Positions 1 to 64,000 of a stretch of 64,000 nt of DNA are shown piece by piece. The stretch spans positions 23,886,517 through 23,950,516 of the forward strand of contig OX419755.1 of NCBI GenBank assembly GCA_948567375.1, given 5' to 3'. Source of the stretch: Lunularia cruciata. Taxonomy: Eukaryota; Streptophyta; Marchantiopsida; Lunulariales; Lunulariaceae. The notes beneath the pieces were generated by a model that saw only the letters and a program-made list of their open reading frames with translations, searched no databases and was not told where the DNA came from. Both the position numbers and the translations under genes were made by a program. Position 1 is the stretch's first letter. Each line of letters begins with the position of its first letter.

Positions 1-789
1 CCCAGGATGTAGTTTGAGTCCATGAGATCTCAACCTCTCAAACACCTCCAACAACTGTCGCTCATGCTCCTCCACAGTTGTGCTATACACCAAAATGTCA
101 TCAATATAGCACCGAGCAAAATCCAGTCCAGCTAGGATCCTATCCATGACCCTCTGGAACTCAGCAGGAGCGTTCTTCAACCCAAATGGTAAGAACCTCC
201 ACTGATATAACACATCCTTGCCATGAGGATCAATAGCCCAAAATGCTGTCTTGGACTTATCTTCCTCCCTGATCGGCAACTAATGATATCCCGCTCGAAG
301 ATCCAAAGTACTGAAGACCTTTGCATGCCCAATCGCATCAAAAATCTCCTCCGGTGTAGGCATGGCATACCGATCAGCCCTGGTCTGTCGGTTGATAGGA
401 CGGTAATCTCCACACATCCGCCTATCTGTATAGTTGCCATGCATATCCTTCTTGGCTGGCATCACTGTCGCTGATGCATACTCTCCATGTGAAATCTCCA
501 CCAAACCAGCCTCAAAAAGGTCACTACTCCGGCTCTGAATCAATGTCCTCTCCATCTCACTATATCGATAAGGACGTCGGAAAACAGGTGTGTTGCTAGT
601 CAGCTCAATCCGTATACCAGGTCCCTTCAGAGCACCCAAATCCTTCATACTGAAGGCAAAACAACTCGTGTGACTCCTCAAGAACCTCCAAACCCTCCGT
701 CTTTCCTCTCCAGTAAGCTTGGGTCCAAGATCTGGCTCCCAAGTATCCTCTGTAACTGTAGTAGGAGTGGAAGACGTACTGACTGGCTG
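1..789 (-). pseudogene. Reverse transcriptase, N-terminal part (copy A)
   Basis: The frame that ends at the UAG (790-792) continues here as a gypsy reverse transcriptase. Recognisable stretches are CGDYRPIN, STLDLRAGYH, a PFGLKNAP-type block and the catalytic YIDD at 97-108. One in-frame TAG at 280-282 falls where copy B has CAG (AGYHQ), so it is a C-to-T nonsense change rather than a natural end. No frameshift is visible. The domain runs off the left edge, so RNase H and integrase of this copy are not in the window. A start codon is not expected: the protein would be made by reading through the UAG. Confidence 0.9.
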
Positions 790-792
790 CTA
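784..792 (-). promoter_or_regulatory. UAG-CAG-CCA stop, candidate programmed readthrough site (copy A)
   Basis: On the minus strand the methyltransferase-bearing frame ends in UAG followed by CAGCCA, and the same frame then continues into reverse transcriptase. The six bases after the stop fit the CARYYA context known from tobamovirus-type UAG readthrough. The identical nine bases occur in copy B (45770-45778), although B differs at many other places. Readthrough is an inference; the alternative is a shared CAG-to-TAG mutation inherited by both copies. Confidence 0.6.
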
Positions 793-3700
793 CACTGGGC
801 CCTTGGGAGCAATGGTGTCATGCTCCCGACCACTAGAGGTCCCAACCTCTGTGTGAAAAACTCCCTCCACTCTGGCTGCAAGCTCCATACGTCCTTTGGC
901 TGCATCCCATGTGGACCAAGGGTGTAATCCAAGTAGCCCACGCTCACCTGGATGGACTCCAAGTAGACCACTCTCCCTAGTAGCTATTGGATGTGTCCCA
1001 AGAATACCATGTCCACTCGGTCCATCGCCCCCAGCATGTGCCTGAATTGTCTCGATAGGCACAGGGCTCACAAGCGTCCGAGTGGTGATGCCTATCAAGC
1101 GCATCCTACGCTGCTCTGCCAAACCAAGGCTCACAATCCAGGTCAAACAGTTCAGGTCCATAGCCTGACCTAACACCTGACGCTTGGATGCCTCTGACAC
1201 TGCTGGAACAGCGGTAATACCGGTGCGAAAACCCATCGCCCGCTCTCTCTCATCAGCATTGGGCTCCACCAACTGCTGTAACTGTGAGTCCCAAACAAGT
1301 CCAGGTCCTCCCTCTCGAAAAGCATGAGAGCCTGGGAAACTCATGAGTGTGGGAAATGCAGCTCTAGGCTGTCCAACTAGGTTCACCACTGCCATAGGTG
1401 ACCTATCAGCCACTACCACTGTCTGAGACTGACGTCCAGCATCCAAGATATCATCAACAAGAATGTGATCTAGTCGCTGAATCCCATCATAACTACGCTG
1501 TAGAACCTCTCTGGGTAAAAGGTTCATCCACCAAAGACGAAGACGATGAGCCCGTGATCCCACTCTGGCTGCATCTAACAATACAGCAGGTCCCATCCAA
1601 GAATGGACCTGATGTGTACTCGCCACCACTCTAGTGCGAGAATCACCTATCAATGGAACGTTCTCCAAAAGGTAAGCTGGAGAAACAGACTGATGAACCT
1701 GGAGATGTCGTAGTATCCGTAACATCTCCCAAAACACACCAGAACGAGGATCCTGAAGACCCAAACCGCGGCCCACACGTGTATGTCCCTGACATGGCCA
1801 TCCAAAAATCACCAAGTGAATAGGCCCATGTCTCTCTAGGTCATGCGCCCCCAATAAGGAAATGTCTCTTGGTAAGGCCTTCTGGTAACCTCTGACTGCT
1901 GACATCGGTAATAACTCCGGATACCGATAGGCCAAGTGTGCCACATGATGTAGAGAGACTCGCCTAGTAGTCTTATCTCTCTCTACATACAAGTACCTCT
2001 GTACTCGGATACCCGCCTGTAACACCGCAGCTAGTCCGGTGCTGATCCCACCAAACAACTCTAATAGACATATCCCCTCTACTGGATACTGCCAAGCAAT
2101 GAGTGTGGTATCCAGAGGTGTCAAAGCAATCGCCTCTGGAGGCTCATCCTCACACTCATCCCCTGATGGTACGAAGGCTCCACTCCAAGCCTGCTGCACC
2201 AACTGATCTGCATGCTGCTGCAATGCCTCCTCTGAACTCCACAATGGAACATCCAAGGTGGATGGAACAATCCCACTCGTACTCCATAGCCGAGTGATCT
2301 CCTCTGGTACTGGAGTATCCTCTGCATGGGCGTTCCCCTCCAACAAGTCACCAGGCCAAGTAACTGCACCGCTGAAAGCCAAAACTGATGCTGCCATGGT
2401 CCCGGACTGTAGTGAGCCAAGACTGCCACTACTAAAGCGTACTGGTAGGCGACATACCCGTCCCTCACCAGACTGCCAACCAGGTCTATAAGAGGCTGTC
2501 TCCTCCCAATAGTCAATACTGAAACCCATAGGGTATAACACTGCTCCCCCAACTAGCACATCATAGGACTCAGCTATCGTCGCAATAGCCAGAGCTCTCA
2601 CCACCGAGCTATCAGTCGGATGACCAGGCTGAACCTGGACAACAAGCTCTCCACGTGTGATGTACTGTGTCGAACCACCACCAAGAGATGTTTGGATCTG
2701 AAATGGACACCTCTCCACATCGGTCTTCCGTAACTCCAGACCAACAACTGCATCCTTCCCCAACATAAGGGGCTGCGCACCAGAGTCTAACAAGACTCTC
2801 TGTGGTGTATAGACCTTCCCTGAAGGTCCTACCAAACGAAAGATCCCCTTCTGGTTATCCAATAAGACAACACCAGGTGTAAACCGCGCTCTCTCAAAGG
2901 CCGGTCTAGCTGGCAACTCCTCTAGTCTAGCCGCTGCTGCCTGCCATAAACCACTGGTCGCTGAACGGATCCCATGCTCCTCAACCAAGTCAGCTCCACT
3001 ACCAACCACCTCTGCTCTAGTAGTAGGAACTGCACCATCCCTACTCTCACACAACGTGGCAGCCAACCGGAACACTGGGGCTGGGTCAACTCCCAATGTA
3101 AACATGTCACTGGCTGAAAATAAAGGATGCCGCATAATCAGCTGAGCCGCTCCCAACATTATGCTAGACTCAGTCTGTGTAGTAGCAGGTGGCTGACTAG
3201 TAGGTACTCCATCATGTACTCCATCACCACCTACCACACCTACACTGGGACGTCTAGGAACCATGGATGTTGTCTGCAATGCCTCAGATAGCGTGAAAGA
3301 CTGGGGAAGTCTGACCTGTCTCCCAACCTCTCCTCTCTGTGGGTCCAACTCCACTGATGCTCCTCTAGGCTCTGGAGCACGTACTGCACTCCTAGTCACT
3401 GCTGCAGATGCATCCACCTGTGCTGCTCCGCACATGAAGTCCAAAGCATCTCTATCACCAACATATGAGGTGGAAGCCTCAGCACCCGAATCTGATCTCC
3501 TCTGAGCAATAGCCATACTAGCCAATCTCTGCTCCAACTGCTCAATCCAAGTAGCCATAGCTATGTCAAAAGTAAGGGCAGGTACTGCACCCCTACTAGG
3601 TGTAGATCCTCTACCACCACCTCTACCACCTCGTCCTCCATGAACTGGAGCTCCTCTACTACCTGCCATAGCAGCCCTACCACTCCGTAACTCCGGGTGT

Positions 3701-4146
3701 AGGTCAAAACACCGGTCACTAGTGTGACCAAATCTGTGGCAATGCTCACACTGCCTCTGTGCTGGCTGTGATGCACCAGAGGTATCAGGTCCGCTGCCCT
3801 GAGTACACTCTCTCCTATGGTGAGGTCCACCACAAGTCCAACAAGCAACACCACCACTCACTGGCTGCTGCTGACCCAAAAATGAGGGTAAGGGTCTAAC
3901 TCCACTAGGCCCTCCACTCGCTCCATAGGATATGGGCTGTCCACCCTGTCCTCGAAAACCAACTGGGCGTGGTGCACTCTGTTGCACTCTAGAAGAAGTC
4001 ACAACCGTGGATGAGGTCTCTCTACCAAATCCAGCTGTCACCACTCTTTCCTCCACCATGTTGAGCTCAATACGCTCAGCCAAACCAAAGACTACTGCCA
4101 AAGTGGGCGAAGTAGCCTGCAACAACGTAGCATCACGAACTCTACG
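790..4146 (-). CDS. Gag C-terminal part, zinc knuckles, protease and cytosine methyltransferase fusion (copy A)
   Basis: An open frame of about 1,118 codons follows the premature TGA at 4147-4149 in the same frame as gag, so the ancestral product was one Gag-PR-methyltransferase polyprotein. Numbering from the TTG at 4125: residues 1-50 finish the capsid-like region; 95-139 hold two CCHC knuckles; 150-180 are Gly/Arg-rich; about 425-545 form the aspartic protease with DSGA at 447-450; 684-1003 form the methyltransferase; the last ~110 residues include repeated GLLG/ILG-x-HP motifs. Residues 190-425 match nothing I know. The natural end is the UAG at 790-792. For a gypsy element the insertion of ~320 methyltransferase residues between protease and reverse transcriptase is highly unusual. 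With no other stop or frameshift in 3.3 kb, this copy looks recently active or conserved. Confidence 0.9.
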   Translation of the reverse strand, partial: RRVRDATLLQATSPTLAVVFGLAERIELNMVEERVVTAGFGRETSSTVVTSSRVQQSAPRPVGFRGQGGQPISYGASGGPSGVRPLPSFLGQQQPVSGGVACWTCGGPHHRRECTQGSGPDTSGASQPAQRQCEHCHRFGHTSDRCFDLHPELRSGRAAMAGSRGAPVHGGRGGRGGGRGSTPSRGAVPALTFDIAMATWIEQLEQRLASMAIAQRRSDSGAEASTSYVGDRDALDFMCGAAQVDASAAVTRSAVRAPEPRGASVELDPQRGEVGRQVRLPQSFTLSEALQTTSMVPRRPSVGVVGGDGVHDGVPTSQPPATTQTESSIMLGAAQLIMRHPLFSASDMFTLGVDPAPVFRLAATLCESRDGAVPTTRAEVVGSGADLVEEHGIRSATSGLWQAAAARLEELPARPAFERARFTPGVVLLDNQKGIFRLVGPSGKVYTPQRVLLDSGAQPLMLGKDAVVGLELRKTDVERCPFQIQTSLGGGSTQYITRGELVVQVQPGHPTDSSVVRALAIATIAESYDVLVGGAVLYPMGFSIDYWEETASYRPGWQSGEGRVCRLPVRFSSGSLGSLQSGTMAASVLAFSGAVTWPGDLLEGNAHAEDTPVPEEITRLWSTSGIVPSTLDVPLWSSEEALQQHADQLVQQAWSGAFVPSGDECEDEPPEAIALTPLDTTLIAWQYPVEGICLLELFGGISTGLAAVLQAGIRVQRYLYVERDKTTRRVSLHHVAHLAYRYPELLPMSAVRGYQKALPRDISLLGAHDLERHGPIHLVIFGWPCQGHTRVGRGLGLQDPRSGVFWEMLRILRHLQVHQSVSPAYLLENVPLIGDSRTRVVASTHQVHSWMGPAVLLDAARVGSRAHRLRLWWMNLLPREVLQRSYDGIQRLDHILVDDILDAGRQSQTVVVADRSPMAVVNLVGQPRAAFPTLMSFPGSHAFREGGPGLVWDSQLQQLVEPNADERERAMGFRTGITAVPAVSEASKRQVLGQAMDLNCLTWIVSLGLAEQRRMRLIGITTRTLVSPVPIETIQAHAGGDGPSGHGILGTHPIATRESGLLGVHPGERGLLGLHPWSTWDAAKGRMELAARVEGVFHTEVGTSSGREHDTIAPKGPV
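1117..2076 (-). other. C5 cytosine DNA methyltransferase domain (DNMT3-like), copy A
   Basis: The domain would transfer a methyl group from S-adenosylmethionine to C5 of cytosine in DNA. Seen motifs (numbering as in the host reading frame): motif I LLELFGGISTG (687-697, SAM binding), an acidic YLYVERD (711-717), motif IV GWPCQG with catalytic Cys778 (codon 1792-1794), motif VI ENVP (821-824), motif VIII-like RAHRLRLWW (858-866), motif IX-like RAAFPTLMSF (921-930), an ERERAMGF block (960-967), and motif X-like LGQAMDLN (985-992). The motifs run I to X, unlike plant DRM enzymes, where VI-X precede I-V. LDAARV..RAHR and the ERERAMGF-to-LGQ spacing recall DNMT3; PCQ (not PCN) is more like DNMT1/CMT or bacterial enzymes. 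All catalytic landmarks are present, so activity is plausible but untested. Copy B carries the same domain at 44480-45440. Confidence 0.9.
2491..2853 (-). other. Retropepsin-like aspartic protease domain (copy A)
   Basis: The active-site motif VLLDSGAQPLML lies at about 2755-2796 on the minus strand, with the catalytic Asp codon at 2785-2787. A YDVLVGGAVLYPMG stretch some 70 residues later fits the second conserved segment of gypsy retropepsins. It would cut the polyprotein, including release of the methyltransferase. The placement upstream of the methyltransferase and UAG means it would be made at Gag levels. Confidence 0.85.
3709..3843 (-). other. Two CCHC zinc knuckles of the nucleocapsid region (copy A)
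   Basis: The first knuckle reads CWTCGGPHHRREC (C-x2-C-x3-H-x4-C, one residue shorter than usual) and the second CEHCHRFGHTSDRC (canonical C-x2-C-x4-H-x4-C). A Gly/Arg-rich stretch follows at about 3586-3678. Both features would bind element RNA during packaging. The knuckle pair upstream of the protease confirms that this frame is gag-pol of a retroelement and not a host methyltransferase gene. Confidence 0.9.
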
Positions 4147-5073
4147 TCACAACTCCCTGTCCAGTATTCCATACCAAAACTGGACTGCCTGGGCCTCAGT
4201 AACTCCCTGAGTGAAACTGATCAGCCGCCTCATGCGAGTGTATGCCTCGCGTAGGCTCTCTCCAGCCTTCCGCTGGAACTCCTGCAAGCTCCTCAGCTTG
4301 TCAGTCCGCACTCCCTGGTAGTTTTGCCTCAAACATAGGAAGAACTCAACCATGGGGTTAAACCCCGGTACCACACCACCTCTTGCAGCGGTACCTCCAC
4401 TCGTAGTAGCACTATCTCCAGCTAGTGCACCTCCACTAGCTCCACCCACACTACTCGAGCTAGAACTCGTAGGTACAGCCGATCTACTCCTGGCCACCGA
4501 GCCTGAAGTGATGGAGACATAGTGAGGAGACCAATACTGTCTCCATAACTCAATCTCCTCCAAATGAGCTCTCTTGAACTCATGGTAGTCGTCCATCGGT
4601 AGACCCTCCAAGTGCTGAAACAACCCCTTCCATGCCATGAAGGGTGTGAACAAAGTCGGGTTCAGCATTTGCTGCAGATCACACCAACTATCAAACTCCT
4701 GGATGAAGTCATCCAACTCAATGGTACCCACTGTACCAGAGTAACGCCTAGGGCCTTTGGAGGCCCCATAAAACTCGTCCATGTCCCACAACAACGGTGC
4801 GGACACACCAAGTGCACTCTCAACTGAATCAGCTCCTGTGTCGAACTCCAACTCAGAGTCAATCTCCTCCCTCACTGGGACCTGAGATACAGGTTGATAC
4901 CGAGCACCACTCCAAGTAAACCCACTGCGTACTGTAGGGCTAACTCCTCTGGAATCTCCAAAGAACTCCGTCGTGACCACGTAACTGCAACAGCAAACCC
5001 GAACCACCAACTGCAACCGCAAGTCGCAACCGCAAGTCGCAACTGCAAGTACCCCACCAAGTGCCAACACCAA
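4147..5073 (-). pseudogene. Gag capsid region (copy A), ended by a premature TGA
   Basis: About 308 codons of capsid-type Gag, including an ELDDFIQEFDSW block, WKGLFQHLEGLP, and FQRKAGESLREAYTRMRRL, the last typical of retrotransposon Gag. The TGA at 4147-4149 stands where copy B has CGA, so it is a CpG C-to-T change, and the frame resumes immediately. The start is unsettled: a TAG precedes the TTG at 5073 in both copies, and the first in-frame ATG is only at 4780-4782, inside conserved-looking sequence. A Ser-rich low-complexity stretch (about residues 205-240) varies little between copies. Confidence 0.8.
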
Positions 5074-5379
5074 CTAGACACCACCCACTAATGTAACTCT
5101 AACCGAGATAACTACACTAGGGGAAGGGCAACCTGTAACCTGCCATCATAACACGCACTCTCACGATCTGCAGGTCATCACTTCCTGCCTCACCGGAGAG
5201 AAACAAAGGTAGTCTGACTGGTCATCACTCCAGCCTCACCATCGAGAGCACACCAGAGCACCAACGCTCAAAAGTCAAGGCACCTCACACAAACGTGGTG
5301 CACAAACAGGAAGCAGAGAATGGAGGGGATCCAATCACAAGAAATCTAAACGAAAACCCTCCATCTCATAACACAACAC

Positions 5380-5398
5380 GGGATTGACTCTGCCACCA
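5380..5398 (-). promoter_or_regulatory. Primer-binding site (copy A)
   Basis: TGGTGGCAGAGTCAATCCC begins two bases after the LTR end, the expected place for a tRNA 3'-end complement (starts TGG). Copy B has TGGTGGCAGAATCAGTCCC in the same place (41180-41198). I cannot assign the priming tRNA. Confidence 0.6.
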
Positions 5399-5400
5399 TT

Positions 5401-6766
5401 TGGCATTTGACATAAGAGTAGTTCGTATCTAAGTCCTAAGCTACCAGGATCACCAAGAATGGGATCAAACTGCCTCTCCTAGCCAAAGCTACATGTGTAT
5501 AGATAACAGTGGCACAATCACTATGACAACAAGTGAGGGTGGACCAGTTGGCTAGGGCACCAGTCTAGGAACAAGAGATCTAGGGGTCAAACCCTGTTGC
5601 GCACAATCTAGCAAGAAAGGTAGATTTTGCCAACCAATGACCAAGATCTACACTAAACTAGCTAGCCTCACGCCAGCAAGCTGGCTTGCTGGCCCTTCTA
5701 GGCCTTCGTAGCCTCTCATAGCCCACAGTCCTATGCCTCAAAACGCCGAAATTCAGCCAAATGAGGCCTTTCTTGTTGCCACTTCGAACCTCCTCCAAAA
5801 TTGGCAAAACTTCTCCAAATCTGCGAAACTCCTCCAAACTAGCGAAACTTCTCCAAATCTGGCCAAACAGCGAAACTCCTCCAATTCTGGCCCAAAAATC
5901 TGACGTAAATCTGACGTAAACCCTAAAGATGGATGTCCGCCAAATCCCCCGCTAACTTTCCACTCGAGCCAAATTGACAAAACAGGTTTTTCCAAATCAC
6001 AATTTCATGAGAAGAGCTTTCCAACTCCACCTTCAATTTCACTTTCTGAGCCCAACTCACAGCAAATTGGTCCTGCCTTCACTTCCTGAGCTCAAAATCA
6101 CAACACTGCTCAAAAATTGCTCCTTCTTTGCTCAAAATTTGGCCAGCGCTTCCGCACACCGTCCGCCTAACTGCCAAATTTGCATCAACTACACGAGCTT
6201 CTGCACACTAGGGAAACACAGAACCTGAATCCAGCTACCACGATCCACCGAGCTTGGAGATACCACCAACACTCAACGTTCCTGCACCCGATTTCCCCCT
6301 GACTTCACTTCTCTGATGTAATCAGATTGCTTAACAATTCAATTCAACTCAACTCAGATCAGTACTTGATCTGTCACTCTATAAACTGCCAACAATTGGG
6401 TACTGATTACAGTCAAGCCACACCCACTCAAGCATAGAGAATCCAGGTGACGCTCGCCGGCCTCTGTCCACCATAGCCAGGAACTCGAAGGCTCAACATC
6501 AGAGAAGTGAGCTCTCTGGAGTTCACTTCGAAACTATACCCCCTGGACTCGAGCTAGCCCTGAAACCCTAACGGTCCCGCTGACGGCACACTCGACGGTG
6601 CAAACGGTGCAAAGTGACGGTGGGCCCCGCCGTGAAGTCAGTACCCCAAACATGAAATCTAACCATCGGAAAGTAGTCCCTGAGAAACAACTAGAATAAC
6701 TCTAACTACCATCACTGGAACTCCAGTGTCCGAGCATCTAGATGCGGAACTACAAATGGCGTGACA
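5401..6766 (-). repeat. 5' LTR of copy A
   Basis: A 1,366-bp LTR beginning TGTCACGCCATTTG at 6766 and ending in CA at 5401, next to the primer-binding site. It aligns throughout with the 5' LTR of copy B (39987-41177) and with the partial 3' LTR at 49162-49610. CpGs such as those in the GACGGTGGGCCC region near 6620 are kept here but often lost in B, agreeing with A being younger. The 3' LTR of A lies outside the window. Confidence 0.85.
5537..5603 (+). other. Degenerate tRNA-like sequence, antisense inside the LTR
   Basis: On the strand opposite to the element, AGTTGGCTAGGGCACCAG resembles a tRNA D-arm/A-box and AGGGGTCAAACCCTG resembles a T-arm/B-box, at tRNA-like spacing. The acceptor stem does not pair well, so it is not a functional tRNA. 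It may be a captured tRNA-derived SINE head or an internal Pol III promoter relic. The matching segment in copy B is near 40975-41045. Confidence 0.4.
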
Positions 6767-6958
6767 TCCAAAATAGTGGTGCTCATCTTTTCTGCCTCCT
6801 CTAAAGTAAGGTCCACTCTATCTTAGCTATGACTAACTCTAGCTAATCATGACTAATGTAAAACCATCCTTTATCTTTATATAAATAATATCTCTCAAGT
6901 ACTTGTAATACAAAGCTAAATATCACAATACCACACACATGCACAAATGGATGTTACA
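6767..6958 (-). repeat. 3' LTR of element C, interrupted
   Basis: Begins TGTAACATCC at 6958 directly after a polypurine tract and matches 13567-13758 closely for its whole length. It stops at the copy A junction (6766/6767). Confidence 0.9.
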
Positions 6959-6970
6959 TTTACCCCCGGA
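6959..6970 (-). promoter_or_regulatory. Polypurine tract of element C
   Basis: TCCGGGGGTAAA on the minus strand abuts the 3' LTR start, the standard plus-strand primer position. Confidence 0.75.
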
Positions 6971-7108
6971 CTTAGTTTTACTTTGTCCTCAAAGTGAAGG
7001 TCTCTCTACTTCTATGATACATTTTCAACTTATCATGGTTAATCCTATCAAAGTGTCTTCCTCCCAACTTCTTGAGATCATAGGTGTAATTGCCCCTCAC
7101 CTTCTCCA

Positions 7109-8092
7109 CTATGAAAGGTCCAAAGTACTTAGGCAAAAACTTTTTTGCACTATCTTGAATCGAATAGAATCAAACAACATTACCCAATCACCTTCTTTGA
7201 AAGGCTCCACTTTCTTCTTGCCTTGCCTCTTATCATAGCTCTCCTTTTGTTTCCTTTGGGCTTGCTCCACTTGAACCATAACAACTGCTCTTGCCTCTTC
7301 CAACTCCATGAGTTATTCCTTCCTTGACTTCTCTGCATCATCTCCTTGTGCTTTCTTCAATCTCATATGAATGCTTTGGAAGGTAGGAAGATCAAAATGA
7401 ATAGGTAGGGTAGACTAAATACCATATACCAATTGAAATGGAGAATATCTGGTGGAAGTCTTCATGGTTGTCCTATACTCCCACAAAACTGCATGAATCC
7501 TCTAGTCTCAATTATGTTTAGCCCCCTCCATTTCTGCATCTTTGGCCAACATCATGCACAAGGTCTGATTGGTTCTCTCTGCCAAGCCATTAGAATTTGG
7601 CTTATAGGATGTATTTACTCTATGTGTGATAGAGAAATGTCGTAGCATGGCTGTAGTAATGCTTGTTGTAAACTCTCCTCCTCTATCAAAAACCAACTCC
7701 AAAGGGCATCCAAATCTAGTGATAATGCATTCATAAAGAAATCTACCAACTTCATCTTCATTCTTGTCCCTCAATGATCTAGCCTCAACCCACTTGGTAA
7801 GGTAATCAATAACTACCACAATGTACTGATTGTTCCTTGGGGTTCTATTGAGAGGACCTACAAAATCAATTCATCACTTCTCAAAAGGTCATAGCAATGG
7901 AATTGATCTAAGTGGTGGAGTGGATGTAGAATTTCTAGCAAAAGCTTGACAAACATGAAAAGTTTTGCAATAATCAAGACAATCCTTGAAAATCCCTCTG
8001 CAATAGTAACCTGCATCTAGAATCTTGAAAGCAGTCACCTTTCCTGCAAAGTGTCCTCCACACACTAAACCTTCATGAAACTCCTTTATAAG
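7109..8092 (-). pseudogene. Integrase of element C
   Basis: The catalytic core is at 7508-7819: VVIDYLTKWVEA (first Asp), FDRGGEF (second Asp; DRGTEF is usual) and NGLAERTN (Glu). The upstream part (7860-8090) shows an HHCC-like zinc-binding region with a CKTFHVCQ-type end in broken frame. The C-terminal part (7109-7309) holds QRKQKESYDKRQ and FKEGDWVML, typical of the gypsy integrase tail; no chromodomain is visible. Stops separate the parts but the frame is that of the RT. Confidence 0.85.
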
Positions 8093-8842
8093 TTAGATAG
8101 ACTCTTCCTTACCCACTACTCTTTGAAGTAGACCATCTGCTCCTTGGTGAAAAAGAATATCCTCCACCATTGTGTAAGGTCTAGATCTTGCTGCAAGGGC
8201 CTTCCTCTCCCTAGCATGCATCCCTTCTGGATAGTTACCTCTTGTCACAAAATCCACAATCTCCTTATATTCCATTGGAACCTCTTGAGTGACTGAGATT
8301 GTCATGAGCTCCTCATCCATTGGCTCATCTCCATCATGATCATAGGCTCTAGATAACAAATCAGCATTTGCATGTTTCTTTCTTGGCCTATCCTCAATGG
8401 TGTAGTCATACTCAGACAAGAGTATCATCCACCTTGCTAGTCTCCCTTCAACATTAGGCTTGTTGAAGATGTACTTCAAAGCCTTGTGATCCATGAAAAT
8501 GGTGGCTTTCCCTCCAATCAAGTAGTGTCTAAACTTCTTGAGACCAAAGATCACTGCCAACCCTTCTCTCTCCGTGACAAAGTAGTTCTTCTCTGCTGAA
8601 ACCATCTGCCTACTAGCATAAGCTATTGGATGATCATGCCAATCTTGGTCTAATTGACTAAGAGTGCATCCCATAGCTACATTAGAAGCATCAGTGTAGA
8701 GGATGAAAGGCTTACTCCAATCAAGTTTAGCAAGAATTGGAGCTACAACAAGGGATTGCTTGAGCTCCTCAAAAGCTTTGAGAGCCTCCTTGTCCTCCAA
8801 AATCACCATGTAATCTACACCCTTCTTCATGTAGATGGTCAA
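8093..8842 (-). pseudogene. RNase H and connection domain of element C
   Basis: Shows PFILYTDASNVAMG (first catalytic Asp), AEKNYFVTEREGLAV (Glu), TIFMDHKALKYI (Asp) and ADLLSRAYD, the full motif set of gypsy RNase H. One stop at the left edge of the RT part separates it from 8864-10084 in the same frame. The end of the segment enters the integrase zinc-binding region. Confidence 0.88.
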
Positions 8843-8863
8843 TGCATAAGCCTTGTTGGAAAA

Positions 8864-10084
8864 TTAGAAGATGAACCTCCTATAGTATCCAACCATCCTC
8901 AAGAATTGGCGTAACTTTGTCAAGCTTGAAGGGAATGGAAGGCCTGAGATTTTCCTCACCTTCTCAAGATCAACTGCTATTTCATCCTTGGAGATGATGT
9001 GCCCCAAAAGTAGACCTTCTTCACATCCAAAAATGCACTTCTCTGGGTTGAGTGATGCATTTGCCTCATCCAAGCATTGCAAGACCTTGATTAGGTGCTC
9101 AAAGAGCTCCTCCTTGCTCCCATAGACACAAAAGTCATCAATGAAGTCTTCCACAAATTTCCCAATGAAAGGTTCAAATACCTTGTTCATGAAACGTTGG
9201 AATGTGATTAGAGCATTGAAAAGCCTAAAAGGTATGACCTTGAAAGCATAGGTTCCCCAAGGTGTGGTGAATGTGGTGAGTTGTTGATGCTCTGGTGCAA
9301 TCTTGATTTGGTTATATCCACTATAACCATCTCCAAAACTGTACCTCTCATGACCTGCAACCTCCTCCAAGATCTCATCAATGAATGGCAATGGGTAGTA
9401 GTCCTTCTTGGTAACAACATTGAGCTTCTTGTAATCCACACATACCCAAAGCTTGCCATTCTTTTTCTTCACAATGACAATTGGAGACACCCATTCTAAA
9501 TTTTCTACCTCAAAGATAAATCCAACCTCCTTGAGCTTATCAATCTCCTCCTTCACAACCAAAGATATTGGTGGGCTAATGTGACGTTCCTTTTGGCGGA
9601 TTGGTCTTGCTGACTCCACTTCTATCTTGTGCTCCTCCAAGGTGACTTCCTTCAAATCCTTGTAACTGAAAGCAAACACATGGATGAACTTGCGGAAAAT
9701 CTCCTCAAATCTCACCTTCTCCTCCTTGGTAACATTTGGGCCAGTCTTGAGGGTAGATAACCTTCTCTCTACCTCTTCAAGTGTCAATGGTGATTTATCT
9801 GGGTCCTTTAAAACCTCTAGCTTAGGTGCAAAATCCATAGCACACAAAGGATACACATCTGAATCAGATTCAGATTCATCCTCCTTTGTGGACGTCTCCT
9901 CTTCCATGCTTGTGTCCACACGTGAAGCTCCTTCTTCAAAATATGATTCCCAATAATCAGAAGATGGTGTATCTGAATGTGAAGTGTTGGTGGTGTTAGT
10001 CACATGAACTATGAATTTATGGTTTGATGGCCCAATCCTCAAGTACCTTTTGTGCCATCGATCAGTTGTGCGTGCTGCTCTCAA
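8864..10084 (-). pseudogene. Reverse transcriptase of element C
   Basis: About 406 codons with an acidic N-terminal linker, then RT blocks PIVIVKKKNGK, WVCVDYKKLN, SGYNQIKI, and VEDFIDDFCVYG (FIDD in place of YxDD), followed by LGHIIS and LRQFLRMVGYYRRF. The unbroken length indicates fairly recent activity. It shares its frame with the protease and RNase H segments. Confidence 0.9.
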
Positions 10085-10195
10085 CTATGGCTTCCCAAGA
10101 AGTAAGTCATAGCTTGAATCCTTCAAGACTTGGAAAGTCATGAGATTTTGAACTCCCATAATTGAAACTACCACTTTATCCATCACCCCTATTGG

Positions 10196-10462
10196 TCAAA
10201 CTTGTTGCTTGTTTGCCATGCTCACCACAAATGTTGAAGGTCTTGAGGGTATCATACCCAACTTCTTCATCAACCTTTTTGACATGGCATTCAATGCTGA
10301 TCCTCCATCAACAAGTGCATCCTTGATGTTGTGACCATTCACTCTCACATCAATCTTGGAGGTATATTCACAAGCCTCCCATGGTGCTTGCTTGGCATCC
10401 ATCACCCCCATTGATACTGGAGCTTTTGCCTTCTTCTTCCTCTTGCTCCTTGTAGAACTCAA
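10196..10462 (-). pseudogene. Aspartic protease of element C
   Basis: Contains ALVDGGSALNAMS, the DGGSALN form of retropepsin active site seen in many plant gypsy elements, after a Lys/Arg-rich stretch (SKRKKKAK). It is in the pol frame. Stops between 10085 and 10195 separate it from RT. Confidence 0.78.
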
Positions 10463-11810
10463 ACCACCTCTAAGCTCCTTCTCAAGGTAGGGTTCAAAGC
10501 AATCAATTGGTCCACTGTGATATTAGCCTTGTGGCTACCAACATCCTCCAACACATTGTAGTTCCACTGTTGCTTTGAAATCAAGAAATCCTCCATCCCC
10601 AACTTCTTCCTTGGAATCTTTGTTGTTGATGGTGTTGAGGTACGAGTGCTCCTAGTATACATAGGAGTATCCTTGCTTGGAGTAAATCCTTGAGAAGAAT
10701 GAACATCCTCTGCAAAACAAACTCTCTTCTTCTCTTGTGCCAAAAGCTCCAAATTAAGACCCTTGGAGTTTGAGCACTCTCCCTTCTCATACTTGCTCTC
10801 AGTCACATCTATGGATGCTATCTCCTTACCTTTGTTGGGATTAGGAGCCACGTGGGTTTCACTACCTCCCTCTTTCCCTCTATTGGCTCCCTCATAACCC
10901 CTTCCTCCATGGTAAGTGGAATTTGGGCAATTCCTTTAGATATGGCCTCTTCCTCCACAACCAAAATAATTTCTATCATTGAAATTGTTGGCTGGTTGGC
11001 CTCCTCTATATGGATAGTTTCCATAACTCCTAGGCCCTCTCCCTACATTCTGATCCACCTCTCTCTTTTCCCATAGTTGCACCACATTGATCTTGAGATC
11101 CACAAGTTGTTTTGTGATGGTTTGAAGTGGATCCTTTGGTGGAGGTGCAAGAATTGGAGCAACTACTACTTGTGATGCAACCCTTGCCACCAAAGTATCA
11201 GACGTTCCACCATACTTGTAGCCTTGAGGAGGATGCACAACCTCCTTCACCACCAAATCACTCTCATCCCCTTCCAAACTCTCCTCCATACAAATTGCAA
11301 TCTTGATAGCTTCAACCTTGGAAGAAGGTTTCTCATATCTCACCTTGCTTCTTATTTGTGGTCTCAACCCTCCCACAAAATTCTTGGTGAGCATGGCCCC
11401 TATGCCAATCATTGTAGTCTCCACATCATCCACACCCTTCCTCAACACTATGCAAAATTTGGACTCTAACTTTTATACTCTTTCCACATAGACTCTCACT
11501 TTCTCTCCATCTCCTTGTTTGAGAAAGGTAACCTCACTCACCAATCTCTCATAACTCTCATCTGGGAGAAAGTTCTCAATGAGTGTTGAAGTCAAACTCT
11601 CCCAAGATTCTTCTTCCCCATCTCTCCTCTCTCTCTTTGGTATTCTGATTCATACCATGTAAGTGCTACATCCTCAAAGAAATCTGGTAATAATGATGCC
11701 CACTCATTCTTCCTCCTCTCATTTTTTCCTATGCAAGCTCTCTTGAAGTCTCTCAAAAAGGCCTCCACATCTTCTCCATCCTTGCCAAAGAAAACCAGAA
11801 GTTTCCCCAT
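10459..11810 (-). pseudogene. Gag of element C
   Basis: Broken into at least three frames. The N-terminal piece (11592-11810) has DVEAFLRDFKRACIG and ALTWYESEY, typical of gypsy capsid. The middle piece (10936-11448) ends in NYFGCGGRGHI, a zinc knuckle that has lost its first Cys. The last piece (10459-10851) is a Ser/Lys-rich linker to protease with a Thr/Ser run (TRSTRTSTPSTTK). Confidence 0.75.
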
Positions 11811-12031
11811 CTTAACTTCTCATTATCTTTCTTTCTCTCAATATTCTTTTCTCTCACTTTATAAATAATAGAGTATGTACATGACTAACACCATTTGAGA
11901 GTAATCCACCCTAGGGAACACAAAAGGTTTAGGTTACTCTAATATTTCTATAGCAACATCAAATCCTAGAGTGGATATTAATCAAACCCTCATGGATAGT
12001 TTATCCATAAGTTGAAAGATTATCTCCATCA

Positions 12032-12390
12032 CTAATCTTGAGAACTAGCTGATGAAGGTGGTAGTATTTTTGTAATTGTACTAAGACTCTCTCCAAGATC
12101 ATTCACCAAAGTCTCCAAAATTGATTTTACTTCACTACACTCATGTCCTTTTGGAAGTCCCTCAACTCCACAAACCTCACACAACTCCTTGGTCTTAGAT
12201 CTTCTCCCTCCCAATCTTGGTGAAGAAGGTCCAAAATGCAAACCCAAGTCAAGTAAGCCTCTCCTTTACCTCAATCTCTTGCTCTCAAAGGTCAATGGAC
12301 ATGAACTTGCCTTATGTCCTTTCTCTCCACATAGAAAGCACTTAGACTCACTCTTTCCTCCAATTGGTGAGAGTTTTTGGATCCTCTCAA
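12032..12390 (-). pseudogene. Extra CCHC zinc-knuckle frame upstream of gag in element C
   Basis: At about 12300-12343 the minus strand reads KCFLCGEKGHKASSC, a perfect C-x2-C-x4-H-x4-C knuckle. The same frame continues, after one TAA, to CEVCGVEGLPKGHEC, a second Cys/His cluster, and ends at 12032. It lies between the primer-binding site and gag, where gypsy elements normally have only leader. It may be an additional small RNA-binding protein or a remnant of another gag. I see no start codon I would trust. Confidence 0.5.
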
Positions 12391-13047
12391 CACTCTATTC
12401 AAATTCTATTGTAAATTTTAGATCTTTTCATCCAGCCATTTGGCCTAGACACCTTTCTATTCAGCACACATATTTCAGATTAGGTTTAAAAACCACCCCC
12501 CTCAATTCAAAAACTCATAACTCCCTGCTCAAGAATGATCTATCTCTAATTTTTGTATCAGCAGGTAGAATATAACGTACTTAATGTTCTTGGAAAGTTT
12601 CACAACTAAAAATCCAACAAAAATTAAAGAAATGGCAGACTATGTACAATTTTCCAGAGAGCATTCAGTTGCGAGAGCAGTTTACCCTATCAACTTTCAA
12701 AAATTCTAGCCCAATGCGCATAATGGCTCTCACAATAATTCCAAGTGTGATAATTGAAGGACAACCCAAGTTCAGATCTCAAACTTGAGATTTTGCCCAA
12801 AATCACCTTAATCTCCAAAATCTGCAATCCACCTCACACAATCTCTCCAAATCCTATCATATGTACAGGATGTACAAAATCACTTCAAAGACATCATAAT
12901 GAACTTCATGGTATACAAATGTATCTTGGTTCTCTAACATAACTTCAGCCCTCTACTCTCCTAATGTTCTCTCCAAGTGAGCTCTCATAACCTCCTTCTG
13001 CCTAATGTAGAATTGAACAAGGAACATTATCTTGCCTTCTAGAGAGG

Positions 13048-13064
13048 TCCCGGCAATGGAACCA
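13048..13064 (-). promoter_or_regulatory. Primer-binding site of element C
   Basis: TGGTTCCATTGCCGGGA starts four bases after the LTR end and is close in form to the TGGCGCCGTTGCCGGGGA class of plant gypsy primer-binding sites. Confidence 0.7.
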
Positions 13065-13068
13065 AAAA

Positions 13069-13758
13069 TGTGAGCCGGCCTGTCTCTCACTCAAGATGAA
13101 CCTCTGATGGCTATTATGGTAGCGCACCATGGACTAAGAAGGCAAGGGACCCCAACTCCATCATACTCCTCCAAGGCTAACACTCCAAGACTCAAGACAT
13201 TGCTCAGTAGAGAACTCAATGAGAGAGAGATAGTTGCAAATGAAAGGATGATGAGTACTTCCTCATCCCTTGTTTATATACTTGTGAAATAGTTACGCAC
13301 CAAAGTTACTAATTACTAGAGTAACTCAAGTTATTAGGCTAAACGTCGAGTAAAGTCAAAAAGTAGAAAGGAATATCCAATCACATGGGCATATTCCACT
13401 AGCATGTGATCTTATCTTGACCCAACCACTAAGTCAAGGATTCCTTCACATGGGCTATCCTTGGACTATAGAAGAATTCAAAACAAAAGGCTTGCAGGCC
13501 CAAGAGTTCTCAACTCTTTCCTCAAAGCCAAACACCTCGGAATAATACCAAGTCAACACACTAGAATCCAAAATAGTGGTGCTCATCTTTTCCACCTCCT
13601 CTAAAGTAAGGTCCCCTCTATTGTAGCTATGACTAACTCTAGCTAATCATGACTAATGTAGAACCATCCTTTATCTCTATATAAATAATATCTCTCAAGT
13701 ACTTGTAATACCAAGCTAAATATCACAATACCACACACATGCATAAATGGGTGTTACT
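13069..13758 (-). repeat. 5' LTR of element C
   Basis: A 690-bp LTR ending GGCTCACA at 13069. Its first bases (AGTAACACCC at 13758) correspond to TGTAACATCC of the 3' LTR, so the initial TG has mutated. Promoter-like CTATATAAATAATATC-type AT-rich sequence occurs near 13680 on the plus strand. Confidence 0.88.
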
Positions 13759-13763
13759 GTACA

Positions 13764-16094
13764 CTTACAGCAAGCAAAGAGGATTATGATTGGGTGGAAC
13801 TCATGCTCTACGGAGTTAGTGTAGAGATGACATTCTTACAATAAAGAGATTTGTCAGCCAGATGGACGGAGATGCAAGGTGATATTTGTGGGTCAATTCC
13901 TCACTCACATGTTGAAGGAAAGTGGATTCCTACATAAGGGAGAGGCAGACTATGGCACCATAGACAAAGAGAGAACATATATTCATGATGGGAAGGAGTT
14001 GAGGACAAGAGTCAATACAGGGAGGGTGAGTGAGAGGCAATTAGAAGGCATTTTTCTTAGAAACTTACCATTTTATTTTTCTCCATGTACCATGTATAGT
14101 ATGAATAAATGATGTTGTGTGTAGAGTATTGCGTTGGATTCACTTGAATGCTTTCTTCAGTGTCATGAATGAAAGTATCATGCATCTTATCAAGCTATGT
14201 ATAAGTTTTAGTTGGGATTTTGGAGCAATCATGAGAGTAGGATTTGCCTCTACAGATGATGTTACCTAAAGAGGAGAGGAGGCAAGGGGTCTTATACATT
14301 ACCCTTGCATTAGCACTCTACCTTACTTACTCCTTCTCTTATATGGATGAATGAGTTTCCTTCTTCATCATTTGTATTTGATCAAGGAGAAAGCAAAGGA
14401 CTTGGAGAGAAGATTTTAGGAGCTAGGGAGACAAAGTCCAAGGAGCATGAGATCAAGCCCATGTTGGTAGGATCCCATATAGTGGACAAAAGATGTTCCA
14501 TTGATACCCAAAGAGTCATTCTTGGCATAAGAAGAGGATTCCTTGAGAGTTATTCCTACCCATATGCAAGTTACCACCACCCTACAAGCAACACTAGATT
14601 GTGGAGAGAAAGTGATATAGATGCAATTTTGGATGCTAGTGCTAGAGTGGTAGACTCTAGTGAGAAAGAGTGATTGGCAAGAGACTCAAAGAGGGACTTG
14701 GAGTAGAGAGAGCTCTTGCTAAGATAGATTCCACTCTTGTGGAGAAAGAGCATGCCATGGGATGCATAGAAGAGAGGGAGAGAGGTCACAACAAGAGAGA
14801 GTGTTCTTTGGGAGACTTAAAGGAGAAGGAGAGGGAGAGGGAGTTGGGGAGAGAGAGAGAGTATTTGACTTTGGTGAGAGATAGGGAAAGAGAGATGATT
14901 TGATGAGGGCATTTGATGACCTTGAGGTTGGGAGATAGATGGCAGCTGAAGGTTATAGGTTGCAGAATTAGAACTATCACCAAGAGCTCCAACTCCCCAT
15001 GGGAGAGTTGGAGAGATCTCAAGTTGAGTTGGTCAAGGTGAGGACATCCTTCAAGGAGACTTATGAGGATGTGAGAGCCTTTTCTTGAGAGTACACATTG
15101 AGATGATCATTAAGAGAGTTTGGATGATCTTGCTCCTCCATCTCCTTTTAGTCATGTTTCCCAAGAGATTGAGTGGTTAGAGGACAAGAGAGGAGAGAGA
15201 CACTCACTAGTGAGGTTTCTAGATTATTTATGTTGCAATAGAGGATGAGTGAGTCAAGAGAGTTTATTCCCCGCTTAGTTTATGCTCATGACCAACAAAG
15301 GAAAATCTTGGTTTTGGATATTGGATATTGGATATTTAGGAAACATCATGTAGGATAGTAGTAGTCTCTTGGGCCAATGGTCTAGATTTGGTGGAGTGGA
15401 GTTGATGGTCCCATTTAGAGCACATATTACTTTTAGATATATCCTCCATCTTGGCATTAGAGAGTTCATGGAGTATTGTGTGACTCATTTTGATGTACTC
15501 ATTTGGACAAACAACATGAGGTGAGACTACTAGCATCTATTGAGAGACATGTGGAGCCATGGTTTCTTACCCAAGGGTGTACACATAAATGCTCACTTCA
15601 TGGGTTTGTTTGATGATATGGATGGATCTTAGGATCAATTTTGAGACCTTATAGTGCATTTACGGCTATGAATTTAGCTTTGCACAATAAAGTGATAGTA
15701 GATAGTGCATTCCTACCGTATTGTTGGAACCATCTACAAGGTGGTATTCATTGTCTAGTGTTTGCCCCTTTTCATACTCAAGTAGTAGATTCACATCCAT
15801 CCTCATGTGACTACTTGATAGCTCCTCTAGATAGATTCAGGGGATATATAAGATTAGCTTGAGATGATATTCTAGAGTATAGTCTCAATCTCTATGAAAG
15901 TCTAGCCTTGGCCTTTCAAGACCTTCCTATATGGAGTGGAATCCTCTTTGGAGATATAGTAGTTGCTTGATTTTTAGACCCTTCATCCAATGCATAGATG
16001 CAACATTAGAGCGGATCAGATAAGAATGCTTCTCACCTTATACCAAGAATATAGATCATGAGGAGGTTCAAGTTTATCCACCCATGTCTAGTGA
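13764..16094 (+). repeat. Unidentified coding repeat U, copy 1
   Basis: Not recognised. Three stretches match a second copy (U2) in the same order: 13783-13920 (EDYDW..EL and KVIFVGQF) with 24875-25040; about 15540-15600 with 25930-25990; and 15715-15850 (WNHLQGGIH, FAPFHTQV, APLDRFRG) with 26104-26230. Between them is a charged Glu/Arg-rich stretch (14670-14903, many RE/KE pairs) likely to form coiled coil. Many stops occur. Shared order at both sites implies one mobile family with a multidomain protein, but I see no RT, integrase or transposase motif. The D1 solo LTR ends it. Confidence 0.55.
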
Positions 16095-17988
16095 TATGAT
16101 AACCCGGAAAATATCACTTTTGCGGTAATTGGGTAAGTAAAGTTTGTTCCCGTAGAGATACGAGTCAGAATTGCTCAAATACAAAGTCAAACAGTAACAA
16201 TGTAGTCTTTCTTGGTTGTGTCTTTAATCTCTCAGGTAGAAACCACACCCAGAAGAGAGTAACAAGCACTGATTCTCAGTCTTGTCACAAATTCACACTC
16301 CTTAATCACAACTCCATCAAATCTTTCCAAACAATCTTGATTGTGATGATTCAGGCTCTCCCAAAAACAACACTTCACTATAAAACTACTTCACCTCAGA
16401 ATTGTGTTCCATCCTTCCACTGAAGGCACAACTTCCTTGATCAAAATTGCTTCACATCAACTTCACGTTGCACTCACAAATGCAGAATACTACCAACACT
16501 ACAATTCCTTTCAGATCTATCAAGGCATTGCTTTGATTGCACTTCACTCAGTATCAAACACATAGAATGAAGATCAAGGCTATGGAATCCAACATCCAAC
16601 AAGCACACTGACTTGCACTTCAAAATTCTCCACACACTCACAAACACAATTGCAAAGCTGATACTCGAAATCAAGCTCAAGTGACGAGCACTAGTTCACA
16701 ACACTTCACTTTATCTATTCTCAAAAATAATGAGCACTGAACAACATCTGACTATGAATGCCACTCTTAAGTAGTGAAGCAATTAACAGTTATCTTCCTA
16801 ATGTACCTCTTCCTTATGACTCTACCAACCTGCAGATCTGAAATGACAATGCACCTCTTCATATCTGCCTCTTCAAATCTCAAAATTATTACTACTCCAA
16901 TCCGATGTCTACTTCTTCCTTGGATTTCAAACCCAATCCCAAAGTAACTTTACTTCCTACTATCCTATCCTTGGGTTTCATTACTCTAATTTCCTCTACC
17001 AATTCTACTAATTCTCCACTCTAATCTACAATTCCTATCACAAGTAATCATTCTAAATCTCTATCTCTTGACCCACTCTTCTCTAAAGTGTCAAATGTCA
17101 AATCCAAAGACACATGCACTCTTATCTCTCTTACTTTGGGTTTAACCACTATCAAATACTTTACTAATTCTAATGTGTCATCATCAAGAATTGTAATTGA
17201 AAGCATGAATACGCTATTTACACCTACAATTTGTGACCCACTTTCCCCCAATCACTCATGTAACTGACCCGAAGACACTTATTTTTTGATCTTGCACTTT
17301 GGGTTTATTCACTACTACTACTTCTCCTTCAATTCATGTTCCATCTTCAATCAGAACTGAAATTGAAGTCATGGGTATCCTAACTATTTTCTTTCACTAC
17401 TCTAACTTCCTTTGATCCTTGTGGCAAAACTCTCTCGAAGTCACCTTCACTGCACTCCAAGATCTGACTTCCTTGGGTTGAATCATATTTGTCTTTAGAC
17501 CCGAAGTCATGTAAACCCAAAGTCCAAAGTCCAAAGTCACATTGACCCGAAGACACCAAACTACTTTGTCCATCTACTCCCGAAACTTCAAATGCTTGTA
17601 ACTTCTTCTAAAGACCTCCAAACTTTGTGATTTTGGCAGCAATGGAAAGTCCTAAACAAGACACTTCCAACGAGATATAACACGTTTGATTTGGACTTGT
17701 GGTCATTGAGATATGGCCCTTGCAGTATTCCTGACTTGTAACATTCATTCCAATGCGAAGAAACCTTCCTTCGGCGTCTGGTCCAAGTTTTTCCCTCCTC
17801 TGACACAAAGTAAGCTTCTTTGGGTTTGATCCAGTTCAAGTCCTTCTTCCTTTTACACAAAATTGACTTCCTCGGGTCTGATCAAAACACAAGTTTGCAC
17901 TCATTTTTTCTCCATTTGGTTTCAATTTGGTTTCAGCAAGGCACTTCTTCTTCAAAACTCATCCAAAATGAAAAATGTGGGTACCACA
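16095..17988 (-). repeat. Solo LTR, family D, copy 1 (D1)
   Basis: A 1,894-bp unit flanked by a perfect 5-bp duplication, AGTGA (16090-16094 and 17989-17993), with no internal region. Read on the minus strand it begins TGTGGTACCCACATTTTTC and its other end corresponds to GTTGTCACA (mutated here). It aligns with D3 (30496-32357) in inverse orientation and with D2. The orientation given is tentative, since these LTRs start with TG and end with CA whichever way they are read. Confidence 0.85.
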
Positions 17989-18150
17989 AGTGACACTTTC
18001 CTTGATAGCACCATTGCCTCCCTTCCTTGACACCTCTTGTGTTCATGAGTATAGCCGTTGACACTAGTCCCATTGTGCATGAGGGTACCATGACATATCC
18101 TTTTTTTACACATTTGTATATTGGCTTACATCTCTTTTTGTCTCTTTTCT

Positions 18151-18325
18151 ATGTAAGTTGTTAATATGATTCATTGTATGAGTTGTTAATAACAAACCTT
18201 TTGTCCCTTATAACCTTTTGTCCTTTGTCCACAAAATCTACATGTATGAGTTCTTAATATGAAATCTCTTGTCCCTTTTGTATGACATGTCCAAATTTAC
18301 AGATATGTATGAGTTGTTAATATGA
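18151..18325 (+). repeat. Short irregular tandem motif
   Basis: Four copies of a ~19-bp motif of the form TATGAGTTGTTAATATGA begin near 18151, 18175, 18243 and 18306, with CTTTTGTCCCTT between some of them. Nothing indicates function. Confidence 0.6.
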
Positions 18326-19131
18326 AACTCTTCTTGTTGCTTTTTCACTTGGATACCCCATATGGATACTTGGAACCTGAAGAAAAATCACACAAACCAA
18401 ATTTTTTTATCTAATCTATAGTGAAACTGCAAAATTCTTTCTTATGTATTGCAATTCCCTAAAAAATCCCTTGCAAAAAAAGACAAACTTGATCAATTTA
18501 TAGCAACCTCCTTGCAAAACCTAACAAATTGATGTGCTTTATTGCAAAACTCATATAAAACCTATAAAATACCCTAGATTATAATAATACCAAAGAAAAA
18601 CTGATGTGAAACCTTCTTTTTTCCAATACCATAGCAAACCTACCACAAAACCCAAATTTTTTGAGTGCTTCTCTTTGATTAACATGTAGCTAAACCAGGT
18701 TCAGATCCATGGTACAAACAGCTCATAATATACTTAAAATTATAGTGTGTAAATGTGTAAATCAAGGTACTTCATAATATAAAAAAAATGCAAAACAAAC
18801 ATGGAAACTCACTCACATAATATAGAGAGTGACAATGACCAATGACTATGAATGTGTCATGGATAGGCATTCTAGCCTTGAGTATTTGCTAGGGAATGGC
18901 ACTTTTTCTATCATTATTGGAACTATCAATAGAGGTACTATCTATGGCCACAAGAGGACTATCTATATCAAGTGTGGTATTTAGATTGGGCATGATACTC
19001 ATTATACTTTTGATATCTTTGAATGTCTTCCTAGCTTTTGCTACTTCTAAATCATAGAATGAAACCTTTTGGATTTGGAAGTTCTTTCTTTACTTCTCTT
19101 TTTCTCTAACTTAGAGAATTAAGTCTTCTCT

Positions 19132-19957
19132 TTAATTCTCCTTTTTTCCAACTTTGAAAGCTCTTTTTTCTATTTTGCCTTTGAGTTGTAACTTCTCCAT
19201 CTTGGCCACCTTTTGAGCTTCTATTTGTGCTAATTTGCATCTCTCCTTGGCCTCAATAGATTCACTTCTTAATTTGGTCATATTAGAAAGATCTAGGGCA
19301 AAGGCAAAGATTGTTGATGACAAAGGTGTCTTTGTGCTAGTTTAGGCAGATGGTGTCTTTGTGGAAGAGGAAGGTATCTTACCTCTAGAGACCTTTCTTT
19401 GGTTCATAGATCCTATCTCTTGTTCTCCTTCCCTATCACCCTCATGGTCTCTCTCTCTAACGGCTTCCCTTGTAAATAGTTCCTCATCTTCAAAGGTAAT
19501 TGGTGGACATGGAAAGTAATCAAAATCCAATTTGACTCTCATCCTCTTGCCCCTTTGGTCTACTCTTATCCTTGTGCCCTTGCACATGATACTTCTTGAA
19601 ATTGTGAGACAATGATACATAAGGAAATGACTCTTGGGTGCTAAGAATTGAAAACCCCTCCGTGCTAGGGCCACAAAACCCAAATATGGGTGTTCCATTA
19701 GCATACTTCTCAAATGGAAATTCAAGTATAATGCAAGATACCACATCCTCTTCTATGATTATCTTCTCCAAAATTCCATTTTCAACCCTAAGGATACTAA
19801 GGGCAGGTGGAGAAATTTTAGCTCTTGAACCATATATAAGATCCGTTCTTGAATAGTGTGGACATTGATGATTTAGTTTATCATCAATGGTTTTCCATCC
19901 TTGTTTCATTTTTTTCTTAGTGAGTTCTCTCCTATGCATTTGTCTTTCCATATCCAA
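19132..19957 (-). pseudogene. Degenerate protein of unknown family
   Basis: Two overlapping frames join through one frameshift near 19540 and read about 200 residues: a globular N-terminal part (GTPIFGFCGPSTEGF), an acidic/basic segment rich in Glu-Arg, and after a stop a Lys-rich helical tail (19132-19323, KLAQIEAQKVAKMEKLQLK). A Lys-rich minus-strand frame at 26526-26720 near U2 is similar in style. I do not recognise the family; it may be the second protein of repeat U. Confidence 0.35.
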
Positions 19958-22900
19958 GCAAACTTATAAGAAACCATGTATCAATCCCATTTCTTTTGCA
20001 ATCTATCTCCAATCATAGATTCTAGAAAATCTCTCCCAAACTTCACAAGATAAGTGGCTATATAATTGAATTTTGTACTCTTTTGTTCAAGTTTCTTACT
20101 ATTTCCTCCTTTTATTTTCTTGAAATGGTCAAAGTCTTCTAGATAATCCAAAATTTGACCATAAAGTGAGATATCATTCTAAACCTATTGTCTTCACTTC
20201 CATTGGATTTCATACATAATGCTTTTGATTTGACATCCTCAAACAAAAGGCCAGATGATGGACCAAAGGAAACCATGGCAAGAAGAGCTTGAAATTTATA
20301 TCTAGGAGAATGCAAGGCATAGCTAGACTTCTTGAGAGAATATGGAGGATTTAAATCTACAAGATGGGAAACAATTGATATAATACTCAAGATTAGACAT
20401 ACCAAAAGAAGGTACATGATTCAATAAGTCAATTGGATGGGAGCTTGCTAATCAAAATGGAACTCCCATGTCAACCATTTGGGGTTGAGTGCATTCCATA
20501 TGTCGTGAATCTTGAATTCTCACTTCCTTGGCCAACACACTTACTTCTTCTGTCCACTCCTACCCATGAACATGCTTTGCCAAATCTTGCACTGCACTAA
20601 CAAATTTTAAAACACAAGTGCAATTTCCATGTTGATTTCACCTTGGAATCCACATTTATTAGTCCTTGATTTCTAATCATATTTATGTCTAGATATTAAT
20701 ATTTATTCAAATTCAATCTGAACTGCCTAATCTCTTGGTTTTATCATTGCATAATCTCTCATCTTGTAATCTGATACTCAAAAAATGAAATGACCTATAA
20801 AAAATAAAATCTTGTAATTATTTTACGTTCATTTCATTTTGGGGTAAGTAATTGTTACAATTTTTTCCAATTCCCTACCTACCCCTAGAAATTTCCTATA
20901 AAAAAAGTTTTTGAAATCCTCTATTATCCATAAACTTGTTTATGAATATTTAAAAAACCCATAAAAGCTAAATCCACAAATTGATAGCAACTTGTGCAAC
21001 AAGATAGTGACCAAGGATGAAACTATTACACTAGAGATTCTTAATACTAGGTTTATGTGTATTGTAAACTTCTGTAAAATATTGAGTGGAGGAAAAAACC
21101 ATAATATGTAGGTTAAGGGTATTCAAAAAAGCCATAATGTGTAGTTTTATTGAATAAGGGATATTTTGTAGATATTAGTTAGAATACTAATTACAGTACT
21201 TTCAATTTGAATTTGACAATAAGGTGATACATCTAACATTAGAGGAAATAAGAGCATTTTTGAGATTTCCTCTCTTCACCTCTTGTCAATTCTTTGAATC
21301 TTGCTTGTCCTATGATGCATGATAAATTATAAAATTCCAATTTGCAAAATCAAGAATTGTTTAAGATAGTTGTGAAATTTAGAGAGAACAAAGAGTGGAA
21401 TAGGATTTGTTCAAATTGAACAAGAGTATGAGGGTGGAAAATTGTGATGCATTTGTAATTATCACAACTTAGTGGGAAAATTACAAAATGGATTGAGCTC
21501 ATTATCAATTTGAAATAAAAAATGATAATGATGAATGAACACATGAATGGAATTTTGCTAATTGGAGTGAAGATGAAGAAGATATAATAAGCGGTTTCAA
21601 ATTTGGACTTAATGGGAATGGAGCATTCTCGGACGGTTTTGTAAACATACATGAGGTTCCATCAACCAAATCAGGTGTGTTTGTAAACAAGGTCATAACA
21701 TCTTAGTGTTTTGATTATCTTCTTTTGGGTGAAGTTTTTGGCCAATCTTTTTTGGTAATTAAATACTATGGAACACATATAACCCATAACTTTTACATGT
21801 CATGTTTTCATGACCCATAAAATTTCTAGAGCTATAGGAGTTTCTCCCATAAAACTCATCTACCTCTTTGCCACACCTTGTAAGAGCTTATAGGATGTCC
21901 TATAGATCTCTTGTAAGAACAATGGACCAAGCTAAAACCAGCTTATTGAAACTTCTTCATGGATCCATGATTAAGGTGGTGAGAGTTTGCAAATAGTCAA
22001 AGAAATTTGCAATTGAGAGTGTTTAATAATTGGAATTCAAACTTTATTACTAAATATTTCAAAAATTTGGATCCAAAAGCATTTAGATAACTTACACAAA
22101 TGAATTTAGACTTATTTCATGTTTTTTCTTGTATGCATTTTAGTAAAATGCATAGGAGAGATCAAACTCTCATTTGAATCCAATTTGCATTGGTTCTCAA
22201 TAGATTTGGCCATAACAAGAATAGTACATGCATTCAATATATCGGATACTAATGAAGGATCCATGATTGAATTCACAAAATAAGTAATGATAGTCATTTT
22301 ATCCATTCTACAGAAAGAAGTGAGGTGTCCAGGCCAAGAAGGTCAAGAAAAAAATTCATTTGTATTTTCTCATAAAGGATTTCTTGGATGCATGGTAATA
22401 ATGGATGGAACATTTTTCCCTTCAACACAAAGACCAAATGTTGATGAGGAATTATATTTAGTTGGAAGGATTTTTATTCAATACATGGTTGAGTCATATG
22501 TAAAGAAAAGAGGATTATAATCCACTTTATAAGAGATAAGAGTATTGAAATCCTTGTATCAAATTGTTTCCTTAGTAGAGTTTTGGTCGTTGTTGCAATT
22601 GCTTATTAGAGTATTGTTATTTGCAAGGATGCTTGCTCCTATCATGATCTAACATGCTTGGAAAAAAATCTCCACTATGGTCTAAAATACAAGGAGCATG
22701 CACTTCTTTTGACCATAATTAGGATTTGCTTGGTGATTTAGGTTATATCACAATCTTGTGCCATCTTTCAAGCAAGCCCAAATGGAAGAAAAACACATCT
22801 TAAACAATTATGTCCCTCAAACTTAAGTGTTAAAAAACATTGTATAGGAGTTTCAAAATCCCAATGGCATTTCCTAAGGGAATTAAGGGTCCAACTCAAG

Positions 22901-24599
22901 GGTCCTATTAAGAAATTTTTTAATTGCTTAAATGGATAACTGTCTGTACAATTCTCCACAACTTTTAATAAACCAATTTGAAATATGGTTAGAGGAAGAT
23001 AATGATTTTATAAAAGAATTTGATATATAAGTTGTAGATTCAGATCCTTTGCTTGTGCATACACTTGAGCAACATAGGAACAGACTAGAAATATTGTTGT
23101 GCAGAACTATGTTACCTTCAACAAGCAATAATTTGTACTTTGGACTCCATAACAATAAATTGTATGCATTTTGTGCAAAACTTTTGTTCAATCTTGTGAC
23201 AATATGCATTACATGTGCACTAATTAAGGTGTGTATAGGAGGTGTAGAGGGTGCATGGGGAGGCCATTGGTGTGCAATGGTTGTGTGACAATGCATGATG
23301 GGATGTATTGAGGTGCGTGATGAGGTGCACTAGTTAGTGAGATGAGGTGCACTAGGGAGCAAGATGGAAACATATGCATCACTATCATGTTGGGTATTGC
23401 ATCAGGTGTTGTATCACCAATTTCAAATTTAGTCATGAGTTCATGAGGTTTGAAGTTCGCACATTGTGAAGTTATCATGAAATTTTCTAAGGATAGTCTA
23501 GTGAGTTCTCCTTATCAATATGGAGTGTAGAGGATTGCCTATCAAGAGAAGAATTTTAGTATAAATTAAAGGAGTTTAGGGTTAGGAGCTTTATTCTTGC
23601 AAGAATTGTTTCAAAGTCAAAGGAGTTGGAGAAATTGCTAATAGTTTTTGGCAGTTAGAGAGAAATTTGCTAGATAGAGTGTTGATCATGAGTGATTTGA
23701 GGGAATTTTGAGTAATTTGTTGAGATCATGAAAGGCAAGAGCCAAAAAGAGTGATAGATTTTAGTAGAGGTGATAAAATTTAAGAGAGAGTTTTGAAAGA
23801 ATGAATTGAGGAAACTTGAGAGAGTTTTGAGAGGCATTGGGCTAAATTTCAAATTTTTTACAAATTTGAAAGTTTAGAAAGATCATCCTTAGAGATTTGT
23901 AGAGGAGAATTTGTTAAATATAGAGAGTTTTTGACTCTTATATCTAGAATTTGAGATGACAAAAATCCTTGAATAAGAGCAACTGATGGATGATAAGAAT
24001 AAGGAAAGCTTCAATAAGGAGGACTAGCTTATGAGTTTTTATACCATCAATAATCCCATGACTTATATCAAATGGTGCTAGAGGGATAAGATCTATGTGA
24101 GGAATTTAGTGGAAGAAATATGGGAGGATGACCTGGATGCTATGGGCCTGAAAATTTGCATTGGGATAAAATACCCATTGGTAAATATGAGTTTTTTTCT
24201 CCTACATTCAATTGCTCAATCTCAATTACCTTTCAATGATTTTATTTCTCTCAAATATGTTTTGATTTTATCAATTGCTTGGCCTCCATCCTATTTTTGC
24301 ATAGATCAAGCATAGTGCACCCAATGCATCCCAACGCACATCCAAAGTGCACACCCTAAACCCTAAAGCACCCTAGTGCATCCCAATATATCCCAACAAA
24401 CATCCTAGTGCACCTCAAAACTCAAGTGCACTCTAAGCCCCCAAGCTTACTACATTTGTTCCAACACACTTCATGTCTACAATTGAGTACATGCCTAATT
24501 CTAATTTTTTTGCTTTTGAGTTCTTTGTCTACCTAAAGCTTGTCTTTTGGTTTTGTTTTTTAGGTTTCTTGTATATTGAGTTTGTCATCACTTTGGACC

Positions 24600-26720
24600 T
24601 TTAGATATGTAAACAAAGAGTTTGTGGGAGACCCTTCACACTCATGATGAGCTTGCTTTGCAAAGGAGCCAAATACAGAAGAAGAGATATGTTCTTTACT
24701 TGGCAAAGGAGGATTGGTTCCCTATGCAAGATAGATTACTAGGAGATGTTTTACATGAAAATGTACATATATAATATTTGGACCATTTTTCAAGATGATG
24801 TATTTTCCTTTCATCTTGTCTAGGAGGCCCAAGATTGTGCATAGGTATATCATCTTAAATATGAAGACAAAGCTATGAGAGCCAACATGGAGGATTATGA
24901 TTGGGAAGAGTTGATGATGCTTGCTATTGAGGTGTAGTTAGTGGTATTAGAGAGGGAACTCTACCATCTAGATGGTCAATGGTTCAAGGTGATATTTGTA
25001 GGATAATTCCCAAGCATCCTTTTGTGGAGAGAGGTTTCATGGGTGAGGATGGGGCATCATACAAGAGCACTGAATAGGAGTAGGAGTAGGAGTAGGAGTA
25101 GGAGTAGGAGTAGGAGTAGGAGTTGGAGTAGAAGTAGGAGTAGGAGTAGGGTCTTTTCCATTCTATAGAGGAGGAATAGGATGAGGATGAATAGTTTGAG
25201 TGAGAGTAGAGTTTATGTTTAGCTCTTAAAAACTTTATGTTTTTGCTTATGTATATACTTTTACCCTTAATAAATTAACTTTCACAAGCTCTTGTTGGTT
25301 GTACTCCAAAATGGTGGTTCAATATTGATAATTTACTGTACATAGGTTACTTCCCATGTTGACCGTCTAAATGACTTTTTATTTGATGGTAGAGTAGTGG
25401 GGACTTTTACATGAGAGAATTTATGATTACTATGGAGAAATTAGAAGAGACCAAGATAGCTCTAGATGAGGCTATGAGCTTTTGTGATGCACTAAAGATA
25501 GCAATATATATGGGTTCTTAGGTTGAAAATATAAAGAGAGTCACTCACAAGACTCAGATTAGTGGGTTAGACTTGTAGTCTCACAAGACTCAAACTATTG
25601 GTATAGAAATGTAATTTCAAGCAACATAAACTCATGAAGTGCATATTTATGTGTTTAGACAAGCTAGGGGAGAGCATAGTGTGATCACACTTGAGATGTA
25701 TATAATGTTATGGATATCAAGATAGAGTAGATATTATGTGGGAAAAAAGTCTTTGCTTCATCTAATGGTATGAAATGAAATAACAATGTGGATAGATACA
25801 TTATAGAGAACTTGTTGGTCTGTACTACAACTTGGAGTTAGAAAGTTCATTTCATATTGTGTGAGTATATTTGAGGTTATCCTCTAAATAGATAGTACAT
25901 GAGTAAAGTTAGAGCACTTCCTTTAGTCCATATGGCATGAGGTAGAACACACAAGAGCATGCCTCATGGTCTTTCTTGACCAAGGGAATGGGTATATAGA
26001 GCTTTTTAGAGATTACTTTCTTATGCCATATTCAATTTTTACTACTCTAGTACAATCTTTTTGAGATATATTGATAATTAATAGTTTTGTTTTTCCTTAT
26101 TGTAGGAACCATCTACATGGTGCTATCCATCCTCTTGGATTTACTCCTTTTCAAACAAGAGTAGGTACATCACAAACCTCATGATAGGACTTTTTGATAG
26201 TTCCACTAAATGGATTTAGAGGAGACTTATGCTATGCCATTGACTTTGTAACCAAGGAGTGGAATTTGGGTCATGTTAGGGATTATAGTACAAACCCATA
26301 TGATATTTTAGTAGTATCCTTACAATATCTCCCTTTGTATCACTTGGAAAGATGGTGGTATATATAAAAATTGGATCCACATTACTTATTAAAACTATAG
26401 TTATCCTCACTATTAATTGCACTTGGACAAGGATTGTAATTGGGAATTAGAAATTTAGGATCACTTCTATAACTACCATATGGCTGAGCATCTATATTGG
26501 AAATTACTCTTGAGGAAATTATTCCTCAAGAGTCTTTCTTACCCTTGCTAGTTGTATAATGGAAGCACTTAGCTTTTGCTGTCCTTTTCTTGAATCTAAC
26601 TTTCTGAATTTTGGATCTAATCTTCTCTATGTGGAACATCTTATGAGCCTCAACTTTCATCTTTTGAGCCCCACTTTCATGCATAGCTTCTTTATATCTT
26701 TGCCATTTATTATGTTTCAA
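24600..26720 (+). repeat. Unidentified coding repeat U, copy 2
   Basis: Second member of the family described at 13764. It begins with a readable stretch KRYVLYLAKEDWFPMQDRLL near 24670-24730, then MEDYDWEELM near 24888, then RNHLHGAIH and VPLNGFRGD near 26107-26230. The hexamer microsatellite at 25075-25150 sits where copy 1 has ordinary coding sequence. The minus-strand Lys-rich frame 26526-26720 may belong to it. Boundaries are approximate. Confidence 0.5.
25075..25150 (+). repeat. TAGGAG hexanucleotide microsatellite
   Basis: About twelve tandem TAGGAG units, two of them altered (TTGGAG, TAGAAG). In one plus-strand frame it reads as alternating Arg-Ser, but that frame is not the ancestral frame of repeat U. 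Confidence 0.95.
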
Positions 26721-26958
26721 TTTTAGCTAGTTTTCATCTCCTTTTTAGCTTCTAAGGAGTTGCTCTTGATTTTGTGGTATAGGTAGCCAAGTCTTTCAAG
26801 AAAGCAATAGTGGAAGGTGTCAACTTGGAATTCCTTTGAAATTTTTCTCCCCTTAAAAGATTCATCTTCCTACTCTCCTTACTTATCTCTTTCTCATGCT
26901 AAAATATCCTTTGTTGTTGTGTCTTTCACAAAGTGTACATCATTGTCAACATCATTAT

Positions 26959-28780
26959 TGTGACAACCTAACAAGTATCACTTTTGCGGTAATCAATAAG
27001 TAAAATTTTGTTCACATAGAGATACAAGTTAGAAATGGTCAAATACAAAGCAAATAGTAACAATGTAGTTCTTCTTGAGTTCATCTTTTATCTCTCAGGT
27101 AGAAACCTATACCCATAAGAGAGTAACAGGCACTGATTCACAATCTCATCATAAATTAACACTCCATAATCACAACTCCATCAAATCTTTAGAAACAATC
27201 TTGATTGTGATGATTCAGATTTTCTCAAAGAAGGCTACTTCACTACAAAACGACTTCACCTCAAATTGCATTCCACTCCTCCACTGAAGGGGTGGAAGGG
27301 CACAACTTCCTCAATAAAAATTGCTTTGCATCAATCCCACACTGTGCTCATGAATGCAGAATACTACCAACACAATAATTCCTCTCAAATCTATCAAAGC
27401 ATTGCTTTGATTGCACTTAACTCAAGATCAAACACACAGAATGAAGATCAACATTGTGGAATTCAGCATCCAACAAGCTCATTGACTTGCACTTTGAAAT
27501 TCTCCAAACTCTCACAAACACATACAAGATTTGATACTCAAAATTTAGCTGAAATGACAAGCATTGAGTTACAACACTTCACTTTATCAACTTCAAAAAT
27601 ATAAATACAAACAACAAAGCACTGCAAATGCCTTCTTCTAATAGGCTGAGAACTTTGATAGTTGATTAACTAAAATACCATTTCCTAACAGCTTTATCAA
27701 CCTATAGATTAGAAATGACAATGCACCTCTTCATATCTGCCTCTTTAAATCTCAAATTTTTTATTACTCCGATCCAATGTCAACCTCAACTTTGGCTTCC
27801 AAACCCAATTCTACTTCATGAATTTCCCCTTCTTTGGGTTTGTCTAATACTATTTCTTCTATCCAAACTGAAATTGGAACAATAGCTAACCTATTTGCTT
27901 CCTCAATTTCTAACCCACTCTTCTCTACTACCTCAGGTTATTGTAATACTCCAAGGCTAATAGACCTAAAGATAAACACACCATGAGAAACACACACAAT
28001 TTCACACTCAAAACCTCCGATGCCCCAAAGGAGCACCTTCTCTTTATTATATAGACAAAGAGGATCTCCTCCAAGGAAACCCCGCCATAGAATTAGGCAC
28101 ATAGATAGGTGACATGTCAGCAAGCTCCACCCTTGGATTACTCACTTGGATGGGTGACATGTTGATCCTGGTCCTTAACATTCCCTCTAGTCAAACAAAC
28201 TTTGACTAGAGGGAATCTTTTAGGGAATCTTCTTGTAAGAATCTCAAAATCACATGGGTGAGGTACCATTAGAAAGCTCTTGATGAGACAAACTAGGGGA
28301 AGGAAGGCTAGCCATTCCTCCGTTTGGGGGAGAAAGGAGGGGGAATCTGCATATTTTCAAGGTCTAATTCATTTGTTTAGGACTCCAAAATTGCCTTCAA
28401 AGATTTAAGGCATATTTTGGTTCCTACTCTCTTAGTAGAAGTCCCCTTTTGGTGAGACCTCTTTCTGATTTAGTTAGTCCATTTGTGAAACATCCTTTTA
28501 GATGTTACCAAACCAATTCTCATCTTTAAATCATATATCTAGCTGTTGGTTCTAAGGTTTTCAAGTCTATTTTGGTTTCTGCTCTATTAGTAGAAGTACT
28601 CTTTTGGTGCAAGTTCTATCTGATCTATTTTGTCCATCATGTATAGCATCATTTAGATGTTACCAAACCAAATTTCACATCTAGATCATATAGCTGGCTC
28701 TTGGTATTACGTAATTGACCCAAAGATACCTACAATCCTACTTATCTTACTTTGGACTTCTTCTCTTCCTTCAATCTCAC
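26959..28780 (-). repeat. LTR family D, copy 2 (D2), interrupted and truncated
   Basis: The first 983 bp (26959-27941) match D1 from its TGTGACAACC end. The match resumes after E1 with GTAATTGACCC at 28711, corresponding to GTAACTGACCC of D1 near 17272, and fades by about 28780. The far end seen in D1 and D3 is missing. Confidence 0.75.
27942..28711 (-). repeat. LTR-like repeat E, copy 1, inserted in D2
   Basis: A 770-bp unit with inverted ends TGTAATAC/GTATTACA (first base altered here). It matches E2 (34076-34848) in inverted orientation. A TATA-like CTATATAATAAAGA lies near the end that would hold R-U5. Flanks GTTAT and GTAAT suggest a 5-bp duplication with one change. Read as a solo LTR. 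Confidence 0.7.
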
Positions 28781-28881
28781 TCCAAAGTCTATCTTAATTT
28801 GATCTTACTAAATCTAATCTAAGACTACTATTCTATTTTGCTTCTAACATCTTCCTATCTACTCTCTCTTAAACTAATCAG

Positions 28882-30352
28882 TTACTTCTTCAAATTTATG
28901 TCCTTCACTTTCTTCCTCCTCATCTCTTGCACTATCAATTTTAACTCATGCATTCTTGCTTCTCCCAATTGAACTTCAGATATTGTGTTGAGCATCACCT
29001 TCACTCTTATGATTGCTTCATTGACTATCTCTGGCTTGTTTGTCTTCATTCTTTCTTGTTCTGCTTGCAACTCCTTCCTATACATCCTTAACTCATCTTC
29101 TAACTCGGCTCTCAATGCTTCCTTCTCCTTTGCATGTTGTATAAGTTGCACTTCCATTCCCCTCATCAACCCATGCAATCTTTCCTCCTCTTGACTTCTC
29201 ACAGCCAATTCTCTCTGCCAGGCTCAATCTTTCTCTGTTGTGCTTGTCTTCAGGCTCTCCAGCTCTTGTCTCATTACTACTGCCATAGCCTTTAAATGAA
29301 TAACTCCCACTCAAGCATCATGAACTTCCATCCGCAATGCCTCAGTCTTTGCTATCTATTCCCTATCTTCTTCTTGTTTCATACTTGCCTCACCCTCCTT
29401 TACAAAATCTTTAGTCAGGCTCAATCTCTTTCTTCCTAAGCTCTACTTGAGTTCAAAGTTCTTCTAAATCCCTCTCTCCATGGATTACCGTCCTTCTCAA
29501 CTCCAAACTTTCCTCACTCAAGTATTGCACTACTCTCAATCATCTTTCAACTCTACATGACTGCCCCTCAACTCTTCTCTCTTCTTCTTCACTTGTAATA
29601 GCAAGGGACAAACAATATTTGACAAGTATTCTACCCCATCAAAGACTCCTACAGTCTTGGGTTGTTTGGGTTCTGCATGCCTCACTTCTTTTACTAGAGC
29701 TTTACTCCAAAGTCTCAATCTCCTCACTCTTAGAGGGATCTCATTTGAGCTTTCTCCTTCTTCCTCTACTAGACTTTGTGCTGCTTGTTTCCTCACCTGG
29801 CAGTAGGCATACTTCTCATTGATCTCCTACCTTTCTAGAACCCCGACTTTGGTCCTTCTTGGATTTCTTCAATCTTTGCGTGTAGTAATTCTAGACCAAG
29901 AATGTCTCCTCCTCCATGCAATCAATTACAGCATGGAACTCTTGTTCTTCTTTGTCAGCATCATTCTCTCCTTGTTGCTGAACTTCAATTTCATCATCAC
30001 TTCCACTGCTTGACTCTTCACTTTGTAGTGTGAGCTCTGGTTCTTCTTCTTCTACCAAGTCTTTTGAGTTATACTCGGCTTCTTCTTTTGACTCTTTTGC
30101 ACCAGACAACTCATCAATCACTATGACATCTTGCTTCAAGTTCACCTTCCTTGTCTTTTTGGGCTGTTCTAGTGACACACTCCCCTTGAGATGACTTCTT
30201 TTCCTCATCATTGGAAGAGGCACTACCACCCATGTATTCTGGCAACCAACACCAACAATGAAAGTACTTGGAGAGTTATGCATGTTGATGACACCAATTC
30301 CAATCAACAACCAAGCCACATTATTACTATATATGAAAAAGACGTGCAACAT
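28882..30352 (-). pseudogene. Coiled-coil and acidic protein frames, unknown family
   Basis: Three minus-strand segments: 29891-30352 (a hydrophobic start, a basic patch, then a Glu/Ser-rich acidic run), 29536-29796 (basic and helical, ending in VKKKREELRGSHVELKDD), and 28882-29208 (108 residues with heptad-like EEERLHGLMRGMEVQL and strong Glu/Lys content, probably coiled coil). Together they look like a broken structural or gag-like protein between D2 and the D3 solo LTR. No enzyme motif is visible and I do not recognise it. Confidence 0.4.
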
Positions 30353-30495
30353 TGAGCCTTACAAGGGACAACATTCCATGGGAGTAGTGCAAAATTGGAT
30401 TTCAAGAATAAAGTGATTCCTTTGATTGTTCACAACATAGATCACTAATCATTCTGTAGGTGTGTTTATGTGGGGGTACTTGAGTGATAAAGCCT

Positions 30496-32357
30496 TGTGG
30501 TACCCACATTTTTCATTTTGGACTAGTGTTGAAGAAGAAATGCCTTGTTGAAACTAAATTGAAACCAAACGGAAAAGAAATGAGAGGAAACCTGTGTTTT
30601 GATCAAGCTCAAGAAAGTTGACTTTATGTTAGATGAAGAAGGACTTGGATTAGATCAGACCCAAAGAAGCTTACTTTGTGTTAGAGGAAGAGGAAGAAGG
30701 AGGTCAAACGCCGAAGGAACGTTACTTTGCATTGGAATGGAGGTTACAAGTCAGGATTACTGTGGGAGCTATATCTCAGTGATGATATGTCTAAATCAAG
30801 CATATTATATTTTGTTGGAAGCGTCTCGTTCAGGGCTTTCCACTGCCACCAAAATTGTATAGTTTGGAAGTTTGTAGCAGAAGTTACAAGCATTTGAAGT
30901 TTTGTGAGTAGATGTATAGAGTAGTTGATTGTCTTCGGGTTCACATTACTTCGGATCTCAACGACTTCACCTCAGGATGAAAGTGACTAGATCCGGGGTA
31001 GTTGGACCTTGGAGTGCAATGAAAGTGACATTGGGAGTCTTGCGAGAGGCATTAGAGGAAGTTAGAGTTGGTAAATAAGATATTTAGGATACCCATAACT
31101 TCAATTTTAGTTCTTATTGAAAATATGATAGAATTAGAAGAGAAATAGTAGTAGTGATGAACCCAAAGTGCAGAATCAAACAATAAGTGTCTTTGGGTCT
31201 GTTATATGAGCAATAAGGCGAAAGTGGGTCATAAATTGAAGGCGTAAATAGTGTACTTATGCTTTCAATTACAATTCTTAATGGGGATATAGTAGGATTA
31301 GCAAAGGAATCGATAGTAGTGAAACGTGAAGTAGTAGAAGTTGGAGTACAAATATCTTCAAAGTTGCCATCGGAGATGGGTTGAAAGATGGGTTGCAAGA
31401 TTAAGAGTTAGGAAGGCTACCTATGAGTTTAATTGTAGATCAGGAAGAAGAAGTAGTAGAAATAGTGAAAGATTTAGTAGTTGGGAAACCCAAGGATAGA
31501 GTAGTGTGTGAGGTAACTTTGGGATTAGGTTTGGAGGTTGAGGAAGAAGTAGACATCGGATTGGAGTTGTAATAGTTATGAGATTTGAAGAGGCAGATAT
31601 AAAGAGGTGCATTGTTATTTTAGATCTACAAGTTGTTAAAGTGATTAGAAAACAATTTAGGAAGTTAATTAACAGCTTAAGTGGCATTTGCAGTCATATG
31701 TTGTTCATTGCTCATAATTTTTGAGAATAGAGAAAGTGAAGTGCTGTGAAGCAGTGCTCGTCGCTTGAGCTTGATTTTGGGTATCAATATTGTGTTTGTG
31801 TTTGTGAGTGTGGAGAATTTTGAAGTGCAAATCAGTGTGTTTGTTGGATATTGGATTCCACAGCCTTGATCTTCATTGGGTGTGATCTTCATCTTCATCT
31901 AAGTGAAGTTCAATTGGAGTAATGCCTTGACAGATCTGAGAGGAATTGTAGTGTTGGTAGTATTTTGCATTTGTGAGTGTAGTGCAGTCTTGATGTGAAG
32001 CAATTTTGATTGAGGAAGTTGTGCCTTTTGTGGAGGGATGGAACACAATTCAAAGGCAAAGTTGTTTTGTAGTGAAGTGCTATTTTTTGGGAGAGACTAA
32101 ATCATCACAATCAAGATTGTTTGGAAAGATTTGATGGAGTTGTGATTATGTGTGACAAATTGTTATGACAAGACTGCGAGTCAATGCTTGTTACTCTCTT
32201 CTGGGTGTAGTTGCTACTTGAGAGATTAAAGATGCAACCAAGAAGAACTACTTGTTATTTTTTGACTTTGTATTTGACCAATTCTGAATTGTATCTCTAA
32301 GGGAACAAACTTCATTTACTTGATTACTGCAAAAGTGATATTTGTTGGGTTGTCACA
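30496..32357 (+). repeat. Solo LTR, family D, copy 3 (D3)
   Basis: A 1,862-bp LTR starting TGTGGTACCCACAT and ending GGGTTGTCACA, flanked by AGCCT (30491-30495) and AGCCC (32358-32362), a 5-bp duplication with one transition. It is inverted relative to D1 and D2. A TATA-like GATATAAAGAGG near 31597 supports this orientation weakly. Confidence 0.8.
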
Positions 32358-32371
32358 AGCCCCCACATGGT

Positions 32372-32720
32372 ATGATGCTTGGGAACAATCATTGCTGGTA
32401 GAAAGAAGAGAGGACACTTGGACAGCCATGCAAGAAGGGCTGCTCAAGAATTTCCAATCTGTGGAGTTCATGCCAAAACTAGCCCAAACTAAACTCTAAG
32501 GGTTGAAGCAGAAGAATAATATACAAGAGTACATAGAGGCATTTTTGGATCTATAGGTTGCGATAACCAATATGAGTCCAACCAAAGCTGTTGATAATTT
32601 CAAGAGAGGATTAAGAGTAGATTTGCCAAGAGGTAATGGTTCAAAATCCTTGTATTGTTTTTGAAGCCATTGCATGCACCCAAAGAATAGCAAGGGTGCT
32701 TGGAGGAGGTGAAGCAATAA
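32372..32720 (+). pseudogene. Gag fragment of F
   Basis: Broken frame reading DTWTAMQEGLLKNFQSVEF and NIQEYIEAF, which follow the pattern of gypsy Gag (a Trp-rich helix, then a V-x-EY-x2-F block and a GL-x2-D segment). At least three stops. No zinc knuckle is left. Confidence 0.6.
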
Positions 32721-33082
32721 CACCAATGCAAAACTATCAGGTTGAGACACACCATTTTGGTGGACTAGTTCCTATGGAATTGGGCAACATTCAATTTCAA
32801 GATAGAGGAGCAAGACCTCTCTAAGGAGAACAGGGATGGGTCAAAGAAAGGAGAGAAGGAGTCCCATAAGGAGAAGGGGTTGAAGCTAAATAACAATGAT
32901 GTTACAATAATGGCTAAATTGGGCACATAGCCATCAATTATTGTGCTTGTGATCTTAGAGGCCCTTGGCCTCTATACAAGCAACCACTAACCACATAGAG
33001 AGACAAATTAAAGAGAAAGATATGGAAACTACATAAAAAACAAAGATCACCAGTAAATATACCTCATGGCTATACTGGTCCG

Positions 33083-33331
33083 GTGAGGAAGAGGACAAGT
33101 GTGCAAAGGAGGAAGATAAATGCACAATTAATTGTTGTAAATGGAGTGCTAGAAGGCAATCTGATGAGAGTGTTGATAGACCTTGGGGCAGCAGAGAATG
33201 TCTTGTCTTGCTTTGTTGCAATAAGGTTGGAGATGGAACTAGAGAAGGATGAAGTAGAATTACCTAATGGTCAGATAGAGAGGATTGAGTCGTTACCTAG
33301 AAAGGTAATACTCTTTGTAGGAAGGTATTGA
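33083..33331 (+). pseudogene. Aspartic protease fragment of F
   Basis: MRVLIDLGAAENVLS is a retropepsin active site with the usual D-S/T-G changed to D-L-G. The residues around it (VNGVLEGN before, PNGQIERI after) fit gypsy proteases. It is placed correctly between the gag piece and RT. Confidence 0.7.
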
Positions 33332-33609
33332 GAAGCAATCAGGTGGCAAGTGATACAACTAGCTTGTTATGATGCAATCTTAGGTATGTTGTGGATGGAG
33401 CACTACAACCCCATGTTGGATTAGAGAAAGTAGTGAAAACTATTTAATGGAAGATCTTTGGGATTAAAGGAAGATCACAAAGGCAAGAGTTGCCTCTGTA
33501 TGCCATAAGGACCACATCTATTGGTAAGATAGATAGATGTTTCATGGGTTTAATAAGAGAAGTCTAGAGTGCCCAACACAATGGACAAATTCTTGAGAAA
33601 TTAAAAGAT

Positions 33610-34075
33610 GTGGTCAATGAGTTTAAAGATGTCTTTCTAGATGAATTACCCGGAGATTTACCACCAAAAAGGAGAGTAGATCATAAAATTGAGATACATC
33701 TCAAAAAGACACCTCCTTGTAAGGCCCCATATCGACTATCACCTCATGAGTTGGAGGAGTGTAAGGCTCAAATCAAGGATTTGTTGCAGAAGGAGTTTAT
33801 CCAACCCAACTTATCACCATATGGGGCTCTTGTGTTGCTTATGAAGAAGAAGGAAAAAACAATATGCATGTGCATTGACTACCGGGGACTGAATCAACAA
33901 ACGGTGAAGAACAAATATCCATTACCTTGAATGGATGACTTGTTTTATCAACTCAATGGAGCAAGGCACTTCACAAAACTTGATTTTCAGAGTGGTTACA
34001 ACCAAATCAAGATTGCAAAAGAAGACATACACAAAATGACCTTTTGAACAAGGTATGGTCACTTTGAGTATTTGG
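33610..34075 (+). pseudogene. Reverse transcriptase fragment of F
   Basis: Starts with [20 protein letters not shown], the standard N-terminal block of gypsy RT, followed by [36 protein letters not shown] and KLDFQSGYNQIKI. Stops at 33928 and near 34045. The catalytic YxDD block is missing because E2 cuts the gene. Confidence 0.88.
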
Positions 34076-34848
34076 TGTAATACCAAGAGCTAGCCATATG
34101 ATCTAAATGTGAAATTTGGTTTAGTAACATCTGGAATGCTATTATACATGATGGTCAAAATAGATCAAACAGAAGTATCACCAAAAGAGTACTTCTACTA
34201 ATAGGGCAAAAATTGGAATAGACTTGAAAACCGTAGAACAATAGCTAGACATATGATTTAAAGGTGAGAGTTGGTTTGGTAACATCTGGAAGGATGTTAC
34301 ACATGATGGACCAAATAGATCAGAAAGAGACCAAAAGGGGACCTCTACTAATATCACCAAGAGGGGACCTCTACTAATAGAGTAGGAACTGAAATATGCC
34401 TAAAATCTTTGAAGGCAATTTTGGAGGCCTAAACGAATGAATTAGGCCTAAAAAATGTGCAGATTCCCCCTCCCCAATGAAATTCAAGCTAGCCTTCCCT
34501 CCCTAGTTTGTCTCATTGAGAGCTTTCCAATGATACCTCACCCATGTGATTTTGAGATTCCTACAAGAAGATTCTCTAAAAGATTCTCTTTGATCAAAGC
34601 TTGTTTGACCAACCAGATAGGACCAAGACCAACATGTCACCTATCCAAGTAAGTAATCCAAGGGTGGAGCTTGCTGGCATATCACCTATCTATGTGCCTA
34701 ATCCTATGGTGGAGCTTCCTTGGAGGAGATCCTCTTTGTCTATATAATAAAGGAAAGGTGCTCCTTTTGGGGCATTGGAGGTTTGAGTGTGAAATTGTAT
34801 CTTTCATGGTATGTTTCTCTTTAGGTCTCCTATCCTTGGATTATTATA
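34076..34848 (+). repeat. LTR-like repeat E, copy 2, inserted in the RT of F
   Basis: A 773-bp unit starting TGTAATACCAAGAGC, with end TTATTATA corresponding to GTATTACA. It contains CTATATAATAAAGG near 34740, a plausible TATA box for an LTR. It matches E1 inverted over its length. RT sequence is not recovered beyond it, so a clean target duplication cannot be shown. Confidence 0.7.
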
Positions 34849-36200
34849 CCAAAGGAGCTACTAGAGTGGTAATTCTCAATTCTACATTTGACTTTGATAG
34901 GAATTGAGGGCCTTGGTCAAAATTAACTAGGATAAGCTACAACCAAGAACTTGCTAGACTACCTCAAGGGGTCTCGAGAATTTACAAGAGTGCTATAGAT
35001 GGGTGGTCAGTGGAGTTGGAGAGACCAAGGAGAATTGTAAAATGGAAAATCATCATGGTTGCAGATCATGCTACCAAGAGGTAATCTATGTAGATATTTT
35101 TTCCAAGCAATAAGGCATAACAACTCCGGAGGCCGTGTGAGATCATTGAGTGAAACTATTGGGAGACAAACAACAAAATGTTCCCTTCTAATTGGCCCAT
35201 CTGCCCACAAAGATGCAAAAGTTTTATACAAGTTCTCCTTGGGAGTTGAGATTAAGTTCTAAGGTTGTAAGATCCGTTCCCAAAGCAAGAGTTGTTAGAA
35301 GTAGGTGGTCTTGAGCTGCAGCCTGAGCTGCAGCATGTAAGTTTGGAATGTTTGTAGAACTAGCTCCCAATACTGCTCTTGTAGAGAGGCTGGTTGATTC
35401 TCCAATTTCTTGGTGCTGGTGTTGTTGTTGGCATGAAACATATGAGCCTCCTAGAAAAAATTCAGCTGATCTTCCCATTGGGAAGTGTTGAGATTGAATT
35501 GCTGCTAGCACATTTTTGTGCTGCTGTTCCTTGTACTTCATTTTAGAGGTCAAATTAGCTCCCACCTTTAGGATGTTGTAGCCCTCTCCTTGAAGTCTGT
35601 CGAGGAACGAGCTGTGGGGAAGTAATTCATTTTAAAGGCAACTCTATCATTTATACCTCTTTTACCTCCATCATTCTTTAGATCTAAGCTACTAGGTTGC
35701 CCATTAGCCTAAGGTACTTATATGCCTAAACCTAGAGATGACAAAAAAAATGCTCCAAGTAGTGAGATAGCTTGTGGGGCTGCTCTACTGATTGTAGCCA
35801 AAAGGTCACCTAATGGACTATAAGTTGATGAAGATATGTTTACTCATTGCTATACCATAGAATTGACAGGCTGCACATGCCCTTGTACACCAATTCCACC
35901 ATTATTGCTAAGAGGTTTTGGTGTGAATCAAGGTTTAGATTCCTCCTCAAATTCAGTTCATAACTTTTATCTCAGGACTCGGATGAATGATCTGTATAGT
36001 GCATTGGAAAGCTTATCTTCAAGGCTACACATTGATGCATATAGTTGGTGATTTTGAGTACTTGAAGAAGCTGATATAAAATGATTTCCATCTCATGACC
36101 CACTCCTTTGAGTATCAAAGTTTTAAGGTGGAAGGTTCAAGGACTCAAGAGGAGTCTCTAAGTGCAGCAATAGCCTCAATAGTACTTTTGGAGCAGAAGA
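34849..36200. other. Unassigned region between E2 and copia G1
   Basis: A 113-codon minus-strand frame at 35224-35565 (Gln/His/Ala-rich, with LHAAAQAAAQ) is the only sizeable one, and I cannot support it as a gene. No LTR matching the 3' LTR of G1 was found here, so the 5' LTR of G1 appears lost or unrecognisable. Confidence 0.4.
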
Positions 36201-37040
36201 AAGTCAAGATGAGTGACTTTGAAGCTTGGTGGACCCAAGTTTGATGTGGCAAAGTTTGATGGCCGCATGGATTACTTGCTATGGGAATGGTAGGCAAAAG
36301 TAGTGCTGAAGGTGATTGGTATGGGTAAGCTCTTGAGGGAGAAACTTGAGGATGTGAGATAAATGATTGGGATGACATGCAAGAGCAAGCCATGAATATT
36401 GTTTTTCTTCACCTTTAGCCCCATGTGATTAAGCAGGTGGAAGAGTATTCCAATTTTACCTTGTTGTTTGATGCACTTTAGGGAAAATATCATTAGAATG
36501 AATTGTCAAATTGATTGTACACCAATCTCAAACTAATCACATTCAAGATGAAACCAAGGAACAATATTAGAAACCATGTGGATGCATTTTGTGACATAGT
36601 GGTGGACTTGATCAAATTGGGAGAGGACTTGAATGAGGAGCACAAGGTGTTGCACTTGTAGGGCTCCTTGCTGCCATCCTATCAATCATTTTCATGAGTT
36701 TTGTTGCACTATGAGAAGAAGACTATTACCTTTGAAGAGGTGACAACAACTCTATTTACAGATGACTTGCAATAGAAATTTGTTGCAACCTCAATGCCAT
36801 ATTTTTCTCTAGGTAATGCTTTGGTTGTCTAGCATGGGAGACCTCAACAGAGGCTGGTGATAAGAGGAAAAGCAAGGCAGGTCTAGGTTAAGTCTAGAGG
36901 CAAGTCCAAGGAGAGGAAACAAGTGAATTGTTGGGGATGTGGCAAGGTAGGCCATGTGAAGAAGGAGTGTATGGTTAATGGCAAAGGAAAGGCAGATGAA
37001 GGCTCTTCAACAAACATAGTTTATACCGATGAGGGTATTG
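36200..37040 (+). pseudogene. Copia gag of G1
   Basis: Broken frames show VAKFDGRMDYLLWEW near the start (the copia KFDG..NY..W pattern) and a zinc knuckle CWGCGKVGHVKKEC at 36929-36970 followed by a Lys-rich tail. Many stops and frameshifts lie between. Confidence 0.8.
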
Positions 37041-37075
37041 ATATATTGGATAAACAATATGATTTGTGATGTTGT

Positions 37076-37632
37076 GTGTATGCTCTTTGTGCCTCATCTC
37101 TTAATAGGGATGAAGAGTGGATTCTAGATTGTGCTTGCTTGTACCATATATGCTATATCAAGGAGTTCTTCCAATCACTTTCAGCATTGAATGGTGCAGT
37201 TTTGATGGGGAATGATCAACCATGTCAAATTGAAGGTATCAAATCCGTAAGGATTCAAATGTTTGATGGATCTATGTGTAAGTTGAATGATGTTCAATTT
37301 GTACTTGACATGAAGAAGAACTTGATTAACTTGGAGTATTGCATGCCAAAATTCATCAATTTAGTGTTGGTGATGGGGTACTTTGAGTCACTTTTGGTGG
37401 TAAGGTTATCTTGCAAGGTGAATTTTGAAAGAATTTGTTTGTATTGGAGTGCACTACATTATGTGGAGAAGCCAATGTAACTGGGCCTCAAGAGGAGATG
37501 ATGGTTGTGTGGCATTCATGGCTAGGTCATTTGAGTGAGAAGGGTTTGGTTATCTTGAGAAGGAATGAATTGCTATCAGGCTTGAAGACTATGAAGTTGG
37601 ATTTTTGTGAGCATTGCATATTTGGAAAATAA
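37076..37632 (+). pseudogene. Protease and GAG-pre-integrase region of G1
   Basis: EWILDCACLYHIC occupies the place of the copia protease site (usually D-S-G-x-S), so the catalytic triad is mutated. It is followed by a FDGSMCKLNDVQFVLDMKKNLI block and, at 37510-37632, WHSWLGHLSEKGL and FCEHCIFGK, the pre-integrase zinc-binding signature. A frameshift separates the two. Confidence 0.82.
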
Positions 37633-37650
37633 AACCAATCTATTTCTGTA

Positions 37651-38229
37651 GTGGGGACCCATAGTTCCAAGTGTCTACTCAAGTATGTACATAGTGATAT
37701 GTGGAGACCATCCTCTACACCCTTACACTCCGGAAAAGTTTACTATGTGATATTTATTGATGATTACTCAAGGTTTGTGTGGATTTATTTCATGCACCAC
37801 AAGTCTGATGTCTTTGCCACTTTCAAGAAGTGGAAGAACCAAGTTGAGACTCAAATTGGGGAGAAAGTGAGGTGTTTGAGATAAAAAATGGTGGGGGATA
37901 TGTGTCTAAAGAGTTTGAGGTGTACCACATAGAATAAGGGATAACTTGCCACCTAACCCTAGTTTATACTCTGCAATAGAACAATGTTGTTGAGTGGCTC
38001 AACCAAACAGTTTTGGAGCATGCCTATAGTATGTTGAGTTTTGGGAAGAAGTTGTCAACACATCAGCGTATGTGGTAAATATTTCTCCATCTAGTGCAAT
38101 CAACTTCAAGATGCCATATGAGTTGAGGCATCAGCAACCAATTTATTATGATAGATTGAAGATAAATATCTATGGTTGTGATCCATATTCACTCACATCT
38201 AAGGAGAATAGGTGTAAGTTGGATGCTAA
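37651..38229 (+). pseudogene. Integrase core of G1, N-terminal part
   Basis: YVHSDMWRP (first catalytic Asp), YYVIFIDDYSRFVWIYFM and FATFKKWKNQVE are typical copia integrase. The frame then decays. The sequence stops in a stretch reading RCKLDA at the hAT insertion; the matching continuation is at 50624. Confidence 0.88.
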
Positions 38230-38908
38230 CAAAGCATGACATTCTAATTGAAAAAAGTGGCCCGTAGCCGGCCGCTGCACATATTCCTCAGCCGGCCGCT
38301 ATTGGCCATTAACCCACCACAACACATGGCTGTAGCCGACTGCACCCGCTATGTGATAATATATCGTAACCGAGAGCAACAAAAGGAAAACTAAACTAGA
38401 TGGTGGTTAAAATAACAAAATTATATCAATTGATGAGGTCCAAAAAGTCACTTATTTAAGGTTCAAATTGGAATGCATGAATAATAGAATATCAACAGTC
38501 AATGGTCACAATGCATTGTGCTTGTCTGTCACTATATTGCTAGCATCCAAGAAATTACACTCACATTTTGAGCTTGAGGTAGGATAACAAGAATGGATCT
38601 TACAACAAGGGCAATAGATGGAAATTTTTCAGCATGAGTAGACCACTAGATGAGCAATTTTTCAGGTCTGCTCTTGAGATCATTCTTCTCACTTTGGGAA
38701 AGCTTCAATGCATAATACTCTGATAGTTCTTTTGATGCAATGAGCTCCTTGTCAATCAAAGTAGGACCATCATCTTCATCTTCATCCGAGTCACTCACCA
38801 ATGATGTTGATGTTGATGACTATCAAACAATAAGCTTGGCATGCTTTGGCGGATGGGATGGTCACGAGCTTGATGTGGGTGCATGACAATTGTCTGCAAC
38901 AACTTTGA

Positions 38909-39826
38909 CTAACCAACAAAGTGCTCTGTCACATGCTTGATTTCTATCTTTGCATAAGCAATCTGTTCTTCCTTGACTGCCATCAAATGTAGTCTTGACT
39001 TTTGTCGTGGATCTAGCAGGGTGGCCATGATGTGGAGTCTACTAAGTGACGACTTGTCCAGAATCTGCTTTGTGATAAGTGTTTTGATGCTAACTAGATG
39101 CTTAGAATTGGCTGGAATGGTCTGTGTCATGTTGTCTGCTTCTGTGATATCTTCCGTCTTGGTGATCTCAACATAATGCTTCAACAATCGATTACACCAA
39201 TATGCTACAAGGTGCAGAGTTGGTGTTTTGAACAGTTCCAGAGCAACAGTCACTGTCTTGAAGAGAACCAGGAATCAAACAATCTCAATGAGCAGCTCAC
39301 GATCGATACAATCTATTTTCTTCTCCTTCTGACCTCCTTTCTTAACCAGCAACTCTTGGGATTTTGAATTGAATTTGAATGGACTCTAGCATGGTCAGTT
39401 GCCCATACCAGCAAGTTACAATCTCCTGCTTGAGCTTTGGACAAAGCAGGCTATTCAAGTCCGTCTTCTTGAAGTATCACACTAATTCCTTGCATTGCGT
39501 GATCAGGTCAAAGATTTTAGGAGCATCATCATAGAAGTCATAGAATGGAGCAGAGGTATTTCCATTGACAACTCATGTTCTCTTTGCCAACATTGTGGTG
39601 GTGACTGTTCCAATTTTTTGGTCCAAGCATGGAACCCATTTGTAAATACGTGGCAGCCATCCTCAGAATGGTTGTTGGATGTAGAGTCTATCACAACAAT
39701 CACTTGCTCATTTGATGCCTTCTTGGTGATGTCATTCAACTGGAATGAACAATATGGGTCAATCACAAAGTTGAACTCTGACAAGATGGTCTGGCCAGTA
39801 TGGCTACAAGTAGTGAATTCATTCAC
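38909..39826 (-). pseudogene. hAT transposase, C-terminal part
   Basis: The frame at 38909-39253 contains HIMATLLDPRQKSRL, the conserved LLDPR..K block of hAT transposases. The frame at 39503-39826 (IVVIDSTSNNHSEDGCH) belongs upstream in the same protein. Frames differ and stops intervene, so it is inactive. The rest lies beyond copy B at 49720-50260. Confidence 0.75.
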
Positions 39827-39986
39827 TTGGAGCGTGCAATCATGAAGTTACCATGAATCATCAATGAAATGGATTATGACTGATAGATAAGAGATCTGAT
39901 GATTGTCTTCTGTCCAGATATCCAATGTGAACCCTGCCCTTAGACCTCAGCTGAAGTATATTGGACCTTTGACAGAAGAAGAACCT

Positions 39987-41177
39987 TGTCACGCCATTTG
40001 TAGTGCTGCGTCTAGATGCTTAAACATTGGAGTTCTAGTGATAGTAGTTAGAGTTATTTCAACAATTTCTCACAGACTACTTTCCGACGGTCAGATTTTG
40101 TGTTTGGGGTACTGACTCCATGGTGAGGCCCACCGTCACTTTGCACTGTTCACACTGTCAAGTGTGCCGTCAGTGGGACCATTAGGGTTTTAGTGCTAGC
40201 TCAAGTCTAGGGGGTATAGTTTTGAAGTGAGCTCCAAAGAGCTCACTTTTCTGATGTTGAGCCTTCGAGTTCTTGGCTATGGTGGACAGAGGCCGGCGAG
40301 CGTCACCTAGATTTTCTATGCTTGAGTGGGTGTGGCTTGATTGTAATCAGTGCCCAGTTGTTGGCAGTTTATAGAGTGACAGATCAAGTATTGATTTGAG
40401 TTGAGCTGAGTTGAGAGTGGTAAGCAATCTGATTACATTAGAGAAGTGAAGTCAGGGGGAAATCGGGTGCAAGAACTTTGAGTGTTGGTGGTATCTCTAA
40501 GCTCGGTGGATTTTTGGTAGCTTGATTCAAGTTCAATGTTTCCCTAGTGTGCAAAAGCTCATTCAATTGATGCAGATTTGGCAGTTAGGCGGATGGTGTG
40601 CGGAAGTGCTGGCCAAATTTTGAGCAAAGAAGGAGCAAATTTTGAGTAGTGGTTGTGATTTTGAGCTCAAGAGGTGAAGGCATGACCAATTTGCTATGAG
40701 TTGGGCTCAAAAAGTCAAATTGAAGGTGGAGTTGGGAAGCTCTTCTCATGAATTTGTAATTTGGAAAAACCCATGTTGTCAATTTGGCTCGAGTGGAAAG
40801 TTAGCAGGGGATTTGGCGTTTAGAGGCTTTGAGGCATAGGGCTGTGAGCTATGAGAGGCTACGAAGGTCTAGAAGGGCCAGAAGGGCCAACAAGCCAGCT
40901 TGCTAGCATGAGGCTAGCTAGTTTAGAGTAAATCTTGGTCATTGGTTGGCAAAATCTGCCTTTTTGGCTAGATTGTGCGCAATAGGGTTTGACACCTAGA
41001 CCTCTTGTTCCTAGATTGGTGCCCTAGCCAATTGGTCCATCCTCACTTGTTGTCCTAATGACTATACCACTGTTATCTATACACATGTAGCTTTGGCTAG
41101 GAGAAGCAGTTTGATCCCATTCTTGGTGATCATGGTAGCTTAGGACTTAGATACGAACTTCTCTTATGTCAAATGCA
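39987..41177 (+). repeat. 5' LTR of copy B
   Basis: Begins TGTCACGCCATTTG and ends in CA two bases before the primer-binding site; 1,191 bp against 1,366 bp in copy A. A TATA-like TTTATAGAG occurs near 40370. The antisense tRNA-like segment is also present. Confidence 0.88.
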
Positions 41178-41179
41178 AA

Positions 41180-41198
41180 TGGTGGCAGAATCAGTCCC
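41180..41198 (+). promoter_or_regulatory. Primer-binding site (copy B)
   Basis: TGGTGGCAGAATCAGTCCC, two substitutions away from the site of copy A at the same distance from the LTR end. Confidence 0.6.
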
Positions 41199-41505
41199 AT
41201 GTTGTGTTATGAGATGGAGGGTTTTCATTTAGATTTCTTGTGATTGGACCCCTTCCATTCTTTGCTTCCTATTTGTGCACCACATTTGTGTGATGTGCCT
41301 TGACTTTTGAGCGTTGGTGCTCTGGTGTGCTCTCGATGGTGAGGTTGGAATGATGACCAATCAGACTACCTTTGTTTCTCTCCAATGAGGCAGGAAGTGA
41401 TGACATGCAGACCGTGAGAGTACGTGTTATGATGGCAGGTTACAAGTTGCCCTTTCCCCTAGTGTAGTTATGTTGGTTAGAGTTACATTAGTGGGTGGTG
41501 CTTAG

Positions 41506-42600
41506 TTGGTGTTGGCACGTGGTGGTGTTGGCACTTGGTGGGGCACTTGCGGTTGTGACTTGCGGTTGCAGTTGGTGGTTTGGGTTTGCTGTTGTGGTTA
41601 CTTTGTCACGACGGAGTTCTTTGGAGATTCCAAAGGAGTTAGCCCTGCAGTACGTAGTGGGTTTACTCGGAGTGGTGCTCGGTATTAACTTGTATCTCAG
41701 GTCCCAGTGAGAGAGGAGATTGACTCTGAGTTGGAGTTCGACACAAGAGCTGATTTAGTTGAGAGTGCACTTGGTGTGTCCGCACCGTTGTTGTGGGACA
41801 TGGACGAGATTTATGGGGCCTCCAAAGACTCTAGGCGTAACTTTGGTACAGTGGGTACCATTGAGTTGGATGACTTCATCTAGGAGTTTGATAGTTGGTG
41901 TGATCTACAATAGATGCGGAACCCAACTCTGTTCACACCCTTCATGGCATGGAAGGGGTTGTTTTAGCATTTGGAGGGTCCGCCGATAGACGACTACCAT
42001 GAGTTCAAGAGAGCTCATTTGGAGGAGATTGAGTTATGGAGACAATATTGGTCTCCACACTATGTATCTATCACTTCAAGCTCGGTGGCCAGGAGTAGAT
42101 TGGCTGTACCTACGAGTTCTAGCTCGAGTAGTGTGGGTGGAGCTAGTAGAGGTGCACTAGCTAGAGATAGTGCTACTACGAGTGGAGGTACCGTTGCAGG
42201 AGGTGGTGTGGTATTGGGGTTTAACCCTATGATGGAGTTCTTCTTGTGTTTGAGGCAGAACTACCAGGAAGTGCAGACTGACAAGTTGAGGGGCTTGCAG
42301 GAGTTCCAGCGGAAGGCTGGAGAGAGCCTATGCGAGGCATACACTCGCATGAGGCGGCTGACCAGTTTCACTCAGGGAGTTACTGAGGCCCAGGTAATCT
42401 AGTTTTGGTATGGGATATTGGACATGGAGTTACGACGTAGAGTTTGTGATGCTACATTGTTACAGGCTACTTTGCCTACTTTGGCAATGGTCTTTGGTTT
42501 GGCTGAGCATATTGAGCTCAACATGGTGGAGGAGAGAGTGGTGACATCTAGATTTGGTAGGGAGACCTCATCCACGGCTGTGACTTCTTCTAGAGTGCAG
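41506..42600 (+). pseudogene. Gag capsid region (copy B)
   Basis: Collinear with copy A gag. In-frame stops are at 41686-41688 (TAA where A has CAA), 41881-41883, 41965-41967 and 42400-42402 (TAG where A has CAG), and 41911-41913 (TAG where A has CAA). At the place of the TGA in copy A this copy keeps CGA, which shows that the ancestor read straight from gag into the knuckle and protease region. As in A, no ATG is seen near the start. Confidence 0.85.
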
Positions 42601-44428
42601 TAGAGTGTAGTAGAGTGCACCACACCCAGTTGGTTTTTGAGGATAGGGTGGACAGCCCAGATCCTATAGAGCGAGTGGAGGGCCTAGTGGAGTTAGACCC
42701 TTACCTTCATTTTTGGGTCAGCAACAGCTAGTGAGTGGTGGTGTTGCTTGTTGGACTTGTGGTGGACCTCACCATTGGAGAGAGTGTACTCACGGCAGTG
42801 GACGTGATACCTTGGGTGCATCATAGCCAGCACAGAGGCAGTGTGAGCATTGCCACAGATTTGGTCACACTAGTGACCAGTGTTTTGACCTACACCCGAA
42901 GTTACGGAGTGGTAGGGTTGCTATGGCAGGTAGTAGAGGAGCTTCAGTTCATGGAGGATGAGGTGGTAGAGGATCTACACCTAGTAGGCTTGCAATACCT
43001 GCCCTTACTTTTGACACAACTATGGCTACTCGGATTGAGCAGTTGGAGTAGAGATTGGCTAGTATGGCTATTGCTTAGAGGAGATCAAATTCGGGTGTTG
43101 AGGCTTCAACCTCATATGCTAGTGATAGAGATGCTTTGGACTTCATGTGCGGAGCAGTATAGGTAGATGCATCTGCAACAATGACTAGGAGTGCAATACG
43201 TGCTCCAGAGCCTAGAGGAGCATCAGTGGAGTTGGATCCACAGAGAGGAGAAGTTGGGAGACAGGTTGAACTTCCCTAGTCTTTCGCATTATCTGAGGCA
43301 TTACAGACAACATCCATGGTTCCTAGACGTCTCAGTGTAGGTGTGGCAGGTGGTGATGGAGTACACGATAGACTACCTGCTAGTCAGCTACTTGCTACTA
43401 CACAGACTGAGTCTAGCATGATGTTGGGGGCAGCTCAACTGATTATGCGGCGTCCTTTGTTTTCGGCCAGTGATATGTTTACATTGGGAGTTGTCCAGCC
43501 CCAATATTTTGGTTGGCTGCCATGTTGTATGAGAGTAGGGATGGTGCAGTTTCTACTACTAGAGCAGAGGTGGTTGGTAGTAGAGCTGACTTGGTTGAGG
43601 AGCATGGGATCCGTTCAGCGACCAATGGTTTATGGCAGGCAGCAGCGGCTAGACTGGAGGAGTTGCCAGCTAGACCGGCCTTTAAGAGAGCATGGTTCAC
43701 ACCTGGTGTTGTCCTATTGGATAACGAGAGGGGATTTTTTTTGGTGGGACCTTCAAGGAAGGTCTATACACCATAGAGAGTCTTGTTAGACTCTGGTGCG
43801 CAGCCCCTTATGTTGGGGAAGGTTGCAGTTACGAAAGATTGATGTGGAGAGGTGTCCATTTCAGATCCAAACATCTCTAGGTGGTGGTTTGACACAATAT
43901 ATCACACGTGGAGAGCTTGTTGTCCAGGTTCAGCCTGGTCATCCGACTAATAGCTTTGTGTTGAGAGCTCAGGCTATTGCGACAATAGCTAAGGCATATG
44001 ATGTGCTAGTTGGGGGAGGAGTGTTATACCCCATGGGTTTCAGCATTGACTATTGGGAGGAGATAGCCTCTTATAGACTTGGTTGGCAGTCTGGTGAGGG
44101 ACAGGTATGTCGCCTACCAATATGCTTCAGTAGTGGCAGTCTTGGCTTACTACAGTCCGGGACCATGGCATCATCAATTTTAGCTTTAAGTGGTGCAGTT
44201 ACTTGGCTTGGTGACTTGTTGGAGGGGAACGCCCATGCAGAGGATACTCCAGTACCAGAGGAGATAACTCGGCTTTGGAGTACAAGTGGGATTGTTCCAT
44301 CTACCTTGGATGTTCCATTGTGGAGTTCAGAGGAGGCATTGCAGTAGCATGCAGATCAGTTGGTGCAGTAGGCTTGGAGTGGAGCCTTCGTAACATAAGG
44401 AGATGAGTGTGAGGATGAGCCTCCAGAG
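42601..44428 (+). pseudogene. Nucleocapsid and protease region (copy B)
   Basis: Collinear with 2400-4040 of copy A in broken frames. The zinc-knuckle DNA is recognisable near 42745-42890. The protease site VLLDSGAQPLML is at about 43780-43815. Stops at 42601, 43049, 43076, 43160, 43277, 43774, 44345 and 44369 are all TAG where copy A has CAG. A frameshift between 42601 and 43049 removes the knuckles from frame. Confidence 0.82.
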
Positions 44429-45772
44429 GTGATTGCTTTGACATCTCTAGATACCACACTCATTGCTTGGCAGTATCCAATAGAGGAGATATGCCTATTG
44501 GAATTGTTTGGTGGGATCAGCACCGGACTAGCTGCGGTGTTACAGGCGGGTATACGAGTACAAAGGTACTTGTATGTAGAGAGAGATGAGATTGCTAGGC
44601 AAGTCTCTCTACATCATGTGGCACACTTGGCCTATCGGTATCCAGAGTTATTATCGGTGTCAACAATCAGAGGTTACCAGAAGGCCCTACCATGAGACAT
44701 TTCCTTACTAGGGGTGCATGACCTAGAGAGACATGGGCCTATTCACTTGGTGATTTCTAGATGGCCATGTTAGGGACATACACGTGCTAGTAGAGGATTA
44801 GGTCTTTAGGATCCTTGTTTTGGTGTGTTTTGGGAGATGTTACGGATACTACGACATCTCCAGGTTCATCAGTTTGTTTCTCCAGCTTACCTTTTGGAGA
44901 ACATACCTTTGATGGGTGATTCTTGCACTAGAGTGGTGGCGAGTACACATCATATCCATTCTTGGATGGGACCTGCTGTATTGTTAGATGCAGCCAGAGT
45001 GGGATCACGGGCTCGTTGTCTTTGTCTTTGGTGGACAAACCTCTTATCCAGAGAGGTTCTACAATGCGCTTATGATGGGATTTAGTGACTTGACCACATC
45101 CTTGTTGATGATATCTTGGATGTTGGGCGTCAGTCTCAGACAGTGGTAGTGGCTGATAGGTCACCTATGGCAGTGGTGAACCTAGTTGGATAGCCTAGAG
45201 CTGCATTTCCCACACTCATGAGTTTCCCAGGCTCTCATGCTTTTCAAGAGGGAGGACTTGGACTTGTTTGGGACTCACAGTTACAGCAGTTGGTGGAGCC
45301 CAACGCTGATGAGAGAGAGAGGGCAATGGGTTTTTGCACCGGTATTACCGCTGTTCTAGTAGTGTTTGAGGCATCCAAGTGTCAGGTGTTAGGTCAGGCT
45401 ATGTACCTGAATTGTTTGACCTGGATTTTGAGCCTTGGCTTGGCTGAGCAGCGTAGGATGCGCTTGATAGGCATCACCACTCGGACACTTGTGAGCTCTG
45501 TGCCTATTAAGACAATTTAGGCACATGTTGGGGGCGATGGACCGAGTGGACATGGTATTCTTGGGACACATCCAATGGCTACTAGGAAGAGTGGTCTACT
45601 TGGAGTTCATCTAGGTGAGCATGGGCTACTTGGATTACACCCTTGGTCCACATGGGATGCAGCTAGAGGATGTGTGGAGCTTGCAGCTAGAGTGGAGGGA
45701 GTTTTTCACACAGAGGTTGGGACCTCTAGTGGTCGGGAGCATGACACCATTGCTCCCAAGGGCCTAGTGTAG
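44429..45772 (+). pseudogene. Cytosine DNA methyltransferase region (copy B)
   Basis: Same domain as in copy A, in one uninterrupted frame apart from stops. Motif I LLELFGGISTG and motif VI LENIP are kept. The PCQ of motif IV has become PC-stop (TAG at 44771-44773), just after the catalytic Cys. Other stops, at 44807, 45083, 45191 and 45518, are also CAG to TAG relative to A. No indel is needed to align A and B over this 1.3 kb. The frame ends at the conserved UAG at 45770-45772. Confidence 0.9.
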
Positions 45773-45778
45773 CAGCCA
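45770..45778 (+). promoter_or_regulatory. UAG-CAG-CCA stop, candidate programmed readthrough site (copy B)
   Basis: Identical to 784-792 of copy A and at the same place, between the methyltransferase and RT parts. The frame continues beyond it into RT. Unlike the other TAGs of this copy, it is also TAG in copy A. Confidence 0.6.
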
Positions 45779-46790
45779 GTCAGTACGTCTTCCACTCCTA
45801 CTACAGGTACAGAGGATACTTGGGAGCCAGATCTTGGACCCAAGCTTACTGGAGAGGAAAGACAGAAGGTTTGGAGGTTCTTAAGGAGTCACACGAGTTG
45901 TTTTGCCTTCAATATGAAGGATTTGGGTGCTCTAAAGGGACATAGTATACGGATTGAGCTGACTAGCAACACACCAGTTTTCTGACTTCCTTATCGATAT
46001 AGTGATATGGAGAGGATATTGATTCAAAACCGGAGTAGTGACCTTTTTGAGGCTGGTTTGGTGGAGATTTCACATGGAGAGTATGCATCAGCGACAGTGA
46101 TGCCAGCCAAGAAAGATATGCATGGCAACTATATAGATAGGCAGATGTGTGGAGATTACCATCCTATCAACCAACAAACCAAGGCTGATCGGTAAGCCAT
46201 GCCTACACCAGAGGAGATTTTTGATGCGATTGGGCATGCAAAGATCTTCAGTACTTTGGATCTTCAAGCGGGATATCATCAGTTGCCGATCAGAGAGGAG
46301 GATAAGTCCAAGACAACATTTTAGGCTATTGATCCTCACGGCAAGGATGTGTTATATCAGTGGAGGTTCTTACCATTTGGGCTGAAGAACGCTCTTGTTG
46401 AGTTCCAGAGGGTCATGGATAGGATCCTAGTTGGATTGGATTTTGCTTAGTGTTATATTGATGACATTTTGGTCTATAGCACTACTGTGGAAGAGCATGA
46501 AAGACAATTGTTGGAGGTGTTTGAGAGGTTGAGATCTCATGGACTCAAATTACATACATGGAAGTGTAGGTTCTTCCACAAGCAGGTTGAGTATTTGGGT
46601 CACACTATCTACCCCGGAGGACTTGGTGTTCAGTGGACCAAGGTGGAGGCTATTGCACGTATTCCTTGGCCTACGGATGTGAGCAGAGAGCGAGCATTCC
46701 TTGGGTTGGCAAATTCTATCGCTGTTATGTTAGAGGATTTAGTGCAATTGCCAAGGCCTTGACAAAGCTGACCAAGCTTACAGAGGAGTG
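45773..46790 (+). pseudogene. Reverse transcriptase (copy B)
   Basis: Gypsy RT blocks in order: MPAKKDMHGNY, CGDYHPIN, FSTLDLQAGYHQLPI, RFLPFGLKN, CYIDDILVYS (catalytic YIDD near 46454-46465), YLGHTIYPGGLGV. Stops include 46193-46195, 46321-46323 (TGG to TAG) and 46448-46450. One frameshift near 46715 falls in the AFLGLAN block. Much of RT is free of indels. Confidence 0.92.
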
Positions 46791-47262
46791 GTGTTGGGGA
46801 GATGAGCAAGAGAGAGATTTTGTAGAGCTCAAGGAGAGGTTGACATGTGCTCCTATTTTGCGGAGACTGATCAGAGGATGACCATTTCAGGTTCATACTG
46901 ATTGAAGTATGTTGGGGCTTGGAGCGGTGCTCACCCAACATGATGATGAGGATAAGGAGTTTGTGGTGGCCTATGCTAGTTGCTCCAACAATTCAGCAGA
47001 GGCAAAGTATAGTTCATATGAGGGAGAGTGCTTGGTAGCAGTTTGGGCAGTAGCACATTTTCAATGTTACCTATTTGGTAACCCCTTCACTCTCATCACT
47101 GATCATCAGCCACTGAAGTGGTTGATGGAGTCCGACAAGCTTTCAAGGAAGCTTGCACAATGGGCTCTGATTTTACAAGAGTATGATTTCACAGTTGTTC
47201 ACAGACCTAGAGTAGTGAACTGTGATGCAGATGGGTTGAGTAGAAACCCATGTCCCAGCTAG
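46791..47262 (+). pseudogene. RNase H (copy B)
   Basis: FQVHTD (first Asp), SSYEGECLVAVWAVAHF (Glu), FTLITDHQPLKWLM (Asp), and VNCDADGLSRNPCPS. The first segment has a stop directly after the HTD motif. The 47262 end is a further stop before the integrase. Confidence 0.92.
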
Positions 47263-48600
47263 CAGGATCAGACCAGAGCATGTTAGCATGGTGAGACAGA
47301 TGAGGAGATGGTGCCAGGTTGGCATGCATCGGCCTTTCTGTGTATATTTGTAGAGGCTTTGGTGGTATCTCTCTCAGTGCATACAAGAGGAGTTATTGAG
47401 GTCACAAATCCAAAGAGTGAAGATATTGGTACAGTTCAGCAAGACATTCATGATGATGTCTTAGTGATGGACTATCTTTGCACTGGTGTTGTGGGTGGCA
47501 CAATTAGGGCCAAGGAGAGAGGCCGTGTTCTTTAGCAAGCCAAACGGTTTAGATTGGAGGGTAGACACCTTTTGCGTGTATGGGAGGATGGTAGAGTGCG
47601 AGTAGTACCACTTCCAATATAGAGACCACAGTTGGTCCGTCATGCTCATGAGGAGCTAGGACATTTTGGAGTAAAGCGTACATATAGCTTACTCCATGGT
47701 CATTATTGGTGGCACGGTATGCAGACCAAGGTACAGCAGTTGGTTGCCAGATGTGTGGTTTGTGACTGAGTTAGAGCATCATTCAATGCTCCTACACCAT
47801 AGTTACACCCATTACCTATCATGAGATTGGGTTACCGTTGGAGTTTGGACTTTGCCGGACTTTTACCACATACTATGAGACATCATCAGTATGTTTTGGT
47901 GATGGTGGAGCACTTCTCCAAGTGGATTGAGTTGGTGGCACTTCTTGACAAGTCTAGTGAAGGGACAGCTTACTCGTTTCTGGATTGAGTTCTTAGTCAT
48001 TTTGGTGCACTAGCTGAGGTTTTGACTGATTAGGGTACAAAGTTCTTGGGGGAGTTTCAGGTCTTCTTTGACAAGGCTTTGATTGATCATCGTACTACAT
48101 CCCGAGATCACCTTGAGGCAGATGGCTTAGCAGAGAGAGTGGTTCAGACGGTGAAGAGAGGATTGCAAAAGTATGGTTTGCAGAGAGGCCACTTGGGAGA
48201 TTGGGATCTCCAATTACCTTGGTTGGCCATGGGCTATTGGTTCAGCCGGCAAGCCTCCTTAGCATCCTTCTCTCCATACTTTCTACTCTATGGACAAGAT
48301 CTAGATTTACCTACAACCATTTGTCGAGATGCTACTGTAGTTTTGGACTTGGATGACCCCGATGTATGGATGAGCGCATGTTCTTAGCGAGCAGAGATCT
48401 TTCAAAAAATGATGCCAATGCCCTTTGAGAACTTGGTGATTGCTTAGCATAGAGATACTTTACACTATGCTACCATTCAAGGAGGAGGTTATAGACCCTC
48501 GATCCGTCAATTTCATCCAAGCCACTATGTATATTTACAACAAACAGCACCGATCACACTTGATGTTTCTATAGGCCGCACTATCTTGAGAGTGCACAAG
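47263..48600 (+). pseudogene. Integrase (copy B)
   Basis: An HHCC zinc-binding region (VRHAHEELGHFGVKRTYSLL, then CVVCD) lies near 47637-47770. The catalytic core shows WSLDFAG (Asp, near 47838), EVLTD (Asp, near 48017) and EADGLAERVVQTVKRGL (Glu, near 48115). Downstream come YRPSIRQFHPSHYVYLQQ and LRVHKVLPSGVLVLEGRDG, the GPY/F-like tail. Several stops but one frame. It is directly followed by a PHD finger rather than a chromodomain. Confidence 0.9.
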
Positions 48601-48744
48601 GTTTTGCCATCTGGAGTCCTTGTGTTAGAAGGACGTGATGGTGTTGTTTGGAAGGATCATGTGTGCAATTGTGCGACATGCCACCTCCCAAACATTGATG
48701 GTACTATGGATCCAAGCTTGGCACTTGTACATGCAGGCTTGAGG

Positions 48745-48885
48745 TGTATGTTATGTGGCTCTTTTGGTGGAGCTGCTATTATGTTAGTGTGTGATAGTTG
48801 TTCGAGAGGATGGCATATGGCATGTATGACTCCTCCTCTCACGGTGGTTCCTCAGGGATAGTGGTTATGTCCTAGATGTACTTGA
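48745..48885 (+). pseudogene. C-terminal PHD finger of the integrase polyprotein (copy B)
   Basis: All eight zinc ligands of a C4HC3 PHD finger are visible: CMLC, CDSC, HMAC and, after a TPPL..VPQG segment and one TAG (48859-48861), WLCPRC. The natural polyprotein stop is TGA at 48883-48885. PHD fingers commonly read histone H3 tails, so a role in steering integration to particular chromatin is likely by analogy with chromodomain integrases. The TAG lies where PHD fingers have G-x-W and may be another decayed CAG. Copy A cannot be compared because it leaves the window before this point. Confidence 0.88.
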
Positions 48886-49042
48886 CCTATAGCTAGTTCA
48901 TTCTTTATATGGTATAGATTGCAGATAGGCGACTAACGATGGGGCTCCATAGCACTCGGCCTCCTGATCTTTGCCCATTAAAGGGTATACCATATACTTA
49001 GAGTAGATGGCTATCTGGAGTTAGAGGGGCCTAACTGCCAGC

Positions 49043-49053
49043 TAGGGGGGTGA
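49043..49053 (+). promoter_or_regulatory. Probable polypurine tract (copy B)
   Basis: TAGGGGGGTGA lies about 160 bp after the polyprotein stop. Oddly, the next bases are the 102-bp segment at 49054 and not the LTR start at 49162. Confidence 0.55.
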
Positions 49054-49155
49054 TTGTGGCACTCTAGAGTCTATGTATGACTTATGTGTGAGTTGTGCTT
49101 CTATAGTGTATGATGTTGACAGCAATGTATGTTGTGTAGCGATGTATATACGCAC
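49054..49155 (+). repeat. 102-bp direct repeat flanking the 3' LTR fragment (first copy)
   Basis: Starts TTGTGGCACTCTAGAGTC and ends GTATATACGCAC. It recurs at 49611-49712 with about two transitions, and the 3' LTR fragment lies between the copies. It is absent from the outer side of the 5' LTRs of A and B. Confidence 0.85.
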
Positions 49156-49161
49156 GACATC

Positions 49162-49610
49162 TGTCACGCCATTTGTAGTGCCGCATCTAGATGCTTGGAC
49201 ATTGGAGTTCTAGTGATAGTAGTTAGAGTTATTTCAGTAGTTTCTTAGAGACCACTTTTTGATGGTCAGATTTTGTGTTTGGGGTACTGACTTCACGGTG
49301 GGGCCCACCGTCACTTTGCACCATTTGCACTGTTGAGTGTGCTATCAGCAAGACCATTAGGGTTTCAATGCTAACTTGAGTCCAGGAGGTATAGTTTTGA
49401 AGTGAGCTCCAGAGAGCTCACTTCTTTGATGTTGAGCCTTTGAGTTCCTGGCTATGGTGGATAGAGGCCGGCAAGCATCACTTGGATTCTCTATGCTTGA
49501 GTGGGTGTGGCTTGACTGTAATCAGTGCCCAGTTGTTGGCAGTTTATAGAGTGACAGATCAAGTACTGATTTGAGTTGAGTTGAGTTGAGAGTGGTAAGC
49601 AATCTGATTA
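49162..49610 (+). repeat. 3' LTR of copy B, truncated
   Basis: Matches the first ~450 bp of the 5' LTR from TGTCACGCC to CAATCTGATTA, then stops; the remaining ~740 bp are missing and the second 102-bp repeat follows. Confidence 0.88.
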
Positions 49611-49712
49611 TTGTGGCACTTTAGAGTCTATGTATGACTTATGTGTGAGTTGTGCTTCTATAGTGTATGATGTTGACAGCAATGTATGTTGTGTAGCGAT
49701 GTATATATGCAC
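49611..49712 (+). repeat. 102-bp direct repeat flanking the 3' LTR fragment (second copy)
   Basis: Second copy of 49054-49155. It directly adjoins the broken LTR end on the left and hAT sequence on the right. Confidence 0.85.
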
Positions 49713-49719
49713 AAAAAAC

Positions 49720-50260
49720 TTGCTGAAGTTGCATCTTTTCCTGAGCAATCTCTTGATTGTGACTTGATCCTACAACACATTGTCAATACTCATCGGGTTC
49801 TTTGATGCTACTCCAATATCAAGCACAATCTGCAACACGGCATGGAAACCCTTCCCAGCCACGATTGGGAATAGACAAATGTCCAATGCGCACATCTCAC
49901 CCAATTTTTTTGGTTACGAGTTGCTTTTGTCTAGCATTGGGCTTGCATAGAGGCTTTGCAAAGTTGATCATATTGTGGGAACCACCATGTGCAATAGATG
50001 CGATAGGGCACGAATGGTTGTTGGAGGTTGTGCCAATGTTTGAATTGTAAGCACATAGTGCCTTGCAAATGTGACAACCCACAAAAGTGACCATGTTTTT
50101 TTTTTAATGCTCTCCATCAAGAATAAAATAAACCAACTCATTGTCAGCAACATTAGCATATTGGCCCAAACTTGTTCCACAAATATATTGCAGATGGTCG
50201 ATTGCTCTTGGTCCAATTTAAAATCTGACATTTGGGCACCTTCAAACGGAATGATATGAC
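49720..50260 (-). pseudogene. hAT transposase, N-terminal part
   Basis: Minus-strand frames 49897-50094 and 49968-50231 belong to the transposon that contains copy B. A CHIC pair followed by His residues (VGCHICKALCAY) could be the BED-type zinc finger normally found at the start of hAT transposases. The evidence is weaker than for the C-terminal part; frames are broken. Confidence 0.5.
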
Positions 50261-50623
50261 TATCTCCTCTTTGAAATTGGCCATAGATTGGCCTATTGCC
50301 GCTTGATGTACATGCGCTACCATTGATGAATGAATGATAACATTGCAGCTACTTAAGCTACAAAGAGCTATTTTTTGACACTATCAAGTGCAATGCTGAA
50401 ACAAAAATCCATCACACTCACTCACATGGGCTGTAGTTTTGGTGATGGAAACCCACATGTTATTTATCATCCATTTATTGCGGCTGTAGCCAACTGTGGC
50501 CATGAGAAATACCCTACTGGCTGCAACTGCCCGTGCCCCAAAACACTAGCCATAGCCGGCTGGATTTGCGGCCATCCATGGTACCTTGGCTGGCTGCGGT
50601 AGACAGCCACCAATGCTATACTC

Positions 50624-50990
50624 TGGATGCTAAGCCAAAGAAATGTGTTTTTCTTGGCTATGAAAGTAGAGTGAAAGCTTATAAGCTATGGGATCCAATA
50701 GCATGTAAGGTTGTTGTCAGTAGGGATGTATCCTTTAATGAATCCAAATCAGTTAAGGAGGGAGAGAATGCTCAGGCTCCCTACATTGATAAAGGTAAGT
50801 CTCCCATCCTAGATCTAGTTGAGGGGAAGATTGATCACTTAAGTGATGAGGAGGAAGGAAGTGCTCCTATAGTGGAGCAAGAACAAGTGGAGCAAGTAGT
50901 TGTTGGTGAGCGACAAGATGTGCTAGGTCAGCCTCACATTGGACCTACATATGGAAATCAAGCAGATAGTTCATCAAGGAGGTCATCAAG
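50624..50990 (+). pseudogene. Integrase C-terminal region of G1
   Basis: Continues the copia integrase across the hAT insertion: LDAKPKKCVFLGYES, YKLWDPIACKVVVSRDVSFNES, then an acidic linker (LSDEEEGSAP). Near 50975 comes SSRRSS, the usual RRS motif before the copia RT. The K insertion follows. Confidence 0.88.
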
Positions 50991-51403
50991 TGTAAAAATA
51001 TGGAGTTTAGCAACAAAGTTAATCAAGGCTAACAAAGTAGTGAATGGGCTAAATTAGCCCAGAATATCCTAGAAGTATATAGGAAGCTTCTTGGAAAGCT
51101 TCCCACTAGCTTAGCTTGCACCACAAGTAAGTAGTTTCTAGAAGCTTCCAAATAGCTTAGCTTGCATGCCAAGTAGGTAGTTTCAAGAAGGTGGCTTCTT
51201 GAGAAGCTTCCCAGTTTACATGGCTTGCATTCCAAGAAAGCGGTTCAAGGAAGCTTCTTGAGAAGCTTCTTAAGAGCCTTGTATGCTCACTATAAATACA
51301 AGCGCCAAAGCTCATGCTAGGCCCTCATTCAAGTATCCCAATGTGAGCTTCCATTCTCCTATGTCTCTCCTTGGTCTTGGTCTTTAACATCAGGGTGTGC
51401 TAG
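50991..51403 (+). mobile_element. Small LTR-like insertion K in G1
   Basis: 413 bp flanked by TCAAG at 50986-50990 and 51404-51408, a perfect 5-bp duplication. It starts TGTAAAAATATGG and contains a CTATAAATA box near 51290, so it looks like a solo LTR or terminal-repeat miniature element. It also holds repeated AGAAGCTTCC palindromic motifs. The end (GTGCTAG) does not show the usual CA, so the class is uncertain. Confidence 0.6.
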
Positions 51404-52611
51404 TCAAGCTCCAAATAGATATGGTATGTCGATGGATTCAACTAAGTTGTTGGATGATGACTTAAATTCTAGAGATAATGCTCATGCTTTGGTCTTTGAA
51501 GAAGGTGAACCTTCATCCCATAAGGAGGTATGATCTTCTAGTGAGAAGGATGAGTGGTTTGGTTCTATGGAGAGGGAGATGGAATCCTTGAGGGATAATA
51601 AGACTTGGGGAACTAGTTAGGTTACTTGAGGATCAACAAGTGATATATGGCAAGTGGATCTACAAGTTGAAGTAGGGTCCTAAGGAGGTATCTAAGATCT
51701 ATAAGGCTAGGTTGGTAGTCAAGGAGTTCACTCAAGAAAAAGAGGTGTACTACAATGAGGTATTTTTTGTTGTTGCAAATTATTCCACAATATGTCTATT
51801 GTGTACGCTTGTTGTTTTATTTGGTCTTACCTTAGATCAAATGGATGTTGTCACGACATTTCTTTTTAGCACCTTGGATGTATCTTTGTGAGACAACTCA
51901 TGAGGTTTGTGAAGAAAGGCCAAGAAGACAAGGTATGTAGATTGTTGAAGTCCTTGTATGGATTGAAGCAAGCACCTTGCCAATGGAACAAGAGGTTTGA
52001 TGTGTTTAATCATGCTTAGGGTTTCAATAGGAGTTTCTTTATCCTTATGTGTACATGAAACTGGTGAGTAATAAGACCTTTGGTTTTACAATTCATGTGC
52101 TCTATGTGGATGTGGGTATGTTGATAGCCACCAAGGATAGATCTGAGGTGAACAAGCTCAAGACGCTCTTGAGTTTAGAGTTCATGATGGAGGATCTAGA
52201 GTTGGCCACAAGGATATTAAGCATGGAGATCAAGAGAAACTTGAGCATTAGTTAGTTGTGGTTGATCTAGGGTAAGTATGCTAGGAAAGTACTTGCTAGG
52301 TTCAACATGGAGAATTGTAAACCAATAAGTACTTCCCTAGCTCCTCATTTCAAGCTTTCAATGGCATGTTGTCCTATAGATGCCCTTGAGAAGGGTTTGA
52401 TAGCTAACATTCCTTATGAGAAGGCTGTTGGGAGTCTCATGTACTTGATGACTTGCACTGGATCTGATGTTGCCCTAGTGATGGGTAAGGTGTGCAAGTA
52501 TATGTCAAATCCAAGGAGGACACATTAGGAAGCAATTAAGTAGATTCTCATGTATTTGAGAGGTACACGAGACTATGGGCTCTTATTTGATAGAAGATCA
52601 ATGAATGCCGC
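51404..52611 (+). pseudogene. Reverse transcriptase of G1
   Basis: Copia RT blocks: SMDSTKLLDDDLN, MESLRDNKTW, FVKKGQEDKVCRLLKSLYGLKQAPCQWNKRFD, and LYVDVGMLIA, where the second catalytic Asp of YVDD is Val. Then YARKVLARFNMENCKPISTSLAPHF and KAVGSLMYLMTCT. Heavy frameshifting in the first half. It is closely related to the RT of G2 at 61174-62163. Confidence 0.88.
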
Positions 52612-53212
52612 TGTTGGGGAATTTGTTTGGCCTTGAGAGTGCACCGGGCACCTGGCTGCTTGTGCTTAGTTTGTCCTCGGCCTTCACAGAACTGGCTAGC
52701 TCACGTGGTTTCAGCTATGGTTTTGGGACTTGATGGTTCCTAGGAGAGGCTGGAATTTTTACGAACAACTACTAGTATTCTATTCAGCTCAACCAGGTCA
52801 GACTTTTGAGTCAAACCTTTCATATAGATGGACTAAGAGCTCCTAAAATGGAGCTTCCATGATGGTAGTCACAGGTCAAACACACCATCATCTCAGCTCT
52901 ACTAGACCTGCAAAATTTTCTTTCTTGTCCAGCCTTCTCTCTCTTGCAAGGTTCTTCATTCTCTTGCAAAGAAACCCATTTTCTGCCCTGCACTCTCAAG
53001 GCCTTGTTTTCTTGCAAAAATTTCTCTCCTCTACCCTGCACTCCTTCAAGGCATACTCACTGCCATTTGTTCATCTGGCCACTGTCATGCTCAATAGCAC
53101 TTTCAAGAGTTTTCTCTCTCCTTCTGTCACAGACCAAGGCCAAGTAACCTTCGAAAATCTCTCTTCAATAGTTCACTCCTGTCCAGACCAAGCCTTGGAG
53201 ACTCTCGCTCCT

Positions 53213-53359
53213 TCACTCTGAACAGTCTCTCATTCACTTTGTCCAGTCTCTCATTTGCTCTGTCTAGTCTTTCATTCACTCTGTCCAGTGTCTCATTCAC
53301 TTTGTCCAATCTCTCATTTACTCTGCCCACTCTCTCATTCACTCTGCTCAGTCTCCCCT
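53213..53359 (+). repeat. 21-bp tandem array (seven units)
   Basis: Seven consecutive 21-bp units of the type TCACTTTGTCCAGTCTCTCAT. Because 21 is a multiple of three, the array is open and gives heptad peptides; the minus strand reads repeats of RVNERLD. Probably a minisatellite, not a gene. Confidence 0.92.
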
Positions 53360-53782
53360 TCATGAGAATTCTTCACTGTTACATTTTCAACAGCACATCC
53401 TCTACATTCAAAATTCATTCCATGTCCACCTCTTCACAACAAACATTCTTCATTCAAAATTTGCTCTCCTATCAACATTCTCACAATAAACATCCTTCCA
53501 CATTCAAAATCATTCCCTGTCCAGCTAGAGCAACCCTAACACAAATCTACCCATGTCATTGGCTACTGCTTAGGAAAGCCAACCTTCAAAATCTCTCCTA
53601 TCTTGTGCAAGGCAAAGTCAGACTCTCAAATTTCTTCTCCTGCTCCCGCCCTAGTTCAGTCCTTCCTGCAGATTTCAACTCCTTCTCTTCTCCATTGTTC
53701 CAAATCAATGACCAAGCAAAACTCAAAAATATCCTGCTCCTGCAACAGCCATAGGCCTCTACTCTTGAAATTTCCCCTCCTC

Positions 53783-54123
53783 CTGTCACAGCCCTAAGGC
53801 ATCTCAAAAATTTCCTCTGGCTCTGCAACACTCTCACTCAACCTTCAAATTTCTTCTCCTAGCCCTGTCACAGCCCTAAGGCATCTCGAAAATTCCTCAG
53901 CCCTCAAGACTCTCACTCAACTTTCAAAAATCATCTCCTGGCCCTATCACAGCCCTAAGGCATTTCAAAATTCCTCCCTGGCCTGCAGCACTCTCACTCA
54001 ACTTTCCAACTTTCCTTTCTTGTCACAGCCCTAAGGCACTCTCTAAAATCCTTCTCTGGCCCTGTAAGAGTCCCTCTTAACCTTCAAAAAATCTCCTGGC
54101 CATGTCACAGCCCTAAGGCACTC
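53783..54123 (+). repeat. ~80-bp tandem repeats containing TGTCACAGCCCTAAGGCA
   Basis: Five copies of the core begin near 53783, 53866, 53944, 54019 and 54101, separated by diverged pyrimidine-rich sequence with CACTCTCACTCAAC. Spacing is about 75-83 bp. Confidence 0.85.
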
Positions 54124-54652
54124 TCCTTTGTCAAAAAAATCTCCCCCCCTGTCCTATCCCAGCCTTGGAATCCTTACTCAAAAAAACTCCCCTCTCCTGC
54201 CACAGCCCTGCTCCTTCTCCCCGCAGTCTTTCTCTCAAAAAAACCCCAACTCCCTGCTGCCCTTCCCCAAGTCTAAGCCTCTCTCCCTAAAATCCCTGTC
54301 CAGCCCTGTTCCTTATCCAAGCAGACCTTTCTCCCGAAACTTTTCCTCCCTATTCCTGGCTGTTTTGTGCACTTTTTCACAATTCCCAAAACCCTCTGCT
54401 ATTGCTCCTAATTAAAATACTCTTGGCTCCAATAACATAACCCCAAAAACAAACTTTCCAATAACAAACTCCAGCGCTCAAGTGACATGCTAATAAACCC
54501 TAAGCTTATGTAACCTTAAAGAAAATCCACCACTCAATTCCCTCCCTCCCTTAACACAAGAGAAAATCCTTGAGCTTACAGGAACACAAACAACTACCGG
54601 TTTCACCATAACATCAACCCTTGAGTTCAATAACATGGAAAACTCACACCAA

Positions 54653-55170
54653 ATGGCACCACTACTATGTGTAGATTATTTTCCCGATGACACCGCGTCA
54701 CTAGATGGCTATGTAGATGCTGAGTATGGACAAGATCTGGACAAGCCAAGGTCAACAAAGGGGTATGTATTCACACTTGGTGATGAGTGCATGAGTTGGA
54801 GATCTACCTTGCAAAATTGTGTCACACAAGCTACTACATAACTAGAGTATGTGGTAGCAGCAAAGGAGGCAATTTGGTTGGATAGACTTGTTGCTAAGAT
54901 GGGGCTATTGCATGGTAATGTAATGCTTCTTTGTGACAGTTAAAGTGCTTTAGACCTAGCTGAAAATCAGGTGATGGACAATAGGTTCAAGCACATAAAC
55001 ATTAGGTTCCACATTCTTAGGCAAGTTGTGTCACACCAAAAAAGTACAAGTTGGTCAAAATTGATAGTAAGCTCAACTTGACTGATGTCTTTACCAAAGT
55101 CATACTGTTAGAAAGTTTTTCTAAGCATCATGCTACCTTGCAGGTTGTGAAAGTGGAGCATGAATAGGGT
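54653..55170 (+). pseudogene. RNase H of G1
   Basis: LDGYVDAEYGQDLDKPRSTKG (first Asp), KEAIWLDRL (Glu region), LLCDS.SALDLA (Asp, with a stop), then HINIRFHILRQVV. It matches G2 60570-61161 closely, confirming the same copia lineage. Several stops and frameshifts. Confidence 0.88.
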
Positions 55171-55338
55171 GACTAAGCTTGGAGGTGACCTTGGCTGTTT
55201 TGGTTACTCTATCCCTATATGGCTATGGTTATAAGTTTGTCCTAGTTTAAAATATGGGTCAAGTGATTGATTGTTTGTCTAGAACTTCCCACTAAGTGAT
55301 AAATTGTTTAGCAAGGTTACTAGCCCCAAGACAAGAAT

Positions 55339-55350
55339 CAAGGGCAAGTT
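55339..55350 (+). promoter_or_regulatory. Polypurine tract of G1
   Basis: CAAGGGCAAGTT directly precedes the LTR start TGTTAGG. It is the counterpart of CAAGGGGGAGAT in G2, with loss of purines. Confidence 0.65.
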
Positions 55351-55679
55351 TGTTAGGTTAAAGCAAGAGGATCCTTTTTTGCATGTTGATGGTTGGAGTG
55401 AACTGAGAGAGTGTAGGAGCTCTTGCCTTGTATGCACAGATATGGAGGTGAGCCTAGGGGGTTAGTAAAGATTCATGATGCATTCCTGTGGACGTAGCCT
55501 TGCATAGAGGTGAACCATGTGTGAATTCACTAGATATATACTTGATGTGTGCATGTTGTTGTGACTCTCATCTATTTCTTGACATTTCCTTTGAACCACC
55601 TATAATGGAGTTTTCTAATAATAACTTGGACAGAAGTCCATAGTGGATCCATTTCTTGCTCTCACCCAAACCTTGTACA
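55351..55679 (+). repeat. 3' LTR of G1
   Basis: Starts TGTTAGGTTAAAGC and ends about CTTGTACA. It holds the copia LTR signature GTGGACGTAGCC...GAGGTGAACCA near 55490-55530, also present in G2. The right end is approximate. Confidence 0.65.
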
Positions 55680-56560
55680 GATTTTTTTTACACTTCATAA
55701 AAAAATTATATGAAAATATATAGACCTTTGAACAATTATTTTGATCATATGTGAACTGATCAATATCTCTTATTTTCCATATACATCAAAATGCCCAAGA
55801 ATTTCTTATTGTAAGATTCTTGAAGAATAACTTTCTTATGGAGATTGACATTCTGAATACTAATTTTACATAAATCAACTGAATTTGCCTTTTAGGTACC
55901 TTCTTGATTAAACTTATCTCCAATACATTCACACTCATAGTGTAAGCATAGGATTAGAAAAATGTGTCATCAAAACTCCTTTGAATAACTACCCAACAAA
56001 TTTTTTATTAGGATGTACTGTTGCATTGCAACATCTTATTGCATCATGTTCTCTTCTTCTCCTTCCATTGCCATAGCTGAATTGCAAAGCTGTCTTTGAC
56101 ACTCCAAGATTGAGTAATTTATCCATCAACCACTATTCACTTTTGCAGCACTGTGAAATAAGCTCCAATTTTTCGCTGTATTTACTTTATGTTTAGGTAG
56201 CACGCAAGCAACATACAATACAATGACAAAGCCAAGTAGATCAGAAAAAATATCAATAACTGCATATATTGAGCGTACTTGGTGGAGTATATTGAGAAAC
56301 TTACAAGAGTGTGAGGATTGATGGTCCCAAGCCACCACAAAGCATATATAGAATTAGGGTTGAAGGCACACTAGGGGAAAAACCTGCATTGATAACAACC
56401 ATGAAAGAAGCAAGAAAGAGGTAGGCTACTCTTTGAATTGTGTGGTAGAGTTCTTCCAATGGTATATTTGGAAAGTGGATAGGGATACACAAACCGTGCT
56501 AGTTCGTGTTGCAATTGCTCATAAAAGACCCAAAGCTTGAGCACGTAAAGAGATTGATAG

Positions 56561-56586
56561 ATGTTGTAAATTAGTATTTACAACAT
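56561..56586. repeat. Perfect 11-bp inverted repeat
   Basis: ATGTTGTAAAT and ATTTACAACAT separated by TAGT. It would form a small hairpin. Function unknown. Confidence 0.9.
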
Positions 56587-56996
56587 GTATCCAATGAGGA
56601 TGTGAATATGGTTGAGGAGATAGCCAATGCCCTTCTCTTCTTTAAGAAACCTTTTGTACCGCCTTGAGTAGACCATTGAAATGGTAGTGTAGATGCCCAA
56701 AATCCTCAATTGGTAGAGGGACAAAGTGCGTAATGGTCCTCCTTATCCTTAGAGGCAATGATTTTTGTTGCTCCTACTTGTACATATGCCCATAAAATTT
56801 GCTGTATTAAGTCTATTTATGAAACTATCATATTCTCCTGTCACGTATTCATTTTGCTGTGCTCAAATTTGTTTTTTCACAAATTCATTATATATCGTTA
56901 AACATTTTCAATTCCTGTGATCTCTACGAGGTGTACCCATACAATTTTACAGTGATAACCTTATTCTTATAACATTTCTCTAAAGGAAAACTCTAC

Positions 56997-57242
56997 ACCC
57001 ACCTCACCGTTTCTGCTTATCTACCTCACCTCTCTACGGTAGTATATAGGATACAGATTGCAAATTAACCCATCAAACCACTTTCGCTATGTTATGAGTT
57101 TGGCTATAACGCTAGAATATGATGCAAAAAGAATCGTATAACCATGCCATCACATGGTACAATGATTAATTTCACACAATTAGCCAATCTGATTGTTGAA
57201 ATCCGAGGGGTAAACTAGATGAGTCGAAAAGGTGAGGTGGGT
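56997..57242. repeat. Candidate MITE with 12-bp inverted termini
   Basis: ACCCACCTCACC at 56997-57008 and its exact reverse complement at 57231-57242 enclose 222 bp without coding potential. Weaker similarity extends outward. No clear target duplication was seen. Confidence 0.4.
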
Positions 57243-59264
57243 TTTCAAATTCTCTTCTATAAAATCTAGAATTAAAACACCATACTATATCATACCCTGT
57301 CTAGGTAGAAATGGCGCCTCAAAATGCAGGATGTGTCGATCAGATCACGTGCAGCTGTACTGTTACAGTTCTTCGGAGCTCACGCTTTGGCAAATCTTAT
57401 GCTGATATATATGACGGCATGAGGAGAACACGCCAAGGCTTTAGTTCGAATTACTGTTCGGGAACAAACTACTCAATGCAGGAACGAATGATCGCGAAAC
57501 TTCTCGACGTTTGTTACAGTTCACAACGGATGAATTCGAAAATTGCAATTCCGAATCCAAGGTTAATAAATTGTTGTTTCTATAATTTGCAAGCGGGCCC
57601 GTGATGCAAGTCTCACTAACAAGCTTATGAAGTTTCCGTATCATCTGCAGGCAGGCACTGTACTGTCCGTATTATGGATCCCTACTCCTACACGCTCTAG
57701 ATCTGAGAAGTTCAATCAGATTTCACTTAATTGTGAAAACAGCAGTTTTGCTTGGAAGGGTGGTGGTTACAGGCGAAAGTAGTTGCGTGTCCGTAACCTC
57801 AACGGTGCAGGATCCACACTCCTGATAGTTTAATACAGATTTTGTGGCAAGATTAGAAGACAAGGACCATCCATCGTGTTGGGACCTGGAGAGGAAAATG
57901 GTGGTTACATGGACTTCCAGTTCATAATGATTGCCGGATAGCCGGATAGCCGGATAAATTGGCCTCCCTCCACCATCAGGACATTGGCAGAGTCAGTGGC
58001 TGGGAACAAAGTAACCTTGTCAATATTGCTGTGTTACCTACTTTCGGGGATGGCGAAATTAATGAGATGCTCAGAATTTCAGTACTCACATGGGAATCAC
58101 AAAGACGACCGAGTAAATTTACATGCTTTACGGTGCTTTAATGAGAGATGGTAATCACGTTACATGCGTTATTGAAGGAAAGGAATCGCGCTATCAAGAA
58201 AACGTGAGAAACGAGATCGGCGTGGGAAATCTGAGACGTATGGGAAGACCTCATCAAGGCTTATATTGGAAATATAAATCGAGCCGTACAACAAAAAGAC
58301 AAAAGGGATAAAAATGGAACTAACTACCAATAGTATCGCGATGATGATGGCTAGATGATGGTTCCTCTACCCTTACAAATGTGGGTCGATGAGATGACTT
58401 ATTTAATAGTTCTGATAATGACCATATTGCATTCAAGGCTAAGAGCAGACGACAATATGGCAATCGGACATACCTTTCGTCTGCACTGCATTCAAGACCA
58501 TAGTTCTTCGAATAATATTCAAAGCTAAGTTCCGTTGTGGTTCTCCTTGTCTAGTTGATTCGTTTTCCCTCTCATTTAAAACTGTTTTGTGATTTTATTT
58601 TTTTTCAGTTTAATTCTAAGTATTCAGGGATATTTTAAGAATAAATTAACAATAGCGTAATTTGGAATATGGCACTTCGCATTAACAAGACCAATCATAG
58701 AAAAACTTAACATTCTCCTTTTTCTCTGACGTGGCGCGTTAGTCCTACTTGGCATTGTGTTTCAGGCTTACTTATTCGTCGCTTTAAAATTTTCTCTGGA
58801 ATGCAATGGTGTCTAAAACTAAAATGTCGCCTTTTATTCTATATTCACGTGATCATATCCTAGTTTATAAAGCCAAGAAGAAACAGCACTCATTTTCCGG
58901 TTCTCGTATTCTTAAAGTATTGGAGCTGTACATGTCCTATTAGTCTTTAGAACGGTGCTTGATATAGTATCTCAAATTAAGAAGTCTCAATATAAGTTGC
59001 ATGTTTTCTAGGCATGAATTTGAAGAATCGAACTTGAATCATAGCAGATTGGACGCGTTGGACGTGTCTCTATGAAAATGAATCTACGAAAAGCGAACCT
59101 CCAGATGCGTTCCTCCTTGAAGCCTAAAAGATGAAATTCTGATCCATATATATTTACAACAGCGAAAGTTGATTTTCAATATACGATCAGACGAGCACCA
59201 CGGTTCGTCAAAGGAGCTTGATGTAACTAGAATCAATGAAAGATATATCCAGGAGGTCCAAATG

Positions 59265-59306
59265 CATCAAGTCTGTGCGTAGGGACCCTTACGCGCAGAC
59301 TTGATG
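59265..59306. repeat. 17-bp hairpin with 8-base loop
   Basis: CATCAAGTCTGTGCGTA and TACGCGCAGACTTGATG pair along 17 bp with one mismatch (G-U in RNA) around GGGACCCT. It is isolated, without a coding frame. Confidence 0.9.
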
Positions 59307-60142
59307 GCAACCAGATTTTATTGTGGAGAATAATGATCATGGTTCTTTAACTTTGAGAAAGTCGCAAAATTTTTAATGTGTGGCAATCCAGGAAAGTCCA
59401 TCTCATTTTTCCTTTTGATGGGGCCATAACCAAAAAAGTGTACGGGATTACTTTTCCACCTTAGCCTCCATCAAGGTGGGAAAATTTCTCTTCACTTTAG
59501 AAATCATTCAGGGTGCTCTACAGGTTCGTTCACATATCTTCTATCGTTTCTTAATTTACCTTGCCAAAGACAAAGGCTAAAGATATGAAATGTGGCTCAA
59601 CATGGAAAGAGAAAATTTGGGATAGCTTATAATTGGGAGACTGAAACTTGGTTGTGTCAAGTAATGTTATTGCTAGGACAGTAAAGCAAAGTTGGTGGAG
59701 ACACCTTCAATCTCAAGTAATAAGATTTTTCTTGAGAAGAAAAAAGCAAAAATGTAATAGTGGTTTAGAAGAAGGTCCAGAAGCCTGTTCTGTATGTAAG
59801 AGCGAAAGGACTATATTTGTTTCAACCGAACGAAGGCAAGAGTACTATGTTCGATTGTTCAATTGCCATCATAGACGGGAGGCATGAAAATAGTTCCCAC
59901 CTCTCAAAAGTTTTATTTTTTCAAATAAAAATAATCTATTTTAATTTAGTATTATTATATTTATAAAATATGCACAAAAATTTCACTTTCCATTAAATAT
60001 ATACAAATGTGTACTTTATACGTGAATATTGTCTGAGTTATCTCTTCCATAACAGAAATTGTATAATATCTCTACCATCTCTCACCAGTTGCATCTAATT
60101 GTGTAGTTACATCTTGCATCAATTTAGAACGATGTCTCTATA

Positions 60143-60394
60143 TGTATCCAACATCAGACGTGTTCACACCAAGAATAAGGTCCGATTCAGTAATAAAGAA
60201 AATGCAAGCACCATGGTCAACTTAAGAAAATAAATGGTTCACCTCATTGAGGCTACGTCCAAGGGACCACACCAATAGCTTTATTGATAATAAGACTAAT
60301 GTGTCACAAAGAGCTTCTACTAACTCTCTTATATAGTAGTCTAGCCCTAATCTAATTAACCAGAGTTACTCAAAACCTGAGTTAAGTCTTAACA
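60143..60394 (-). repeat. 3' LTR of G2
   Basis: Begins TGTTAAGACTTAACTC at 60394, directly after the polypurine tract. It contains a TATA box CTATATAA (60329-60336), CAATAAAG resembling a polyadenylation signal, and CTTGGACGTAGCC...GAGGTGAACCA. The end near GGATACA (60143) is tentative. Confidence 0.7.
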
Positions 60395-60408
60395 ATCTCC
60401 CCCTTGAC
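60395..60408 (-). promoter_or_regulatory. Polypurine tract of G2
   Basis: GTCAAGGGGGAGAT, the classic plant copia plus-strand primer, abuts the LTR. Confidence 0.88.
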
Positions 60409-60569
60409 TCATGTCTTGGGGTCCTTAACCTATATAACCTATATGATTACATTGCGGGAAGTCCTAGAAGAAAACCTAACATAGGTCCCTCTATAAACTA
60501 GAGTTAACTAGAACTAAGCCGTAGCCTAAACAGGATAGAGTAAAATCATATATAAAGATGACACAATTG

Positions 60570-61161
60570 TTAGTCTACTCTGCTTGTGCACATATTCAAA
60601 ACCTGAAATTTGGCACGATGTCTCAAAAAACTCTCCAAAGAAACCACTTTGGTAAAAGCATCAACATGAATGAGTTTATTGTCAATCTTGACTAGCTCAA
60701 TCATTTTTTCAGATATAACTTGTCCGAGGAAATGATACTTGATGTCAATGTGGTTCACTCTATTGTCCATCACCTGATTTATAGCTAGATGTAAAGCACT
60801 CTGGCTATCACAAGAAAGATTCACAATGTCATGTATATATATAATCCCATCTTTGTTATAAGCCTGTCCAACCAAATTTCTTCCTTTGCTGCATCCTCTA
60901 CCGTCACATACTTAGTTTCTATAGTAGTTTCTATAGTAGTTTCTATAGTTTCTATTCTTGAGCTATACACTTCTGCAATGTTGTTTTCCAACTTATGCAT
61001 CCACCTCCAAGTGAAAACACATACTCAATCACAGATTTCCTCCCATCTAGATCTTGTCCAAAGTCAGCATCTACATAGCCTATAAGTGATTTGGCATTGT
61101 ATGATTTAGCATCAAACACAAGGCCAAATCCAACATACCCCAGAGATATCTGAGGATCCAC
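60570..61161 (-). pseudogene. RNase H of G2
   Basis: LIGYVDADFGQDLDGRKSV (first Asp), GGGCISWKTTLQKCIAQE, then NLSCDSQSALHLAINQVMDNR (Asp) and HIDIKYHFLGQVISEKMIEL. A frameshift lies between 60875 and 60952. Confidence 0.9.
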
Positions 61162-61173
61162 TTCACAACTTCC

Positions 61174-62163
61174 CTATGTATCCTCCTTGGATTTGGCATG
61201 TATCTTGCTAGTCTTGCCCATAGCTAGAGCACTGTCAGGCCTAGTGCAAATCATCAAAAACATGAGACTCCCCACTGCCTTGATGTAGTGGATCTTGGAC
61301 ATCAAACCTTTCTCCGTGGCATCTGTTAGACAAAGAGCTAATAAAAGCTTGAAGTGAGGAGCTAAAGGAGTACTCATAGCCTTGCAATTCTCCACATTAA
61401 ATCTTGCAAGTACCTTTCTGGCATACTTCCCTTGAGTTAACCACAACTTCCTATCCTCCAAGTTTCTTTGGATCTCCATCCCCATTATCGTCCTTGCTGT
61501 ACTAAGATCTTTCATTCTAAACTCAGAACTCAAGAGAGCTTTGAGCTTATCAAGATCAGATCTATTCCTAGCCGCAATAAGCATGTCATCCACATAGAGT
61601 ACCAAAATAATAAAGCCAAATACTTCATTACTCATCTTATCATGTATACACAAAGATCAAACACACTCCATTTAAATCATTGTGACCTCATGAAATCATC
61701 AAACCATTTGTTCCACTGTCTAGGAGCTTGCTTCACAAACAAGGATTTTAGCAACTTGCAAACCATACCCTCTTGGCTTTTCTTCACAAAGCCCATAGGT
61801 TGTCTCATGAAGATCCCCACATCTAAATTTTCATAGAGGAAAGCAACAACAAAATCTATTTGATCTAGGATAAGACCAAAGAAAGTTATAAATACACACA
61901 ATAAGCGAATAGTGGCATACTTAGCAATAAGAGAGTAAATCTCATTGTAATCTACACCTTTTCTTGTGTGAATCCCTTGGCCACCAACCTGGCCTTGTAG
62001 ATCTTCTTTCTCCATCAATGGGGCTGACTTTCAGTTTGTAGACCCACTCATTGTCCACAAGTTTATGATGTTTTAGGAGCTTCACTAACTCCCAAGTCTT
62101 GTTATCAATCAATGATTGCATCTCCCTATGCATCATTGCATTCCACTCAAGCTTGTACATCAA
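61174..62163 (-). pseudogene. Reverse transcriptase of G2
   Basis: N-terminal block EWNAMMHREMQSLIDNKTWELV, then DQIDFVVAFLYENL, CKLLKSLFVKQAPRQWNKWF, and the catalytic LYVDDMLIA (intact YVDD). KYARKVLARFNVENCKAMST and KAVGSLMFLMICTRPD end it. Three frames, two frameshifts. Confidence 0.92.
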
Positions 62164-62608
62164 AGCTTGAGCCTCCTTTTATGAAGAAGGTTCCTCTTCT
62201 TTCAAGACCATGGCCATACCATCATCAACATCAAGAGAGAGAGAGATCCTTGTCTGCTAATTGTGTTGAATCAACTCATTTCCTAATGATTTAGGAGCAT
62301 GAATAGAGCGTCCATACATCCTCCTTGTTGATGACTCTACTTGATCTTCTTATGTTGGCATGTGTTGAGGTTTACTAATCTCCTCATGATCTTGTAATTC
62401 AATCAATTTGGAGAACTTGCTCCTCTATGGGAGCACCTCCTTGTGCCTCATCATGAAAACCATCATAATTAATCTCTCTCTCAACAATATTTAGAGGATA
62501 TTTTCCCTTGTTAGTATGAGGAGCCTAAGCTTTCTCCCCCTTTGTTGATGATCTAGACTCACTGAATAAAACAACTCCATTGACAATCAATTTACAAGTG
62601 AGTGGATC

Positions 62609-63200
62609 TCACAACTTGCAACCATTCACACCACTTTGGTAGCCAAGAAAAACACATTTCTTGGAGGTAAGATCCAGCTTAGATCTACTTTCCTTAGGTA
62701 TGAGAGGGTATGCATTACATCCAAAGACTACTAAATGATTGTAATCTGTAGACTGTCCATGCCTCATCTCAAATGGTGTTATGTAATGAATTATAGTAGA
62801 AGGTGAAATATTTACTAAATAAGCTTCATTGTTGATAATTTTAGCCCAAAACTCATGTGATAAACCTAATTGGCTCAGCATACTGCTCATTCACTCCAGA
62901 AGTGTTTGATTGAGCTGCTCAGCAACACCATTTTGATCCGGAGTAAATATTGTAGTGAGATGGCAAGTTATCCTCTTTTGTTGACAATTCATTTCAAATT
63001 CTCCAAGGGTGTATTCCCCACCATTATTTGAGCACAAAAATATCACTTTCTTACCAATTTGAGTCTCAACTTGGGCTTTCTACTTCTTGAAAGTGACAAT
63101 GACTTGGACTTTTGATGTATGAAATAAATCCATACAAACCTTGAATAATCATCAATGAAAGATACATAGTCCACTTTCTAGAATGTGAGGGAGTAGGGGA
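62609..63200 (-). pseudogene. Integrase of G2
   Basis: The C-terminal part at 62609-62890 reads LGLSHEFWAKIINNEAYLVN, TPFEMRHGQ and SKLDLTSKKCVFLGYQSGVNG. The core upstream (62890-63200) is in broken frames but retains the LNQTLLE-type block near 62905. The KLDLTSKKCVFLGY stretch corresponds to the place where hAT transposon H entered G1. Confidence 0.85.
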
Positions 63201-64000
63201 TGGGCCCACACATCACTATGTATATAATCAAGAATATTTTTGGAACTATGAGTTCCAACACCAAAAGCAGTCTGATGCTACTTCTCTAGTGCACAATGCT
63301 CACAAAATTCTAAACTACTATACCATAGGGTAGAAATAAAGCCTTTCTTGCAAAGAATAGACATGCTCTTCTCACTAATGGAACCTAGCCTTGATGCCAC
63401 AAGTAGCCAATCATATCATGGGATCTAGTAGCATGAGCTTCTTTGCAAGCAGTGTTGCCCTCTAGCACATATAGATTCTTGTGCCTATTTCCCTTCATGA
63501 TGACTTTTCTCCTAGCCATGACTTGAAGTACACTATCAAATACTTCTTGCTGATGACCATTTGTGTCTAATATGCCAAGGGATATCAAGTATTTCCTCAT
63601 GTCAGGAATATGCTTGACATTAGTCAATGTGAAAACAAGACCATCAAACATTTGAATCTTAATAGATCTAATTCCTACAATTTGACAAAGATGATCATTT
63701 TCCATAAAAACCAAACCCTTTGATATCAGTTAAGAACTAAAGAACCCTCTTATGTAACACATATGGTATGAACAAGCACAATCTAGGATTCATAGGGAGA
63801 GAACTCAACAGGTAGAGAGCCTTTCTCTAAGGTCCGCTCCAAGATTTTGCAAGTCCACAACAAGATCATTGAAGGTGTTGATAGGATCTTGTATCTTGGT
63901 CCCATTTTCCTTCATCTTGAAGCTCATTAGCTTCAAGGATGTGTAGAGACAATTTGATAATTGTCTGATGGTAATTTTGTTGTAGCTCATCAAAAAGAGT
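63201..64000 (-). pseudogene. Gag end, protease and pre-integrase region of G2
   Basis: 63385-63714 reads NDHLCQIVGIRSIKIQMFDG and NVKHIPDMRKYLISLGILD, the copia region after the protease site, and includes NLYVLEGNT before the pre-integrase domain. 63805-63993 reads KMKENGTKIQDPINTFNDLV, a copia Gag segment. The protease active site itself is not clear. Confidence 0.8.

Follow-up and report, generated by a model that had tools for sequence, protein, structure and literature searches.

The window, 64,000 nucleotides of the Lunularia cruciata contig OX419755.1 (GCA_948567375.1; positions 23,886,517 to 23,950,516), holds two related retrotransposon copies, A and B (Table 1), assigned to Ty3/gypsy by the order protease (PR), reverse transcriptase (RT), RNase H and integrase (IN), a DDE integrase and terminal repeats. 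Copy A extends from its terminal repeat at 6766 down to the window start, which truncates it. The original prediction placed Gag, protease and a cytosine methyltransferase (MTase) in one frame at 790–5073; that frame is real and lies on the minus strand (translation of the plus strand from 790 meets many stops), but an in-frame stop splits off the capsid part. The remainder of ORF1 comprises 1118 open codons and includes two zinc knuckles (3805–3843, with variant spacing, and 3709–3750). Identification of the putative Gag and protease rests on motifs together with similarity to the Marchantia protein P0002 (68% identity for gag at 4120–4782 and 61% for the protease). Retrotrans_gag matches the capsid ORF at E 0.0086, below the Pfam cut-off, and Pfam detects a protease in L019, a related element described below, and none in the window copy. 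Neither Rfam (gathering scores) nor tRNA scanning returned a match in the window.

Table 1. Features of the two element copies in the window
Feature	Position	Strand	Remark
Copy A reverse transcriptase	1..684	-	truncated by window edge; in-frame stop 280-282; 63% to L019 RT
Copy A ORF1/ORF2 stop TAG CAG CCA	784..792	-	same frame; type I readthrough context
Copy A rest of ORF1: zinc knuckles, protease, methyltransferase, tail	790..4146	-	UAG end 790-792
Copy A DNMT3-class cytosine methyltransferase domain (predicted)	1105..2124	-	uninterrupted
Copy A aspartic protease (putative)	2434..2901	-	DSGA 2773-2787; 61% identity to Marchantia P0002
Copy A gag capsid ORF (putative)	4147..5073	-	closes with in-frame stop 4147-4149; relative P0002 has no stop there
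Copy A presumed primer-binding site	6305..6319	-	complement to 6496..6510
Copy A 5' terminal repeat (beta)	6319..6766	-	starts TGTCACGCC; 89-90% identity to both copy B terminal repeats
Copy A possible self-primer stretch within 5' repeat	6496..6510	-	perfect 15-nt complement of repeat end and adjoining bases
Copy B 5' terminal repeat (beta)	39987..40435	+	
Copy B gag capsid, zinc-knuckle region and protease	41800..44134	+	broken frame
Copy B methyltransferase	44438..45457	+	6 stops
Copy B TAG CAG CCA at ORF1/ORF2 junction	45770..45778	+	
Copy B reverse transcriptase and RNase H	45878..47250	+	broken
Copy B integrase (zinc finger, core, C-terminal part)	47575..48729	+	58-68% to L019 ORF2
Copy B PHD finger behind integrase	48736..48879	+	one internal stop; PF00628 E 1.8e-6
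Copy B conserved non-coding block behind ORF2	48927..48973	+	common to L019 6750-6798
Copy B repeat alpha	49053..49155	+	directly behind G-run (polypurine-like)
Copy B 3' terminal repeat beta'	49162..49610	+	
Copy B repeat alpha'	49610..49712	+	98% to alpha

Several comparisons support the assignment of the copy A domain as a DNMT3-class cytosine-5 methyltransferase of a gypsy element. Stretches that we take to be motifs I (2035–2067), IV (GWPCQG, 1786–1803), VI (ENV, 1654–1668), VIII (AHRLR, 1537–1551), IX-like (1228–1251) and X (LGQAMD, 1150–1173) follow one another within the ORF, in agreement with the complete-looking enzyme first proposed, and this order is un-rearranged, unlike that of DRM. 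The C5 class was likewise borne out by profile search, in which PF00145 scored 27.8 against a cut-off of 22 and was the sole Pfam family at E 0.01 or better in ORF 790–4146. Among C5 methyltransferases of known structure, DNMT3A/B is the best match, ahead of DRM2, HhaI and DNMT2, and structure comparison aligns the predicted model of the domain (22–346) to 630–908 of a DNMT3 chain. The closest relatives are thus DNA enzymes, with the tRNA enzyme DNMT2 far lower (E 2.4e-6 vs 2.9e-23), which argues against a domain that binds and methylates, or chaperones, the element RNA instead of DNA. Such a target would accord with the pairing of MTase and zinc knuckles in one ORF on the Gag side, and RNA methylation has been raised for LINE enzymes (PMC5890265); we consider it quite unlikely. 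A captured enzyme devoid of activity, retained as a structural or nucleic-acid-binding domain, would fit the absence of the motif IV proline from 21 of 84 relatives (those of 187 MTase-matching rows that cover at least 290 of 339 positions). The window copy, however, has the full GWPCQ, and Cys, Glu, Asn and both Arg are kept in 79–84 of the 84, which leaves this reading very unlikely.

The family also shows signs of selection. Comparison of copy A with copy B gives a dN/dS of 0.43 (0.27–0.69) for the methyltransferase, 0.42 for the gag capsid, 0.48 for the protease and 0.27 for RT, values well below 1 despite the later decay of both copies; the zinc-knuckle part (0.63, 0.39–0.99) and the tail (0.78, 0.26–3.64) are higher. 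Relative to P0002, the methyltransferase is the best-kept of the four ORF1 parts compared at 72% identity; the protease follows at 59%, the zinc-knuckle region at 50% and the tail at 26%. A chance ORF was ruled out by the agreement of Pfam, PDB, fold and family evidence. A bacterial or phage gene was likewise rejected: the profile matched 18 loci in viral contigs, all weakly (26–47% over short stretches), and a pattern-limited scan of prokaryote genomes gave a single locus, L019, on a contig labelled cyanobacterial. At least 50 matches in a viral structure library comprised phage and large DNA virus C5 methyltransferases together with other named and unnamed proteins. L019 is a nearly whole gypsy element with a PHD finger and is taken as eukaryotic contamination of that contig; its ORF2 found no relative when searched against viral contigs.

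Copy B (39987–49712, plus strand) is 89–92% identical to copy A over the aligned stretches and, as predicted at the outset, has an identical domain order, although its methyltransferase stretch is interrupted, unlike that of copy A. Beyond RT it continues through RNase H, integrase, PHD finger and 3' repeats, with many stops and frame breaks. The conserved non-coding block of about 48 bases shared with L019 has a score of 49, compared with 26 for the best of 300 shuffles; L019 gave no Rfam match, and the block shows no marked RNA fold. The repeats of copy B are ordered beta-coding-alpha-beta-alpha. Alpha and alpha' differ at 2 of 103 sites and beta and beta' at 48 of 449, and alpha' may therefore be younger than the copy B insertion. 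One could speculate, from this one copy, that the order would arise from a two-repeat circle opened at the alpha/beta border; L019 has no direct repeat of at least 60 bases and hence gives no view of such an order. No clear target-site duplication flanks the old copy B, and copy A is incomplete at the window edge. The 15-nt complement linking the presumed primer-binding site of copy A to its own 5' repeat exceeds the longest found in 200 shuffles (12), whereas the longest complements in copy B (6 nt in the 5' repeat, 10 nt in the 3' repeat) lie within the shuffled range. A complement of this sort is known from Tf1-type self-priming. CpG observed/expected is 0.47 in copy A, 0.33 in copy B, 0.25 in the whole window and 0.09–0.30 in four other window blocks; the lesser CpG depletion of the element than of its surroundings fits youth and is uninformative on self-methylation.

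The downstream half of the element is best seen in L019, whose ORF2 of 1047 open codons contains RT, RNase H, integrase (Integrase_H2C2 and rve in Pfam) and PHD. No tyrosine recombinase was found in this ORF beside the rve core, and in Pfam scans (E 0.01 or better) neither it nor the end of copy B shows a chromodomain, the place behind the integrase being taken by a PHD finger in both. The nearest solved relatives of this finger include those of CHD4, Cph2, PHF12 and UHRF1 among other PHD fingers, several of which are readers of the unmodified H3 tail. As read from sequence, the order Gag-CCHC-PR-MTase-UAG-RT-RNaseH-IN-PHD is common to the window copies and L019.

The stop between MTase and RT has a distinctive context. 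It reads TAG CAG CCA in copies A and B and TAG CAA TCA in L019, and in all three the RT ORF continues in the same frame beyond it; all fit the type I readthrough context, UAG CAR YYA followed by an open frame. Tobamoviruses have this sequence as their type I signal (PMC3542737); readthrough in planta reaches 32% for TMV and 11% for BNYVV (PMC2754532), and an in-frame stop between ORFs is known in retroelements such as SIRE1 (PMC2194720). The context, absent from the original prediction, bears directly on production of the MTase. TAGCARYYA occurs 3 times on both strands of the window, two of these being the element junctions, compared with 5.1 expected from shuffling; L019 has 2 occurrences, one at the junction, with 0.26 expected. 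L019 has a strong RNA fold around the stop (z −3.5), and copy A an unremarkable one (z −0.5). ORF1 protein ends resemble one another inside close groups: all nine proteins of the L019 subclade of the 83-row tree described below end in ALSAT plus one residue, and those of the sister rows P0024, P0032 and P0034 differ (some of the 66 ends considered may be contig ends).

An ordinary ORF1 end at 790–792, with RT made by reinitiation, from a subgenomic RNA or through splicing, would be in line with the lack of any readthrough product seen and with the Marchantia gene models P0007 and P0010, which fuse MTase and RT and omit the stop region, possibly as annotation artefacts. However, the same frame and UAG-CAR-YYA recur in two lineages whose ORF1 tails before the stop are only 20% identical (window versus L019), so that the junction motif stands out from poorly conserved surroundings, and at equal base frequencies CARYYA has a chance of 1/512 per six bases. 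We therefore regard an ordinary stop as unlikely and favor a leaky one. Lying on the Gag side of such a UAG, the methyltransferase would, we infer, be made and packaged in Gag rather than Pol amounts.

The methyltransferase belongs to a family and is not unique to the window copies, relatives from three protein searches (50, 230 and 45 overlapping matches) having ruled out a one-off insertion. All 50 matches of one search fit the methyltransferase profile, a sample of the family biased by a query that is mostly MTase, and 17 of them are from Marchantia polymorpha. The matches listed also name the liverworts Marchantia paleacea, Riccia sorocarpa and Calypogeia fissa, the peat mosses Sphagnum fallax, S. 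troendelagicum and S. tenellum, and the alga Closterium sp. NIES-53; the domains of Sphagnum fallax and Closterium are incomplete. Among the matches listed, which include 120 of the 230 and come from a search restricted by a word filter, no vascular plant is named; nor do those listed name K. nitens or include a recognizable host DNMT3 of a plant. The nearest bryophyte relatives reach 72–74% identity, compared with 51% to L019. A tree of 37 hand-picked rows puts the window copy outside a supported group of 26 (95/93), which includes the copies from Calypogeia, M. polymorpha and Sphagnum.

The Gag-PR-MTase-RT order anticipated for related copies is shared by L019, but other relatives are arranged differently. 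P0171, P0172 and P0174 have PR-MTase-RT-RNaseH-IN in one ORF (with a zinc knuckle in P0172 and P0174 and a PHD in P0171), P0176, P0180 and P0183 have RT-RNaseH-MTase-IN-PHD, some with a G-patch, and P0186 has RT-RNaseH-MTase-PHD-IN. The two positions of the domain separate along one branch of an MTase tree of 39 known-order rows (SH-aLRT 92; 11 hand-picked near-copies omitted from 50) and likewise in a 25-row RT tree (90/80). In the 83-row tree, which combines 82 rows of at least 300 positions with a DNMT3A outgroup on a long branch, all 17 RT-MT rows fall inside one 24-row set without an MT-RT row (SH-aLRT 87); the order of the remaining 7 rows of the set is unknown, RT-less rows being labelled by a length rule that left 32 rows 'unknown'. 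The simplest reading, from splits that are not strongly supported, would be one gain and one move of a domain inherited with the element; two captures from near-identical sources could also produce the pattern.

That retrotransposons can carry methyltransferases is, as the original prediction recognized, already established by KnitGypsy-Dnmt3 of Klebsormidium nitens and the Symbiodinium elements (PMC5890265), and was restated in 2025 (PMC12344493). KnitGypsy-Dnmt3 is the closer parallel, an LTR gypsy element whose coding region includes an un-rearranged DNMT3-type domain under purifying selection and whose DIRS-like repeat order A-coding-B-A-B matches that of copy B, a single copy (PMC5890265); the likeness rests on the description of the element rather than on comparison with K. 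nitens sequences. Its MTase is described in the Pol polyprotein ORF, whereas here it lies in the Gag-PR ORF before the UAG, and the main text of that description contains neither PHD nor read-through as words; its available text names no bryophyte copies (PMC5890265). SymbioDIRS-Dnmt3 and SymbioLINE-Dnmt are likewise retrotransposons with a cytosine methyltransferase but use tyrosine recombinase or LINE machinery in place of a DDE integrase (rve); the former is of the DNMT3 class, is active in yeast and occurs in two domain orders, interpreted as separate gains (PMC5890265). Animal DNMT3A and DNMT3B have the catalytic fold and motifs in common with the element domain, yet Pfam detects no PWWP, ADD or other chromatin-directing domain in ORF1, and the PHD is in the other ORF. 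Soybean SIRE1 and murine leukaemia virus also split two same-frame ORFs by a read-through stop, which in SIRE1 precedes an env-like ORF and here separates Gag-PR-MTase from RT (PMC2194720). Chromoviruses, some of them self-priming, place a chromatin-reading module behind the integrase, as does this element with its PHD (PMC6317226). A literature search on bryophyte cases, KnitGypsy and PHD-bearing gypsy elements, mostly at title and abstract level and with few subscription journals, returned no account of this family, and the available text of PMC6453930, PMC10952607 and PMC9289625 contains nothing on it. What is new here is the bryophyte hosts, the place in the polyprotein before a leaky-looking stop and a testable mechanism of supply; the principle itself is published.

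We propose that the copies represent a bryophyte, and probably green algal, Ty3/gypsy family in which a DNMT3-class methyltransferase is fixed in the Gag-protease precursor, the algal membership being probable from the Closterium and metagenome members. Most ribosomes would halt at the UAG and yield Gag-PR-MTase in Gag amounts, with RT-RNaseH-IN-PHD added by the minority that pass UAG-CAR-YYA. Inside the particle the methyltransferase would be freed by the protease; it would travel with the RNA and mark the new cDNA at CG, and perhaps at further sites, before integration or during it, and the element copy would thus enter the genome already methylated. The PHD finger on the integrase would direct integration to chromatin of a given histone H3 state. 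The element might gain by passing as host DNA, by shielding its cDNA from cytosine attack or by doing the host less harm. With this whole mechanism included, we see the proposal as about evenly balanced between right and wrong.

The enzyme could instead have as its chief target the host genome, or foreign, viral or rival-element DNA, from which the element would profit indirectly. Synthesis at Gag level would release much enzyme, effects of retrotransposon methyltransferases on the host methylome have been considered (PMC5890265), and a role against DNA viruses has been speculated upon (PMC6338049). In K. nitens, though, which has such elements, the methylome closely resembles that of land plants (PMC5890265), and the missing chromatin-directing domain in ORF1 also weighs against host action, which we hold to be unlikely. 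Self-marking of the cDNA remains our preferred reading. In its fullest form, which is tentative and on balance doubtful, DNMT3 would be a particle component supplied in many copies each by the leaky UAG and, paired with the histone-reading PHD, would give the self-marking element a writer and a reader of its own. Such a system would be ancient in the green lineage, with one gain and one move, and would live on as a mobile DNMT3 source in algae, liverworts and peat mosses, perhaps including the sole DNMT3-class enzymes of Marchantia.

Cytosine methylation normally silences transposons, and an element that carries a methylating enzyme is therefore a paradox. The role of the element-borne enzyme was left unclear by those who described it in 2018 (PMC5890265). 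The UAG context turns this question into a specific prediction of where and how much methyltransferase is made, and the liverwort relatives bring it into Marchantia, a genetic model in which enzyme, stop codon and methylome can be addressed. The inventory of M. polymorpha methyltransferases lists five (MET, two CMT and two DRM) and no DNMT3 (PMC5784723); if the fullest form of the reading above is true, the element copies may be the only DNMT3-class enzymes there.

The 5' end of the methyltransferase-bearing gypsy element at the window start (copy A) adjoins one of the 192-bp repeats (6766-6957 and 13566-13757, 95% alike) that bound a second gypsy-type element, which suggests that the former landed inside the latter. 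The RT ORF of this presumed target (8864-10084) is 31% identical to the RT of L019, a contig with a related gypsy element. Several degraded stretches elsewhere have a copia-like look, and nested retrotransposons seem to make up a large share of the window.

Further retrotransposon-like sequences in the window
Feature	Position	Basis
Second gypsy-type element	6766-13757	RT ORF and flanking repeats
Degraded copia-like stretch	37070-37884	By eye, ORF list
Degraded copia-like stretch	50506-52528	By eye, ORF list
Degraded copia-like stretch	60570-63729	By eye, ORF list

L019 (CADCWO010000201.1, 1-8215) carries a nearly whole methyltransferase-bearing gypsy element, PHD finger included; its database label is Synechococcales cyanobacterium, and the contig is probably eukaryotic contamination in a public metagenome assembly. 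A non-coding block 3' of ORF2 is common to L019 (6750-6798) and copy B of the window (48927-48973), conserved in elements with methyltransferases that share 51% identity; scanning L019 against Rfam returned no match.

Many relatives, including P0043 and P0045, read GWECQ rather than GWPCQ in methyltransferase motif IV, with Glu at the Pro site in 18 of the 84 relatives covering at least 290 of 339 methyltransferase positions. GWECQ is unusual among cytosine-5 methyltransferases.

Another relative, P0176 (EukProt GHRQ01002908), is ordered RT-RNaseH-methyltransferase-integrase-PHD. Its record name resembles that of a transcriptome assembly. If the record is indeed one, an element of this other layout would be transcribed.
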